This document shows, in pieces, positions 1 through 64,000 of a stretch of 64,000 nt of DNA. The DNA lies in contig NZ_CP045319.1 of assembly GCF_009363255.1 (NCBI RefSeq), positions 124,001 to 188,000 on the forward strand, given 5' to 3'. The notes below the pieces were generated by a model. That model was not told the DNA's origin. It saw nothing but the letters and a program-made list of their open reading frames with translations, and made no database searches. Position 1 is the first letter of the stretch. Every line of letters begins with the position of its first letter. The stretch is from Roseivivax sp. THAF197b (lineage in GTDB: Bacteria > Pseudomonadota > Alphaproteobacteria > Rhodobacterales > Rhodobacteraceae). A program made the position numbers and the translations under genes.

Positions 1-1013
1 CTCTGGGGCTGGGATCAAGCCAAGTCGCTGCGGGCCTCAATGAGCTTTTTGGAACCGGCGACGGCCCCGCAGTTCAAATCATGATTATCGTGGTCCTGAC
101 AGCCGTCGCGGTTGGATCCATCGTTGCCGGGCTTGATGGTGGCGTCAAACGTCTGTCGAACATCAATATCGCCATGGCGGTCGCCCTGATGGTCTTTGTC
201 CTGATCACTGGCTCGACGCTGTTTTTGTTGCGTGCGGTCGTGGAGACTGCAGGACTGTACCTTCACAACCTGCCGCGTCTGGCGTTCTGGAATGACATGC
301 TGGCCGATGGCAGCCCCCAAACAGATGATTGGGGGTGGCAGGGCTCATGGACGGTTTTCTACTGGACGTGGACGGTGACCTGGTCCCCGTTCATGGGCCT
401 CTTCGTTGCGCGGATTTCCAAGGGGCGAACAATCCGGGAGTTCGTGCTCGGCGTTCTGCTGGCGCCTTCGCTCTTCACTCTGATCTGGTTCGCCATCTTT
501 GGCTGGCAGGCGATGGCCTTCGACGGGATCGGTTCTGCGGCCCGTGACCAGATGGGAGATGCTGCGGGGCAGCTCAGCGAAGCTGTTTCGAACTCCATAC
601 CCTTGGCCATGTTCGCCTTCCTTGAGAACTTCCCGTTCACGACCTTCCTGCAGGGTTTCAGCGTGATCATCGTGGCCATCTTCTTCGCCACGTCTTCGGA
701 TTCCGCATCACTCGTTGTGGATATGCTATGCACCGGAGAGGAACATGCCGGTCCCGTCCAGCAGCGGCTCTTCTGGGGGATTTCAGAAGGCAGTATTGCG
801 GTCCTTCTGATCTTGCTTGCGGGCACGGCGGGCCTCACTGCGCTACAGCAGGTCATCACCGTCGTGGGGCTTCCGGTCTTCTGTCTTGTGTTCATGATGA
901 TACCCTCGATCATCAAGGGCCTTCACGTCGAGGAGATCGATCACGTGACAGTCGGATCGCGGCCCTCACCCGAGGATCTGCATGGCAATGAGAAAGCTGA
1001 TCCGGCCGAATGA
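1..1013 (+). CDS. BCCT family transporter, C-terminal part (5' truncated by window)
   Basis: Sodium- or proton-coupled importer of the betaine/carnitine/choline transporter family in the inner membrane. The reading frame is open from base 3, so the start lies outside the window; about 336 residues are present. Family signatures visible are the substrate-helix segment around WTVFYWTWTVTWSPF, followed by the MGLFVARISKGRTIREF loop, and the later SSDSAS motif. Several hydrophobic helices follow, then a short acidic cytoplasmic tail (ending NEKADPAE). Substrate cannot be told from this part; glycine betaine, choline, carnitine or DMSP are the usual ones. The gene is co-directional with nothing close by; the next gene is on the other strand. 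Confidence 0.93.
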   Translation, partial: LGLGSSQVAAGLNELFGTGDGPAVQIMIIVVLTAVAVGSIVAGLDGGVKRLSNINIAMAVALMVFVLITGSTLFLLRAVVETAGLYLHNLPRLAFWNDMLADGSPQTDDWGWQGSWTVFYWTWTVTWSPFMGLFVARISKGRTIREFVLGVLLAPSLFTLIWFAIFGWQAMAFDGIGSAARDQMGDAAGQLSEAVSNSIPLAMFAFLENFPFTTFLQGFSVIIVAIFFATSSDSASLVVDMLCTGEEHAGPVQQRLFWGISEGSIAVLLILLAGTAGLTALQQVITVVGLPVFCLVFMMIPSIIKGLHVEEIDHVTVGSRPSPEDLHGNEKADPAE

Positions 1014-1199
1014 ATGAGGTCGTCACCGAGATATGTGTCGGCTGGGGCGACCACATATGGCGACATCAAGATCCGCGAGTTCCCAGCGATCATTGGCGTG
1101 GTGTCTTTCCTCATCGGCGAAGGCTTCTCGCGTGCCGGTGTGCCGCTCGAAAAAGGCAAGCGAACGACGCCTATGCTCGCCGCGAAGCCGGACCGGTAA
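1014..1199 (+). other. Short open frame of unknown status between BCCT gene and iclR
   Basis: A 61-codon frame starts directly after the BCCT stop codon and fills most of the roughly 195-base gap before the iclR 3' end. Its product (about MRSSPRYVSAGATTYGDIKI then REFPAIIGVVSFLIGEG) is not one I recognise. It has no clear ribosome-binding site of its own, though translational coupling to the BCCT stop is possible. It may be chance coding, or a remnant of a deleted gene. Otherwise I see nothing in this stretch. Confidence 0.15.
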
Positions 1200-1208
1200 T
1201 GCAGTGCA

Positions 1209-1955
1209 CTACATTGCCTCGCTGGGCGCCGTCTCCGTCGTGATCCGCATCGCGGTGTCTTTCAGCAAAGGCCCCGCCCTGTCGCGAAACGCCGCATCGA
1301 ACCGGCTCAGCATGCCGAAAGTCGACAGCGTCAGGCTCAGATGCCCGTCCATGCGAACCGGCACCGAGATCGCGCCGATATCAGGTTCGTTGTCGCCCTG
1401 ATTGATCGCGATGCCCGTGCGCCGGATATCCGCAAGCGTCGCCTCCAGCGCATCCACGACATCGGCCCCAAGCCCCTGCGACGCCGCCCAGGCCTTGCGA
1501 GCCCGTGGCGACATGTCGGACAGGAACAACCGGCCCTGCGCCGTGCTGAGCATCGGCAAGGTGGTGCCCAGTTCGATCTGGACCGAGATGGCCCGGCGCG
1601 CCCGGGACACCGCAACGCATAACGGCCCACGCGGCGTGAAGCGGCAGGCCATGACCGCCTCGCCCAGTTGCTGCTGCAGATTGTCCATCGCCTCCTGCAG
1701 ACCGGCAGGAAGCGGCGCCAGAGAATCCGCCATGCGGCCCAGCCGGGTCAGTCGCGGCCCCGGCGCGAAGACCCCGCGCCGCACGGAGGTCAGCGCCCCC
1801 ACCGCCTCAAGCGTCGACAGAAATCGGTGCGCAGTGGCCGCGGACATGCGCAGCTCCTGCGCGACGATCTCCGCGTTGAGGTCCGGGCGGGCATCGCCCA
1901 GCAGCTCGAGCACGTCGAACGCCTTCACGACGGACAGGTTTACAGGTGTGGACAC
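1209..1955 (-). CDS. IclR family transcriptional regulator
   Basis: DNA-binding regulator of 248 residues, the normal IclR length. The N-terminal winged helix (about residues 8-65; helix-turn-helix around AEIVAQELRMSAATAHRFLS) is followed by the IclR effector-binding domain (about 85-240). The start codon is GTG at 1955. The gene is divergent from the thiamine-diphosphate enzyme at 2051 with 95 bases between, so that enzyme is the likeliest target. The effector is unknown; IclR relatives usually sense small organic acids of the pathway they control. Confidence 0.93.
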   Translation of the reverse strand: MSTPVNLSVVKAFDVLELLGDARPDLNAEIVAQELRMSAATAHRFLSTLEAVGALTSVRRGVFAPGPRLTRLGRMADSLAPLPAGLQEAMDNLQQQLGEAVMACRFTPRGPLCVAVSRARRAISVQIELGTTLPMLSTAQGRLFLSDMSPRARKAWAASQGLGADVVDALEATLADIRRTGIAINQGDNEPDIGAISVPVRMDGHLSLTLSTFGMLSRFDAAFRDRAGPLLKDTAMRITTETAPSEAM

Positions 1956-2050
1956 GACAAGTTCCGTGTGGCTGCAGTTGACTCACGATGCGAATATATC
2001 TCATCATGTGCAATATATTTCTCGAATTGTGATATAAAGGTGGAACTTCG
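1956..2050. promoter_or_regulatory. Divergent promoter/operator region between iclR and the TPP enzyme
   Basis: An AT-rich stretch in otherwise GC-rich DNA. It holds two direct copies of AATATAT (1993-1999 and 2012-2018, 19 bases apart, close to two helical turns), each preceded by a TG-rich half (GATGCG, CATGTGC). A TTGACT (-35-like) lies at 1978-1983 and a GATATA at 2031-2036. A good ribosome-binding site, AAGGTGG at 2037-2043, precedes the ATG at 2051. Use of the repeats by the neighbouring IclR protein is inferred. Confidence 0.45.
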
Positions 2051-3778
2051 ATGCTGGACAAGCCGGGAAATACATCCATCACCGCGGGCGGCGCTATCTT
2101 CGGTAAACTCAAAGCCCTCGGGGTGGATTACGTCTTCTCCAATTCCGGCACCGACTTCCCGCCAATCATCGAGGGTCTGCTTGAAGCGCGGCACGCCGGG
2201 CTCGATCTGCCCGTGCCGGTAACCGTCCCGCATGAACATGCCGCCGTATCGATGGCGCACGGCTATTGGCAGGTAACGGGCCGTCCGCAGGCGGTGCTGC
2301 TGCACACCAATGTCGGCCTGTCGAACGGAGCTACAGCCGTGATCAACGCGTGGTGCGATCAGGTACCGATGATCCTGATGTCGGGACGGACGCCGGTGAC
2401 CGAACACAGCCGTTTTGGAGCGCGGACCGTGCCGATCGGCTGGGGGCAGGAGATGTTCGATCAGGAGGCGCTGATCCGCGAGACGACGAAGTGGCACTAT
2501 GAGCTGCGCTTCCCCGACCAGATCGCCGAATTGATGGATCGCGCCTGGGCCATTGCCAATTCGACACCGAAAGGTCCGGTCTATCTCAGCCTGCCCCGCG
2601 AGGTGCTGTGCGAACCCTGCCCGCAGGATGGATTGAACGCGCCCTCCCGGATGGCGCCCGTCACGACCGCGCCGGACGACGCGGCCCTGGGACAAGCCGC
2701 GCGCGTCTTGGCATCGGCGAAATCACCCCTGATCATCGCGCAAAGAGGGGCTGGCAGCGATGCGGGCTTCGCGGCCCTTGCCCGGATGTGCGAAGACTAC
2801 GCGCTGCCCCTGTCGCATTACTGGTCGAACCAGCTCGCGCTGCCGCTGTCCCATCCCTGTCAGGTCGGGGCCGATCCGGCGCCTTGGCTCAAGCAGGCCG
2901 ATTGCGTGCTGGTACTCGATGCGCTGGCCCCGTGGTTTCCCGACAAGGTCACCCTGCGGGACGATGTCACGATCATACAGGCGGGTCCCGATCCGTTGTT
3001 CTCGCGCACGCCGGTTCGCAACTTTCAGGCCGATATCACGCTCGCGGGCCCAACGGAGACGATCATCCGCCGCTTGAGCGACGCCTTGGCGACGGAAGAC
3101 GTGGGGGAAGACGTATACGCCAAGCGGCGCGACAGGATCGCCGAAGCCGCCGCGAAAGACAGGACCGCCGTGACCGCCCTAGCCGAAGCAGGTGCGCAGG
3201 AACCGATGACGAAGGATTGGGTCAGCCTCTGCCTCGGGCGGGCGATCCGCGCCTCCGGCAAACGCGCGACCGTGTTTCACGAGTTGGGCTGCCCCTTACC
3301 GCCGCTCGATCTTGAGGCGCCGGACAGCTATTTCCAGGAACCGCATTCGGGCGGGCTCGGCTGGGGATTGCCCGCCGCGATCGGCGCGCAAATGGCCCAG
3401 CCCGAGCGGTTGATCTTCGCCACCATGGGCGATGGCAGCTACATGTTCGCCAACCCGACCGCCTGCCATCTCGTGGCCGAAGCGCATGAATTGCCGGTCA
3501 TCACTCTGGTCCTGAACAACGAGGAATGGGGCGCGGTCCGCCATTCCGTCGAGGGGCTTTATACCGACGGCGAGGCCCGGCGCGCGAACGAAGTGCCGCT
3601 CACATCGCTGCGCCCCAGTCCCGATTTCACGCAGACAGCAGCGGCCAGCCGCGCCTATACCGAAACCGTCACCGCCGGTGCGGATCTGCCTGCAGCGCTT
3701 GACCGCGCGATCAAGGTCGCGACGGAGGAGCGACGGCAGGTCCTGTTGAACATCGCCATCGCTCGCGCTGCTGTCTGA
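2051..3778 (+). CDS. Thiamine-diphosphate-dependent enzyme, acetolactate synthase/benzoylformate decarboxylase superfamily
   Basis: A 575-residue cytoplasmic ThDP enzyme. It has the three expected domains: N-terminal Pyr domain with the catalytic glutamate in VPHEHAAVSMAHGYW (Glu62), a central domain, and a C-terminal PP domain with the ThDP/Mg motif GDGSYMF near residue 460 followed about 25 residues on by LNNEEWG. It resembles the 'thiamine pyrophosphate-requiring protein' branch, which includes decarboxylases and carboligases of 2-oxo acids; the exact substrate is not clear. It is transcribed away from the IclR gene and converges on the BKACE gene with 5 bases between stops. Context (aromatic catabolism, TRAP importer, BKACE) suggests a catabolic 2-oxo acid decarboxylase rather than branched-chain amino acid synthesis. 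Confidence 0.88.
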   Translation: MLDKPGNTSITAGGAIFGKLKALGVDYVFSNSGTDFPPIIEGLLEARHAGLDLPVPVTVPHEHAAVSMAHGYWQVTGRPQAVLLHTNVGLSNGATAVINAWCDQVPMILMSGRTPVTEHSRFGARTVPIGWGQEMFDQEALIRETTKWHYELRFPDQIAELMDRAWAIANSTPKGPVYLSLPREVLCEPCPQDGLNAPSRMAPVTTAPDDAALGQAARVLASAKSPLIIAQRGAGSDAGFAALARMCEDYALPLSHYWSNQLALPLSHPCQVGADPAPWLKQADCVLVLDALAPWFPDKVTLRDDVTIIQAGPDPLFSRTPVRNFQADITLAGPTETIIRRLSDALATEDVGEDVYAKRRDRIAEAAAKDRTAVTALAEAGAQEPMTKDWVSLCLGRAIRASGKRATVFHELGCPLPPLDLEAPDSYFQEPHSGGLGWGLPAAIGAQMAQPERLIFATMGDGSYMFANPTACHLVAEAHELPVITLVLNNEEWGAVRHSVEGLYTDGEARRANEVPLTSLRPSPDFTQTAAASRAYTETVTAGADLPAALDRAIKVATEERRQVLLNIAIARAAV

Positions 3779-3783
3779 GCGGA

Positions 3784-4617
3784 TCAGGCGGCAGCCAAGC
3801 CCAGGATCTCGCGCGCTTGCGCGGTCGTGGCCACCGTCCGGCCTGCCGCCTCAACATGGGCGACCGCGCGCTCCACAAGTGCGGCATTCGACGGGGCGAG
3901 CGTGTCCTTGTCGAGACGGATATTGTCCTCTAGCCCCGTGCGCAGATGGCCCCCGGCCTCTGCGGCCCATTGGTTCAGCTCTGACTGATGCCGCCCGATG
4001 CCGGCCGCACACCAGGGCGCATCTGCGCCGAACAGCCGCTGCACCGTCTCCACGTAGAAATCGAAGACCCGGCGATCCACCGGCATGGCGTTCTTCACGC
4101 CCATGACGAATTGCACATACGGCACGCCTTCCAGCTCGCCCCGGTCCTGCATGAGCTTCGCCTGGAAGATGTGGCTCAGATCGAAGGCCTCGATCTCGGG
4201 TTTCACACCGTATTTGCGCATCTCCGAGGCGAGCCACGCCACGAGTGCCGGATCGTTTTCATAGACGCGGGTCGGGAAGTTGTTTGAGCCCACGGAGAGC
4301 GACGCCATGTCCGGCGACAAGGGCAGCATTCCGCCCCGGTCCTTGCCGGCTCCGGACCGTCCGCCGGTCGAGAGCTGAACGATCATGCCCTTGCAATGCT
4401 GCTCGATCCCCTCTTTCAGGCGCGCGAAGCGCTCAGGGTCGGAAGTGGGGCGCCCCTCATCGTCCCGCACATGGCAATGCGCGATGGCCGCGCCCGCCTC
4501 GAGCGCCGCATGGGTCGACTCGATCTGTTCTGCAATCGTGACGGGCACGGCGGGGTTGTCCGCCTGCGTGGGCACGGACCCGGTGATTGCAACACAGATG
4601 ATAGCGGGGGTGGTCAT
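3784..4617 (-). CDS. BKACE family beta-keto acid cleavage enzyme (DUF849, Kce-like)
   Basis: A 277-residue TIM-barrel enzyme of the 3-keto-5-aminohexanoate cleavage family, which condenses a beta-keto acid with acetyl-CoA and releases acetoacetate plus a new CoA ester. The metal-binding AHCHVRDDEG motif (His47, His49) and the late GLEDN motif carrying the glutamate ligand are present, as is the QLSTGGRSGAG active-site loop. Substrates vary widely across the family and cannot be read from sequence. It is the last gene of the minus-strand TRAP run, 28 bases after dctM, and converges with the TPP enzyme. Confidence 0.92.
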   Translation of the reverse strand: MTTPAIICVAITGSVPTQADNPAVPVTIAEQIESTHAALEAGAAIAHCHVRDDEGRPTSDPERFARLKEGIEQHCKGMIVQLSTGGRSGAGKDRGGMLPLSPDMASLSVGSNNFPTRVYENDPALVAWLASEMRKYGVKPEIEAFDLSHIFQAKLMQDRGELEGVPYVQFVMGVKNAMPVDRRVFDFYVETVQRLFGADAPWCAAGIGRHQSELNQWAAEAGGHLRTGLEDNIRLDKDTLAPSNAALVERAVAHVEAAGRTVATTAQAREILGLAAA

Positions 4618-4645
4618 ATCTTACGCCTCTTGAATGGGTCCGGGA

Positions 4646-6001
4646 TCAGTTTTGCAACAATAGCGGCAGTCCGAGCGTAAGCGAAGGGAAGGCCAGCAGA
4701 ATTCCGACCCGCACGATTTCCGACAGGAAGAAGGGGGCGACGCCCTTGAAGGTTGTCATCATCGGCACGTCGCGGGCCAGCGAGGAGATGACGAAGACGT
4801 TCATTCCGACGGGCGGCGTGATCAGCCCGAGTTCGACCACGACAAGCGCCAATATCCCGAACCAGACTTTCAGATCCTCGGTGGACATGCCGTAGCCCGA
4901 TCCGTCAGCGCCCTGGTAGTCGCCACCATTCATCGCCACGAGAACCGGCCAGAAGAACGGAAGCACCAGCAAGATCATCGACAGCGAGTCCATCAGACAG
5001 CCGAGCAGAATGAGGGCGAGCAGCAGGATCAACAGCACGGCCATGGGCGTCAGGCCGGAATTCACGGCCCAATCCGCGGCAAATTGCGGGACGCCTGCGC
5101 GCGACATGAAGATCTTCAGAAGCTCCGCGCCCAGCAGGATCAGGAAGATCATGCCGGTTGTCGCGGCGGTTTCCCGCAGGGACTCGATGATTTCGGCGAA
5201 GGTGAGCTGCTTCTTGATGAAGCCGAAGGCCAGCACCACGAACACCCCGATCGCCGCGGCGGGCGTCGGTGTGTAGAGACCCGCATAGATGCCGCCGATC
5301 ACGATGCCGAAGACCACCAGCACCGGTACCATGCCCTTGGTCGCGGCGATGAATTCCGCGCGGCTGCCCGCACCATGGGCCGGGCCTGCATTGGGGGCAA
5401 CGAGGACGTAGATCGCAATGGTCAGAAGGAACAGCACCACGGCGAGGATGCCGGGGATGAGGGCGGCCATGAACATCGTGACCACATTGGCCTCGACGAT
5501 GATGGCGTAAATCACCAGCACCACGGAGGGCGGGATGAGGATGCCCAGAACCCCGCCTGCCGCGATGGACCCGGTGGCGAGGGCGGGCGAGTAATTGTAG
5601 CGCCGCAGCTCAGGCAGCGCGACCTTGCCCATGGTGGAGGCGGTCGCAAGCGACGAGCCGCAGACCGCGCCGAAGCCTGCACAGGCGGCGATGGAGGCCA
5701 TGGCCGTACCGCCGCGCATCCAGCCGAGCCAGGCATTGGCTGCCCGGAACAGATCCTTGCTGAGACCGGTCTTCACCGCAAGCGCGCCCATCAGGACGAA
5801 CATCGGCACGACCGAAAGGTCATAGATCGAGAACTGCCCGTAGGCGAGCGTCTTCAACTGAGCGAGAAGGATGTTCGGCCCGTTCAGAAGCGTCGTGCCC
5901 ACGGCACCCACGAGGATCATCGCATAGGCGATCGGGATGCGCAGAACGAGCAGGACAATCAGGGCGCCGAGGCCCAGCGTACCAAGCGTGATCGGATCCA
6001 T
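4646..6001 (-). CDS. dctM: TRAP transporter large permease DctM
   Basis: Large membrane subunit of a TRAP (tripartite ATP-independent periplasmic) importer, 451 residues and almost entirely hydrophobic helices with the usual DctM pattern (for example SMGKVALPELRRYNY and GILIPPSVVLVIYA). The open frame extends further upstream but that part is the out-of-phase image of dctQ; the start MDPITLG at 6001 shares one base with the dctQ stop (TGATG), implying coupled translation. It uses a sodium gradient to import an organic acid delivered by the binding protein. Confidence 0.95.
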   Translation of the reverse strand: MDPITLGTLGLGALIVLLVLRIPIAYAMILVGAVGTTLLNGPNILLAQLKTLAYGQFSIYDLSVVPMFVLMGALAVKTGLSKDLFRAANAWLGWMRGGTAMASIAACAGFGAVCGSSLATASTMGKVALPELRRYNYSPALATGSIAAGGVLGILIPPSVVLVIYAIIVEANVVTMFMAALIPGILAVVLFLLTIAIYVLVAPNAGPAHGAGSRAEFIAATKGMVPVLVVFGIVIGGIYAGLYTPTPAAAIGVFVVLAFGFIKKQLTFAEIIESLRETAATTGMIFLILLGAELLKIFMSRAGVPQFAADWAVNSGLTPMAVLLILLLALILLGCLMDSLSMILLVLPFFWPVLVAMNGGDYQGADGSGYGMSTEDLKVWFGILALVVVELGLITPPVGMNVFVISSLARDVPMMTTFKGVAPFFLSEIVRVGILLAFPSLTLGLPLLLQN

Positions 6002-6492
6002 CAGGCTGTCCCCCGCACATCCCGCAAGAGGGTCATTGCCGCGGCCACCACCAGAAGAACCAGCGACACGAGGATCGGCACATAGGGCCACCAAAGCGGC
6101 ACCTGCAGGATAGTGCTCGAATAATTGTAAGACTTCTGGTCGAGCAGGCCGAAATACATCCGCCACAGCAGCAAGGCCGCGAAACCGAGCGCCATGGCCG
6201 AGGCGACCGTGTCGAGCGTGCGGCGCACTTTCGGCCCTGCATTCTGGGTGAAGATATCGGCCCGGACGTTGTGACCGTGCAATTGGCAGAAGGGCAGGAA
6301 CGAGAAGGCCGCCATGGCCACACCCATCTCGGTCAGTTCCACGTCGCCAGCGAAGGGCAGCCCCAGGGCGCCGCCCACCACCGACCACACATTGATGAGA
6401 ACAAGAACGACGAGCACCGCCCCTCCAAGGAGGGCCCAGGCGTCAATCGCCTTCTCCAGATACCGTCCCAGCGGCGTGCTCGTCGATGTCAT
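6001..6492 (-). CDS. dctQ: TRAP transporter small permease DctQ
   Basis: Small four-helix membrane subunit (163 residues) that pairs with DctM. Hydrophobic segments lie at about residues 16-40, 50-70, 92-112 and 130-150, which is the normal DctQ arrangement. It starts 3 bases after the dctP stop and ends in a one-base overlap with dctM, so the three TRAP genes form one translational block. Confidence 0.93.
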   Translation of the reverse strand: MTSTSTPLGRYLEKAIDAWALLGGAVLVVLVLINVWSVVGGALGLPFAGDVELTEMGVAMAAFSFLPFCQLHGHNVRADIFTQNAGPKVRRTLDTVASAMALGFAALLLWRMYFGLLDQKSYNYSSTILQVPLWWPYVPILVSLVLLVVAAAMTLLRDVRGTA

Positions 6493-6495
6493 TGC

Positions 6496-7527
6496 TTATT
6501 CTCCCGCCGCGGCGATCGCGCCGCGCGCCGCCTCGACAAGGCCTGCGCCGTCAATGCCTTGGGACGACACTTCTTCGACCCAGCGACTGACGACACCGTC
6601 CATCGGGGCGAGCATGGCCTCGGTTTCCTCCGCGGACAGGACCACATGCGTGTTGCCGGCCTCGGTCGCCATGTTGATCCCGAAATCGTCGGCCCCGCGC
6701 CAGATCTCGCCGACCTCGCGCAGCCAGTCCTCGTTGGACGCTTCGCGGAAGGCGGCCTGGATCTCCTCGGGCAGGCTGTCCCACTTCGCCTGGTTCATGC
6801 TGACCTGAAAGACGGAAGTGCCGAGACGTGCTTCGTCCGCGCCCTCGATCTGGAAATTGGTCTGCTCCTGGATCCGCAGCGGCGGAATGATCTCCCACGG
6901 GATCAGCGCGCCATCGACCACGCCGCGCGACAGGGCCTGCGGCAATTCGGGCACAGGCATCGCCACGGGTGTCGCACCAAGCGCCTCGATCACCCAGGCG
7001 CCCGTGCGGGTCGGCACCCGCAGGCTCAGGCCCTCGAAATCATCGGGCGTGCGAATTTCGGCATCGACCGTGTGGATGCCCTGACCGGCATGGACATGAA
7101 GGAACATGACCTCGAGCCCGGTATATTCCTCCGCGAGGTATTCATCGAACATCTCGCGCATGGCGATATTCGTGGCCGCCGGATCGTTGACGTAGACGCT
7201 CGGCAATTCGAAGACCTCGGTGCGGGGGAAAAGGCCCGGCGTGTAGCCATTCAGGGTCCAGACCATGTCGACGACCCCGTCGCGCGCCTGACCGGCGAGC
7301 TCGGGGGGACGCCCGCCGAGCGTCATCGAGGGATAGACCTCGATCGCGACCGCGCCGCCCGACAGCTCCTCGACCCGCTCGGCCCAGGGCACGAGCATCT
7401 GGCTATGCGCCGGGGCGCGTTCGCCCAGGAAATGGTGCAGCGTCAGGGTGTAATCCTGTGCCGTCACGGGCAGCGCCATGCCCGCCGAGATCGCGGCGAC
7501 AGACAGCAATGTTTTGACGTTTCTCAT
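6496..7527 (-). CDS. dctP: TRAP transporter substrate-binding protein DctP
   Basis: Periplasmic binding protein, 343 residues. The start MRNVKTLL at 7527 was chosen because it gives a clean Sec signal peptide ending near PVTAQ and has the ribosome-binding site AAGGGAGG just upstream. The conserved carboxylate-binding arginine region is visible (SLRVPTRTGAW, about residues 165-175). The gene follows pobA by 43 bases on the same strand, so the ligand may well be an aromatic or hydroxy-aromatic acid such as 4-hydroxybenzoate; that link is inferred from position only. Confidence 0.94.
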   Translation of the reverse strand: MRNVKTLLSVAAISAGMALPVTAQDYTLTLHHFLGERAPAHSQMLVPWAERVEELSGGAVAIEVYPSMTLGGRPPELAGQARDGVVDMVWTLNGYTPGLFPRTEVFELPSVYVNDPAATNIAMREMFDEYLAEEYTGLEVMFLHVHAGQGIHTVDAEIRTPDDFEGLSLRVPTRTGAWVIEALGATPVAMPVPELPQALSRGVVDGALIPWEIIPPLRIQEQTNFQIEGADEARLGTSVFQVSMNQAKWDSLPEEIQAAFREASNEDWLREVGEIWRGADDFGINMATEAGNTHVVLSAEETEAMLAPMDGVVSRWVEEVSSQGIDGAGLVEAARGAIAAAGE

Positions 7528-7570
7528 GTTTTCCTCCCTTGGAAAGTGATTGGTCGTCTCGGGGTCGGGC

Positions 7571-8743
7571 CTAGAACGGCAGCCCGACATAATTCTCGGC
7601 AAGGCCTTTCTGGGCCGCCTCGGATTGCGCCAGATAGTCGAAATCCGCCTTCTGCATGCGCTTCTCGAACGCGCCGAGCTGGGGGAAATCGTGCATCATG
7701 GAGGTCAGCGACCACGAGAACCGCTCGACCTTCCAGACCCGCGACAGCGCCTGGTCGGAATAGCCGTCGATGCCCGCGTCCTTGCCGTTGTTGAAATGGA
7801 GATCCAGCGCCTTGTGCAGGTATTGCACGTCACCCACGGCAAGGTTCAGGCCCTTGGCCCCTGTGGGCGGGACGATATGCGCAGCATCGCCCGCGATGAA
7901 CAGCGATCCGTGCCGCATCGGCTCCGACACGAAGGAGCGCAGGGGGGCGACCGACATCTCGAGGACCTCGCCCTCGGTCACCATCCCGTCCGCAACATCC
8001 GCCGGAATGCGGCGCTTCAGCTCGTCCCAGAATTGGTCGGGGGTCCAGTTTTCGGCCTTCTCGGTCGTCGGCACCTGGATGTAATAGCGGCTGACCTCGT
8101 TCGAGCGCATGGAACAGAGCGCAAAGCCCCGCTCATGCGCGGCATAGATCAGTTCCGGCGTGGCCGGCGGCGTGCGCGACAACAGACCCAGCCAGCCGAA
8201 GGGATAGGCGCGTTCAAACTCGCGGTGCACGGCTTTGGGCATCGCCTTGCGCGACGGGCCGTGATAGCCGTCGCATCCCGCGACGAACCGCGCCTCGAGC
8301 CGATGCTCCGCCCCGTCCTTGCGATAGACCACGACCGGGGCATCCGTCTCGATATCCTCGATGCGCAGCACCTCGGCCTCATGGACGATCCGCGCGTCGC
8401 GCGCGGCAGCGGCGTCGTAAAGATCCCGCGTCACCTCGGTCTGTCCGTAGACCGTGACCTGCTGTCCGGTCAGCGCTTCGAGGTCGATTCGGATCCGTTC
8501 ATCATGCCAGCTGAACTCGACGCCTTCATGCGGAAGCCCTTCCGCGGCCGCCCGCGCGCCGACGCCTGCCTCTTCAAGAACGCGGACGGTTCCCGCCTCC
8601 AGAACACCTGCGCGGATGCGCGACAGAACGTAATCCTGGGAACGCCGTTCGAGGACCACGCTGTCGATCCCGCTGAGATGCAGGAGCTGGGACAGAAGAA
8701 GACCGGCAGGACCGCCCCCCACAATGGCAACTTGTGTTTTCAT
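7571..8743 (-). CDS. pobA: 4-Hydroxybenzoate 3-monooxygenase PobA
   Basis: FAD enzyme that hydroxylates 4-hydroxybenzoate to protocatechuate with NADPH and O2 in the cytoplasm. At 390 residues it has the family length. It carries the FAD motif IVGGGPAGL (residues 7-15), the DG motif CDGYHG, and the GD motif IAGDAAHIVPPTGAKGLN. The active-site stretch SMRSNEVSRYYIQV agrees with known PobA enzymes. The ribosome-binding site GAGAGGAA precedes the ATG. It lies 105 bases after pcaG, so it feeds protocatechuate to the PcaGH dioxygenase encoded just upstream. Confidence 0.96.
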   Translation of the reverse strand: MKTQVAIVGGGPAGLLLSQLLHLSGIDSVVLERRSQDYVLSRIRAGVLEAGTVRVLEEAGVGARAAAEGLPHEGVEFSWHDERIRIDLEALTGQQVTVYGQTEVTRDLYDAAAARDARIVHEAEVLRIEDIETDAPVVVYRKDGAEHRLEARFVAGCDGYHGPSRKAMPKAVHREFERAYPFGWLGLLSRTPPATPELIYAAHERGFALCSMRSNEVSRYYIQVPTTEKAENWTPDQFWDELKRRIPADVADGMVTEGEVLEMSVAPLRSFVSEPMRHGSLFIAGDAAHIVPPTGAKGLNLAVGDVQYLHKALDLHFNNGKDAGIDGYSDQALSRVWKVERFSWSLTSMMHDFPQLGAFEKRMQKADFDYLAQSEAAQKGLAENYVGLPF

Positions 8744-8848
8744 TTCTTGGTTCCTCTCGGTTCAGCCAGATCGCGCGGCGGCTGCGGTAGAGATCCGGCA
8801 AGCGGCGATCGCGCAAAGCGGCGAAGGGAGGCTCATCCGCCGAGCCCC

Positions 8849-9448
8849 TCAGATGTCCAGGAATACGGTTTCGTGCGCCCCCTGAAGCCGAATGTCGAAG
8901 CGATACTGGCCCTCGCCCTCCGCTTTGGCGATCAGGGTTTCGACGCGGTCTCTTTGTTCGATCCGCTTCAGCACCGGGTCGCCGTCACGGTCCGCATCCT
9001 CGAAATAGATGCGCGTCATCAGGCCGATATTGATGCCCCGCGCCACGATCCACAGCGCGATATGCGGCGATTGCACCTGCCCGTCGGGCATTGTCACCGG
9101 CCCCGGTTTGACCGTGCGCAGCGTGAACGTACCGGTCTCGGGGTCGATCGCGAAACGGCAGAAGCCCGACACTGCCGGATCGGCGCCGGCCTCGCCGGGA
9201 AAGCGCCCTTCGGCATCCGGCTGCCAGCTTTCGATCAGGGCATCGCGCATGGCCCAGCCCGTGCCGTCGAAGACCTGTCCCGTAATCTCGATGATCTCGC
9301 CCTTCGCGCCGTCCGAGATCGGGCTTGTCCCAAGCTCCGTCTCGAATTGCTGCGGATTTCCGGCATGGGACGGCATCAGGCCCAGATGCACGTATGGCCC
9401 GGCAGTCTGCGACGCGCTCTCGCGCAGCTTGTTCAGATCCTGCACCAT
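8849..9448 (-). CDS. pcaG: Protocatechuate 3,4-dioxygenase alpha subunit PcaG
   Basis: Non-catalytic alpha subunit (199 residues) of the ring-cleaving intradiol dioxygenase that turns protocatechuate into 3-carboxy-cis,cis-muconate. The sequence has the family start (QTAGPYVHLGLMP) and the beta-sandwich core (GQVFDGTGWAMRDALIESWQ). The start at 9448 lies one base after the pcaH stop (TGAGATG); the longer upstream open frame is the image of pcaH. Iron ligands are absent, as expected for alpha chains. Confidence 0.95.
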   Translation of the reverse strand: MVQDLNKLRESASQTAGPYVHLGLMPSHAGNPQQFETELGTSPISDGAKGEIIEITGQVFDGTGWAMRDALIESWQPDAEGRFPGEAGADPAVSGFCRFAIDPETGTFTLRTVKPGPVTMPDGQVQSPHIALWIVARGINIGLMTRIYFEDADRDGDPVLKRIEQRDRVETLIAKAEGEGQYRFDIRLQGAHETVFLDI

Positions 9449-9449
9449 C

Positions 9450-10175
9450 TCACGCGCCCTCCGGCCGGTTTTCGAAGAAGCTTTGCCTGCGTCCGCGCAG
9501 CACCATGTCGAACCGGTACGCCAGATGGTCCAGCGGCCGCGCCTGCGACAGGTCGAGCGGGGCCACCAGACGGTCGAGCTGCGAGCGGTCCTTGACCGTC
9601 GCTGCAATCGGACAAAGGTCGATCAGCGGATCGCCCTCGAAATACATCTGCGTGATGAGCCGCTGCCCGAAGCACGGCCCCGAGAGCGAAAAGTGGATAT
9701 GAGCCGGACGCCAATCATTCCCCCGGTTCGGCCAGGGATAGGCTCCGGGCTTGATCGTGAAGAAGGCATAAGCGCCGGTGTCATCGGTCAGGCAGCGCCC
9801 TGCCCCGCCGAAACTCGGATCGAGCGGCGCAAGATAGCCGTCTTTCGCGTGGCGGTACCGCCCCCCGGCATTGGCCTGCCAGACCTCGACCAGCGCGCCT
9901 GCAACGCCGCGACCCGTCTCGTCGGTGACACGTCCATGCACGAGGATGCGTTCGCCGATGGCCTCTGCCGCGCCTTGCGTCCAGTTGCGCACCAGATCGT
10001 GGTCGAGCGCGCCCAAGGCGCTATGACCAAAGCGCGGGCCCGTTTCCTCGGTCGGGGTGGACTCCAACGAAAGAAGCGGCAGCGACGGCGACCGCGTCAC
10101 GCTCGTCTTGTAGTCCGGATCATGAGGCACGGGATGCGCCGCGCGATCCCTGGGGATCAATCGTCCGTGCTGCAT
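9450..10175 (-). CDS. pcaH: Protocatechuate 3,4-dioxygenase beta subunit PcaH
   Basis: Catalytic beta subunit, 241 residues. The four Fe(III) ligands of the family can be placed: Tyr107 in GRYRH, Tyr146 in AYPWPN, and His159 and His161 in RPAHIHF. It forms the (alpha-beta-Fe) complex with PcaG. Its start overlaps the end of pcaC by 19 bases, so translation of the pca genes is coupled. Confidence 0.96.
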   Translation of the reverse strand: MQHGRLIPRDRAAHPVPHDPDYKTSVTRSPSLPLLSLESTPTEETGPRFGHSALGALDHDLVRNWTQGAAEAIGERILVHGRVTDETGRGVAGALVEVWQANAGGRYRHAKDGYLAPLDPSFGGAGRCLTDDTGAYAFFTIKPGAYPWPNRGNDWRPAHIHFSLSGPCFGQRLITQMYFEGDPLIDLCPIAATVKDRSQLDRLVAPLDLSQARPLDHLAYRFDMVLRGRRQSFFENRPEGA

Positions 10176-10552
10176 TGCGCATTCTCCATCTCGTTGAAGG
10201 TGGCCTTGGCCAGTTTCAATGCGTGATTGGCGCGCGGCACCCCGGCATAGATCGCCACGTGTTGAAGCACTTCGGCCACGTCGCGCTTGCTGGCGCCCGT
10301 CCGCGCCGTCGCGCGCACATGCATCGGGATCTCATCGAAGTTCCCGAGTGCCGCGAGCAGCCCGAGCGTCAGCATGGACCGCTCCCTGTCGGTGATCCCG
10401 TCCGACGCCCAGACATGCCCCCAGGCGGCTTCGGTGATCAGGCTTTGAAAGAGTTCGTCGAGCTCCGACCTGTTCTGCTCCGCGCGATCCACGTGTTCAT
10501 TCCCGAGGATGCGGCGGCGCACCTCCATGCCCGCTTGGTGGCGATCATTCAT
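10157..10552 (-). CDS. pcaC: 4-Carboxymuconolactone decarboxylase PcaC
   Basis: A 131-residue helical protein of the AhpD-like carboxymuconolactone decarboxylase family. It converts gamma-carboxymuconolactone to 3-oxoadipate enol-lactone. Motifs visible: LGLLAALGNFDEIPMHVRA and the C-terminal EVLQHVAIYAGVPRANHAL. No CxxC pair is present, which separates it from peroxidase relatives. It is the first clear gene of the operon divergent from pcaQ; pcaD, the usual partner before it in many alphaproteobacteria, is missing. Confidence 0.95.
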   Translation of the reverse strand: MNDRHQAGMEVRRRILGNEHVDRAEQNRSELDELFQSLITEAAWGHVWASDGITDRERSMLTLGLLAALGNFDEIPMHVRATARTGASKRDVAEVLQHVAIYAGVPRANHALKLAKATFNEMENAQCSTDD

Positions 10553-10739
10553 GACAAACCTCTTCGATACTGCGCTGCATTCGTGTCGCGGCGGCTTGGG
10601 GCGCCGGGGTGGCGGGCGTTTGGCGGATCGGGCGCATATCCGCGCGGTCGCTACGTGGAGCGGCGATTAACCGGGCGCGCCCTGAACCGGCTTCCCGCTC
10701 GGGACGCGTCATCCCCCATGAACTGACGTCTGGGTGCAT
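10545..10739 (-). CDS. Possible 64-residue leader/small protein upstream of pcaC
   Basis: A short frame starting MHPDVSSWGM at 10739 has a convincing purine-rich ribosome-binding site (GGGAGAAGG at about 10742-10750) and ends in an 8-base overlap (ATGAATGA) with pcaC, as real coupled genes do. The product is rich in Arg, Ala and Pro and matches nothing I know. It occupies the place where pcaD would normally be but shows no alpha/beta hydrolase motifs. It may be a leader peptide for translational coupling, or chance. Confidence 0.3.
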   Translation of the reverse strand: MHPDVSSWGMTRPEREAGSGRARLIAAPRSDRADMRPIRQTPATPAPQAAATRMQRSIEEVCHE

Positions 10740-10774
10740 ATCCTTCTCCCTATCCAAGGCGTAACATTGCAGGT

Positions 10775-10793
10775 TTTCGATTGATAATCGAAA
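10775..10793. promoter_or_regulatory. Perfect palindrome in the pcaQ-pcaC divergent region, candidate LysR operator
   Basis: TTTCGATT-GAT-AATCGAAA is an 8+3+8 perfect inverted repeat in a short AT-rich stretch between the divergent pcaQ and pca operon. It contains the T-N11-A core expected for LysR-type sites. It is 23 bases before the pcaQ start and about 36 bases before the possible leader ORF. Control of both transcripts by PcaQ is inferred. Confidence 0.55.
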
Positions 10794-10807
10794 TGCGCCT
10801 CAATAAC

Positions 10808-10823
10808 ATAACCAAATGATTAT
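10808..10823. promoter_or_regulatory. Second PcaQ-like half-match overlapping the pcaQ start
   Basis: ATAACC-N4-GATTAT resembles the ATAACC-N4-GGTTAA site described for PcaQ in Sinorhizobium meliloti, with two mismatches in the right half. It overlaps the ATG of pcaQ (10816), a position fit for autorepression. No ribosome-binding site is visible before this ATG. The match is weaker evidence than the nearby palindrome. Confidence 0.3.
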
Positions 10824-11721
10824 ACCTCTCGGCCTGAACTTACGGCATATCCGTGTTTTTCTGGCCGTGGCCCAGCAAGGGTCGGTCAGCGCCGCGGCGC
10901 GACGGTTGAATGTCTCGCAGCCCGCCTTGTCCAAGACAGTCGCCGATACGGAGCGCTTGATCGGACAGCCCCTGTTCCGGCGCACGGGACGCAAGATGGT
11001 GTTGACCGCGCCGGGCGCGATCTTCCTGCGTCACGCGCTGGATGCGATGCGCAACCTCGAGAATGGGCTGAAGGCCGTCAGCGGTGACGGGCCGGACGAT
11101 GTCCTGTCGGTGGGCGTGCTCCCGACCGTGGCGGCCAGCCTGTTTCCGGCGGTCGTTCAGGATTTTCGCGAGGCCCGGAGATCCGCCTACATCTCGGTCA
11201 CCACGGGGCCGCACGGGCATTTGCTGGACAAACTGCGCCGGGGCGACATCGAACTGATGATCGGGCGGATGCCGGAGCCCGATGAAATGGCGGGCTTGCG
11301 GTTCTCATTCCTCTATGAAGACACGATCGAGCTCGTGGCCCGCGCGGATCATCCCGGCCTGTCGAGAAAGGTGCGGCATATCCTCCGCGATTACCCGGTC
11401 ATTCTGCCGAACCGCGCCTCGATCATTCGAAAGATCGTCGACGGGTTTCTGAGCGCGGAAGGTATCGACGGCGTGACACCCGCCCTCGAGACCGTCTCGC
11501 TCAATCTTGCGCTGCCTCTGCTGCAATCCACCGACATGACCTGGTTCATATCGAAGGGCGTCGTCGCCCGAGAGCTGCAGATGGGAACGCTGGGCACATT
11601 CGACATCACGGCAGGCTACATGACCGGCGCGGTCGGGATCACCATGCGGTCGGACAAGGACACGTCGACCCACGCGGCTTACCTGATCGAGTTGCTCAAC
11701 CAGCGCGGGGCCTTGTCGTGA
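10816..11721 (+). CDS. pcaQ: LysR family regulator PcaQ
   Basis: A 301-residue LysR-type regulator with an N-terminal winged helix (about residues 6-64; helix-turn-helix around GSVSAAARRLNVSQPALSKT) and a type 2 periplasmic-binding-fold effector domain. PcaQ family features include the NLRHIRVFLAVAQQGS start and the C-terminal THAAYLIELL stretch. PcaQ activates pca genes in response to beta-carboxy-cis,cis-muconate and gamma-carboxymuconolactone in rhizobia. It is divergent from pcaC, the classic arrangement. Confidence 0.92.
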   Translation: MIIPLGLNLRHIRVFLAVAQQGSVSAAARRLNVSQPALSKTVADTERLIGQPLFRRTGRKMVLTAPGAIFLRHALDAMRNLENGLKAVSGDGPDDVLSVGVLPTVAASLFPAVVQDFREARRSAYISVTTGPHGHLLDKLRRGDIELMIGRMPEPDEMAGLRFSFLYEDTIELVARADHPGLSRKVRHILRDYPVILPNRASIIRKIVDGFLSAEGIDGVTPALETVSLNLALPLLQSTDMTWFISKGVVARELQMGTLGTFDITAGYMTGAVGITMRSDKDTSTHAAYLIELLNQRGALS

Positions 11722-11848
11722 CGGCCATCTCCGGCCGATATGCGCAACACCGTCGCCAAGTACCCATGCCCGAACGCGGCACCACCTTGCCATGACCGGA
11801 TTTCAGGCATCCCGGCTGCGACCTCTGAAAATCGCTGCATCAAAGCGA

Positions 11849-11862
11849 GTAAACCGCTTTAC
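11849..11862. promoter_or_regulatory. LacI-type operator-like palindrome near the tenA 3' end
   Basis: GTAAACCGCTTTAC matches the two sites before the lacI gene at 20.1 kb (GTAAATCGGTTTAG, GTAAACTGGTTTAC). It lies between the convergent pcaQ and tenA-like genes in a 247-base gap, so no start codon follows it closely on either strand. It could be a remote operator for looping, or a remnant of a lost promoter. The rest of the gap shows only a small GGCC hairpin after pcaQ. Confidence 0.4.
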
Positions 11863-11968
11863 CAGTCGTTTATAACCGTTACTCTCGGGGCATGACCCAT
11901 AACGCGAACCTGACTCTCAGATCGAAAGAGCTCCGCTACGGCACTTGGCGGGCCCGAGCGACGCGCGT

Positions 11969-12625
11969 CTATACCGAGCCCTCCGCATAGGCCGCACTGT
12001 GAAAATCGATCTCCAGGCGCTGGACCTCGCCGAACACCTCCACCGCGCGATCGCGCTGCGCCTCGGTCATGGTCTCGCCCAAGGCGTCGAGCCGGTCGCG
12101 CAGCCAATGCGCCTGCGCGGTGAAGCCAGGTGCGGCGTGCATCTCGACCCATTCGGCGAGCATCGGATCCTCCATCGGCGCGGAGCGCTGCGCCGTACAC
12201 CAGGTCCAGTACATCCATTCCGCCGCGAACATCGCCGTCACGATGGCCGTGAAGTCGCCATCGCGGGCGATCTTCAGCATCCCCTCGCGAAAGGCGGCCA
12301 CGCGGATATCCGCCTGCAGCTCCGGGTCCGGCGTGATCGCGCGCACCGCGAAGGCGGCCTCGAAATAGGGCATCTGTTCGTTGGCTAGCGCATCCAAAGT
12401 CGCGATCAGCTTCCGCCGGTCGCCAAGGTCGCTCGCCTTGACCACCGCGTATCCGAAGATGGCGATGGCGGTCTCGACGAACGCGCCCTCGATCAGCAGG
12501 TACCGGTCGAACACCTCCCGCCGCATGGTCCCGGCTGCAATGTCGCGCACGAAGCGATGCGACACCATGGCATCGAACACATCCGCATTCTCGCGCAAGA
12601 TGCGTTCTGTCAGAGGCTCATTCAT
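11969..12625 (-). CDS. TenA/THI-4 family protein
   Basis: A 218-residue all-helical protein of the TenA (thiaminase II-like) family. The family core AAEWMYWTWC is present near residue 135, as is a C-terminal acidic helix (EVQRLEIDFHSAAY). Known members hydrolyse aminopyrimidines in thiamin salvage, but many divergent members have other roles. The start MNEPLTER overlaps the btpA stop by 8 bases (ATGAATGA). Placement at the end of a sugar island with btpA rather than with thi genes argues that it may not serve thiamin salvage here. Confidence 0.75.
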   Translation of the reverse strand: MNEPLTERILRENADVFDAMVSHRFVRDIAAGTMRREVFDRYLLIEGAFVETAIAIFGYAVVKASDLGDRRKLIATLDALANEQMPYFEAAFAVRAITPDPELQADIRVAAFREGMLKIARDGDFTAIVTAMFAAEWMYWTWCTAQRSAPMEDPMLAEWVEMHAAPGFTAQAHWLRDRLDALGETMTEAQRDRAVEVFGEVQRLEIDFHSAAYAEGSV

Positions 12626-13460
12626 CGAGTCCCTCCTGCGCGATGGCCACGAAGCGGCGCACGCGCTCGGCCTCGACCGGGTTCCACCATACACCGCCCT
12701 CCTTCAGGGAGGATGCGACGATCACGCCGTTGGTGCGGGCAAGGATTGCCACGATGTTGTCTTCGGTCACGCCCGACCCCACCAGCAGCGGCAGGTGCGT
12801 GGCGCCCGCGATCTCGTCGATTTCCTCCATCGTTGCGCTGTTGCCCGTCCGCTGACCGGTCGCGATCACGCAATCCGCGTCGAAGAAGGCAAGATCGCGG
12901 GTCAGTTCGGGGATCGAACGATCCGCCGTAATGGCATGACTGCCGTGCTTGACGTGGCTGTCGGCGAAGATCTTCACGCGTTCGGCCCGCAGCAGACTGC
13001 GATAGCGCATGGCCTCTGCCGCGCGACCTTCCATGAAGCCCTCATTGGCGACATAGGCATTGGCCCATTGATTCACCCGAATGAAATCCGCGCCGCCGGC
13101 AACCGCCGTGGCCAGGGCCGGGATCGGCGCATTGGCCAGCACGTTGATGCCCATGGGCACACCCACCGCGCGACGCACACGGTCCGTCACCACCGACAGG
13201 AAAGCCGCCGTCTCGTGGCCAATATCCTCCGGTTTGGAGAAGGGCACGTCCCCGTGGTTCTCGACGATGAGGCCGTGAAGCCCGCCGTCGATCAGGCGTT
13301 CCGCGTCCCGCATGCAGGCGTCATAGATCGCATCGAGGCTTTCCCCCCGGTAGCGCGGCGCGCCCGGAAAGGCCGGGCAATGGATCATCCCGATCAACGC
13401 CTTCGGGCGTCCGAAAATCTCTTGGATGGCACCGGTCGTCCGGTCGGATATCTGCTGCAT
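12618..13460 (-). CDS. BtpA/SgcQ family TIM-barrel protein
   Basis: A 280-residue protein of the BtpA/SgcQ family. Motifs visible: ALIGMIHCPAFPGAPRY at the N-terminus, GLIVENHGDVPF, FIRVNQWANAYV, KIFADSHVKHGSH and LLVGSGVTEDNI. The fold is a TIM barrel with a phosphate-binding end. BtpA was named for photosystem I biogenesis in cyanobacteria, whereas SgcQ relatives lie in sugar-phosphate gene clusters; the latter suits this context. The start is set at MQQISDR, since the longer frame runs into the divergent kinase gene. Confidence 0.85.
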   Translation of the reverse strand: MQQISDRTTGAIQEIFGRPKALIGMIHCPAFPGAPRYRGESLDAIYDACMRDAERLIDGGLHGLIVENHGDVPFSKPEDIGHETAAFLSVVTDRVRRAVGVPMGINVLANAPIPALATAVAGGADFIRVNQWANAYVANEGFMEGRAAEAMRYRSLLRAERVKIFADSHVKHGSHAITADRSIPELTRDLAFFDADCVIATGQRTGNSATMEEIDEIAGATHLPLLVGSGVTEDNIVAILARTNGVIVASSLKEGGVWWNPVEAERVRRFVAIAQEGLDE

Positions 13461-13492
13461 CTGTATCCCTTTCAGCAACGAAGGAAAAAAAC

Positions 13493-14383
13493 ATGAAGGC
13501 CTATGTCGTGGGCAATGCCGCCCTGGACGAGACCCTCTCGATCGAGGATTTCCCCCTGCCCGGCGCATCGATCTTCGGCGCAAGCCTGTCGCGTGACCTC
13601 GGGGGGAAGGGGTTGAACCAGGCCATCGCCATTGCGCGCGCGGGCCTCGATTGCGTGTTGGTGGCGGCCATCGGACAGGATGCCCGCGGCCAGGAAATCG
13701 CCGAAGGGCTCGCCGCCGAGCCGCTGACGACACGCCTTGTCCGACTGGACGGCGTGGCGACCGATGCCTCCACGATTTTGATGGCCAAAGCGGGCGAAAA
13801 TGCCGTGATCACCACGCGCGAAGCCGCCTCGGCGCTGACGCCCGACATGGCCTGCGCCGGCCTCGAGGGCGCCGCAGCCGGTGACCTCCTGGTCCTGCAG
13901 GGCAACCTGACCGCCGACACCACCGAGGCGCTCATGCGCACCGCGCGGGCGCGGGAAATGATCATCGCCATGAACCCCTCGCCACTTCAGCCCTATTTCG
14001 CGACGCTCTGGCCGCTCGTCGATATCGCCTTCGTCAACGAGGGCGAGACCGAAGCCCTGGGCGGCGTCGCGGCGATCCTGGAACAAGGCGTCTCCCGCGT
14101 GGTGCTCACCCTGGGCGGCGCGGGTGCGGCGCTTGTCACCCCGTCGAGCTACGACACCGTGCCCGCCGTTCCCTGCACCGTGCGGGACACCACCGGCGCG
14201 GGCGATTGCTTCATGGCAACGGCACTTGCCTCTGCCGGTCTGCGCGGCGGCGTTCTGGATATCGTCGCCTTGGGCCATGCCGCCGAAGCTGCCGCGCATA
14301 CCGTCGCCCGTCCCGGAACCGTGGCGGCCTTTCCGACCGCCGAAGAATTCGCCCGCATCCTCGGAGAGATCCAACCCGCTTGA
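13493..14383 (+). CDS. PfkB family carbohydrate kinase
   Basis: A 296-residue ribokinase-type kinase. It has the first PfkB signature DLGGKGLNQA (residues 35-44) and the second, DTTGAGDCFMA, with the catalytic aspartate and anion hole near residue 240. It likely phosphorylates the sugar or nucleoside brought in by the adjacent ABC transporter. It is the only plus-strand gene of the island: divergent from btpA with 32 bases between start codons, convergent with the GATase-like gene. The ribosome-binding site is GAAGGA. Confidence 0.9.
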   Translation: MKAYVVGNAALDETLSIEDFPLPGASIFGASLSRDLGGKGLNQAIAIARAGLDCVLVAAIGQDARGQEIAEGLAAEPLTTRLVRLDGVATDASTILMAKAGENAVITTREAASALTPDMACAGLEGAAAGDLLVLQGNLTADTTEALMRTARAREMIIAMNPSPLQPYFATLWPLVDIAFVNEGETEALGGVAAILEQGVSRVVLTLGGAGAALVTPSSYDTVPAVPCTVRDTTGAGDCFMATALASAGLRGGVLDIVALGHAAEAAAHTVARPGTVAAFPTAEEFARILGEIQPA

Positions 14384-14438
14384 GGCCAATGCGCGACGAA
14401 ACGGGATGCCGGGGCGGCGGTCCGAGACGCGCCCGGCC

Positions 14439-15197
14439 TCAGCGCGCGACCAGCCAGCCCAGCACATTTTTCCAAAGTTGGGCGTAGCCCTCCCATTCGC
14501 AGAATTCCGGCGACAGCCAATGCGGCCCGATATCGGAGGTCCAGGCCGCGGTGCGGCCCGCGCCATGCGTGCCCAGCACCAGTAGGGGGTGACCGCCCTG
14601 TTCTTCCGGAATACGGGCGATGACTTGAGCATCCTCGCGCAACTCGACCTCGTTGACGCCAAGGATCGGGGGCCACGCCCCTTCGATCCCGGCCATCACC
14701 GCATGGCCAGGATCCGACACCTCCGCGACGGCCCCTTCCGGGATTTCGACCCGGTCGTCCCACGGAAAACAGGTGACGGGCAGCGTGTCCTCGACCGGGG
14801 TCTTCCGCCAACGCGCCTTGCCGTCGATCCCCTGGAACGAGAAATAGCCCCCCATCATGATGAGGTTTCCACCCTCCGCGACCCATTCCTTGAGGAGTCG
14901 CAACCGGTTCGGCACGCATTCCGAGCGCAGCCAGACATCGGGCGGCAACAGGAAGGTATTGGCCCCGATATCCGACAGGATGATGATGTCATAGGCCTTC
15001 AGACCCTCCATCTCGAAGGGAAAGCCCTCGGCGGCCTCATGCGCGGTCATGTAATCCACCTCGAACGCGCTGCCCTTGAGGGCTTTCAGCAGGGGATCGG
15101 CACCGGTGTGGAAATGCACCGACCCGAATTGATCGAAGCCTTTGAAATGGGTTTCGGACGTGGTCCAGCTTTCGCCAACCAGCAGAACCTTGCTCAT
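14439..15197 (-). CDS. GATase1-like (DUF1355-type) protein
   Basis: A 252-residue cytoplasmic protein resembling the class I glutamine amidotransferase-like family near ThuA. Features are MSKVLLVGESWTTSETHFKG at the start, the central YDIIILSDIGANTFLLP, and GGNLIMMGGYFSFQG, which replaces the nucleophile elbow. No Cys sits at the usual catalytic place, so true amidotransferase activity is unlikely. It is the last gene of the lacI-led operon, 20 bases after the phosphotriesterase-family gene. Its exact role is unknown. Confidence 0.75.
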   Translation of the reverse strand: MSKVLLVGESWTTSETHFKGFDQFGSVHFHTGADPLLKALKGSAFEVDYMTAHEAAEGFPFEMEGLKAYDIIILSDIGANTFLLPPDVWLRSECVPNRLRLLKEWVAEGGNLIMMGGYFSFQGIDGKARWRKTPVEDTLPVTCFPWDDRVEIPEGAVAEVSDPGHAVMAGIEGAWPPILGVNEVELREDAQVIARIPEEQGGHPLLVLGTHGAGRTAAWTSDIGPHWLSPEFCEWEGYAQLWKNVLGWLVAR

Positions 15198-15217
15198 TTG
15201 GAAGTCCTTTCAGAAGG

Positions 15218-16282
15218 TCAGACCGTCGCGTCGAAAACACGGCGGGGATTGGTCACCATCAGCGTCTCGAGCGCGGCCGCATCAAGGCCGTGACGCTGCA
15301 GTCGCGGCAGGAAGTGTTTCGTGACAAAGGCATAGCCGTTGCCGCCATAGCGGGTGAGCATCATCTTGAGGAAGACGTCCTGCGACAGCAGAATGCGGTC
15401 GAGAAACCCGGCCTCGATGAGTGCCACGATCGCGCGGGCGACCTCCTCGTCGGACGGGCATTGCACCCCCTGATCCGCGTAGAAGTAATCCATGCCGATC
15501 ATGTCGAACTCGATGAAGGCACCGCGCTGCGCGAGCGTGGCCTGATAGACCGCATCCATATGCGAGGGGTTCATGTGACACAGAACGGTGTGGCGCAGAT
15601 CGCCGCCCTCTTCCTCGACGATATCCAGCACGCGGTGGCCCAGCCGGAACCATCCGGGCAGATGCACCATGAGCGGCAGACCGGTGCGCCGCTGCGCACG
15701 CGCCGCACCGCGCAGGGATTTTTCTTCATCAGCGGTGAAGTCTGCGGAGACGCCGATTTCGCCGATGAGCCCGATCTTGGCATGCGTTCCATCGACGCCC
15801 GTCAGCGCTTCGGCGACGATCTGGTCGGCGATATCATCCGCCGACAAGCGGGCGACCTCCTCGGGCATCGAGGAGGCAAGGTAATACCCGGCCCCCATCA
15901 CCACCTGCACGCCGGTCTCCGAAGAAATCCGGCGCAGCTTGGCCGGGTCGCGCCCGATGCCGCGGCACGTGGGATCGACGATGGTCTGCCCGCCCACTTC
16001 GGAAAACTGGCGCACTTCGGCGATTGCGAGGTCCAGATCATCAAGGGCGATATTGTGCTTGTTGACGAACGGATCCTGCCGGAGCTCCGACAAGAGCTCG
16101 ATCCCAACGGGGGCGTCGGCCAGGTATTGCCGCGCCGGGTCCGTTGGCGGATGCCACCAGCAGGTACAATCATTCTGCAGATGCTCGTGCATCAGGGTGT
16201 GCCCAAGGGCCGCAGAGGGGACCGGCCCGGTGACGGTCATCACCTGGCCGGACCGCACGTGACAGGCGGAAAGCTCGCTCAT
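15218..16282 (-). CDS. Phosphotriesterase-family metal-dependent hydrolase
   Basis: A 354-residue amidohydrolase-superfamily TIM barrel of the phosphotriesterase-related group. Metal ligands can be placed: HEH in LGHTLMHEHLQ, a glutamate in GLIGEIGVS in place of carbamoyl-lysine, His in MVHLPGW, His in LCHMNPSHMD and the late Asp in LSQDVFLK. Characterised relatives beside sugar genes are phospho-furanose lactonases, so a sugar-lactone hydrolase is a fair inference. The start at 16282 overlaps the permease stop in ATGA. Confidence 0.85.
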   Translation of the reverse strand: MSELSACHVRSGQVMTVTGPVPSAALGHTLMHEHLQNDCTCWWHPPTDPARQYLADAPVGIELLSELRQDPFVNKHNIALDDLDLAIAEVRQFSEVGGQTIVDPTCRGIGRDPAKLRRISSETGVQVVMGAGYYLASSMPEEVARLSADDIADQIVAEALTGVDGTHAKIGLIGEIGVSADFTADEEKSLRGAARAQRRTGLPLMVHLPGWFRLGHRVLDIVEEEGGDLRHTVLCHMNPSHMDAVYQATLAQRGAFIEFDMIGMDYFYADQGVQCPSDEEVARAIVALIEAGFLDRILLSQDVFLKMMLTRYGGNGYAFVTKHFLPRLQRHGLDAAALETLMVTNPRRVFDATV

Positions 16283-17286
16283 GCGGAGGCCTTCTTCTTG
16301 CCCAGCCGCCACTTGCGATCGAAGAGGCGCGTATTCATCCAGATGGCGATCAGGATGATCGTGCCCGTGACGATCTGCGTGAAGAACGGCGAGATATGCA
16401 TGAGGATCAACCCGTTGCCGATCACGGCGATGGTCATGGTCCCCAGCACCGTTCCCAGCATCGACGCTTTGCCGCCCATCAGCGATGTGCCGCCCAGCAC
16501 GACCGCAGCGATGACCTGCAACTCGAAGCCCTGCGCCGCGTTCGACGAGCCCGAGCCGAGACGCGAGGCGATCAGGATCCCGGCCACCGCGCAGGCCAGG
16601 CCCGAGACCATGTAGACCGAGGCCAGAACCCGCTTGGCGGGCATGCCGACGCGCCGCGCCGCTTCAATGTTCGAGCCCACCGCGATCACCTGTCGGCCAT
16701 ATTGCGTCTTGAGCATCACGATGAACCCCAGCACCGCCACGAGGATGGCGATCAGGGCAGGCACCGGAAAGCCCGCGATCTCGCCACGGCCCAGCCAGAA
16801 GAAGCCGTCGGCATCCCGGATCGGGATCGAATAGCCTTCGGTCATGTAAAGCGCCGCACCGCGCAGGATCGACAGGCCAGCCAGCGTCACGATGAAGGCC
16901 GGGATGCCCTGATAGGCCACGAACCAGCCCTGAACGCCGCCGATGAACGCGCCCAGAAGCAACATCAGTGCGATGGCAAACGGCCAGGGCAGACCCGCAG
17001 CCATGACGATCGCGGCGGCGGCATTGATCAGCGCCACCATGGAGCCCACCGACAGGTCGATACCCGCCGTGGTGATGACCAGCGTCATCGCGACGGCCAC
17101 CACGAGGATGGGTGCGGCTTGCCGCAACACGTTCAACAGGTTTCCCGGCATCAGGAATGTCGACGTCATCGCCCCGAAGAACACGATGCAGGCCAGAAAG
17201 AACAACGCGATGGACAAGACCTGCGCATGTTCGGCCACGAAATCGGCCAGCTTCGATCCGGCCTGCCGTTCAGAATACGCTACCAT
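16279..17286 (-). CDS. ABC transporter permease, ribose/xylose type (RbsC-like)
   Basis: Inner-membrane permease of 335 residues with the BPD_transp_2 pattern (GIDLSVGSMVALINAAAA and VLGGTSLMGGKASMLGT, the EAA-like region). It works with the ATPase and binding protein encoded just upstream to import a sugar or related polyol. It shares one base with the ATPase stop. Confidence 0.93.
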   Translation of the reverse strand: MVAYSERQAGSKLADFVAEHAQVLSIALFFLACIVFFGAMTSTFLMPGNLLNVLRQAAPILVVAVAMTLVITTAGIDLSVGSMVALINAAAAIVMAAGLPWPFAIALMLLLGAFIGGVQGWFVAYQGIPAFIVTLAGLSILRGAALYMTEGYSIPIRDADGFFWLGRGEIAGFPVPALIAILVAVLGFIVMLKTQYGRQVIAVGSNIEAARRVGMPAKRVLASVYMVSGLACAVAGILIASRLGSGSSNAAQGFELQVIAAVVLGGTSLMGGKASMLGTVLGTMTIAVIGNGLILMHISPFFTQIVTGTIILIAIWMNTRLFDRKWRLGKKKASA

Positions 17287-18068
17287 CAGGCACCCCCTTT
17301 GCCGACGATCAGGTCGACCAATTCCTGCAGATCGGTTTCGCCTATGTCGCGCTCCGCGACCTTGGTGCCCTCGTACATGACGGCCACCCGGTCGCAGACG
17401 CGGAACAGATCCTGCATCCGGTGGGTGATCAGCACCACGGCGGCGCCCCTGGCTTTCACCCGGTTGATGAGTTCGAGAACCGCTTCCACCTCTGCCACGG
17501 CGAGGGCGGAGGTCGGCTCATCCATGATCAGCACCTTGGGTTGGAAGCTTGCGGCGCGTGCGATGGCGATGGCTTGCCGTTGGCCGCCGGACAGCTTCTC
17601 GACCTTGGCAGTCAGGCGCGGGATGCGGATCTCCAGCGCCGCGAGCATCTTCTCGGCCTCTTCCAGCATGCGCGGCTGATCGAGGAACGGGCCCTTCTTC
17701 AGCTCACGTCCGAGAAAGAGGTTCCCGACGACGTCGATGTGATCGCACAGAGACAGATCCTGGTAGACCATCTCGATATGCAGATCGCGCGCCTCGGAGG
17801 GCGTTCCGAAACGAACCGGCGCGCCGTCCATGGTGATCTGGCCTTCATCGGGAATGTAGGTTCCCGACATGATCTTGGAGAGCGTCGACTTGCCCGCAGC
17901 ATTGTCACCGATCAGCCCGAGACACTCGCCCGGGCGGATATCGAGATCCACGCCGCGCAGCGCCTGATGCGAGCCGAACGTCTTGTGAATGTCGCGCAGC
18001 GTCAGGATCGGGGCAGTGGAGGGGGGATGATCCCCCCTCCCCTCTTGGTGGATGTCGGCCATCATCAT
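17286..18068 (-). CDS. ABC transporter ATP-binding protein, sugar type, single domain
   Basis: A 260-residue ATPase. Walker A is GDNAAGKST (a variant with Asp-Asn-Ala-Ala), the signature is LSGGQRQ, Walker B is VLIMDEPTSAL, and the H-loop is ITHRM. Ribose-type systems often use a double ATPase of about 500 residues; this one has a single domain and so must act as a homodimer. The start is at 18068, forming ATGA with the binding-protein stop. About 20 low-complexity residues precede the domain and are encoded over a strong stem-loop. Confidence 0.93.
   Translation of the reverse strand: MMMADIHQEGRGDHPPSTAPILTLRDIHKTFGSHQALRGVDLDIRPGECLGLIGDNAAGKSTLSKIMSGTYIPDEGQITMDGAPVRFGTPSEARDLHIEMVYQDLSLCDHIDVVGNLFLGRELKKGPFLDQPRMLEEAEKMLAALEIRIPRLTAKVEKLSGGQRQAIAIARAASFQPKVLIMDEPTSALAVAEVEAVLELINRVKARGAAVVLITHRMQDLFRVCDRVAVMYEGTKVAERDIGETDLQELVDLIVGKGGA
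18018..18040. promoter_or_regulatory. Strong stem-loop just inside the ABC ATPase gene
   Basis: GGAGGGGGG-ATGAT-CCCCCCTCC forms a perfect 9-bp all-GC/AU stem with a 5-base loop, 28-50 bases after the ATPase start on the minus-strand transcript. Such hairpins after a binding-protein gene often protect the upstream mRNA end and lower downstream expression, giving excess binding protein. It can form on either strand, and there is no following U run. Confidence 0.5.
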
Positions 18069-19003
18069 TCGAACAGCGACCGGAAGTCGTCCACGTTCTC
18101 GGAGGTGACTATGGTGACCGGAACGGAAATCTCGGCCTCGACCTCTTCATCTGCATTCAGCGCGACCAGCGCCTCGACCGCCGCAGCACCCATGGCCGCC
18201 GGATCCTGCTGGATCACCGCCTTGAGGTAGCCGTCATCGATGGCGTCGATGGCCTGCGCCGTCAGATCCCAACCGAAGACGGCAAGATCGTCCTGCTTGC
18301 CCTGCGACGAAACGGCGGCAATCGCGCCCATCAGCGCAGGCTCACCAGTGGCGTAGATTGCCGTCAGGTCGGGATTGGCGGTGATCAGGTTCTCTGCCGC
18401 ACCCAGCGCCACGTCCTGCACGTTCTGACCGTCGACCGTGCCCACGACGGTGACGCTTTCACTGTCGAGCGCCTCTTCAAAGCCGTCCTTGCGCACGTTC
18501 TGGATGTAGGAATTCAACGCCCCGATGATGCCGATCCGGGAGGCTTCGGTCATCGCGTCGTTGTAATAGGCCGCGAGATCCGCACCGGCTTTCGCGTTGT
18601 CGACGCCGATCTGCGCTTTCTGCGGACCACCCTCGGGCAGAATCGCGTCGATCGCGACGACGGGGATCCCGGCCGCATCGGCCTGCTCAACGGCGGGCAT
18701 GATGCCGTTGACGTCGATGGCGACGACGGCGAGGCCTGCCACGCCTTCCTGAATGTAGGTCTCGATGGCACTGTTCTGTGCGGCGGAATCGTTGTTGGCG
18801 TTGAAGATCACGAGCTTCACGCCCGCTTCCTCAGCCGCCTCCTGCGCGCCGCGGTTCATCTCGTTGAAGAACAGCGCCTGCTGGTTGATCTGCACGAGGG
18901 CATAGGTCGGGGTGTCTTGCGCCAGCGTGGGCAGCGCAACCGAGCTCAGCAGACCGGCGGCCATGGCAGTGCCGAGCGCGCGGCGGGTAAAATACGTCTT
19001 CAT
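18065..19003 (-). CDS. Sugar-type ABC transporter substrate-binding protein
   Basis: Periplasmic binding protein of 312 residues, type 1 fold (RbsB-like). The start MKTYFTRR at 19003 was chosen because AGAGGA lies at proper distance, and a twin-Arg-like but probably Sec signal ends near LPTLAQ. Core motifs: NRGAQEAAEEAGVKL, GVAGLAVVAIDVNG, GIPVVAIDAILP, and a C-terminal DPAAMGAAAVEAL. The ligand is probably a sugar or nucleoside; it is not determined by sequence. Confidence 0.93.
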   Translation of the reverse strand: MKTYFTRRALGTAMAAGLLSSVALPTLAQDTPTYALVQINQQALFFNEMNRGAQEAAEEAGVKLVIFNANNDSAAQNSAIETYIQEGVAGLAVVAIDVNGIMPAVEQADAAGIPVVAIDAILPEGGPQKAQIGVDNAKAGADLAAYYNDAMTEASRIGIIGALNSYIQNVRKDGFEEALDSESVTVVGTVDGQNVQDVALGAAENLITANPDLTAIYATGEPALMGAIAAVSSQGKQDDLAVFGWDLTAQAIDAIDDGYLKAVIQQDPAAMGAAAVEALVALNADEEVEAEISVPVTIVTSENVDDFRSLFE

Positions 19004-19030
19004 CGTCAATTCCTCTCTGTGGATGTTTTG

Positions 19031-20053
19031 TCAGGGACGGGCGGCCAGGGGCGCGACGGAATCGCGCTTGACCAGGGTGACAGGCAACAGCTCCTCTTGC
19101 GGGAGCTTGCTGCGCTGGTCCGGTGGCGGAAGATCCAGCAGCAGGCGGAACGCCCTTCTGCCCAGATCCCGTACCGGCTGGCGCACGGCCGTGACGGCCG
19201 GTGCGAACAGATGAAGAGGCCCGACATCGTCGAAGCCGATGACGGAGACGTCATTCGGTACAGAGACATCGGCCTCGCGAAGTACTTCGAACAGTCCGAT
19301 CAGAAGCTCGTCCGAGGTCGCGAAGATCGCCGTGGGCCGCTCCTCGGGGTCGCGCCGAACGTAGTCGCTGCCCGCGATGCGCCCCGCCTCCACGGTATAG
19401 GGACCTTTGGCGCGCTCGATCCGGCAGGTCTTGCCAGCGACGGCCTCCATGCCCTCGGTGAACCCCTGAAATCGCCGCTGTCCCGAAATCATTTCGTCCA
19501 CGCCGCCGATGAACAGCACGTGACGATGCCCGGCTTCCGCGAGGTGCTGTCCGGCAAGTCGCCCTCCTTCGGCATTGTCGCAGAAGATCTTGGACACGTC
19601 CGCTCCGGCCACGTCCTCATCAACGACCACGCAGGGCCCCGCGGTGTTGATCCGCTCCGCCAGTCGCGCGTCGCCCTGATGGTTCGTGACGAACAAGAGC
19701 CCGTCCGCATGCCCTTGCCGGACGAGATCGATATAGGAAAATTCCCGGTCGCGGCGGTTCAGGGTGGCATAGAGCGCCAGCGCCTTGCCGTGATTGTCGG
19801 CCTCTTCCTCGACGGCGGCGACGAAGGTGGCAAAGAACGGCGCTGCGATATCCGGAACGATCAGAGCGATCGTGTCCGTGCGCCCCAGGCTCAGACGGCG
19901 GGCATGGGGATTGGGCTTGTAGTTCAGGTCGCGGATCGCGCCGTTGATCTGGTCTGCGGTCTTCGTCGGCAGCTCAAGCGAGCCGTTGAGAAAGCGCGAC
20001 ACGGTCGTTTTCGAGACGCCGGCGGCTTTTGCCACATCCTGAAGGTTCGCCAT
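19031..20053 (-). CDS. LacI family transcriptional regulator
   Basis: A 340-residue repressor: helix-turn-helix plus hinge at residues 3-60 (LQDVAKAAGVSKTTVSRFLNG, then PNPHARRLSLGRT) and a periplasmic-binding-type effector domain. It is the first gene of the minus-strand operon with the ABC transporter, 27 bases before the binding-protein gene. Tandem LacI-type operators lie about 45-70 bases upstream of its start, so it almost surely controls its own operon. Confidence 0.94.
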   Translation of the reverse strand: MANLQDVAKAAGVSKTTVSRFLNGSLELPTKTADQINGAIRDLNYKPNPHARRLSLGRTDTIALIVPDIAAPFFATFVAAVEEEADNHGKALALYATLNRRDREFSYIDLVRQGHADGLLFVTNHQGDARLAERINTAGPCVVVDEDVAGADVSKIFCDNAEGGRLAGQHLAEAGHRHVLFIGGVDEMISGQRRFQGFTEGMEAVAGKTCRIERAKGPYTVEAGRIAGSDYVRRDPEERPTAIFATSDELLIGLFEVLREADVSVPNDVSVIGFDDVGPLHLFAPAVTAVRQPVRDLGRRAFRLLLDLPPPDQRSKLPQEELLPVTLVKRDSVAPLAARP

Positions 20054-20095
20054 TTGTCGGTCCCACTTTCAGCTCCCAGATGACCCCGATCGCAA

Positions 20096-20122
20096 GTAAA
20101 TCGGTTTAGTAAACTGGTTTAC
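20096..20122. promoter_or_regulatory. Tandem LacI-family operators upstream of lacI
   Basis: Two overlapping palindromes, GTAAATCGGTTTAG (20096-20109) and GTAAACTGGTTTAC (20109-20122), with centres 13 bases apart. Both follow the TAAACSGGTTTA plan common to LacI-family sites, including a central CG/TG. They lie just upstream of the lacI start in a 273-base gap that otherwise shows no gene. Confidence 0.75.
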
Positions 20123-20279
20123 CTGGAGCGTGGGCGAAAACCCGACGACCTGTAAAGGAAAACTTTGCGCCGGACCGGGGAAATCTATCGCATTGCCGGA
20201 ATTTGATGCGCCGCCATGTAGCGTCGCAGCGCCCTGGCGCGTTGCATGCGGCGTTCAGCGGTACGCCCGCGCCACACCC

Positions 20280-20294
20280 CGGACGTTACGTCCG
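20280..20294. terminator. Small hairpin after the beta-barrel gene
   Basis: CGGACG-TTA-CGTCCG forms a 6-bp stem about 35 bases beyond the stop codon of the minus-strand beta-barrel gene. There is no U run after it, so it is a weak terminator candidate. Confidence 0.25.
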
Positions 20295-20326
20295 CGTGGC
20301 ATGGCGCACCGGCAAAAGGTGCGATC

Positions 20327-23300
20327 TCAGAACTTGGCGATCAGGTTCACGAACGCGCCCTTGTCGTCATAGGTCAGGTCCGTGAGGTCATCCGAGAAGG
20401 TCCCGAAATTGTAGCCGATCCCGGCTTTGAAATTATTGCCGAAGTGACGATAGATCGTTCCCACGGCAGATGTCTCGGAGATGCCCGCCTGTTCGGCCTC
20501 GAGGTGGCGCGCCTCGATCAGAAGATCCCAGTTATGCACCACGTGCCAGCGGGCATTGGCCACGGCGAGCCATGCGTCGTTTTCGGCAAAGGGCACGGTT
20601 TCATCGGGGCTGCTGCGCGACCAGCGTCCGCCAAGCTTGCCCCCGACGGACCATTGTTGATTGAGGTCGTACTCGGCATCAATGCTGAGCACATGGCTTT
20701 CCTGACGCGGGCCGTACTGATCCGTGCCGTCGATTTCCTGACCGATACTGTCGAACAGGTAGCGGTACTTGAACAGCAGGTTGAAGCGGTCGTCGAAGAT
20801 GGGCCGGACGGCATAGCCCAGCGTGACCTCGCTATAGGTGCCCGCCTGAAGCGACGCGTTATTGGCATCGATCTCGGAGTAATCGAGATTGAACAGAAGG
20901 CGGCGCTCCTCGTCGATCTCGTAGGTTGCGCCCGCGCTCAGCAGGAACGATTCCAGATCGCGATCGGTGCCGGACAGCGTGCCCTCGTCGACGCGGTATT
21001 CAAGCCGTGCCTTGGCCTGCAGTCCCGCGCCATTGTCGTGACGGATACCGAGCGACACGCCGTTGCGGTCGTAATCGTCATCGTTGCCCGCGTCATCGAC
21101 GCGACCGACCTCGAGCGCGCCGAAGAAGACGGTCTGTTCCGTCGCGCGATACTCCACCCCGTAGGCACTTGTCAGCGCGCGGTGGCGTCCGAACAGATCG
21201 TATGTGTTTTCGCCGAAATAGGTGACATCGTCACTCACCTGACGCCGCCCGCCCGCGACGAAGGTGCCGCGATCCTCGCCGCTCAGGGTCACGCCGCTGA
21301 AATCGCGGCCGGGTTCAAGGCGATAGCCGAGATAGACATTGTCGGTGCCCTCGCCCTGCCGCGTGAACAGCAGCGCACCGCCCAGGCCTTGCGTCCCGTC
21401 CGAGACCTCGCCCTCGATGGTCCAGTTTTCGTTGAAACGATAGCTCACGCCTGCGCCGATGCGGTCGTTCTTCTCCAGCCCGCCCGAGCTTTCCGCCGTG
21501 GCCTGGCCGAAGACGTAGTATTTCAGCCCGTCCCGTGGCTCGACGGTGAGCCGCGCGGCGATGTCGGTGCGCCCGCCCGTGTCGTCCGATTGCGCGGCAG
21601 GGTTTTCGATATCCACATGCTCGATGCCGAAGCTCAGCGTTGTCGTCGACGAGATCAGCAGATCAAGCTCAGCGCCGCCTTCGCGGATCTTCTTTCCGGC
21701 ATCGTCCCGCGCATCGTCGTAATAGAAGCGCAACGCCACGGCCTCGGACGGCAGGAACTCGGCGGAGACGCCCCACAATTCCTCATCGTCGGTGATCTGG
21801 TAATCGAGCGTCGAGAAGCCCGCATCGCGCTTCTCGTAATATCCCGCCACATATCCATCCATGCCGAGGCCCGCATCGGCGAGCCCCACGCGACCGCGGG
21901 CGAGCCACGCATCGCCGGTGCCGTTGGCGACCGGATCGGTCGAGACCACGAGACCCCCGTTCGAGGAGAAGGATGACCCGAAGCCCGGACCGTCCGTCCG
22001 CGCCTGCTCCAGATCGAGATATGTCTCCTCGGAGAAGCGCAGCCGCAGATCCGCGCCCGTCGCGGTCTGATCGGCAAATCCCGTGCGCTCGACCGACCGG
22101 GTCGCACCGAGCCGGACGTAATCGTTCAGCCAGACCTCTGCCCGCGCGCCGAAATTCGTGCCGTCCACCTGGCCGGCCGCCGGGGTATACTCGTACTGCA
22201 CCACGAGATTGACGTCGTATTCGCCGCCGGGATTCGTCACGACGAGGCCCCCGCCGGTCGACCCGGTCAGAGGCGCGTTCAGGATGACCGAGCCTTGCGT
22301 GTAGTTGATCGTGTAATCCCGTCCCTCGGCGAGCGTGCTCGTCGAGACGACCCGGCCGGTATCCTTGTCGCGCAGCTGAACCGTGACCGTCTCGGATCCA
22401 ATGGCAAGATCGGCGTTCTGCAGGAAATAGACCGACCCGCCCGTGCCCCGGAACACTTCGCGTCCGGGCAGGCTGTCCGGGGTTGCGGCGAAGCCCTCGA
22501 CGGAGACGCGGGATTCGCCATGCGTGGTCTGCGCAGGGCTTCGGTAGACCCCCTGGAAGCCGTAAAGCTCCCGCTCGTTGCGCAGGTAATACGTCCCGCC
22601 GATGGTGGATTTGAAATTGCCCCACATCAGGTGGCTGCCGTCACGCTCGGCCCTGAGGTAGAACTTGCCGTCCGACGGCGTGTCATCCTCGATCATGGAA
22701 TCGTCGCCATATGTCGGATAGGCGCTTTCGCGGCTCATGCGCAAAAGCGTGCTGTAGGGATCCTTCTTGTCGAAATCCTCGAAGATCTCGTCGAGATCCG
22801 TCTCGTTCGTGTCGATCGAGCCCGTCAGCGTCCAGCCGCCACGCACCTTGCCCTTCGCATAGGCCGCGATCCGGCCATAGGAATAGGTTTCCGGCAGGGA
22901 CGCGCCATTGGCATCCTTGGGATCGTCGAAGCGCCGACCGAAGGTCAGATCGACCGTTCCGGTATAGAACCATTCATTCGCGGGCACCGTGATGTCGCGC
23001 TCAAGCTGCAGGGCCTGCGCGCGGCCATCCACCTGGACCTGAACCGGGTGATCGCCCGGCGGCAGGATCCGTTGAATGACGAAGCTGCCGGAGGGGTCGG
23101 GCAGGATCGTCTCTCCCAATGTCTGAACCTGCGCGCCGCCGAGGATGTTGTCGCCGCGCACCGTCACCGCGCCGCCATGCACGGGAATGCGCGCGCGCGC
23201 CAGCGTCGAGGTGCCCTCCTCGACCGCGAGGTCGCCAAGCCGGGCAATCGACGCCTCATCCGCACGCAGCGGGATCGGCGCGGTTTCATCGTAGCGCCCG

Positions 23301-23803
23301 CGCGCGTCATAGACCCGGTGGGTCAGCACGAGGTCCTCGCTGTCATCCGGGAGGGTGAACTGCGCAACCCCGTTCGGGGCTACGGGAATGACCTGCACAT
23401 TACGCGGGCCGCCGCGCGCCCCGAGATCCAGAACCCTGAATTCGGCACGCCGGACAAAGGCCGGGTAATTGAGCTGGCTTTGCACCCGCATGACCTGGCC
23501 GGGAACGGTCGGCCCTTCGGTCAGAACGATCGCATCGAGCCGCCGTTTGACATCCAGCCCGTCGAAGGTCACGGCGATATCGGCGGCCTCGATCTGCACA
23601 TCCACCGATTGTGGCGTGCGGGCGCTCGTTGGCGGAGGCGCGATCACGGCGGTGAAATCCTCCGAGACCTGCGCGGGACCGTCTCCGGCATCCACGGAGA
23701 TCACGAAGCCGGATCCTGTCGCCACGACCCCTTGCGCGACAGACGGGCCCGCGAGCACGGACAGGGCAAGCGCCGTGGCGGCGCTGCGGTGGAGCTTGGA
23801 CAT
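20327..23803 (-). CDS. Outer-membrane beta-barrel partner of the giant repeat protein
   Basis: A protein of about 1158 residues. I set the start at MSKLHRSA (23803), which gives a clean signal peptide cut after PSVAQ; GTG at 23821 and ATG at 23818 are in frame and touch the giant gene's stop. Residues 25-290 look periplasmic, with Ig-like pieces (SFVIQRILPPGDHPVQVQVDG region). From about 290 to the end there are alternating aromatic/hydrophobic strands with acidic turns, ending NLIAKF; a C-terminal Phe is the usual signal for BAM-assembled barrels. No TonB box or plug is apparent, though databases may label relatives as TonB-dependent receptors. Being cotranscribed with the giant surface protein, it may export, anchor or cap it. 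That role is inferred. Confidence 0.75.
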   Translation of the reverse strand: MSKLHRSAATALALSVLAGPSVAQGVVATGSGFVISVDAGDGPAQVSEDFTAVIAPPPTSARTPQSVDVQIEAADIAVTFDGLDVKRRLDAIVLTEGPTVPGQVMRVQSQLNYPAFVRRAEFRVLDLGARGGPRNVQVIPVAPNGVAQFTLPDDSEDLVLTHRVYDARGRYDETAPIPLRADEASIARLGDLAVEEGTSTLARARIPVHGGAVTVRGDNILGGAQVQTLGETILPDPSGSFVIQRILPPGDHPVQVQVDGRAQALQLERDITVPANEWFYTGTVDLTFGRRFDDPKDANGASLPETYSYGRIAAYAKGKVRGGWTLTGSIDTNETDLDEIFEDFDKKDPYSTLLRMSRESAYPTYGDDSMIEDDTPSDGKFYLRAERDGSHLMWGNFKSTIGGTYYLRNERELYGFQGVYRSPAQTTHGESRVSVEGFAATPDSLPGREVFRGTGGSVYFLQNADLAIGSETVTVQLRDKDTGRVVSTSTLAEGRDYTINYTQGSVILNAPLTGSTGGGLVVTNPGGEYDVNLVVQYEYTPAAGQVDGTNFGARAEVWLNDYVRLGATRSVERTGFADQTATGADLRLRFSEETYLDLEQARTDGPGFGSSFSSNGGLVVSTDPVANGTGDAWLARGRVGLADAGLGMDGYVAGYYEKRDAGFSTLDYQITDDEELWGVSAEFLPSEAVALRFYYDDARDDAGKKIREGGAELDLLISSTTTLSFGIEHVDIENPAAQSDDTGGRTDIAARLTVEPRDGLKYYVFGQATAESSGGLEKNDRIGAGVSYRFNENWTIEGEVSDGTQGLGGALLFTRQGEGTDNVYLGYRLEPGRDFSGVTLSGEDRGTFVAGGRRQVSDDVTYFGENTYDLFGRHRALTSAYGVEYRATEQTVFFGALEVGRVDDAGNDDDYDRNGVSLGIRHDNGAGLQAKARLEYRVDEGTLSGTDRDLESFLLSAGATYEIDEERRLLFNLDYSEIDANNASLQAGTYSEVTLGYAVRPIFDDRFNLLFKYRYLFDSIGQEIDGTDQYGPRQESHVLSIDAEYDLNQQWSVGGKLGGRWSRSSPDETVPFAENDAWLAVANARWHVVHNWDLLIEARHLEAEQAGISETSAVGTIYRHFGNNFKAGIGYNFGTFSDDLTDLTYDDKGAFVNLIAKF

Positions 23804-23821
23804 ACCAGCCATCCTCATCAC

Positions 23822-26800
23822 TCAGCGTCCCGGTCGAACGACATGGCGTTCGATCTCGAGCCTGTAGGTTCCCCGCCCGCGCCACGCGCGACGGATGTTC
23901 TTTTCCAGCTCCCGCAGGCGTGTACGGGCCTCTGCCGCATCCTCGCCGGGCCGCAGCGTGTAGCTCAGCCGCAGGTAGGAGCGCTGCCGCGCGATCTGTC
24001 CGACCAGACCGTCAATGGCCTGATCGAGCGCGGGCAGCGCTTCGGACTGGCCGGGCTGGAAGGCCTGATGCGTCAGGTCGATCCGCACGAGTTTGCCCAG
24101 CTGCACACCGAAGTTCAGCCGGGTCATCTTGCCTGCCGTGACCCGGACATTGCGCGGGTTCTCTGTGGTCACGCGGAAGCCTGTCGGCAAGCTGCGCGGA
24201 TCGAGCTTGAGCTGGAAGTTCGACCCGATATCGCGCGGAAGCGCGGCACAGGGGACGCTGAAGCGCCCGTATTCATCGGTCGTGATGATCGTTCCGTCCG
24301 GTGTGACGACACGGGCCAGCGGCATGCCGGGCTCGCTCGTATCGGGGCGCAGCGGCTCGGACGACATCTTCCCGCCCTTGCCTGTCTTGCCACCGGGCAG
24401 CACATCGTCGCGATAGATCGGCTCCGGCAGCGTTCCGGGACCGTCCTGATAGCCGTTTCCGTTCCGGTCATGGAAGACCTTGCCGATGATGTCGGCGCAG
24501 TCGAAGACGTGCTCCGGCTCGATGGACACGCTGGCCCTGGCGATATTCGACAGGATGCGTCCGCTATTGTGCTCGATCCATGTCTCGTTGACGCGTTCCC
24601 CGAAGTTTCCGGTCTGCGCCACCCGGGCCGAGAAGGTCACGGGGATCGTGGCCCCCGCCAGGAGATCCGTGGTCCATGTCAGGCGACCGCCTGCAACGAC
24701 GGGCTCCTGCGCGGCACCGTTCACCCGCGCGCTGCCGGGCGTGTAGATGATGCCCGGCGGCAGGTCGTCGACGATGCGTGCGTCGATGTAGTCGTTCTGC
24801 GTGTCGTTCCGGAAGGTCAGGGTGTAGTTGATCGTCTCGCCAAAGACGGCCGTGCGGCGATCGGCGGTTTTCGTTGCGATCACGTCATTCACCCCGGCGC
24901 AGCCCTCGAAGGGGATGTTCACGTTGATGACGAACGGATCGCCCGCTTCGATCACGAAGGTCTGGGTGAAGGGGTTCGCCGCCGCACTGAAATCCGCCAG
25001 GACCCCGGTATTGCCCTGCTCCGGGGAGCCGAGCGCTGCCGGATTGGCCGGAAGAAGCGACGTCACATCCAATGGCCCACCGGACAGGCGCGTCGTGGAG
25101 GGCGCCCCTGCCGAGGGGTCCGTGAAAGTCACGGTATAGGTTCCCGGTGCACTGACCTGGAACTGGTAATACCCAAGGGAGCCATCCTCGACGACCGTGA
25201 TCGGACCGGTCGTGCCGATGCCTGTCTGGGCACTGCCGCCACCGCTGACCGTGACGAGGCCGCCGGTCAGAATTCGCCCGTCATCCTCGCAATAGAGGTA
25301 GCCCGTGGGATCGTAATCGTTCCAATCCGGCACGCCGTCATTGTCCCGGTCTCCGGTTTCGAGGAAGTCGGGAATGCCATCCCCGTCCGTGTCGGTCGTC
25401 TGCACGAGCGCCTGCGCTTCGGTCGGCGTCGGCAGATCCTCGGAGGTGATCGCGGCCGTGTTGGGCGCGCCGGGTTGTCCGGGTGCCGTCGAATAGACCA
25501 GCGTCAGCGTGACGATGCCGGTCTCCCCCGGCGACAGGCGCGCATCTCCGCCGATCAGCCCGGTATCGCCCGTACCGTCGAAACCCGGATTGGGCTGCGC
25601 GTCAGGGCCGAAGCCCGCGACCGTGATATCCAGCGGGTAGGTATCGGCCAGCAAGAGCGCCGGCGCGAGGAAGGCCTCCAGATCGTCGTCGATCTGGATT
25701 TCCGACTGGGTGACATTGCCGGTATTGGTCGCCGTGAAGGTGAATGTCACCCGCTCCACGGTCGGGAACAGCAGCTCGGGCTGGCTCGCCTCCTTGGTCA
25801 GATCGAATGCCGGGAGCGGCACGATCGCACCGACAGTCGGATCGTCGATGCCCGTGCCATCATCGTCCGAGACATCTTGCAACGTCCCGCCCAGCGGCGT
25901 TCTTGCCGCTGCGGTCGCGCTGTTCAGCACGCCGCCCGCATCCAGATCGGCCTGGGTGAGCGTCGCGGTGACGGTATAGGTGGCCGTCTCGCCGGGCGAC
26001 AACGTGCCTTCCGCCGACGGCGGCGTGCCATCCGTACCCACGAAGACGACGCTCAGCGCGCGCGGATCATCGCCCGCGAGCGTGGTCATCTCGTCCGTGA
26101 CCGTGATGTCATTGAGCGTGATATTCCCGGTATTCTCCACCGTGATGTCGAAGGATACAGGCTCGCCCGCTGCGGTCCCGATCTCGTCCAGCGTCTTGAT
26201 CACTTCAAGGGACGGGCTGGGCGCTACGGTGATCACGGTCGGATCGGCGCTGGTATTGCCGTCGGTGAAATCATCATCCGCGGACAGATCGCTAACCGGC
26301 GTGCCATCGGCCGCCACGCCGCGGACCAATGCGGTGTTGCTCAGACCGCCCGCATCCACATCCTGCTGCGTCAGCACATGGGTGACACGCCATATGGCCT
26401 CGTCACCCGGCGACAAGGTGGCGGGCACCGACACTGTCGTGACATCCACATCAAGCAGCGTGCCGTCGGTCCGTGTCAGCGTATCGGTCACGCTGATATC
26501 GCTCAGATCGAGGTTGCCCGTATTGGTCGCGACGATCTCGAAGACAACGGAATCGCCCGGCCTCGTTCCCGGTTCGATCACGCTCTTGATCACGGTCACG
26601 CCGGGCTCCGATGCCGGAACGAAGATGGTTGGATCGTCGGTCTGGTTGCCATCCGTATCATCGCCATCGTCGGAGATGTCCCGAACAGGCGCACCACCGG
26701 GACCCGTTGCGGTGACCGTCACCTGATTGGTCAGGCCACCGGTATTGAGATCCGACTGCGTGAGTGTCCGCTCGGCGGTGTAGACCCAGGTCTCCCCGAC

Positions 26801-29800
26801 ATCGAGAAGACCGTTACCATCGTCGCCGGATGCCAGCGCGAAGGGCGCATCGAGGCTGACCGGATCATTGTTTCCATCGGTCATGACATCGGTCACGACG
26901 ACATTCTCAAGCGTGACATTGCCTGTATTCGCGACGTCCAGGCGGTAGCGCACCTGGTTCCCCGCCACGGAGATCGTTCCGGGCAGCAGGACCTTGGTGG
27001 CCTCAAGTGCTGCAATCTGGGCCGGACCGTTTGTGGTGATGCTGTCGCTCGCCGTGGTCGGAACACCGCCCGGCGCGAACCCGGTCACGGACGCCGTATT
27101 CTCCTGCGATCCGTCATCGACCATGTCTTGCGTCACGACGGTCGTGAGGCTGCAGGCGCGGTTCGTCACACCCGGCGCGAGGCTCGGGATGATGCACGAG
27201 AAATCCGGATCCAGCGGGTCCGTCACGGTGAGATCGGTCAACGTGACATTGCCGGTGTTTTCCACCGCAAAGAGATATGTCAGCGCTGTGCCGACCCCGC
27301 CGAAGGGCGAGGGTGTCGCGGTCTTCGTCAGGCTCAGACCCGGATCCGCGGCAGGCAGGGCGACCGGCAGCGACACTTCGTCGAGAACAGCATTGCCCTG
27401 CGGATCGACGGCCCGGCCCGAGGCGACATTGACCAGCGATCCGGTATCGAGATCGGCCTGTGTCACGATGTAATCACCGGTGCAGACCAGTTGCGCGCCG
27501 GGCGCCAAAGCATCGCTCACGCAGGTGAAATCGTCGATCAACGGATCGCGCACGACGACATTCTCGAGCGTCTGATTGCCCGTATTGGTCGCCGTGACCG
27601 TGAAGGTCAGCTCGTGCCCTGCGCCGCTGACGGGCAGCGGTGCCGCACTTTTGGCCAGCGTCAATGCGGGGGCCAGCGCCCCATCGACGCGCACAACGTC
27701 GGGCTGGGACAGAACGGTCGTATCATCCGCACCGAAGGTCGTCTCCGCGAAGGCCTCGTTCGTGATGAAGCCACGGTCGAGATCCTCCTGGGTCACAGGG
27801 ATCTGCGCCTCACAGGTCACCGTCTCGCCCGGGATGAAATCCGGATCGCTGGCGCTCGGAGCGAAGCAGGGGATCTGGCCGGTCAGCGTGTCGTTGACCA
27901 AAACAGGCTGCGCAAAGGCGCGTGTGCCGGTATTGGTCACCACGAACGTGTAGGGGATGACATCGCCCACGGCGTTGAAATCGGTGACTTCCGCGACTTT
28001 CTCGATGCCCAGCGACGGTATGCCCTCATTCGGCACGAGCGCATCGTCCAGCAGGGACGACGTCGTGCCATCGGTGGCGAAGGCCACGTTGGTCACGCTG
28101 CCGAGGTCCACATCCGTCGCTGTCACGGTGTAGGTGCCGGTGCAGGTATATGTCTCCTCCGGGGCCAGCCCGTCATCGGGGAAGGCCTCGCAGGTCAGGT
28201 CCGCCGGATCGATCAGCGTGTCGACGATCGTCACCGGTTCGGTCACGGTCACATTGCCCGTGTTCGTCGTGATGAAGGTGTATTCGATGACCGCGCCGGT
28301 CACGAAGTCTTCCGCCGGGGTGTCCTGCGCGATCTTTTCAAGCGTCAGCTCGGAGACCTGCGTGGCGGTGATGGTGATCGCCGACGGATCCGAGGTCTGA
28401 TCGTCGAGCGCGGCCGTGGCCGTATTCGTGATCTGGCCTTCATCGATATCGGCCTGCGTCACGCTCAGCGTCGCGGTGCATGTCAGCGTCGCGTCAGGCG
28501 CAAGACCCGTCGCCGGAACCGCCTCACAGACCGGCGCGACGCCGCGCTCCGCCAGGATCGGATCGTCGATCTCAACCGTGCCGAAGAGCGTGATGTTGCC
28601 CGTATTCGTGACGGTGAAGAGATACGGGATCGTCGTGCCGATAGTATCGAAGCTTGCCGGTGCATCCACTCCAAGCTCTTTGAGGAGCGCAATCGACGGG
28701 TCGGCCTCGATGACCTGCTCGGCCGGGTCGTCCAGCACATCCGTGAGCGGGCTGCCGATCGGCGGGGTGCCGATCACGGCAACGCTGTTGGACACGCCGC
28801 CCGCATCAACATCCGCCTGCGTCAGCGTATAGCTGACGAGGTAATCCGCCGTCTCGCCCGGCAACAGGACCCCAAGGCCGGAGCCAAGATCCGCCCCGGT
28901 GAAGACCGGCGCGGGCGCAGGGGTGATCGACGTTCCGTCGAGACGGCGCAGCGTCTCCTCGGTGATCGCGACATCGCTCAGGGTGACATTTCCGGTATTG
29001 GTGATCGATACCGTGAAGTCCAGAACCGCGCCAACCTCGGTCGCCGGGGTGCTGACGATCTTCGCCACGTCAATCCCCGGCATCGCGGGAATGGACACGG
29101 TGGCAGGCTCATTGCCGGTGCCGCCCGGGGCGCCGTTCCCGGAAATGTCCTGGGCCAGCGTGTCATCCGGGGACAGACCGCGCGCGATCACGTTGTTCGA
29201 GATGCCGCCCGCATCGATATCCGCCTGTGTGAGCGTGTATTCCGCCCGGTAGGTCCAGGTTTCGCCAACCGCCATGACGCCAGGTGCGCCTGTATCGCCC
29301 CCGGTCAGGACCGGCGGGTTGTCGAGGGTCAGTTCGGTGCCATCGTTGCGGCGCAGGGCCTCGATCAGGGTGATGCTGTCGAGGGTCTGGTTCCCGGTAT
29401 TGGTGAGCGTGATGTCGAACCCGGCCACGTCGCCCGCGACGGGCGGGTCGCTCAACCCGGCATCGTCGAGCAGCTTCACGGCGGTGATGGCGGGAGATGC
29501 CGGATCAACGGAAACCGACACCGTGTCCGTATCGCTTAACGGGGCGCCCTCGGGGTCTTCTGCGACCACCGTCGCGGTGTTGGTCAATGTCACCTGCGCA
29601 TCGATATCGTCCTGGGTCACAACATAGAAGGCGCTGAATTCCGCCACATCGCCGGGCCGCAGCACATCCCAGACCCCGTCTTCCACAGCGTCGGTGCTAT
29701 CGCCCGTCGGTGCTTCATCCGCCAGCAAGGTATCACCGCCGATCGCGAGCGCGACGGTTCCGGAGGCGGAGGTGTGATCATCCGCGACCGTCACGTCGGT

Positions 29801-32800
29801 CAGGGTCTGATTGCCCGCATTGGTGACGCGGTAGCTGTAGCTGAGCGTCGTGCCGACCGTGACGTCGCCCGTCTCCGACGGGATCTTTTCGAGGATCAGC
29901 GCGGGTGCCGCCGTGACGGGCAGCGTCAGCATGGCGGTTTCACCCCCGGGCACGTCCGGAAGGGCAGCCTGATCCGAGAAGGCCCGCGCGAGATTGGTCA
30001 GCTCGCCTGAATCCACGTCGTCCTGCGTGACGATGTAGTCGGCGGTGCAGGTCAGCAATGCGCCCGGTGCCAGGCCGCCCGCAGGCAGTGTCGGGCAGGA
30101 CACTTCGTCGATCTTGTCGTCGGTCACCGAAATCGGCGTGGTCAGCGTGACGTTCCCGACATTCGTGACGGCGTAGCTGTAGGTGATGACCTCTCCGGCC
30201 TCGGTAACCGCGGCGGTATCGGCGGACTTTTCGAGTGCCACCTCCGGTGCGGCATCGGGCCCGCGTGCGGTCACGTCGCCCACACCGGTGACGACAGCCG
30301 CATCGGGCGCGGCACTGGTGCCGGTGGCCGTGGCCGTGTTCACGAAAGAGCCGAAGCCATCGCCCGGTTCGCCATCGATATCGGCCTGGGTCACCGTGTA
30401 GGTGACCGTGCAGAGCGTGTCTGTCTCACCCGGGGCAAGCGTGCCCACATCGCAGGTGGCAGGCACCACCGGCAGATCGTCGGTGATCGAGATGTCGTCG
30501 ACCGTGACATTGCCATCATTGGTCACGGCAATCAGGAAATCGACGGTATCGCCCACTTCCGTGAAGACGGGCTGACCGCCTGCCGGTGTCGGCGTCACGG
30601 ATTTGACGACGGTCAGGACCGGCGCGGGCGTCGCGAGCGGAACCTCGGCACTGTCCTCGTCCTCCACATCCGCGCCCGTCGGATCGAAGCCGCGGACTGC
30701 GCCTGTATTGGTCAGGCTCTGCGCGTCGAAATTGGCCTGTGTGACCGTATAGGTCCCGGTGCAGATCAGCGCCGCATCGGGTGCCAGCGCAACATTCGCA
30801 GGCGCTGCGACCTCGTCCAATGTACAGGTCAGATCCGGCAACAAGGGATCCGTGATCGTCACGCCGGAGATCGTCTGGTTGCCCGTGTTGGTCGCGGTCA
30901 GCGTGAATTCGATCACATCACCGGTCGTCGCGGCCGCCGGTGCATCGCTCAGAACCTTTTCCAGTTCGAGCGCGGGCTCAGCGTCCGCCGACACCGTCTT
31001 GACGGCGGGGTTGGAGCTGACCGGGCGCTCATTGGGCGTTCCGGGGGCGAAGACTGTGTTGGCCACCGCCTCGTTGGTGACAAAGCCCGCGTCCAGGTCC
31101 TCCTGCGTGACGGGATAGACCGCCTCGCAGGTGAAGCTTTCGCCAACACCGAACACACCTTCGGAGGCCGGACGGCACGGGAAAGGCGCGTCGAAACGAT
31201 CATCCGTGATTGTGATGTCCTGATCGAACGCGACGCTGGAGTTATTGGTCAACGTGTAGGTGTAGGTGATTTCGTCGTCTGCTTCCGCGTAGGTCACATC
31301 GGACGGATCGCTGTCCTTGACGAGCGTCAGGGCCGGCTGGGCATTCACCGGATAGATCGCATCATCCGCCGGGGAGACGACAGGCGCGTCGTCGAAGGTG
31401 CCGTTCGCCGTGGCGATGTTGTTGACGGAGCCGAGCGCGATGTCTCCGTCGAGGATCGTGTACTGCGCCGAGCAGGTCAGTTCTGCGTCGGGCAGGAACA
31501 AACCGCCTGCCGGAGCCTCGCACGAGACCGCATCGATCAGGCTGTCATCGACGGAGATCGGCCCGTCGACGGTGACGTTGCCCGTATTCGTGATAGTAAA
31601 CGTGTAGTCGAGCACCGTGCCGGGGTTGAACGTGTCCGGCGTCGCGGAGACCAATTCCTTGGTGATGCTCATCTCCGGCGTCTGGATCGCGGTGACTGTG
31701 ACGCTGTCCTCGTCCGAGATGACCGGGGTACCGTCATAGACCGTATTTCCGGTGGCCACGTTGGTCACTTCGCCCGCATTCAGGTCGGCTTGGGTGACGT
31801 CGTAGCTATGGGTGCAGGTCACGGAGCCGCCGGGCGCAAGCGGTCCGGTGTCACAGGGCAGATCGTCACCGATCCGGTCGTCATCCACGGTGAACGGCCC
31901 GTCCAGCGTGACATTTCCGCTGTTCGTGATCGTGAAATCGTAGCTGATCGTGTCTCCGACCGTATCAAAGGTGCCGGCAGACTGCGCCGAAAGGGCCTTG
32001 GCCACATCAAGTGCCGGGCTCTGGGTGGCGGGGACCGTCACGCCGTTGCTGGCCGCCGTGGCGGTGACCTCGGTCGGAGCGCCGGGTGCTTCCGGAACCA
32101 CGGGCTGCGTCACGCTCGCATCTGCGGTGTTGACCACTTCCCCCGCATCGAGATCGTCCTGCGACACGACATAGCTGCCGGAACAGGTGAGCGACGCGCC
32201 CACCGCAAGCGGCGGCGCATCACAGACAATCGCGCTTTGCGTTTCGATCAGGGGATCGCTGACCGAAATCGGCGCTGTGATCGTGATATTGCCCGTATTG
32301 GTGACGGTGAAGCTGTAATTCAGCGTATCGCCCACAGCGCTGAACGGGTTCGGACCGGAGTCGAGCGCCTTTACCACCGCGATCTGCGGTGCGCCTGCCA
32401 CTGTGACGAGGGTCGGATCGTCCTGACCCGTGCCGTCATCGTCCGAGACGTCGGATACCGGTCCATCCTGCGGATCGGTGGCGTTGACCGTCACCTGGTT
32501 CTCGACGCCGCCCGCATCGATGTCGTCCTGCGTCAGCGCATATGTCGCGCGGTATTCCCAGATCTCACCAACCTCGATCGCGCCAGCAACGCCGCCATCC
32601 CCGGAAACCAGGCTCGGCGTCAGGCTCAGCGGTGTGCCATCGCGACGCTGGAAATCCTCATCCAGCGTGACGGAATCTAGCGTCACATTGCCCGTATTCT
32701 CGACATTGATGACGAAGGTGATCGTGTCGCCCACTTGCGTCGGCGTCTGGAGCCCGCTGGTGATCGCCGTCTTCACGACCTCCAAGGCGCCATTCGTCGG

Positions 32801-35800
32801 AATGGGTGTTTCGGTCGGCGCATCGCTGTTCGCATCTTCGCCGCTCAGATCATCGGTCGGCGTTCGGTCCGGTCCCTCGGCCGATGCCGTGGCGGAGTTC
32901 TCGACCAGACCGGCATCGATATCGGCCTGGGTCAGGGCATAGGTGGCCGTGAAGATCACCGGCGCGGCGCCCACGGCGATATCCGGGCCATCGCCGTCGC
33001 CATCGATATCAGCCCCACCGGACGACAGCGTTGGCACAGGCGCGGTCCCTGCCCCGCCGAAGCCCGTTTCCGTAACGCTGGCATCAAACAAGGTGACGTT
33101 GCCGGTATTCTCGACATTGTAGGTATAGCTGATCAGGTCACCCACGCTCGCAATGCCATCCGCCCCGAGATCGAGGGAGGAGGTCTTCACAAGGGTCAGA
33201 GCCGGGGCGCGCGTCAAAGGCGTCTCTGTCGGATTGTCCCCGGCGGGGTTCGTGCCATCGTCGGACACATCGCTTGTCGGGGTGCCGTTCGGGCCTTCGC
33301 TTTCCGCGAGCACGGTGTTGCTCAGACCACCATCGTCGATCGCCTCCTGCGTGACGGTCGCCTCAGCCGTGTAGGTCCAGACCTCGTCCACATCGAGGAA
33401 CCCGTCGCCATCCGTGTCGCCTGTGCTGAATTGCGGCAGCGTGCTCAGCGTCTGGGCTGTGCCTTCGGCTGTGGTGAGCGTGTCCGTGAGCACTGGCGGA
33501 TCGAGCGTGACCGTGCCGGTATTCTCGACGGTGATCGTGTAGGTCACGGTATCGCCGGGCACCGGCGGCGCCGAGAGCGATGCCGCGGCGGTCTTCACCA
33601 CCTGAAGGCTTGGCAGTTCGGTAAAGGTCGTCTCGGTCGGCGTGTCGTTGTCATTCGCGGAACCAGACGGATCGCTCACGGGCTGGCCTGCGGGATCATC
33701 CGCACTCGCCGTCGCCTGGTTGGTCACGCCGCCCGCATCCACATCTTCCTGGGTCAGGACGTAGGTGGCGGTGAAGGTGATCGTTTCACCAACCGCAACA
33801 TCGAGAACCGCGTTGCCATCGAGATCCGAGCCGCCCGACGCATAGGCCGGTACGGGCAGTGTTCCGGTACCGGTGAACGACGTCGCAGCCTCGGTCACCG
33901 TCGCATCGAACAGCGTCGCGTTGCCGGTATTCGTGATGACGTAGGTGTAGGTGATGCTGTCGCCCGCCTCGACGCGGCCATCACCGCCGTCGTCAACGGA
34001 TGCGGATTTCACCAGCGCCAGAGCCGGATCCCGCGCGATGGGCACCTCGACGGGCGCATCGATGCTGTCGGTGACCTCCTGATCCTGCGGATCGGTCGCC
34101 ACGGCGGAGACGGTATTCTCGATACCGCCCGCATCGAGCGCCTGCTGGTCGACATCGAAGCTCGCCGCGTAGATCCAGGTCTCACCGACCTCGAACACGC
34201 CGTCCCCGTCATCGCCGGAGGCCAGCGTCGGTTCGGATGTCAGGCTCAGCGCCTCGCCGTCGGCATCCGTCAGCACATCGGTCAGAACAGGCGCGCTCAG
34301 AGTGACGTTGCCGGTGTTTTCCACCGAGATCTCGAACGTGATGGTCTGCCCAAGTTCGACCGGATCGGTGAGGGCCGTATCATCTGCCGTTTTCGCGATC
34401 TCCAGCGCCGGGGCGAGACCGAGCGGCGTCTTTGTTGGCACATCGTCGTCATTGGCCGCGCCAGAGAGGTCGGTCACCGGCTGACCTTCGGGATCATTGG
34501 CACTGGCCGTGGCCTGGTTTGTCACGCCGCCCGCATCCACATCTTCCTGGGTCAGGACATAGGTGGCGGTGAAGGTCACCGTCTCCCCGACCGCAACATC
34601 GAGAACCGCGTTGCCATCGAGATCCGTGCCGCCCGACGCATAGGCCGGGACGGGCAGTGTTCCGGTGCCGGTGAACGACGTCGCAGCCTCGGTCACCGCC
34701 GCATCGAACAGCGTCGCGTTCCCGGTATTCGTGATGACGTAGGTATAGGTGATCTCGTCCCCGACATCCGCACGGCCATCGCCGCCGTCATCGAGCGTGG
34801 ACGATTTCACCAGCGCCAGCGCAGGCGCGCGATCGATCGGAACAACGACCGGCTGCGGGAGATCGCCAGTGACAGGGCTGTTTTGCGGATCCTGAGCCGT
34901 GGCGGAAACGGTATTCTCAATACCGCCCGCATCGAGCGCCTGCTGATCGACCTCGAAGCGCGCGGTATAGGTCCAGATCTCGTCGACCTCCAACGCGTTG
35001 TCGCCGTCGTCACCGCTTGTCAGCTGCGGTTGCTGGCTCAAGGTCAGCACGTCGCCATTGGCGTCGGTCAGGGTGTCGGTCAGAACCGGCGCGGTCAGCG
35101 TGACGTTGCCCGCATTCTCGACGGTGATGGTGAAGACGATTTCCTGCCCAAGTGCCACCGGATCGGTCAGGGCCGTATCGTCCGCGACCTTCGTCAGAAC
35201 CAGTTCCGGCGCCTTGGTAATGGGCGACACGGCTTCATCCGCTGTATCCGACGCGGGGCCGCTCGCGCCCGGGCCGGTTCCCGTCACGCTCGCGCTGTTG
35301 GTGATATCCGCCTGCGCGTCGAGATCCTCTTGAGTGACCGTGTAGGTTGACGTGAAGGTCACGATGTCACCGGGTGCAAGGCTGCTCCAGATGCCATCAT
35401 CGGGGGTGGCATCGGTCGACGTGCCGATCTCGTCCACATCGGAGCTCAGCGTGTCGCCCCCGACCGTCAGAGCCTGCGTGCCGTTCGCGGCACTGTGCTG
35501 GTCCGAGACCGTCACATCCGCCAGCGTCACGTTGCCGGTATTCTCCACGGTATAGGTGTACGTGATGACCTGCCCTGCGGTGACACCGCTTGTGACATCC
35601 GCCGCCTTGGTCAACAAAACACCCGGCTCCTGGCTGGCCGGGATCGACAGGGTGTCGCTGGCCGGGTCAGGTACTTCGTCACTGGTGGCGGTGGCGGTAT
35701 TGGTCATGGCGCCGCCGTCCAGATCGGATTGTTCGACCCGGTCCGTGGCGGTGCAGCTGTAAAACTCCGAAGGCGCGATCCCACCGGCGGGCAGGCCGCT

Positions 35801-38800
35801 GCAGACAAAAGTCCCGATGCGGTCATCGGTGATCTCAGGCTCTTCGAAGAGCGTCACATTGCCGATATTGGCGATGGTGTAGCGATAGGTGACAAGTTCG
35901 TTCCACGTGTCGATTTCCGACGTGGTCGATTCCTTGACGAGCGAGAAGCGCGGCTCGCGGTCGGGGCCCTGAACGAAGACCGCGCCATCATCCGTGGCCT
36001 CGTCCAGCGCCGGATTGAGGGGCGTTGCCACCCCTGTCGCGACGTTTTCGAAACCCGCATACACCGTGGAGCCATCGGAGCTCGCGGCATCGATGTCGGC
36101 TTGCGTGACCGTGTAGACGAATTCGCAGGTGCTGTCGCTTTCGCCCGGCGCAAGCGTGCCGATGGTGCAGCTGACCGGCGAGACGGGCAGGCTGTCGGTG
36201 ATCGTCGTGCTGGCTTGCGTGACATTGCCGGTATTGGTGACCGTGATCGCGAAGGTCAGCGGTTGGCCGGGATCGGTAAAGGCAGGCTGACCGCTCGCGG
36301 GTGCGGGCTCGATGGTCTTGACCACGTTGATGGACGAGATCGGCGTCACCAGCGGCTGATCGACCGTGTCGGTGCCGCTGATCGTGTCGCCCTGCGGATC
36401 GGTCCCCGTGGCGTCAGCGGTGTTGGTCAGGCTCTGGTTATCGATATCGGCCTGCGTCACCGTATAGGTGCCGGTGCAAAGCAGGGTCTCACCGGGCGCG
36501 AGCACGACATTCGCAGGCGCGGCCGCACCGCCGATGGTGCAGGTCAGATCCGGGATCAGCGTGTCGGACACGGCAATCCCCGAGATCGTCTGGTTGCCGT
36601 CATTGGTCGTGGAAATCTCGTAGGTCAGCACATCGTCGACGCGGGCCACGTTGCCCGTCAGCGCGGTGGTCATTTGCTTGTCGACGGTCAGCACTTCCTG
36701 CTGGTCAGCCGTGATCGTCTCGGATGCGTTGGGCGAGCGCACCATGGTCGCGGGCCCGGCGGGAGCATAGATCGTGTTCGCCGTCGCGTTGTTGGTCAGC
36801 TCGCCATTATCGAGATCGTCCTGCGTAATGAGATAAGGCACGTCACAGACATGCGTCTCACCCGGTGCAAAGACGGGAACGGTGCCGCCAGCCGCCGCGC
36901 GGCAAGGCAGCGTGCCCATCACGTCATCCTCGATCGTGATCGCGTCCGATAGTGCGACATTTCCTGAATTCTCCACCGTGAACCGGTAGGTGATGACATC
37001 ACCGACCGTGTCATAGGGCAGGTTCGTGGGCAGCGCCGCTTTCGTCAGCGAGAGGGCGGGGTCCGCATCCACCGGGTAGATCGCCTCGTCGCTGGGCGAT
37101 TGCACCGGATTGCCATCGAAGACCCCCGTGGCGAAGACCACGTTTGTCGAGGAACCCAGATCGATATCGTTCTGCGTGACGATATGCTCGGCCGTACAGG
37201 TCAGCGTGTCCCCGGGCGCCAGCTCGCCCCCCGGGACGGCCGGACAGACCGGCGTCACGAGGTTGTCTGTCAGGGTAATCGGCGCATCGATGGTCACAGT
37301 GCCATCGTTGGTGACGACGATGGTGTAGCTCAGCGTATCGCCCACGGTGAAGAAACCGGGGTTATCCGTGCCCGTGAAGGTCTTTTCCACGGCAAGGGAG
37401 GGATCCTGCACGGCGTTGATGGTCACGCTGGCGGGCTGGCTTTGAACCGGGCTGCCGTCGAAGACCGTGTCGGCCGTGGCCACGTTGGTCACCTCGCCCG
37501 CATCGAGATCGTCCTGCTCCGCGACCCAGTCATCTTCGCAGATGACCTGCGCACCGGGTGCCAGCGGCGTGGCGGTACAGGTCAGCGTCCCGGGGATCTT
37601 GTCGTCATCGACCGTGATCGGCGCGGTCGTCGTGACATTGCCGATATTCGTGACCACGTATTCGAAGGTCACGACGTCGCCCACATTGTCGAAACTGGAA
37701 GCACTGGTGCTTTTGACGCGCTTCGCGATCCGCAGCGCGGGCTGCTGATCCACGGTCACGGTCTCGGTGTCGTCGTCGCTTGCTGTCACGGTCGTGGGAT
37801 CGCCGGGCGCGCGCGGAATGACGGCCTGCGTGACCTCCGCATCCGCGAGGTTTTCGACGAAGCCGCGGTCAAGATCGACCTGAGTGACCCGGTATTCGCC
37901 GGTACACGTATACGTCGCCCCCGGCGCCACGCCGCCCGCAGGCAGCGTCGGGCAATCCACGTTCGGGATGAGCGGATCGGTGACGGTGATGTCGGAGGTC
38001 AGGGTGATATTGCCCGTGTTGGTGACCACGAAATCATATGTCAGGGTCTGGCCCACGCTTTCGAGCGTCCCGGCAAAGGTGCTTTGCTTGTCGAGCGAGA
38101 TCGCAGGCACCTGTGCCGGGCCCGCGACGGTTTCCGTATCACTCGCGCTGACCGGTGTGCCCAGAACGTTGGACGCGCCCGTGACGGTCACGGTGTTCGA
38201 GAAGCTGCCCGCATCCACATCCGCCTGATCGAAGGTCTTCGTCACGCTCAGCGGCGTCATGCCGTCCGCGCAAAGCGTCGTGCGGTCGCCCGGAAGAAGG
38301 TCCGGAAGCGCGCAGGAAAATGCCGGATCGGCGTCCGAGATCGACAAACCACTCAGGGTCACGTTGCCGGTATTGGTGACCGTGAAGCTGAAGGTTTCCG
38401 TATCGCCAACGGACCCGTAAAGGCCGTCGGTCGACACCTTGTCCACGGTCAGCGCGGCATTCTCGGCAGGGCCTTCAACGACGACCGTATCGGATTGCCC
38501 GGGAGGCGGCGTAACACCGGTCGGCGCATCGGCGGTCACATCTGCGGTGTTCGTGATCTCACCCGCGTCGAGATCCGGCTGCGTGATCGTGTAGCTCGCG
38601 GTGCAGCTGAGATCGGTGGCACCCGGCGCGATCGCCGGGATGGTACAGCTGACGGGAGCGCCGAAGAACGGGTCCGAGACCGAGACATCGGTCAGCGTCA
38701 CATTGCCGGTGTTGGTCACGGCGAAGGTGAAGTCGACCACCTCGCCCACGGCGGAGAAGCTCGGATCGGCCTGCTTGTCGAATGTGAAGGACGCGGTGCG

Positions 38801-41800
38801 CGCGGGGCCTGTCACGGTCGCGGTGTCGGAGAGCGGGCCGACATCCGGCGACGACACGCTGCCGGTATTCGCCACCTGGCCTGCATCGATATCGTCCTGC
38901 GTCACGGTATGCGTGTAGGTGCAGGACGTATCGGTCACACCGGGCGCGAGCGTGGGGATCAGGCAGGAATAGCCGGGATCGAGCGAATCCGTGACCGTAA
39001 TGCTGGTCAGCGTCTGGGTGCCGGTATTCTCGACCGAGAATGTATAGAGGATCGTGTCGCCCACAGCGTCGAACGTGCTGCGATCGGCGTCCTTGGAAAA
39101 GCTCAGCGCCTTCGTGGCGTCGGCGGGATCGATAAGGGCCGTGCTGCTGCTCGTCTGGGTCAGCTGCGCGCCGCGCGCCGGGACCGCAACCGCCGTGGCG
39201 GTGTTCGGGATCTCTTCGGCGTCCACATCGGCTTGAAGAACGGTGTAGCTGGCCGTCGGGCAGTTGGCCGTGGCGCCCGGTGCAATATCCGACAGGACAC
39301 AGGAGAAGCCGGGGATCAGCGGGTCGCTCACGGTGACATCGGTCAGAGTCACGTTGCCCGTATTCGTCACGCTGAAATCATAGCTGAGCGACTGGCCGAC
39401 CGTATTGAACTGCACCGGGCCGGTCTTCGTGAAGGTCATGGCGGGGGTCGCATCGACCGGCACGCTTGCGCTGCTCGCGTTGGAGCGGATGGTGACGGTG
39501 GTGCCGTTCTCGGTGAAGGGCACACTTGCCGTTGCCGTATTATCGACCTGGCCCGCATCGAGTTCGGCCTGCGTGATACCCACCCGCGTTCCGGTGCAGT
39601 CAAAGCTGTCGCCGGGATTGAACTCCGCCGGTTGCGCGGAGCAATTCGCAGGCGATGTCAGCGCCGGGTCGGTGATGGAGATCGGCTGACCTGCCGCGAG
39701 GACTTGCGTGTTGCCGGTATTCTCGACCGTGAAACGATAGGTGATCGTATCGCCGGTCGCGGAGACACTGGCGGTGTCCGCGCTCTTGGTGAGGGTGATC
39801 TCCGGATTGCGATCGGGCGCGATCTGCGCGCTGTCTTCGGCGGAGCGCGTCGGACCCGCGATGGCTTCTGCCGTGTTCACCACACGCCCTGCAAGAATGT
39901 CGTCGTCGGTCAGGGTGTAGTTTTCGGTACATTGCACCGTCTCGCCGACATCCAAGGGCAACGGGGCACAGGTGAAAAGCCCGATCTTGTCGTCATCAAT
40001 GGTAATCGCGGGCACGCCGGTCGAGGCCTGCGTCAGGGTCACGTTGCCGGTATTGGTGACATCGAACGTGTAGGTGACGACGCGGCCGGTGGCGAAATCC
40101 GCCGCGGCCACGACGGGCGCGGTCTTTTCGAGGCCGAGCGCCGGGTTCTGGTCTGCGCTCACCGTGACCGTGTCGCTGTTGCTGCTGACCGGTTCGGCCG
40201 GAGCTCCTACCCCCGTCGCGGTGGCACTTGCAATGTTGGTGACGGAGCCTGCATCGAGGTCCGGTTGCGTCACCACGTAATCATCGGACGTACAGGTCAC
40301 CGAGGCACCGGGCGCGATCTCGGTCGCGGCACAGGTCACGTTGACCTTGTCATCGGTGACGGCGAGCGTGTTCAGCGTCACGTTGCCGGTATTGGTCAGG
40401 ATATAATCGTAGGTGAGGACGTCGCCGACCGTGTCGAACCGCGTGGCGGATCCGGCATTCAGGCGCTTGTCGAGGGTCAGACCGGTGGTCCGAACGGCGG
40501 GCACGAGCGCGTCGTCGCTGTCCGATGCGCTCAGCGCGCCCACGGTCGCCGAGAGCGATGCGGTGTTGGGCACCTCGCCCCGGTCGAGATCGTCCTGCGT
40601 GACCGCGTAGGTCGCGGTACAGGTCACCGAATTGCCCGGCTCGATGCTGCCTGCGGGACAGACCGCACCCCCGGTCAGCGTGTCCGTGATCGCAGGTTCC
40701 GGCAGGGTCACGTTGCCCGTGTTGCTGACCAGGAACTCGTACTGGATCACGTCACCGACCGCATTGTAATCCGCTGTAATCGCGGTTTTTTCCAGGGTCA
40801 GGTCAAGCGTCGGCGTATCACCCGGCACGCTTTCGCTGTCTGTCTCTGAAAGGTCCGTGCCATCCGGGGCGGTTGCCGTCGCCGTCGCCGTGTTGTCGAT
40901 CGTATAGGCGGGATCGGCCGCCACGGAATTCACATCCGCCTGCGTGACCGTATAGCTGCCGGAGCAGGTGAAATCGTCACCGGGCGCGAGATCGGGAACC
41001 GTGCAGACGAGCCCCGGCAACAGCGGGTCGTCGATTTCGACCTCGGACAGCGTGACGTTGCCATCGTTCCGCACGAGGAAGTCGTAATCGATCGTATCGC
41101 CTGCACCGCCGAAGGACGTGGCCGATGTGGATTTGTCGAAGAACAGGACCGGGTTGGCGGTCGGTCCGGTCAGCGTCACCTGATCGCTCAATTGGCCAAG
41201 CGTGCCGAAATCCGGCACGCCTTCGGCTATGGCGATATTGGTCACAAATCCTCGGTCGACGTCCGCCTGCGTCGTCGTATAGGTCGCGGTACAGGTACTC
41301 GTATCCGGCGCGGGAGAGCCGCTCGGGCGGTCAAGGATGACCGTGTCCGCGCAAGTAACAGTCCCGATCTGGTCGTCTTCGACGGAAAGCTGCCGGATCG
41401 GCACCGAGCCAATATTCGCAATCTCGTATTCGAACGTAACCACTTCGCCCGGAGCGGTGAAGCTTGACGCATCGGCGGTCTTCTCGAGGGTATAGCCCGG
41501 CGCGACCGTCACGATATCCTGATTGCCCAGCGACGGCCCGCGACGGAAATCCCAGTAATTGTCGTTGGGGTCGTCGTCGAATACCTGCGTCACGGTCTGG
41601 CCCGTGGCGAGGATGTTGTTCAGAAGTGCGGGATTGCCGGAGGAGAACCAGCCGGTATTGAACGTGTTGTTGCCGAAGCCGGTCGTGAAACCGAAGCTCT
41701 GCGTGCCGTCATTGTTGGTGATTTCCGTCGTAAGCCCCGACCAGCTGCCGACATTGAAGCCGTTGATGATCAGCGAGATGTCGTTCTGATCAAATCCACC

Positions 41801-42184
41801 AGGCTGCGTATCGCCATCGAACGCACTGAAGCGGATGTAGATCTGCGAGAGACCACCGCCGAAATAGTCGGTGCAGCTCGAGAACCCGCAATCCAGCGAG
41901 ATGGGATCGTTGATCGTGAAGGGGTTGCCCCTGAAAGCGGCAGGCTGACCGTTATTCTGGAAGCCAACGAAGGCACCGTCAGGATCCGAAAACTGATAAT
42001 AGAGGTTGCCGTTCACGCCCTGCAGCACGATCGCGACGCCGCCCGCATCCGGATAATCATCCGGCAAAACGATGGAGGTTCCGGGAACGGTTGACGTGAA
42101 GGGCGTGGCGCCAGCCAGGGTGCCTGCAAACGCAAACCAAACCATGCTCAAAAGCCGGACGGCCCGCTTAAATTTCGGACTCAT
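23822..42184 (-). CDS. Giant secreted repeat protein, about 45 DUF11/DUF7507-type Ig-like domains, SdrD-B-like and OmpA-like C-terminus
   Basis: A 6120-residue protein in one uninterrupted frame. Residues 1-25 are a Sec signal peptide (cut near TLAGA). An N-terminal domain of about 200 residues holds cysteine pairs. From about 227 to 5590 there are 44 tandem Ig-like repeats of about 110-140 residues, each opening with a hydrophobic-x-hydrophobic-x-Lys strand, then a G(D/E)xxxY strand, NTGNVTL, an acidic (D/E) end, often a Cys pair around LAPG, YTVTQADxDAG and a closing N-T-A strand. Next comes [20 protein letters not shown] (about 5590-5620), a thrombospondin-3-like calcium motif, then a Cys-containing SdrD-like domain, a canonical DUF11 repeat (about 5765-5890), a second SdrD-B-like domain beginning [15 protein letters not shown] (about 5898), and a short divergent OmpA-like tail (about 6035-6120). 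The sequence is Asp/Thr/Val-rich with few basic residues. A GGAAGG site precedes the ATG. It is probably a surface adhesin or fibre. No RTX, LPXTG or autotransporter barrel is seen; the barrel is the next gene. Confidence 0.9.
26600..28700 (-). repeat. Higher-order repeat block, copy 3 (shortened) in the giant gene
   Basis: Repeats 36-41 (about residues 4495-5195) follow the order B-C-D-E-F then a Cys-free module, lacking G and H. The first module starts like A ([13 protein letters not shown]) and ends like B (ITITATQ), suggesting an A-B fusion by unequal recombination. Divergence from copies 1 and 2 is larger than between those two. Confidence 0.55.
29080..32390 (-). repeat. Higher-order repeat block, copy 2 (modules A-I) in the giant gene
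   Basis: Repeats 26-34 (about residues 3265-4369) match repeats 11-19 one by one: A with [14 protein letters not shown] with [12 protein letters not shown] ending DDAIYPV, D with PCRPASEG, E with NQTISG and [10 protein letters not shown] with [11 protein letters not shown] with LPAGGLAP, H with [16 protein letters not shown] of the Cys-free type. Copy 2 lies about 5.7 kb from copy 1. Confidence 0.75.
33640..35228 (-). repeat. Recent 798-bp tandem duplication (two-repeat unit) in the giant gene
   Basis: Repeats 19-20 and 21-22 are nearly the same. The segment beginning GTCACGCCGCCCGCATCCAC occurs at 33723 and again at 34521, an offset of 798 bases, exactly 266 codons or two 133-residue repeats. 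Long stretches differ only at scattered, mostly silent positions. Confidence 0.85.
34826..38113 (-). repeat. Higher-order repeat block, copy 1 (modules A-I) in the giant gene
   Basis: Repeats 11-19 of the giant protein (about residues 1358-2453). Ordered landmarks: A with [14 protein letters not shown] with [12 protein letters not shown] ending DEAIYPV, D with PCRAAAGG, E with NQTISG and [11 protein letters not shown] with [11 protein letters not shown] with LPAGGIAP, H with [17 protein letters not shown] of the Cys-free type. The same order recurs in copy 2. Confidence 0.75.
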
Positions 42185-42610
42185 TAAAAGGGCCTTCCCG
42201 AAATACGATTCCCATCAATATTCGTACGGTCGGGATGTCCGCCGCGCCACATGGAGACGGTGGAAGTTGATTCTTGTGCCCTTTTAGCAACGCCGATAAA
42301 ACGATTATTTTTCAAATATTTAAGATTTCTTGCCTATTTTCTGAACACGTTTAATGGGCGATTTGCCGCCAAGTCACGTTGCCGTGTTCAAATGGGCGCA
42401 GCAGCGTGTCCGCCTCCTGTCTCGAATTCGCCAAACACCGAGAGACGCGGCAAGAATTAGGCGATTGCCTTCTGCGCACGGCTCATCTGCGTCATATCAC
42501 ACATGCCGCGCCTTGCGTTTCAGGGCGTTCGGAACAATTTAAGCGCAAACATTCTGCAATCGTCCGCCATTCGACAACATGGTCGGCCTCCGACGAACGG
42601 GCCCCTCTTC
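42185..42610. promoter_or_regulatory. Intergenic region between giant gene and RND efflux genes
   Basis: A 426-base gap between divergent genes. Bases 42296-42345 are strongly AT-rich, unlike their surroundings, and are the likely promoter area for the giant gene. A 9-base inverted repeat, TAAAAGGGC (42185-42193) and GCCCTTTTA (42278-42286), brackets its probable leader. The right half (42350-42610) shows open frames but none with a good start or recognisable product. Confidence 0.4.
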
Positions 42611-43690
42611 ATGCACATTCGGTCATTTTCCGCTTTCGCGATCCTGTCCTTCATCACGTTGTTCGCCGCACCGGTCGCAGCGCAGGACGATGAAGCCCCG
42701 CCGACGGAGGTCGTCAGGCCCGCGAAGCTGATGACCCTGAATGCAGAGCAGGCCATGCTGCGCAGGGATTTCTTCGGGCGCGTCACCGCGAAGGAAACCG
42801 TGGACCTCGCCTTTCAGGTCAGCGGCCAGATCGAACAATTCCCGGTCTCCGAGGGCGAAAGCTACGATGCGGGCGCGCTTCTGGCGCAGCTCGACCTGCA
42901 GCCACTCGAACGGAGCGTCAGCCAGGCGCAGGTGAACCTCAACAAGGCGCAGCGCGATCTCGATCGCCTTCAGAACCTCTCGAGCGCCAATGTCGCGGAG
43001 GTTCAAATCCAGGATGCCCGCACGCAACGCGATATCGCGCGCATCGCGCTTGAGAATGCCGAGGAACAGCTGGCCGACGCGACCCTGCGCGCGCCCTTCG
43101 ATGCGCTCATCGTCCGCAGGCTGGCCGCGGCTTTCTCCACCGTCTCCGCCGGAACGCCGGTCGTGCGTCTGTCGGACATGTCGGAGATCCGCGTCGATAT
43201 CGATGTGCCCGAAATTCTGTTTCGCCGCGCACAATCCACCGATGACGTGCGCTTCCTCGCGAGCCTGCCCGACACGGACGAGACCTATCCGCTCGTCGTG
43301 CGTGAATTCGAGGCCGAGACGGCTGATGTCGCCCAGACCTTCCGCGTGACTCTCGCCTTCACCGAAACACCGGGCGCCTTCGTTCTGCCCGGCGCATCCG
43401 TGACCGTGACGGCCGAGGCCCGCGAAGGGGATCAGACCCGGATGCAGATCCCCGAGACCGCGCTGGTCTACAGCGCCGACCGGACCCCGTCGATCATGGT
43501 CTTCGAGCCCTCGGGCGATGATCCGAATGTCGGATCGGTCCGTCAGACACCCGTCGAGATCGAGATCGGCGATGACGGCCGTGTCGGTATCGTCGACGGG
43601 CCCGCATCCGGCACGGAAATCGTCAGCGCGGGGGCGGCCATGTTGCAGGACGGCCAGCGCGTGCGGCGATTCACCGGGATCGGGGAGTAA
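42611..43690 (+). CDS. RND efflux membrane fusion (periplasmic adaptor) protein
   Basis: A 359-residue adaptor of the HlyD/AcrA family. The start MHIRSFSAF gives a signal peptide ending at PVAAQ. The half-lipoyl motifs (VSGQIEQFPVSEGESYDAG and ATLRAPFDALIVRRLA) flank a coiled-coil hairpin at about residues 95-145 (QAQVNLNKAQRDLDRLQNLS). It bridges the inner-membrane pump encoded 4 bases downstream to an outer-membrane channel that is not encoded here. Confidence 0.92.
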   Translation: MHIRSFSAFAILSFITLFAAPVAAQDDEAPPTEVVRPAKLMTLNAEQAMLRRDFFGRVTAKETVDLAFQVSGQIEQFPVSEGESYDAGALLAQLDLQPLERSVSQAQVNLNKAQRDLDRLQNLSSANVAEVQIQDARTQRDIARIALENAEEQLADATLRAPFDALIVRRLAAAFSTVSAGTPVVRLSDMSEIRVDIDVPEILFRRAQSTDDVRFLASLPDTDETYPLVVREFEAETADVAQTFRVTLAFTETPGAFVLPGASVTVTAEAREGDQTRMQIPETALVYSADRTPSIMVFEPSGDDPNVGSVRQTPVEIEIGDDGRVGIVDGPASGTEIVSAGAAMLQDGQRVRRFTGIGE

Positions 43691-43694
43691 ACCC

Positions 43695-46600
43695 ATGGGC
43701 AAGGGTATCGCCGAGGGCGCCATCAACCGCCCCCTTCTGACATGGATGTTGATGATCGGCTGCCTTCTGGGCGGGCTTTGGGGTTTTGCCTCCATGGGAC
43801 GGCTGGAAGATCCGGCCTTTACGATCAAAACCGCGGTGGTCTTCACGGAATATCCCGGCGCCTCCGCCGAACAGGTCGCAACCGAAGTCAGCGAGCCCCT
43901 GGAATCGGCCATCCAGCAGATGTCCGAGATCAAGTTCGTTACCTCCTCCAACAAACCGGGCGTGAGCCGCATCACGGTCGAAATTGAGTCGACCTATGAC
44001 GGGACCGAGCTGCCCCAGATTTGGGACAAGCTGCGCAACCGGGTGAACGATGCCCAGGGCACCCTGCCAAGCGGTGCCGGGCCGAGCCGCGTGAACGACA
44101 ATTTTGGCGATGTCTACGGCATCTTCTACGCGGTGACCGCGCCGGGCTTCACCGATGCCGAACGTCACGACATGAGCGAGTTTCTCAGGCGGGAATTGCT
44201 GACCGTCACGGGTGTTGCCGATGTCGCCGTCGCAGGTCTGCCCGAGGAGCGCATCTTCGTGGAGCCCGACACCGCCGTCATCACCAATCTGGGCCTGCCC
44301 CCCGGTGCCATCGTGCAGGCCATCGCGGATTCGAACGCGGTCACGGATGCAGGCTCTGTCAGCCAGATGGGCCAGGAAATCCGCATTGATGCGCCCGAAG
44401 GCTCGGGCACGGTCGATGACATTCGCGGCCTGACCATCGGCGTTGCGGGCGAAGTCATCGAGATCACCGATTTCGCCCGTGTCTATCGCGGCCGTGTGGC
44501 CGATCCGAACATGCTGATCCGCTTCGACGGTGAAGAGGCGTTCACGCTGGGTGTCTCGGGCAAGGACGGCGAGAACATCGTCGATGTGGGCCGCGCCGTC
44601 GATGCAAAGCTTGACGCGTTGCAATCGGACATCCCCATCGGCGTGACGTTGCACCCGATCTATCAACAGCATGTCGTGGTCGATGAGGCCTCGTCGAGCT
44701 TCCTCGTCAACCTCGCCATGTCGGTGGGCATCGTGGTGCTGGTGCTCGCGCTCTTCATGGGGTGGCGCGCGGCGGTTGTGGTGGGGTCCACGCTGCTCTT
44801 GACCGTCGTGGGCACGCTGTTCTTCATGGCTCTCGCGGATCTTCAGATGCAGCGGATTTCACTGGGCGCGCTCATCATCGCGATGGGCATGCTGGTCGAC
44901 AACGCCATCGTCGTCGCCGAGGGCATGCAGGGCGACATGGAGCAGGGCAAGACCTCGCGCGAGGCCGCGACCGACGTCGCGGGCAAGACGCAGATCCCCC
45001 TTCTGGGCGCGACCGTGATCGGCATCATGGCCTTCGCAGGCATAGGCCTATCGCCGGATGCGACGGGCGAATTCCTGTTCTCGCTCTTTGCCGTGATCGG
45101 CATTTCGCTTCTGCTCTCCTGGGTGCTCGCCATCACCGCGACGCCCCTGCTGGCGCATTACGTGTTCCGACAGGGCAGCGGCGAAGACACCGATCCCTAT
45201 GGCGGGCCGGTCTTCCGCGCTTACGGCGCAGTTCTGCGCGCCGCGCTGCGTTTGCGCTGGCTCGTCGTTGCGGCACTGCTGGCCATCACCGTGGTCTGCT
45301 ACTGGGGCTTCGGTCAGGTGAAGCAGCAATTCTTCCCCGACAGCAACACGCCCCTTTTCTATGTGCACTACAAGCTGCCGCAGGGGGCCAGCATCAATGC
45401 AACCGCGGCGGACATGGCCGTTCTCGAGGATTGGCTGGAGGCGCGCGACGACGTGGTGTCCGTCGCCACCTTCGTGGGTGGCGGTGCGACACGGTTCATG
45501 CTGACCTACGCGCCCGAAGAGGCGCTGCCGACCTATGGTCATCTCGTGATCCGCACGGAGACGCTCGAAGATATCCCGCCCCTGCGCGCCGATCTCGAAA
45601 TCTTTGGCCGCAATGCCCTGCCCGAAGGTGAATTCCGCACGGAGCGGTTGGCCTTCGGCCCGGGCGGTGGCGCGCCGATCGCCGCGCGGTTCTCGGGCAG
45701 CGATCCGGATGTGCTGCGGGCGCTTGCGGAAGAGGCCGCCGGGATCATGCGCGCGTCCACGGACCAGTTGCAGGATCTGCGCACCGATTGGCGCGAACGG
45801 GAATTGGTCCTGCGCCCGGATTATTCCGAGGAACGGGCCCAGACCGCAGGCGTGAACCGCGCCGATCTGGCCACCGCACTGCAGACGGCGACCGATGGAT
45901 CACGCGCGGGCGTCTACCGCGAGGAAGACCGCCTGATCCCGATCATCGTGCGGATGCCGGGGGCCGCGGAACCCGGTGCGGCCCATCTCATTGACCAGAT
46001 TGTCTATTCGGAAGCGGCGGGCGATTTCATCCCCGTCGAGCAGATCATCAACGGATTCGATTACGGCGTCGAGGATACGCTTTATCAGCGCCGCGACCGG
46101 GTGCCGACCATCACCGTGGAGGCAGGCGTGCCTGCCGGGGTCAATGCCTCTGCCGTCTTCACGGAGCTGCGCGGCCCGATCGAGGCGATGGATCTGCCCG
46201 ACGGCTACAGCCTCGAATGGGGCGGCGAATATGAAAGCTCCACCGAAGCGCAGCAAAGCCTTGGCGGTCAGCTTCCCGTGTCGCTCCTGATCATGGTGGT
46301 GATCTCGATCCTGCTCTTCGGCAAGCTGCGTCAACCGCTCATTGTCTGGCTGCTGGTGCCGATGGCGGTGAACGGCGTGGCGCTTGGCCTTCTGGGCACG
46401 GGTCTGCCCTTCTCGTTCACGGCCCTTCTCGGACTGCTGTCGCTCTCGGGCATGCTGATCAAGAACGGCATCGTTCTGGTCGAGGAGATCGACCTGACGC
46501 GCGCCGACGGGGTGCCGTTCCGGGAGGCCATCGTTCAGGCGTCGACCTCGCGTCTTCGTCCGGTCGTTCTGGCTGCGGGCACGACCATTCTGGGGATGAT

Positions 46601-46757
46601 CCCGCTCTTGTGGGATGCGTTCTTCGCCTCGATGGCGGTGACGATCATGGGCGGGCTTGGCTTCGCGTCGATCCTGACGCTGATCGCCGCACCGGTCTTC
46701 TATTCGTTGATGTTCCCCAAGGCCGACAAGGAGGCCCGGCAGGCAGCGGCGTCATAA
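43695..46757 (+). CDS. RND family efflux transporter, inner membrane
   Basis: A 1020-residue proton-driven pump of the AcrB superfamily with twelve membrane helices and two large periplasmic loops. The start MGKGIAEG at 43695 gives the usual N-terminal cytoplasmic helix (AINRPLLTWMLMIG). TM4 reads GMLVDNAIVVAEG: the first relay Asp is kept while the second (Asp408 of AcrB) is Asn. TM10 keeps the lysine (GMLIKNGIVLVEE). Substrate unknown. There is no local regulator. Confidence 0.93.
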   Translation: MGKGIAEGAINRPLLTWMLMIGCLLGGLWGFASMGRLEDPAFTIKTAVVFTEYPGASAEQVATEVSEPLESAIQQMSEIKFVTSSNKPGVSRITVEIESTYDGTELPQIWDKLRNRVNDAQGTLPSGAGPSRVNDNFGDVYGIFYAVTAPGFTDAERHDMSEFLRRELLTVTGVADVAVAGLPEERIFVEPDTAVITNLGLPPGAIVQAIADSNAVTDAGSVSQMGQEIRIDAPEGSGTVDDIRGLTIGVAGEVIEITDFARVYRGRVADPNMLIRFDGEEAFTLGVSGKDGENIVDVGRAVDAKLDALQSDIPIGVTLHPIYQQHVVVDEASSSFLVNLAMSVGIVVLVLALFMGWRAAVVVGSTLLLTVVGTLFFMALADLQMQRISLGALIIAMGMLVDNAIVVAEGMQGDMEQGKTSREAATDVAGKTQIPLLGATVIGIMAFAGIGLSPDATGEFLFSLFAVIGISLLLSWVLAITATPLLAHYVFRQGSGEDTDPYGGPVFRAYGAVLRAALRLRWLVVAALLAITVVCYWGFGQVKQQFFPDSNTPLFYVHYKLPQGASINATAADMAVLEDWLEARDDVVSVATFVGGGATRFMLTYAPEEALPTYGHLVIRTETLEDIPPLRADLEIFGRNALPEGEFRTERLAFGPGGGAPIAARFSGSDPDVLRALAEEAAGIMRASTDQLQDLRTDWRERELVLRPDYSEERAQTAGVNRADLATALQTATDGSRAGVYREEDRLIPIIVRMPGAAEPGAAHLIDQIVYSEAAGDFIPVEQIINGFDYGVEDTLYQRRDRVPTITVEAGVPAGVNASAVFTELRGPIEAMDLPDGYSLEWGGEYESSTEAQQSLGGQLPVSLLIMVVISILLFGKLRQPLIVWLLVPMAVNGVALGLLGTGLPFSFTALLGLLSLSGMLIKNGIVLVEEIDLTRADGVPFREAIVQASTSRLRPVVLAAGTTILGMIPLLWDAFFASMAVTIMGGLGFASILTLIAAPVFYSLMFPKADKEARQAAAS

Positions 46758-46791
46758 GCCCCTGCCCTGCCGGGTCCGGCGCCACAGCTGA

Positions 46792-47190
46792 TCAGTCGGG
46801 CAGAACGGCCGTCGCCTCGATCTCGATCTTGGCCTCGTCTTCCACGAGCGCGGAGACGACCACCATCGTCATCGCCGGGAAGTGGTAGCCCATCACGTCG
46901 CGGTAGGCCGCGCCGATCTCTTTCTGATGGGCCAGGTATTCCGTCTTGTCGGTCACGTACCAGGTCAGCCGCGCGATATCGGTGACCGATCCGCCGGCCG
47001 CCTCCACGACGTCGCGGATATTCTTCAACGCCTGGACCATCTGACCGATGAAATCATGCGCCTCGAAAACCTGCTCCGCGGTCCAGCCGATCTGGCCCCC
47101 CACGAACAGGACCCGCCCTTCTGCGACGATACCGTTGGCGTAGCCTTTCGCGGGCTTCCAGCCTTCGGGATGAATGGTGATGGTGCTCAC
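46792..47190 (-). CDS. RidA/YjgF family enamine/imine deaminase
   Basis: A 132-residue RidA-type protein. The start is GTG at 47190, forming GTGA with the thioesterase stop; the longer frame upstream is the image of that gene. Motifs include GRVLFVGGQIGW, QMVQALKNIRDVVEAAGGS and a C-terminal AKIEIEATAVLPD. Family members hydrolyse enamines and imines. Here the likely substrate is the 2-amino-enone CoA ester made by the monooxygenase/reductase encoded divergently (inference). It converges with the RND gene. Confidence 0.85.
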   Translation of the reverse strand: MSTITIHPEGWKPAKGYANGIVAEGRVLFVGGQIGWTAEQVFEAHDFIGQMVQALKNIRDVVEAAGGSVTDIARLTWYVTDKTEYLAHQKEIGAAYRDVMGYHFPAMTMVVVSALVEDEAKIEIEATAVLPD

Positions 47191-47606
47191 GGCGTCCCCT
47201 CCATGAATTGGGCGAGTGCCGCCCGTTTGTCCTCCGGCCACCGGATGGAGCGCATCGCGTCGAGATCGACATAGATCAGCGTCAGGTCGGCCGTCAGCCG
47301 CGCCTCGCCCTTGCAGGACGCCGTCACCCTTGCTGCGAGGCTGGCCCCGCCGATCCGCGTGACGGTGAATGCCCAATCCAGTTCATCGCCCAGCCGCGAT
47401 GCCGCGTGAAAGTCGGTCTCGATCCGGCCCATTGGCACGCCCGTCCGGTCGCGCACATGCATCTCGGCGAATGGCCATTTCAACGCGTCACGAAACAGGG
47501 TCTCGACGACTTCGTTGATCATCTCGAAATAGCGCGGGTAGAAAACGATCCCGGCCGGGTCGCAATGCTGAAACATCACCGCGTTGCGATAGGTGTAGGC
47601 CGCCAT
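47187..47606 (-). CDS. 4-Hydroxybenzoyl-CoA-type thioesterase
   Basis: A 139-residue hot-dog-fold thioesterase with the active-site segment FQHCDPAGIVFYPRYFEM (catalytic Asp at about residue 16). It likely releases acids from a CoA ester of the anthranilate pathway or rescues CoA. It is divergent from the monooxygenase/reductase gene with 160 bases between and is followed by ridA. Confidence 0.88.
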   Translation of the reverse strand: MAAYTYRNAVMFQHCDPAGIVFYPRYFEMINEVVETLFRDALKWPFAEMHVRDRTGVPMGRIETDFHAASRLGDELDWAFTVTRIGGASLAARVTASCKGEARLTADLTLIYVDLDAMRSIRWPEDKRAALAQFMEGTP

Positions 47607-47686
47607 TTCGCATCCGTCCCGTTATATCCTGATCGCGCTCGGATCGCGCCGAATTCCCTTCGATTTTCCGGCACTGCGACAAAAAC

Positions 47687-47712
47687 TTCAAGCCTAAAGT
47701 TTTATACTTGAA
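47687..47712. promoter_or_regulatory. Inverted repeat, candidate MarR operator before the monooxygenase/reductase gene
   Basis: TTCAAGC-N12-ACTTGAA in an AT-rich stretch between the divergent thioesterase and monooxygenase/reductase genes. It closely matches the perfect repeat before marR at 57953-57989, including the CTTGAAAT end. It lies where it could control both directions. Just downstream is a near-perfect ribosome-binding site AGGAGGTGA (47754-47762) before the GTG start at 47767. Confidence 0.6.
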
Positions 47713-47766
47713 ATTTCTTCGGCCCGATGGATACTTCCCCTGACATCGCTCATAGGAGGTGACGCC

Positions 47767-50055
47767 GTGAAGACCGTCTGTCTGGGAGGTGGGCCCGCTG
47801 GCCTTTACTTTGCCATCAGCCTCAAACTGCGCAATCCCGCCTCCGACGTGGTGGTGATCGAACGCAACAAGGCCGATGACACGTTCGGCTGGGGTGTGGT
47901 CCTGTCCGACGAGACGCTCGACAACCTGGCGCGGAACGACGCGAAAAGCGCCGAGGCGATCCGCGAACATTTCGCCTATTGGGACGATATCGCCGTCGTG
48001 AAGGATGGCACGCGCATCACCTCCACCGGGCACGGCTTTTGCGGGATCGGCCGCAAGAAGATGCTGCTTCTTTTGCAGGACCGCGCGCGCGAATTGGGCG
48101 TCGATCTGCGCTTCGAGACGGAGGTCGAGGATATCGACGCGCTGCGCCGCGAGTATGATCTTGTGGTGGCCGCCGATGGCGTGAATTCCCGCACGCGGAC
48201 CCGCTATGAGGACGCCTTCAAGCCCGAGATCGACACCCGCGCCTGCAAGTTCATCTGGCTCGGCACCCATGCCAAGTTCGACGATGCCTTCTCCTTCATC
48301 TTCGAGAAGACGGAGCATGGCTGGATCTGGGCCCATGCCTACCAGTTCGACGACGACACCGCGACCTTCATCGTCGAATGCTCCGAGGAGACGTGGCGCC
48401 GCGCGGGCTTTGACAAGATGAATCAGAATGAGACCATCGCCGCCTGCGAGAAGATCTTCGCCAAGGATCTCGACGGCAATGCGCTGATCTCGAACATGAA
48501 GCATCTGCGCGGCTCCGCCTGGCTGAATTTCAACCGCGTGCTCTGCGAGAAGTGGCACCACGAGAACGTCGTGCTTCTGGGCGATGCCTCGGCCACGGCG
48601 CATTTCTCCATCGGGTCGGGCACCAAGCTGGCGCTGGAATCCGCGATCGCGCTGGCCGAGCTGGTGACGACCAAGCCGACACTCGAGAAGGCGTTCGAGA
48701 CCTACCAGGAGGATCGCCGCCTTGACGTGCTGCGCCTGCAATCCGCCGCGCGCAACTCGACCGAATGGTTCGAGGATGTGGAGCGGTATCTCGACCTTGA
48801 TCCGGTCCAGTTCAACTATTCGCTTCTGACGCGCTCGCAGCGGATCAGTCACGAGAACCTGCGCCTGCGCGACGCGCAATGGCTGCGCGAGGCCGAGGAA
48901 TGGTTTCAGGCGCAATCTGGCGCAAATGGCGTGCATCGCGCGCCGATGTTCGCGCCCTTTCAGCTGCGTGACATGCGGCTTGCCAACCGCGTCGTCGTCT
49001 CGCCCATGGCGCAGTACAAGGCCGTGGATGGCTGCCCGACCGACTGGCATTTCGCGCATTATGCCGAACGCGCCAAGGGCGGTGCGGGCCTTGTCTACAT
49101 GGAGATGACCTGCGTCTCGCCCGAGGGCCGGATCACGCCAGGATGCCCCGGTCTCTACGCGCCCGAGCATGAGGCGGCCTGGAGGCGTCTCGTGGATTTC
49201 GCCAATGCCGAGACCGAGGCGAAGCTCTGCATGCAGATCGGCCATGCAGGCCGCAAGGGCGCCACGCAGCTCGGTTGGGAAGAGATGGACGCGCCTCTGA
49301 AGGAGGGCGGCTGGCCGCTTCTGTCGGCCTCCGCGATCCCGTGGGCCGAGGGCAGTCAGATCCCAAAAGCCATGGACCGCGCCGATATGGACATGGTGCG
49401 CGATCAATTCGTCGCGGCCACCGAGATGGCCGACCGCGCGGGCTTCGACATGGTCGAGCTGCACGCCGCGCATGGTTACCTGATCTCCTCCTTCATCTCG
49501 CCACTGTCGAACACCCGGACGGATGAATATGGCGGAAGCCTCGAGAACCGCATGCGCTACCCGCTCGAAGTGTTCCGCGCCATGCGCGCGGTCTGGCCCA
49601 CCGAAAAGCCGATGTCTGTACGTATCTCGGCCACCGATTGGGTTGGCGAACGCGGCGTCGAGGGCGAGGAAGCCGTCGCCATCGCAGCCATGTTCAGTGC
49701 CGAAGGCGTGGATCTTGTCGACGTGTCCGCCGGCCAGACCAGCGTCGAGGCGAAGCCGGTTTATGGCCGCATGTTCCAGACGCCGTTCTCGGACCGGATC
49801 CGCAACGAATGCGATATCCCCACCATGGCGGTCGGCAATATCTACGAACCCGACCACGTCAATTCGATCCTGATGGCCGGACGCGCCGACCTCGTCGCCC
49901 TGGCCCGTCCACATCTGGCCGATCCCTACTGGACGTTGCATGCAGGCGCCGCCCTGGGTGACGATCAGACCGCCTGGCCCCTGCCCTATTTGCCCGGGCG
50001 AGACCAGATGCGCCGCTTGGCCGAACGCGGTGAGGGTCTGGGGATCCGGGTATGA
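47767..50055 (+). CDS. 2-Aminobenzoyl-CoA monooxygenase/reductase (salicylyl-CoA 5-hydroxylase-like/OYE fusion)
   Basis: A 762-residue fused flavoenzyme. Residues 1-390 are a class A flavin hydroxylase ([16 protein letters not shown] at the start, later [20 protein letters not shown]). Residues 395-762 are an old-yellow-enzyme domain ([50 protein letters not shown]). This is the layout of 2-aminobenzoyl-CoA monooxygenase/reductase from Azoarcus evansii, which hydroxylates and reduces anthraniloyl-CoA to 2-amino-5-oxocyclohex-1-ene-carbonyl-CoA. The start is GTG with a strong ribosome-binding site. A 2-aminobenzoate-CoA ligase at 61.4 kb supports the call. Confidence 0.9.
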
Positions 50056-50801
50056 GTGATCTTTCCGGCAAGTCCGTGTTGGTCACCGGAGGCGGTACGG
50101 GCCTCGGCGCCGCATTGGCGCGCGCTTATGCAGAGGCCGGTGCGGATGTCTGGATCGCCGGGCGCCGCGAAGGCCCCCTTCAGGAGGTCGCGGCGAGCCA
50201 TGACGCGATCCGGTGCGTCACCGCCGATGTGACCGATGAAGCCTCCGTCGCCGCCATGTATCAAGCCACAGGCCCCTGCGATATCGTCATCGCCAATGCC
50301 GGGGCCTCCGCCTCCGCGCCTTTCCCCAAGACGGACCTCGCCACCTGGCAACAGATGATCGACGTCAACTTGACCGGCGTCTTTCTGACCCTGCGCGAGG
50401 GCGCGCGGAAGATGAAAAAGCGCGATTGGGGCCGCCTGATCGCCGTGGCGTCGACCGCCGGGCTGAAGGGTTATCCCTACGTGGCGGCCTATACGGCGGC
50501 GAAACACGGCGTAGTCGGGATGGTGAAGGCCACAGCCCTTGAGATGGCAAAGACGGGCGTGACGGTGAATGCGCTCTGCCCCGGATTTCTCGACACTGAA
50601 ATGACGGAGCGGTCGGTTGCCAACATCATGGAGAAGACCGGCATGTCCGCCGCCGATGCCCGTGGGCAACTCGAAAAGATGAGCCCGCAGCGCCGCCTGA
50701 CCCAGCCCTCGGAGGTTGTTGCCGCGGCAATGTGGCTATCCGGGCCCGGATCGGAGGGGATCACCGGGCAGGCGATCTCCATCTCGGGCGGCGAGGCCTG
50801 A
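50052..50801 (+). CDS. Short-chain dehydrogenase/reductase
   Basis: A 249-residue SDR with the Rossmann motif TGGGTGLG (residues 13-20), NAG at about 84, and the catalytic Ser/Tyr/Lys (Tyr and Lys in YTAAKHG near 155). It starts inside the ATGA overlap with the monooxygenase/reductase gene, so the two are coupled. A likely role is oxidation or reduction of a ring-hydroxyl CoA intermediate of the anthranilate pathway. Confidence 0.9.
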
Positions 50802-50803
50802 GC

Positions 50804-51106
50804 CTACTGAAAGCCATGCAACAAGAGGTCCGCCGCGGCCAGCAGCTCATCGCGGACAAGTTCTGCACTGCCAACGGCTATTCCGATTTCGGATGCCGGT
50901 AGCGCCACCATCTGCGACACGAGGATGACGTAGGGCGCGCCCGCAATCACGGTCTCCACGTGCAACTTCGGCACCAAGTCCCCCCAGTAGGATCGCGGCA
51001 TGACCGGCGCACACAGGATGTAGGTTGTCTGGATCCCCAAATCGGCCTGCAGTCGGCACACGAGATGGAGGCCGTCCCGCGTCTGAAAGATCGTGCCTTG
51101 GCTCAC
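50804..51106 (-). CDS. CcdB family toxin
   Basis: A 100-residue protein resembling CcdB (GTIFQTRDGLHLVCRLQADL at the N-terminus, LCAPVMPRS, LVSQMVALPASEIG, LLHGF at the end). CcdB toxins poison DNA gyrase. The start is GTG at 51106, in a GTGA overlap with the upstream antitoxin. The gene converges on the SDR with 2 bases between stops. Its C-terminal Trp-Gly-Ile of classic CcdB is replaced by HGFQ, so the target may differ. Confidence 0.75.
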   Translation of the reverse strand: MSQGTIFQTRDGLHLVCRLQADLGIQTTYILCAPVMPRSYWGDLVPKLHVETVIAGAPYVILVSQMVALPASEIGIAVGSAELVRDELLAAADLLLHGFQ

Positions 51107-51360
51107 CCGAGAAATCCCTTCTGGCGGATGCGGGCAAGGGTCGGCCCGTTCGCATGCAGTTGGCGCAATTCCTCGTTCAGACCGGCCTTGGCCGCTGCCC
51201 GCCATTCCGCACTTTCCCGCGCCCGCCGGGCTTCGGCCAGACCGGTGTCGATGCATTCACGTACCACCTCCGCGATCGACACACCGCGCAACCGCGCCTC
51301 CTCTTCGAGCGCCGTTTTGCGCTCTTCCCCGATGTCGCGAATATTCAGGACGGCAGGCAT
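51103..51360 (-). CDS. Ribbon-helix-helix antitoxin (FitA/CcdA-like)
   Basis: An 85-residue protein whose first 45 residues (LNIRDIGEERKTALEEEARL and GVSIAEVVRECI) fit a ribbon-helix-helix DNA-binding domain of the FitA type. The basic C-terminal tail would bind the toxin. It precedes the CcdB-like gene with a GTGA overlap, the standard antitoxin-first order, and has direct repeats upstream. Confidence 0.75.
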   Translation of the reverse strand: MPAVLNIRDIGEERKTALEEEARLRGVSIAEVVRECIDTGLAEARRARESAEWRAAAKAGLNEELRQLHANGPTLARIRQKGFLG

Positions 51361-51397
51361 GGCTCGGTCTCCGGTTCATGATGCCGCTACGCATACT

Positions 51398-51419
51398 GCA
51401 ACACAATTAGCAACACAAT
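51398..51419. promoter_or_regulatory. Direct repeats upstream of the antitoxin gene
   Basis: GCAACACAAT occurs twice (51398-51407 and 51410-51419) with a 12-base period, about 40-60 bases before the antitoxin start on the minus strand. Ribbon-helix-helix antitoxins commonly bind tandem sites of about this spacing, so these may be the autoregulatory operator. Confidence 0.45.
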
Positions 51420-51440
51420 CGGAAGCGACGAGGAAACGGA

Positions 51441-52676
51441 TCAGCCCCGCTTGACCGCGGAATACCCCGCCATCGCCGCATAGCCTCCGACGATGGCCTT
51501 GCGCTGCGCGTGATCGAGGATCTGATTGATATCCTTGAAGCCCGCAGGCGCACGCTTTTCGACCTCGTCGATCACACGCTCCGGACCGCCCACGCGATTG
51601 GTCCGCACGACCTCCGCCGTCTTGGGCAGGCGCTCCTTCTCGTAGCGCCAAAGGGCGGCGCGCGGATGTTCGGACCCGGCCAGCGCATCCGCCAGACAGC
51701 GCGCATCGAGGATCGCCTGACTCGCGCCGTTCGATCCAACGGGATACATCGGATGCGCTGCATCGCCCAGAAGCGTGATGCGCCCGAAGGTCCAGCGCGG
51801 CAGCGGATCGCGGTCGGCCATGGGATATTCGAAGATCGCCTTGGTCGCGCGCACAAGCTTGCCGATATCCATGCCTGGCACATGGAAGCGCAGCGCATGC
51901 GGCAGAACGCGTGCCAGCGGCACCTGCCGCGACCAGCTGTCGGGCGGCGGGGTCGAGATCGCGGGATCCTTGATCCGCACGTTCACGACCCAATTCGTCA
52001 GCTGCTTGCCCTTCACCGCAGGCGCGATCGGGTACAGCACGAACTTGCCGCCAAGCCCGCCACCGATGGCCATGCTTTCCCCGTCTTCCCAGACGGGCAT
52101 GTCCGCCGCACCGCGCCACATCACGACGCCCTGCCAAGAGGGTGGGCCTTCGTTGGGATAGAACACGCGGCGCCCGGCGGAATGGATACCATCGGCGCAG
52201 ATCAGCACCTCGCCCCGGTCGGTCACACCCGCGCCGCCTTCAACGCTGTCGGTGAAATGCGCGGTCACGCCGGATTCGTCCTGCACGAAGCCTGCGAGCC
52301 TGCGCCCCGTCCGGATCGCATCCGGTCCCAACCGGTCGATCACCGCGTCATGGATCACCTTCTGCAACCGCCCGCGATGGATGGAGAATTGCGGCACCTC
52401 GTGGCCTGCATGCATGCCGCGCAGTTCAGACCAGACCTCCTGCCCCTGCTTGGTGAGGTAGGACAGCTTACGCGTGCGCACGCCCACCGCATCAAGCGCG
52501 GGCAGAAGCCCCAGCGCATCAAGCTCCTTGATCGCGTGGGGCAAAACGTTGATGCCCACGCCCACCTCGCGGACCTCGCGCGCGGCCTCGTAGATCGTGA
52601 CGGGAATGCCCCGCGCATGCAGCATCAGCGCGGTCGTGAGCCCACCGATCCCGGCCCCTGCGATCAGAACCCGCAT
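51441..52676 (-). CDS. FAD-dependent aromatic monooxygenase (PhzS/salicylate hydroxylase-like)
   Basis: A 411-residue class A flavin monooxygenase. The FAD fold starts MRVLIAGAGIGGLTTAL, the DG motif is CADGIHSAGRR and the GD motif is LLGDAAHPMYPVGSNGASQA. It resembles flavin-dependent oxidoreductases related to PhzS and salicylate hydroxylase; the true substrate is unknown. The start at 52676 is 4 bases after the cupin stop. As the last gene of the liv operon it probably acts on the compound imported by that transporter or on a pathway side product. Confidence 0.88.
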   Translation of the reverse strand: MRVLIAGAGIGGLTTALMLHARGIPVTIYEAAREVREVGVGINVLPHAIKELDALGLLPALDAVGVRTRKLSYLTKQGQEVWSELRGMHAGHEVPQFSIHRGRLQKVIHDAVIDRLGPDAIRTGRRLAGFVQDESGVTAHFTDSVEGGAGVTDRGEVLICADGIHSAGRRVFYPNEGPPSWQGVVMWRGAADMPVWEDGESMAIGGGLGGKFVLYPIAPAVKGKQLTNWVVNVRIKDPAISTPPPDSWSRQVPLARVLPHALRFHVPGMDIGKLVRATKAIFEYPMADRDPLPRWTFGRITLLGDAAHPMYPVGSNGASQAILDARCLADALAGSEHPRAALWRYEKERLPKTAEVVRTNRVGGPERVIDEVEKRAPAGFKDINQILDHAQRKAIVGGYAAMAGYSAVKRG

Positions 52677-52680
52677 GCGA

Positions 52681-53133
52681 TCACTCCTCCGGCGGCGGCA
52701 GGAAATCCACCTCGTGCTCGGCCGATACGGCGACGACATCCGCCGGGTTCGCCTCTGGCCCGAGATTGTGCAGCGCCCAGAACAGATCATAGAGCCGCCG
52801 GGTCGGCGCGACCCAGAAGAAGCATTTGATCGTCGTGTCGGTCTTGTTGAAGATCCCGTGCGGGATGCCGCGCGGCAGACGGATCAGATCGCCCGGCTCG
52901 GCATAGGCCTCGACCCCGTTCAGCAGCAGATCGAACCGGCCTTCGAGCACATAGATGAACTCGTCCTGCGTCGGGTGGATATGCGGCGGCACGAAGGTGC
53001 CCTTTGGCAGCGTCGCATGCCAGGACATGCAGGCTTCGGTGTTCTGTTTCGGCACATAGGTCTGGCCGAGGATGTTCCAGCTGATGTCGTCTATGCCGGA
53101 ATTTGCCTTGGTCACGCCGGGCAACATGGTCAT
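52681..53133 (-). CDS. Cupin domain protein
   Basis: A 150-residue single-domain cupin. The metal-binding pattern is HIHPTQDEFIYVLEG (motif 1, with His, His, Glu) and IPHGI (motif 2 His). Small cupins next to monooxygenases can be dioxygenases, isomerases or metabolite sensors; which applies here is not clear. It lies 19 bases after livF and 4 bases before the monooxygenase start. Confidence 0.85.
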   Translation of the reverse strand: MTMLPGVTKANSGIDDISWNILGQTYVPKQNTEACMSWHATLPKGTFVPPHIHPTQDEFIYVLEGRFDLLLNGVEAYAEPGDLIRLPRGIPHGIFNKTDTTIKCFFWVAPTRRLYDLFWALHNLGPEANPADVVAVSAEHEVDFLPPPEE

Positions 53134-53152
53134 CGGGATCTCCTCTTCGGGG

Positions 53153-53841
<689 letters not shown>

Positions 53842-53842
<1 letters not shown>

Positions 53843-54594
53843 CAGGCGGCCTCCTCTTCTTCGCCGAGATAAGCTTCGCGCACCTTGGGATCGTTGCGAA
53901 CGACCTCGGGCGTGCCGGTCGCGATGATCTGCCCGTAGACCAGCACCGAAACCCGGTCCGCAAGCTGGAAGACCGCATCCATGTCATGCTCGATCAGGAC
54001 CATGGTGAGGCTGCCCTTCAGGCGTTTGAGACGCGCAACGAAGGCCTCCGCGTCCTCGCCCCCCACACCCGCGAGCGGCTCGTCGAGAAGCAGGATCTGC
54101 GGTTTCGTCGCGAGTGCAATGGCCAGCTCCAACCGGCGATGCTCGCCATGGCTGAGCGCGGAGGCCACCGCATCCACCCGGTCCTCAAGCCCCGCCTCTG
54201 CCAGAACACGCAACGCGGTGTCGTTCAGCGCCGCCTCGTCCGCGACCGTCCCGAAGAACCGAAAGCTCGACCCGGACCGCGCCTGCACGGCAAGCGCCAC
54301 GTTTTCCAGCACGGTGAAGCTGGGCAGGATGGAGGTGATCTGGAAAGACCGGGCAAGCCCCATATGCACCCGCTCGGGCATGGAGCGCGCCATCAGGCTT
54401 TGCCCATCAAGCAGGACATCGCCAGAATCCGAGGCGAGCTGACCCGAGAGCTGCGAGATGAAGGTGGTCTTGCCCGCCCCGTTGGGTCCGATGATCGCAT
54501 GCAGCTCGCCCGGCTCGACAATCAGCGACACGTCGTCCGTGACTTTCAATGCACCGAAGGATTTGCACAGATTGCGGATCTCGAGGCGGCTCAT
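53842..54594 (-). CDS. livG: Branched-chain amino acid-type ABC transporter ATPase LivG
   Basis: A 250-residue ATPase: Walker A GPNGAGKTT, a signature variant LSHGEHRRLE, Walker B ILLLDEPLAGVGGEDA. The start MSRLEIRN at 54594 makes an ATGA overlap with livM; the longer frame upstream is an image of livM. Confidence 0.93.
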
Positions 54595-55583
54595 TTCGCG
54601 GACCCTCCGATCCCGAGTTTCTTGAAGACGCCGGTAATCCCGTGCGGCGAATAGAGCACCATCAGGACGAGGAAGAGGCCGAACCATAGCTTCCAATGCT
54701 CGGTCAGCGATCCCAGCACCTCCTCCAGCAGCAGCACCGCGACCGCGCCGCCGATTGCCCCCGTGAGCGTGCCGATCCCGCCGAGGACGACCATGACGAT
54801 CAGCTCGCCCGAACGGTGCCAGGAGATGAAGGCGGGCGAGACGAACTCCGCCTGATTGGCCAGGAACACACCCGCCACGGCGGTCAGGCAGCCCGAGATG
54901 ACGAAGGCGGTCAGCTGGTAGCGGAACGGCGAATAGCCGATCGCCTCCATCCGCACGCGGTTCTCCCGGATGCCGGTCAGGACCCGCCCAAAGCGCGAGC
55001 CCACGATGCGGTGACACAGCCAGAACAGCGCGATCAGCATGATCAACGTAGCGTAATAGAGCGTGAAGTCGTTCTCCAGCATGTCGCTGCCCAGAACGGT
55101 CGAGCGTTGCGACAGCCCGTAGCCGTCATCGCCGCCATAGGCCGACAGCGAGATGAAGAAGAAATAGGCCATCTGCCCGAAGGCCAGCGTGATCATGATG
55201 AAATAGACGCCCGTGGTGCGCAGCGAGATCGCGCCGGTGATCAACGCGAAGAGTGCCGAGACACCCATCGCGGCTGCGATCTGAACGAAGATGTCGTTGA
55301 TCCCGTAGCTCGATAGGACCGCGACCGCATAGGTGCCGAAGCCAAGATAAGCCGCGTGCCCGAAGGACACCATCGCGCCATAGCCCAGGATCAGATCGAG
55401 GGCGAGCGCTGCAATCGCGTAGGCCAGGATGCGCGTGCCGATCAGCACGAGGAACGGATCGTCGATGGCCGCGGCCACGGGCGGTAGCGCCGCGAAGATC
55501 GCGAACAGGATCAGGGCCGCGCGGACGCGTCCCGCGATGGGACGGCGCGCCGGGCGCGCGCTGCTCAGGGTCGCCTCCGCCAT
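54591..55583 (-). CDS. livM: Branched-chain amino acid-type ABC transporter permease LivM
   Basis: A 330-residue permease with about nine membrane helices and the LivM landmarks LILGYGAMVSFGHAAYLG and VMVVLGGIGTLTGAIGGA. It overlaps livH by one base and livG by four. Confidence 0.93.
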   Translation of the reverse strand: MAEATLSSARPARRPIAGRVRAALILFAIFAALPPVAAAIDDPFLVLIGTRILAYAIAALALDLILGYGAMVSFGHAAYLGFGTYAVAVLSSYGINDIFVQIAAAMGVSALFALITGAISLRTTGVYFIMITLAFGQMAYFFFISLSAYGGDDGYGLSQRSTVLGSDMLENDFTLYYATLIMLIALFWLCHRIVGSRFGRVLTGIRENRVRMEAIGYSPFRYQLTAFVISGCLTAVAGVFLANQAEFVSPAFISWHRSGELIVMVVLGGIGTLTGAIGGAVAVLLLEEVLGSLTEHWKLWFGLFLVLMVLYSPHGITGVFKKLGIGGSAK

Positions 55584-56500
55584 CAGCCGCGCCCTCCGAA
55601 GAGACCCGCGGGCTTCGCGAAGAGGATCGCCGCCATAAGGATATAGACGAGCATCGGCGCCAGCATCCGCCCTACCTGCCCTGCCGCCGACGGATCAAGC
55701 ACGGAGCGCAGCCAGATCGGCCCGAAGACGCCGCCGACCGTATCGACGACCGCGACAAGGATCGCGCCGAAGAAGGCGCCCTTCACCGACCCGATACCAC
55801 CGATCACCACCACGACGAAGGTCAGGATCAGCACGCTTTCCCCCATGCCGGTATCGACCGACAGGATCGGCGCGACGAGCGCGCCCGCGAAGCAGGCCAG
55901 CACGCCGCCCAACGTGAAAACGATGGCGAAGAGCTTGCCGATATCGATGCCAAGCGCGGAGACCATCGTGCGGTTCGTGGCGCCTGCGCGCAGCAGCATG
56001 CCGATCCGCGTGTGGTTCACCACGACATAAAGCCCAAGCGCGACGCCAAGCCCGGCGGCAATGATGGCGATGCGATAGACCGGGTATTGCAGCGGGCCCA
56101 TGAGCGGGATGGAGCCGGAAAAGATCTCGGGCAGCGGAACGGAGAGGGGCGAGACGCCCCAGATGATCTTTACCGCCTCATTGGCGATCATCACGAGCCC
56201 GAACGTCGCCAGCACCTGATCGAGATGCGACCGCGCGTAGAGCCTTCGGATCACCAATACTTCGAGGACGAGTCCCACCACGATGGCGGCAGGGAACATC
56301 AGCAGAAGCCCCCACCAGAAGCTGCCGGTGAGAGCCGCGAAGGTCGCGATCAGGTAGGCGCCCACCATGTAAAGGACGCCATGGGCGAGGTTGACCACAT
56401 CCATGATCCCGAAGACGAGCGTCAGCCCGGCCGCGATCAGGAAGAGCAGAACGCCAAGCTGAACGCCGTTCAGTAGCTGCAGCACGAAAAGGTTGGTCAT
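55583..56500 (-). CDS. livH: Branched-chain amino acid-type ABC transporter permease LivH
   Basis: A 305-residue permease with the LivH landmarks (LLNGVQLGVLLFLIAAGLTL, MDVVNLAHGVLYMVGAY, VVVIGGIGSVKGAF). It starts 26 bases after the binding-protein stop and forms the membrane channel with LivM. Confidence 0.93.
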   Translation of the reverse strand: MTNLFVLQLLNGVQLGVLLFLIAAGLTLVFGIMDVVNLAHGVLYMVGAYLIATFAALTGSFWWGLLLMFPAAIVVGLVLEVLVIRRLYARSHLDQVLATFGLVMIANEAVKIIWGVSPLSVPLPEIFSGSIPLMGPLQYPVYRIAIIAAGLGVALGLYVVVNHTRIGMLLRAGATNRTMVSALGIDIGKLFAIVFTLGGVLACFAGALVAPILSVDTGMGESVLILTFVVVVIGGIGSVKGAFFGAILVAVVDTVGGVFGPIWLRSVLDPSAAGQVGRMLAPMLVYILMAAILFAKPAGLFGGRG

Positions 56501-56526
56501 TCTGCGGTCTCCCTCGCCCTTCGCGC

Positions 56527-57726
56527 TTACTCCATCTCGCAGTTTGCGGCGTAGTTATCGACGTAATCGTCGAAGACCTGGTCACGGATCGAGGTGCCGT
56601 ACATGCCGTCATCCCGCTTCACCGCTTCCACCACGTAGAAGTCCTGGATCGGGAACTGGTTCTTGCCGAAGGAGAAGTCGCCGCGCGGGCTGTCGAAATC
56701 GGCCTCGGTCAGGGCCGCGCGCAGGGCCGCGCGATCGGTCAGATCGCCGCCCAGCTTCTCAACCGCGCTGTGGATGAGCTGCGCCGCGTCATAGGCCTGC
56801 ATCGCGTAGGTGCCGGGCACCGCGTCGTATTTCTCGATATAGGCTGACACGAAGGCCTCGTTTGCGGCATTGTCCATGTCGGGCGCCCAGTTGGCACCGC
56901 CCAGAAGGCCGACGGCCGCGTCCTGCGTCGCAGGCAGCGTGGTCTCATCGACCGTGAAGGCCGACAGGAACGGAATGCCCGTGAGGCCCGCCTGATCGTA
57001 TTGCTTCACGAGATTCACACCCATGCCGCCCGGCATGAAGGTGAACAGCGCATCGGGCTGGAAGGCCGCGATCTGCGCAAGCTCGGACGAGAAGTCGAGC
57101 TGGCCGAGTTCGGTAAAGACCTCGCCCGCGATGCCGCCCGTGTAGGAATTCTTGAAGCCCGCGAGGCTGTCCTTGCCCGCCTGGTAGTTCGGCGCCATCA
57201 GGAAGACGTTCTGGTAGCCTTGGCTTTCCGCATAGGCGCCCATCACCTCGTGGTTCTGGTCGTTCTGATAGGAGGTCACGAAGAAGTTCGGGTTGCACTC
57301 CGCACCCGCGAAGTTCGACGTGCCCGCATTGGTCGAGATCAGCACGGTGCCGGTCTCTGTCACCGGACGGTGGATCGCGATCAGGATGTTGGAGAAGATC
57401 GGACCGACCACGAAATCGACCGCATCGCGGGCCACAAGCTCTCGGGCGCGGTCGGCGGCGAGGTCGGGACGCAATTCGTCATCGACGACGATGATCTCGG
57501 TCTCCATGCCGCCCAGCATCTCGTTCTGCTCGGCAAACAGCATGAAGCCGTTGCGCGCTTGCTCACCAAGGGCCGCAGCGGGGCCAGATAGCGTATAGAC
57601 GAGGCCGATCTTCAGCACGTCGTCATTGGCAGATGCCGGTGCCTCGGCATGGGCGGCGGCGAAGGCCGTTCCGGTCAAGGCCAGCGTGGCACAGGTCGAG
57701 GCAAGAGGTGTTCTCTTCAATGTCAT
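56527..57726 (-). CDS. Branched-chain amino acid-type ABC transporter binding protein LivK-like
   Basis: Periplasmic binding protein of 399 residues with a type 1 fold. The start MTLKRTPL at 57726 has GGGAGA upstream; the signal peptide ends near FAAAHAE. Motifs: LKIGLVYTLSGPAAALGEQ, VDFVVGPIFSNI, YQNVFLMAPNYQAGKD. The group is close to proteins predicted to bind aromatic compounds. It is the first gene of the liv-cupin-monooxygenase operon and divergent from marR. Confidence 0.92.
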   Translation of the reverse strand: MTLKRTPLASTCATLALTGTAFAAAHAEAPASANDDVLKIGLVYTLSGPAAALGEQARNGFMLFAEQNEMLGGMETEIIVVDDELRPDLAADRARELVARDAVDFVVGPIFSNILIAIHRPVTETGTVLISTNAGTSNFAGAECNPNFFVTSYQNDQNHEVMGAYAESQGYQNVFLMAPNYQAGKDSLAGFKNSYTGGIAGEVFTELGQLDFSSELAQIAAFQPDALFTFMPGGMGVNLVKQYDQAGLTGIPFLSAFTVDETTLPATQDAAVGLLGGANWAPDMDNAANEAFVSAYIEKYDAVPGTYAMQAYDAAQLIHSAVEKLGGDLTDRAALRAALTEADFDSPRGDFSFGKNQFPIQDFYVVEAVKRDDGMYGTSIRDQVFDDYVDNYAANCEME

Positions 57727-57952
57727 GGTCGTATCTCCCGGTTGATCTGTTGGTGGGCCCCGCCTCTTTGGGCGATGTGCCGGATGAATGTGCATCACGC
57801 TGTCAGCGTCGGTCTTTGACCTTTCGTTCCGTGTCAGGCCCGCCCCGCAGAGGAGCCTGTCTGCCCGGGGCGGTCAACGGCAATGATGCAAACATCGACG
57901 CCGTCCGACCCTGTCCGGGCCCCATTTCGATCAATCGTTACCCGTGATTCGA

Positions 57953-57989
57953 TTTATTTCAAGCTCAAACCTTTTTTGCTTGAAATAAA
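57953..57989. promoter_or_regulatory. Perfect 12-bp inverted repeat, candidate MarR operator
   Basis: TTTATTTCAAGC (57953-57964) and GCTTGAAATAAA (57978-57989) are separated by 13 bases, in an AT-rich patch between the divergent liv operon and marR. The matching repeat lies before the monooxygenase/reductase gene at 47.7 kb. The rest of the roughly 330-base gap between the liv binding-protein gene and marR shows no gene. Confidence 0.7.
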
Positions 57990-58061
57990 AAAATGGCGCG
58001 CCTAGCGTTTTGGCATTGGCGGTCCGAGATGGCCCGCCCGCGACGCAAGACCAGAGGCATC

Positions 58062-58544
58062 ATGGACCAGTATGCGGATCTGAAAGACGCCCCGCCCCTC
58101 GCCCAGAACGGCGACGCGAAGGAACATCTGCGCCTGTGGTTGCGGCTTCTGAAGACCTCCCGCCGGATCGAGGCGGTGCTGCGCGACCGTCTGCGCACGG
58201 AGTTCGACACCACCCTGCCCCGCTTCGACGTGCTGGCGGCGCTCGCCCGGTTCGAGGACGGTTTGAAGATGAGTGCCCTTTCCGAAGTGCTCCGCGTCTC
58301 CAACGGCAATGTCACCGGGATCGTGGACCGGCTCGTTGAGGACGGCCTGGTCGCCCGCGTGAAAGTGCCCGGAGATCGCCGGGCCTCGCTCGTCCACCTG
58401 ACCGACGCGGGCAAGACCGAATTTGCGCGGCAGGCCACGGCGCATGAAGCCTGGATTGCCGAGTTGCTGGGAGAGATTTCCCCCGAAGACGCGGCGCATC
58501 TCTCCGCGCAGCTCGATGCCCTATCCGCACCGGAGGCCCCATGA
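58062..58544 (+). CDS. MarR family transcriptional regulator
   Basis: A 160-residue MarR-type winged-helix regulator. Motifs: [20 protein letters not shown], then [19 protein letters not shown] (recognition helix) and the wing [16 protein letters not shown]. The start MDQYADL at 58062 was preferred over in-frame ATGs at 57993 and 58029 because AGAGG lies just upstream and 57993 would abut the operator. It is likely to repress its operon until an aromatic acid or its CoA ester appears, as for MarR regulators of aromatic-CoA pathways. Confidence 0.9.
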
Positions 58545-59341
58545 GAACCGACACGACGCATTTCCGCTGCGAGATCGAGGACGGCATCGCCACGCTCCGG
58601 CTCGACCGGCCCGACCGCAAGAACCCGCTGACCTTCGACAGCTATGCCGAATTGCGCGACTGGTTCCGCGATCTTGCTGCCGATGACAGCGTGAAGGCGG
58701 TGGTCTTTGCGTCCAATGGCGGGAATTTCTGCTCGGGCGGCGATGTGCACGAGATCATCGGCCCGCTCACGAAGATGAACATGAAGGAGCTTCTGGCCTT
58801 CACACGCATGACCGGCGATCTGGTTAAGGCGATGATCCATTGCGGCACGCCGATCATTGCCGCCGTGGACGGCATCTGCGTGGGTGCCGGCGCGATCATC
58901 GCGATGGCCTCCGACATGCGGCTGGCCTCGCCCGAGGCCAAATGTGCCTTTCTCTTCACGCGCGTGGGGCTTGCGGGCTGCGACATGGGCGCCTGCGCGA
59001 TGCTGCCCCGGATCATCGGCCAGGGCCGCGCGGCGGAGTTGCTCTATACCGGTCGGTCGATGGGCGCTGACGAGGGCGAGAAATGGGGCTTCTGGAACCG
59101 CGTCGTGCCCGCCGATGCGCTCGAGACCGAAGCGCAGGCGCTGGCCGCCAAGATCGCCGCCGGGCCGAATTTCGCGCATATGATGACCAAGACTATGCTC
59201 GATCAGGAATGGTCCATGTCGCTCGATCAGGCCATTGAGGCCGAGGCCCAGACCCAGGCGATCTGCATGCAGACCGCCGATTTCACCCGAGCCTATGAGG
59301 CCTTCGTGGCCAAGGAAAAGCCGGTGTTTCAGGGCGATTGA
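58541..59341 (+). CDS. Enoyl-CoA hydratase/isomerase family protein
   Basis: A 266-residue crotonase-fold enzyme: [16 protein letters not shown] forms part of the oxyanion hole and [18 protein letters not shown] the active-site loop. It likely hydrates or opens a ring CoA ester in anthranilate breakdown. It overlaps marR in ATGA. Confidence 0.92.
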
Positions 59342-59400
59342 ATGTCGCACGGGGCCGTGACGTTCGGCCCTGCCTATTCGCAAGACAGGAAGGACGTACC

Positions 59401-60554
<1,154 letters not shown>

Positions 60555-60558
<4 letters not shown>

Positions 60559-61382
60559 CCGACCCGCGCGCAGAAGGGGCCGAGACCGACTTCTCCGCGC
60601 GCATGTCCTATGGCGATTACCTTGGCCTCGACCGATTGCTTGATGCGCAGCGTCCGCTGACCGACGCGCCGGACGAGATGCTATTCATCATCCAGCATCA
60701 GACGTCTGAGTTGTGGATGAAGCTGATGTTGACCGAGCTTGACGCCGCTCGGCGTTCCCTCTCCGAGGATCGCACGGGCGAGGCGTTCAAGATGCTCGCC
60801 CGGGTGAGCCGCATCATGGAGCAGCTCAACAATGCCTGGGATGTACTGCGCACCATGACGCCGTCGGATTACACGACGTTTCGCGCGCGGCTCGGGCAAT
60901 CCTCGGGGTTCCAGTCCCTGCAATACAGACTCATCGAGTTCGCGCTCGGCAATCGCAACCGCGCGATGATGGCGGCCCATGCCCATGATGCAGCCGCCGC
61001 CGCCGTGCTGGAGACGGAGCTTGCCCGCCCTTCGCTTTATCAGGAAGTGCTGGCTTTCGCAGCGCGTCACGGCATGGCCGTCCCCGAGGGGGCAATCGCC
61101 GCGCCTGCCGAGGTTCCGCACGCACCCGACGACCGGATCAGCGCACTTTGGGCGCAGGTCTATCGCGACACGGCCCGGCACTGGACGCTTTACGAGATGG
61201 CCGAGAAGCTCGTCGATCTCGAGGATTACTTCCGCCGCTGGCGCTTCAACCACGTTACCACCGTTGAGCGCGTCATCGGCTTCAAACGCGGCACCGGCGG
61301 CACGGCGGGTGTGGCGTATCTCAAGAAGATGCTCGCAACCGAGCTCTTCCCCGAACTCTGGCACGTTCGCACCCAACTCTGA
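60555..61382 (+). CDS. kynA: Tryptophan 2,3-dioxygenase
   Basis: A 275-residue heme enzyme that opens the indole ring of L-tryptophan to N-formylkynurenine. The substrate-site motif [15 protein letters not shown] and the heme-ligand region [20 protein letters not shown] are both present. It overlaps the dehydrogenase stop in ATGA. Formamidase and kynureninase, needed to reach anthranilate, are not in the window. Confidence 0.95.
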
Positions 61383-61420
61383 CCCCGTCCAAACGGGGCG
61401 CACCGACAGGGAGCCTTGAT

Positions 61421-63046
61421 ATGACACACACTCTGGGGCCCTCGGCCCATACCGACAGCTTCACGCGGGACAACCTGCCGCCTGCAGATCAATGGCCCGA
61501 ATTCCTGATGGATGGCTTCGATTACCCCGAACGGTTGAATGTGGGCGTCGAGTTGACGGACGCCATGGTCGAACGCGGCTTTGGCGATCACGTCGCGCTG
61601 ATCGGCAACGGGCGTCAGCGTACCTACAAAGAGCTGTCGGACTGGACCAACAGGCTGGCCCATGCGCTGGTCGAAGATCTGGGCGTGAAGCCCGGCAACC
61701 GCGTGTTGATCCGGTCGGCCAACAACCCCGCCATGGTCGCCGCCTGGCTGGCCGCGACGAAGGCGGGTGCGGTCGTCATAAACACCATGCCACTTCTGCG
61801 CGCGGGCGAGTTGGGAAAGATCGTCGACAAGGCCGAGGTGCAATTTGCGCTCTGCGACACGCGGCTCATGGACGAGATGGTGACCTGCGCGAAGGACAGC
61901 GCGCATCTGCAGAAAGTGGTGGGGTTCGACGGTACCTCGAACCACGATGCAGAGTTGGATCGCCTTGCGCTGACCAAGCCCGTGCAGTTCGACGCAGTGG
62001 ACACGGGGCGCGATGACGTCGCCCTTTTGGGCTTCACCTCGGGGACCACGGGCAACCCCAAGGCCACGATGCATTTTCACCGCGACATCCTGATCATCGC
62101 CGATGGCTATGCCAAGAACGTGCTCAACGTCACGCCGGATGATGTTTTCGTGGGCTCTCCGCCCCTCGCCTTCACCTTCGGTCTGGGTGGTCTCGCGGTC
62201 TTCCCGCTGCGCTTCGGGGCGGCGGCAACGCTTCTGGAAAACGCATCGCCTCCGAACATGATCGAGATCATCGAGGAGCATCGGGCGACGGTATGTCTAA
62301 CCGCGCCCACCGCCTACCGTGTCATGCTGCGTGCGATGGAGGACGGCGCGGATCTGTCCTCCCTGCGGGCTGCGATTTCTGCGGGCGAAACGCTGCCCGC
62401 GCCGGTCTATGACGAATGGATCGAGAAAACCGGCAAGCCCATGCTCGACGGGATCGGCGCGACCGAGATGCTGCATATCTTCATCTCGAACCGTTTCGAC
62501 GATCACCGCCCGGCCTGCACCGGCAAGACGGTGCCCGGCTACGAGGCGAAGGTCATCGGCGAAGACGGCGCGTCGGTACCCCGCGGCACGGTCGGTAGAT
62601 TGGCCGTACGCGGCCCGACCGGCTGCCGCTATCTCGCGGATGATCGGCAGAAGGAATACGTGGTCGGTGGCTGGAACGTCACCGGCGATGCTTTCGTCAT
62701 GGACGAAGACGGCTACCTGCATTTTGCCGCGCGCAACGACGACATGATCATCTCATCGGGCTACAACATCGCAGGGCCCGAGGTGGAAGCCGCCCTTCTG
62801 TCCCATGAGGCGGTCGCGGAATGCGCCGTGGTGGGCGCGCCCGATCCCGAACGCGGACAGGTCGTCGAGGCGCATGTGGTATTGAGCGAAGGCGCAACCC
62901 CCGGCGACGCGCTGGTCAAGGCACTACAGGACCACGTCAAAGCGACCATCGCGCCCTACAAATACCCCCGTCGGGTGCATTTCGTCGATGCGCTGCCCAA
63001 AACCGAGACCGGGAAGATCCAGCGGTTCCGCCTGAAAGAGGGGTGA
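61421..63046 (+). CDS. 2-Aminobenzoate-CoA ligase (benzoate-CoA ligase family)
   Basis: A 541-residue AMP-forming ligase. The P-loop FTSGTTGNPKATMHFHRD, the GATEMLHIFISN motif, and the C-terminal LPKTETGKIQRFRLKE (catalytic Lys) are intact. Together with the monooxygenase/reductase it fits activation of anthranilate to anthraniloyl-CoA. It lies 38 bases after kynA and converges on the reductase at 63.0 kb. Confidence 0.9.
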   Translation: MTHTLGPSAHTDSFTRDNLPPADQWPEFLMDGFDYPERLNVGVELTDAMVERGFGDHVALIGNGRQRTYKELSDWTNRLAHALVEDLGVKPGNRVLIRSANNPAMVAAWLAATKAGAVVINTMPLLRAGELGKIVDKAEVQFALCDTRLMDEMVTCAKDSAHLQKVVGFDGTSNHDAELDRLALTKPVQFDAVDTGRDDVALLGFTSGTTGNPKATMHFHRDILIIADGYAKNVLNVTPDDVFVGSPPLAFTFGLGGLAVFPLRFGAAATLLENASPPNMIEIIEEHRATVCLTAPTAYRVMLRAMEDGADLSSLRAAISAGETLPAPVYDEWIEKTGKPMLDGIGATEMLHIFISNRFDDHRPACTGKTVPGYEAKVIGEDGASVPRGTVGRLAVRGPTGCRYLADDRQKEYVVGGWNVTGDAFVMDEDGYLHFAARNDDMIISSGYNIAGPEVEAALLSHEAVAECAVVGAPDPERGQVVEAHVVLSEGATPGDALVKALQDHVKATIAPYKYPRRVHFVDALPKTETGKIQRFRLKEG

Positions 63047-63050
63047 GGCT

Positions 63051-64000
63051 TCACGCCTCGATCTCGACCCGGCCCTTGGGATTGGAGCAGCAGGCGAGGA
63101 TATAGCCTGCCTCGATATCTTCCTCCGAGATGCCGCCGTTGTGGACCATGTGCACCTCGCCCGCGCGCTTTTTGACCTTGCAGGTGCCACAGATCCCGAA
63201 GGTGCAGCCCGACGGGATACGCAGACCTTTCGCGCGCGAAAGACTGAGGATCGTATCGGTCTCGAAACACTCCACGGTGACACCGGATTTCGCAAAGACC
63301 ACCTCGGCGCCCGCTGCGTCCTGCGGGGCGAAATCGTCAAACTCGGGCACCTCTTCGGCCAATGCGGCGGGTGCTGCGAAGCTTTCCTGGTGATATCGGT
63401 CCATGTCGAAGCCCATGCCGATCAGCGCCTCGCGCACCATCGTCATGAAATCCTCGGGCCCGCAGCAATAGATGTCCCGGTCGAGGTAATCGGGCGCCAT
63501 CAGGCCCAGCATCAGCTGATTGAGGCGGCCCAGATAGCCAGTCCAGACCTCGTAGGGCTCTTCCTCGGTCACGGCGAAGCTCAGGTGCAGGCCGGGCACG
63601 CGGCTGGCCATGTGAATGAGGCGCTGGCGGAAGATCAGGTCGGACGGTCGCCGCGCGCAGGCAATGAGGCGCACATCCGGGTTGTCGCCGAAATCGTAGA
63701 GAAACGAGGCCATCGACATCATCGGGGTGATGCCGGAGCCCGCCGAGATCAGCAGGTATTTCGCTTTGGGATCACCGAGGGTGAATTGCCCGGCAGGCCC
63801 AAAGGCCTTGAGCCGCATGCCGGGCTTGAGGTGCTCGAACATCCACGCCGTGCCGACGCTGCCCTCCTGCCGCTTGACCGTCACCGACAGCGTCAGCGGA
63901 CGGGACGGCGTTGACGACAGCGTGTAGGTCCGCTCGATCGGCCCTCCGGGAAGCGGCAATTCAAGCGTGATGAACTGACCCGGCTTGTAGTCGAAGGTCT
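63051..64000 (-). CDS. GbcB-like FAD/2Fe-2S oxidoreductase (5' end outside window)
   Basis: The C-terminal part, at least 315 residues, of a ferredoxin-reductase-type protein. The FAD/NAD module shows ERTYTLSS, LLISAGSGITPMMSM and YCCGPEDFM; the C-terminal plant-type 2Fe-2S domain shows PSGCTFGICGTCKVKK and a final Cys in ILACCSNPKGRVEIEA. The phrase VHMVHNGGISEEDIEAGYIL is typical of GbcB, the reductase of glycine-betaine demethylase, and related stachydrine/carnitine oxygenase reductases. The oxygenase partner would lie beyond the window. It converges with the CoA ligase. Confidence 0.88.
   Translation of the reverse strand, partial: TFDYKPGQFITLELPLPGGPIERTYTLSSTPSRPLTLSVTVKRQEGSVGTAWMFEHLKPGMRLKAFGPAGQFTLGDPKAKYLLISAGSGITPMMSMASFLYDFGDNPDVRLIACARRPSDLIFRQRLIHMASRVPGLHLSFAVTEEEPYEVWTGYLGRLNQLMLGLMAPDYLDRDIYCCGPEDFMTMVREALIGMGFDMDRYHQESFAAPAALAEEVPEFDDFAPQDAAGAEVVFAKSGVTVECFETDTILSLSRAKGLRIPSGCTFGICGTCKVKKRAGEVHMVHNGGISEEDIEAGYILACCSNPKGRVEIEA

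What the first reader, a model, noticed from the sequence alone, without database searches (positions are those of the whole stretch)
20327..42184. Giant 6120-residue surface fibre encoded with a dedicated outer-membrane barrel
One uninterrupted 18.4-kb gene encodes a signal peptide, about 45 Ig-like domains, a calcium-type linker, SdrD-B-like modules and an OmpA-like tail. The next gene, touching its stop codon, encodes a beta-barrel protein with a periplasmic N-domain and terminal Phe. There is no type I, autotransporter or classic two-partner secretion signature. This suggests an undescribed two-gene system in which the barrel exports or anchors a very long fibre; at roughly 4 nm per domain it could reach 150 nm or more.
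Basis: partly seen in the sequence, partly recalled or inferred. Interest (0 to 1): 0.85.

Follow-up and report, generated by a model that had tools for sequence, protein, structure and literature searches.

The report
Giant surface fibre with giant barrel
A marine bacterium carries a gene for an enormous fibre protein, probably cross-linked inside, next to a gene for an unusually large outer-membrane barrel; the two genes travel together across many bacteria, which suggests an undescribed way of putting very long fibres on the cell surface.

Summary
An uninterrupted 6,120-codon fibre gene is followed directly by a 1,164-codon outer-membrane barrel gene. The fibre carries about 45 DUF7507/DUF11 (CLIPPER) domains; nearly all keep the Lys/acid/Asn triad of an internal isopeptide bond.

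The pairing is real. In 394 genomes of the family the barrel occurs in 45 and the fibre's C-terminal module in 40, all 40 among the 45. In 46 of 52 barrel places the two are adjacent or fused; the other six are contig ends or fragments. The pair also occurs in other Alpha-, Beta- and Gammaproteobacteria, and fused forms exist. Three lone barrels and two lone modules were seen.

Head and stalk of the fibre vary; the C-terminal module and the barrel stay constant, so the module probably docks on the barrel. The barrel is predicted, at moderate confidence, to have about 38-40 strands. Its best solved match by fold is SprA, the T9SS translocon; no sequence kinship was found. The 'OmpA-like' tail is weak and degenerate.

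The fibre is a known kind (CLIPPER fibrillar adhesin). The dedicated giant barrel was not found described in the paper searches made here. Export through the barrel is the best inference, unproven.

The parts
23822..42184 (-). fibre gene, 6,120 aa
   Evidence: RefSeq homologue in pTHAF40_a annotated 'DUF11 domain-containing protein'
42107..42184 (-). signal peptide, about residues 1-26 (judged by eye)
   Evidence: sequence; no signal-peptide program was available
41528..42106 (-). N-terminal head, residues 27-219, candidate tip domain; no Pfam match at E 0.01 and no convincing PDB relative
   Evidence: relatives of residues 1-235 found in 12 of the ORFs searched (partners cut by contig ends cannot show a head), whereas the C-terminal module is found in nearly all partners
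25442..41527 (-). stalk, residues 220-5581: 44 DUF7507/DUF11 (CLIPPER) repeats
   Evidence: over all 45 repeats: Lys 45/45, acid 45/45, Asn 43/45, two Cys columns 29/45 each
25316..25396 (-). Asp-rich DxDxDG linker, residues 5597-5623
   Evidence: sequence
24587..24898 (-). last, divergent DUF11 domain, residues 5763-5866 (4.6 bits in the repeat profile; Pfam DUF11 above cut-off)
23825..24379 (-). C-terminal module, residues 5936-6120: SdrD_B-like part then degenerate OmpA-like part; the constant part of the fibre
   Evidence: alignment A2 of 46
20327..23821 (-). barrel gene, 1,164 aa
22976..23746 (-). N-domain of the barrel protein, residues 26-282, two predicted beta domains (about 81-179 and 212-280), presumably periplasmic
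   Evidence: model; CarboxypepD_reg weak (E 0.19)
22472..22975 (-). first 6-7 predicted barrel strands, residues 283-450
   Evidence: model
22187..22471 (-). inserted beta domain, residues 451-545, plug-like position; holds 4 of the 7 invariant columns of the 48-sequence alignment A4
20330..22186 (-). remaining 32-33 predicted strands, residues 546-1164, ending in Phe

Best explanation
A two-gene fibre-display system. Shown by sequence: the fibre is a chain of about 45 Ig-like CLIPPER domains with isopeptide triads, a variable head, and a constant C-terminal module; the barrel gene is its dedicated partner. Inferred: both proteins reach the periplasm by Sec. The barrel, with about 38-40 strands and an inserted plug-like domain, is put in the outer membrane by BAM. 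The fibre's C-terminal module docks on the barrel's N-domain at the periplasmic mouth. The stalk then passes out through the wide pore, its domains folded or folding, while the module stays behind as the anchor. The result is a covalently locked fibre, perhaps 150-200 nm long at about 4 nm per domain, for attachment to surfaces. It would work like the T9SS translocon SprA exporting the giant adhesin SprB, but with one dedicated barrel and no T9SS tail.
Confidence: 0.5

Rival explanations
1. Anchor only: the barrel with its N-domain holds the C-terminal end of the fibre in the outer membrane, but the fibre crosses by another route, for example a T2SS.
For: The constant element is an anchoring-type module. 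OmpA-anchored CLIPPER adhesins are known, and no exporter is named in the passages read (PMC12617251, PMC10952558).
Against: No other secretion gene was recognised among the ten neighbouring ORFs scanned in the window or among the annotated neighbours of pTHAF40_a and the S. meliloti plasmid. T2SS-like genes follow the pair in one of the three annotated records viewed, Eleftheria. An anchor would not need about 38-40 strands.
Confidence: 0.2
2. Type V-like: the fibre is threaded unfolded through the barrel as a hairpin, as in autotransporters, and folds outside.
For: Fused forms have the autotransporter order, passenger first and barrel last. The gene order fibre-barrel resembles two-partner systems.
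Against: The barrel is about three times larger than an autotransporter barrel (the 12 strands of the latter are recalled). No autotransporter or POTRA family was found. 29 of 45 repeats fill the two Cys columns, which could form a disulphide in the periplasm.
Confidence: 0.14
3. Envelope scaffold or uptake complex: the long protein stays in the periplasm, or the barrel is a nutrient channel as the 'TonB-dependent receptor' labels say.
For: 7 of the 20 plasmid records label the relative 'TonB-dependent receptor'. A sugar-type ABC operon lies next to the window pair.
Against: No Plug or TonB receptor domain in Pfam. The neighbours differ between the three annotated records viewed. A stalk of 45 domains is far longer than the periplasm is wide (general knowledge).
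Confidence: 0.1

Closest known systems
CLIPPER (DUF11/DUF7507) fibrillar adhesins, e.g. Acinetobacter silvestris B9T28_05395 (PMC12617251, passages read)
   Same: Tandem CnaA-like Ig domains with Lys-Asp-Asn triads, N-terminal head, C-terminal anchoring module
   Different: 6,120 against 2,129 residues; the C-module is not a Pfam OmpA match; a dedicated giant barrel is encoded beside it. No barrel partner is mentioned in the passages read.
T9SS translocon SprA with its giant adhesin SprB (6,497 aa; PMC9870892, PMC7807042 and PMC7463736, passages read)
   Same: Giant filament plus very large barrel; SprA is the best solved match to the barrel model
   Different: No sequence match to SprA; no T9SS C-terminal domain (PF18962) found in the genome; dedicated adjacent gene pair in Proteobacteria, while the abstract of PMC7463736 (listing) calls T9SS specific to Bacteroidetes
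Chaperone-usher FimD/PapC
   Different: No chaperone or pilin domain among the ten window neighbours scanned; no usher Pfam match; more predicted strands; one-chain fibre
Type V secretion (autotransporter, two-partner)
   Same: Order passenger then barrel, fused or split
   Different: No PF03797 or POTRA match; barrel size; CLIPPER stalk

Membership tests
CLIPPER fibrillar adhesin | tandem DUF11/DUF7507 domains | tested here: met
   45 DUF7507 and 17 DUF11 stretches (overlapping) over two halves
CLIPPER fibrillar adhesin | Lys, Asp/Glu and Asn of the isopeptide bond | tested here: met
   45/45, 45/45 (39 Asp, 6 Glu), 43/45; order as in the DUF7507 template Lys72-Asp112-Asn152 of PMC12617251. 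Bond formation itself was not tested.
CLIPPER fibrillar adhesin | adhesive head domain | tested here: inconclusive
   head of about 200 residues without Pfam match; one PDB match at E 0.94, not convincing
CLIPPER fibrillar adhesin | surface location | not testable with these tools
   inference only
OmpA-like peptidoglycan-binding tail | Pfam PF00691 match in the fibre tail | tested here: not met
   0 of 46 modules; window tail not among the 11 matches in its own genome
OmpA-like peptidoglycan-binding tail | remote kinship of the last ~100 residues with OmpA domains | tested here: inconclusive
   hhalign probability 36-47%, P 2e-4 to 4e-4; 0 of 200 column shuffles reach the score (best 20.3 against 27.1), reversed profile 13.1
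T9SS translocon SprA | sequence kinship (SprA_N PF14349; SprA chains in PDB) | tested here: not met
   not among Pfam matches of P0002 at E 1; no SprA chain with profiles A1 and A4. The PF14349 genome search had no positive control and shows nothing.
T9SS translocon SprA | fold of a very large barrel | tested here: inconclusive
T9SS | cargo C-terminal domain (Por_Secre_tail) in the genome | tested here: not met
   0 matches; among the controls it rings only in Bacteroides ihuae and below cut-off
Type V autotransporter / two-partner | PF03797 barrel, POTRA or TpsB domain | tested here: not met
   none at E 1; YadA_anchor only 13.6 bits against a cut-off of 22.7 (9 of 48 relatives also match it weakly)
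TonB-dependent receptor | Plug and TonB receptor domains | tested here: not met
   the label in 7 of 20 records has no Pfam support for the window protein
Type I secreted adhesin | adjacent ABC/MFP/OMF genes | tested here: not met
   ten neighbours: the HlyD-like gene sits beside an AcrB-type pump gene; the ABC genes go with periplasmic binding protein and permease genes

The most novel reading that the evidence does not exclude
A new outer-membrane secretion system, widespread in Proteobacteria. A single dedicated barrel of about 38-40 strands, larger than SprA, exports folded, isopeptide-locked giant fibres without any T9SS machinery. The fibre's own C-terminal module is both export signal and anchor. 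It would supply the missing export route for CLIPPER adhesins in these bacteria.
Probability: 0.35. Interest if true: 0.92.

Novelty: new variant of a known kind. Interest (0 to 1): 0.72.

Why it matters
How Gram-negative bacteria move very long, covalently locked adhesins across the outer membrane is not explained for CLIPPER proteins in the two papers whose passages I read: the word 'secretion' occurs 0 times in the main text of each. A conserved two-gene cassette that can be deleted cleanly in a marine bacterium makes the question testable. If the barrel has about 38-40 strands it would exceed SprA, which a 2020 review calls the largest outer-membrane barrel identified (PMC7463736), and it would be a one-protein analogue of the T9SS pore.

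Tried and rejected
Ordinary neighbours by chance: rejected. Assembly artefact: rejected by the circular plasmid pTHAF40_a. TonB receptor, T5SS, T1SS: no domain support. T11SS: the paper PMC12282271 came up largely because 'DUF11' also matches DUF1194; the passages shown name DUF11 once, as a domain found with DUF1194. Sphingomonad plasmid paper PMC10734547: the passages do not concern this pair. Viral contigs: no relative. PDB sequence searches gave only generic barrels or unrelated proteins. Search for SprA_N in the own genome is uninformative because no control rang. Paper searches listed no paper on this pair by title or abstract start; only listings and the passages named were read, and most subscription journals and preprints are not held. 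A profile-profile comparison with real SprA sequences could not be made, as none was at hand.

Limits of counts: the genome search scores few candidates per genome, so second copies were missed; two were found later (L129, L130) and are in the 52. The two family searches each report 394 genomes and the same handles where listed; the unlisted ones I take to be the same sample. Alignment A2 was built from the window and 45 proteins next to barrels, after five duplicate loci were dropped from 50; the independent test is that it finds no barrel-free genome. One search used 541 complete repeats from 38 proteins; partial or low-scoring repeats were dropped. At class level a 265-codon barrel fragment on a short contig (L122) was left out of the count. 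Of the matches I fetched 20 places, 15 of the P0002 type and 5 divergent. Of 20 plasmid records I viewed 5, two of them without annotation.

Full report
What is there. The window holds, on the minus strand, one open frame of 6,120 codons (23822-42184) followed without a gap by one of 1,164 codons (20327-23821). The window lies on a 234-kb contig whose neighbours around the pair match plasmid pTHAF40_a of Roseivivax sp. THAF40, isolated from a polyethylene particle. There the fibre is one annotated CDS, with the same stop-to-stop frame of 6,130 codons and 44 repeats, so the length is not an assembly error.

The fibre. A profile made from the protein itself finds 45 repeats, 44 above 10 bits. 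Pfam calls them DUF7507 and DUF11. These are the CLIPPER_2 and CLIPPER domains of PMC12617251 (passages read), Ig-like domains predicted, and in one case shown by crystallography, to have an intramolecular Lys-Asn isopeptide bond helped by an acid. In the window the Lys column is kept in 45 of 45 repeats, the acid in 45 of 45 (39 Asp, 6 Glu) and the Asn in 43 of 45; two Cys columns are filled in 29 of 45 each. In 498 complete repeats of the partner proteins of relatives the numbers are 495, 493 and 491, and 283 and 282 for the Cys columns. The repeats are diverged, mean identity 38%, except repeats 19-22, where a two-domain unit seems to have been duplicated more recently (87% and 64% identity).

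The C-terminal module. The last 185 residues are strongly conserved in 46 proteins, the window's and 45 partners. Relatives of the N-terminal head were found in only 12 ORFs, though some partners are cut by contig ends, and the repeat number ranges from 0 to 44. Pfam sees SdrD_B in 10 of 46 modules and OmpA in none. The last ~100 residues align in register with true OmpA domains (probability 36-47%), above all of 200 column shuffles, without the GHTD stretch seen in most of those OmpA domains. I read it as a degenerate OmpA-like domain, not as a working peptidoglycan anchor. In Eleftheria and in G515 clear OmpA domains sit at the start of the barrel protein instead, so the junction between the two proteins is where such domains occur.

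The pair. In 394 genomes of the same family the barrel is found in 45 and the C-module in 40, all within those 45. Of the five barrel-only genomes three have the barrel at a contig end and two hold only fragments. Of 52 barrel places 46 have the module: 44 directly upstream on the same strand, one in reversed order (G385), one fused (G374); the other six are contig ends or fragments. Two orphan modules exist, in G062 and G206. In the genus only 1 of 9 genomes, the window's own, has the barrel at E 1e-20, so the distribution is patchy, as a plasmid-borne trait may be. At class level the barrel is in 11 of 385 genomes; of eight P0002-type loci fetched from there (a ninth, a fragment, left out), four are adjacent to a module, one is fused and three (G516, G620, G707) have no partner on either side. 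At phylum level 57 of 398 genomes match; of 20 places fetched, 15 are of the P0002 type and all 15 have the module, 14 upstream and 1 fused. In all five plasmid records viewed, pTHAF40_a, Sinorhizobium meliloti, Eleftheria terrae, Vibrio campbellii and the cyanobacterium Kovacikia, a repeat protein lies directly upstream; in the cyanobacterium the module match is weak (23 bits) and in Vibrio it covers only the first half.

Fusions and a divergent branch. Three single-chain forms join a C-module to a barrel: L080, L117 and L151; the first two keep only the SdrD_B-like half of the module. A more distant branch has open frames mostly of about 1,400-2,400 codons that match only the first part of the barrel well. 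In 7 of 10 such loci viewed a smaller repeat-bearing ORF lies upstream, and several carry a weak, partial module match of 15-24 bits in the same chain. The window's own chromosome carries one such pair.

How it most likely works. Shown: gene pair, constant module plus constant barrel, variable head and stalk, isopeptide triads. Inferred: the module docks at the periplasmic mouth of the barrel, since fused forms put it there; the barrel is wide enough, if the strand count is right, for Ig-like domains. The Cys pairs and self-closing isopeptide bonds speak for a wide pore rather than threading of an unfolded chain. SprA (36 strands, pore about 7 nm, large enough for folded cargo; PMC7463736) and the T9SS-secreted adhesin SprB (6,497 residues; PMC9870892; secretion by the T9SS, PMC7807042) are the working analogue; these papers were read in passages only.

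Novelty. The fibre is a very long member of a known kind. The dedicated giant barrel was not found described in the paper searches made here. I file the whole as a new variant of a known kind and keep a new secretion system as the bold reading.

Noticed in passing
own genome contig C1 2638000-2650000 (L079: 888-3557 and 3565-9492): A second, divergent pair in the same genome: an 889-codon repeat-bearing open frame followed by a 1,975-codon DUF11 + SdrD_B + barrel protein, 29% identical to the window barrel over residues 317-610.
   Followed up: partly
L080, L117, L151: Single-chain fusions of fibre module and barrel (2,635, 4,548 and at least 2,079 codons); L080 has CarboxypepD_reg repeats in place of CLIPPER repeats.
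   Followed up: partly
L123 (G385): Reversed gene order: barrel first, then a 3,520-codon fibre with the same C-module.
   Followed up: no
L112, L113, L116: Barrels without a recognised fibre or C-module on either side; possible partners in trans or another role.
   Followed up: partly
window 42503-46757 (+): RND efflux adaptor and pump genes divergent from the fibre gene; the same neighbours occur in pTHAF40_a.
   Followed up: no
window 20327-42184; pTHAF40_a (L124): The pair sits on a plasmid-like contig syntenic around it with a plasmid of a polyethylene-surface isolate; RefSeq names the barrel 'hypothetical protein' there.
   Followed up: partly
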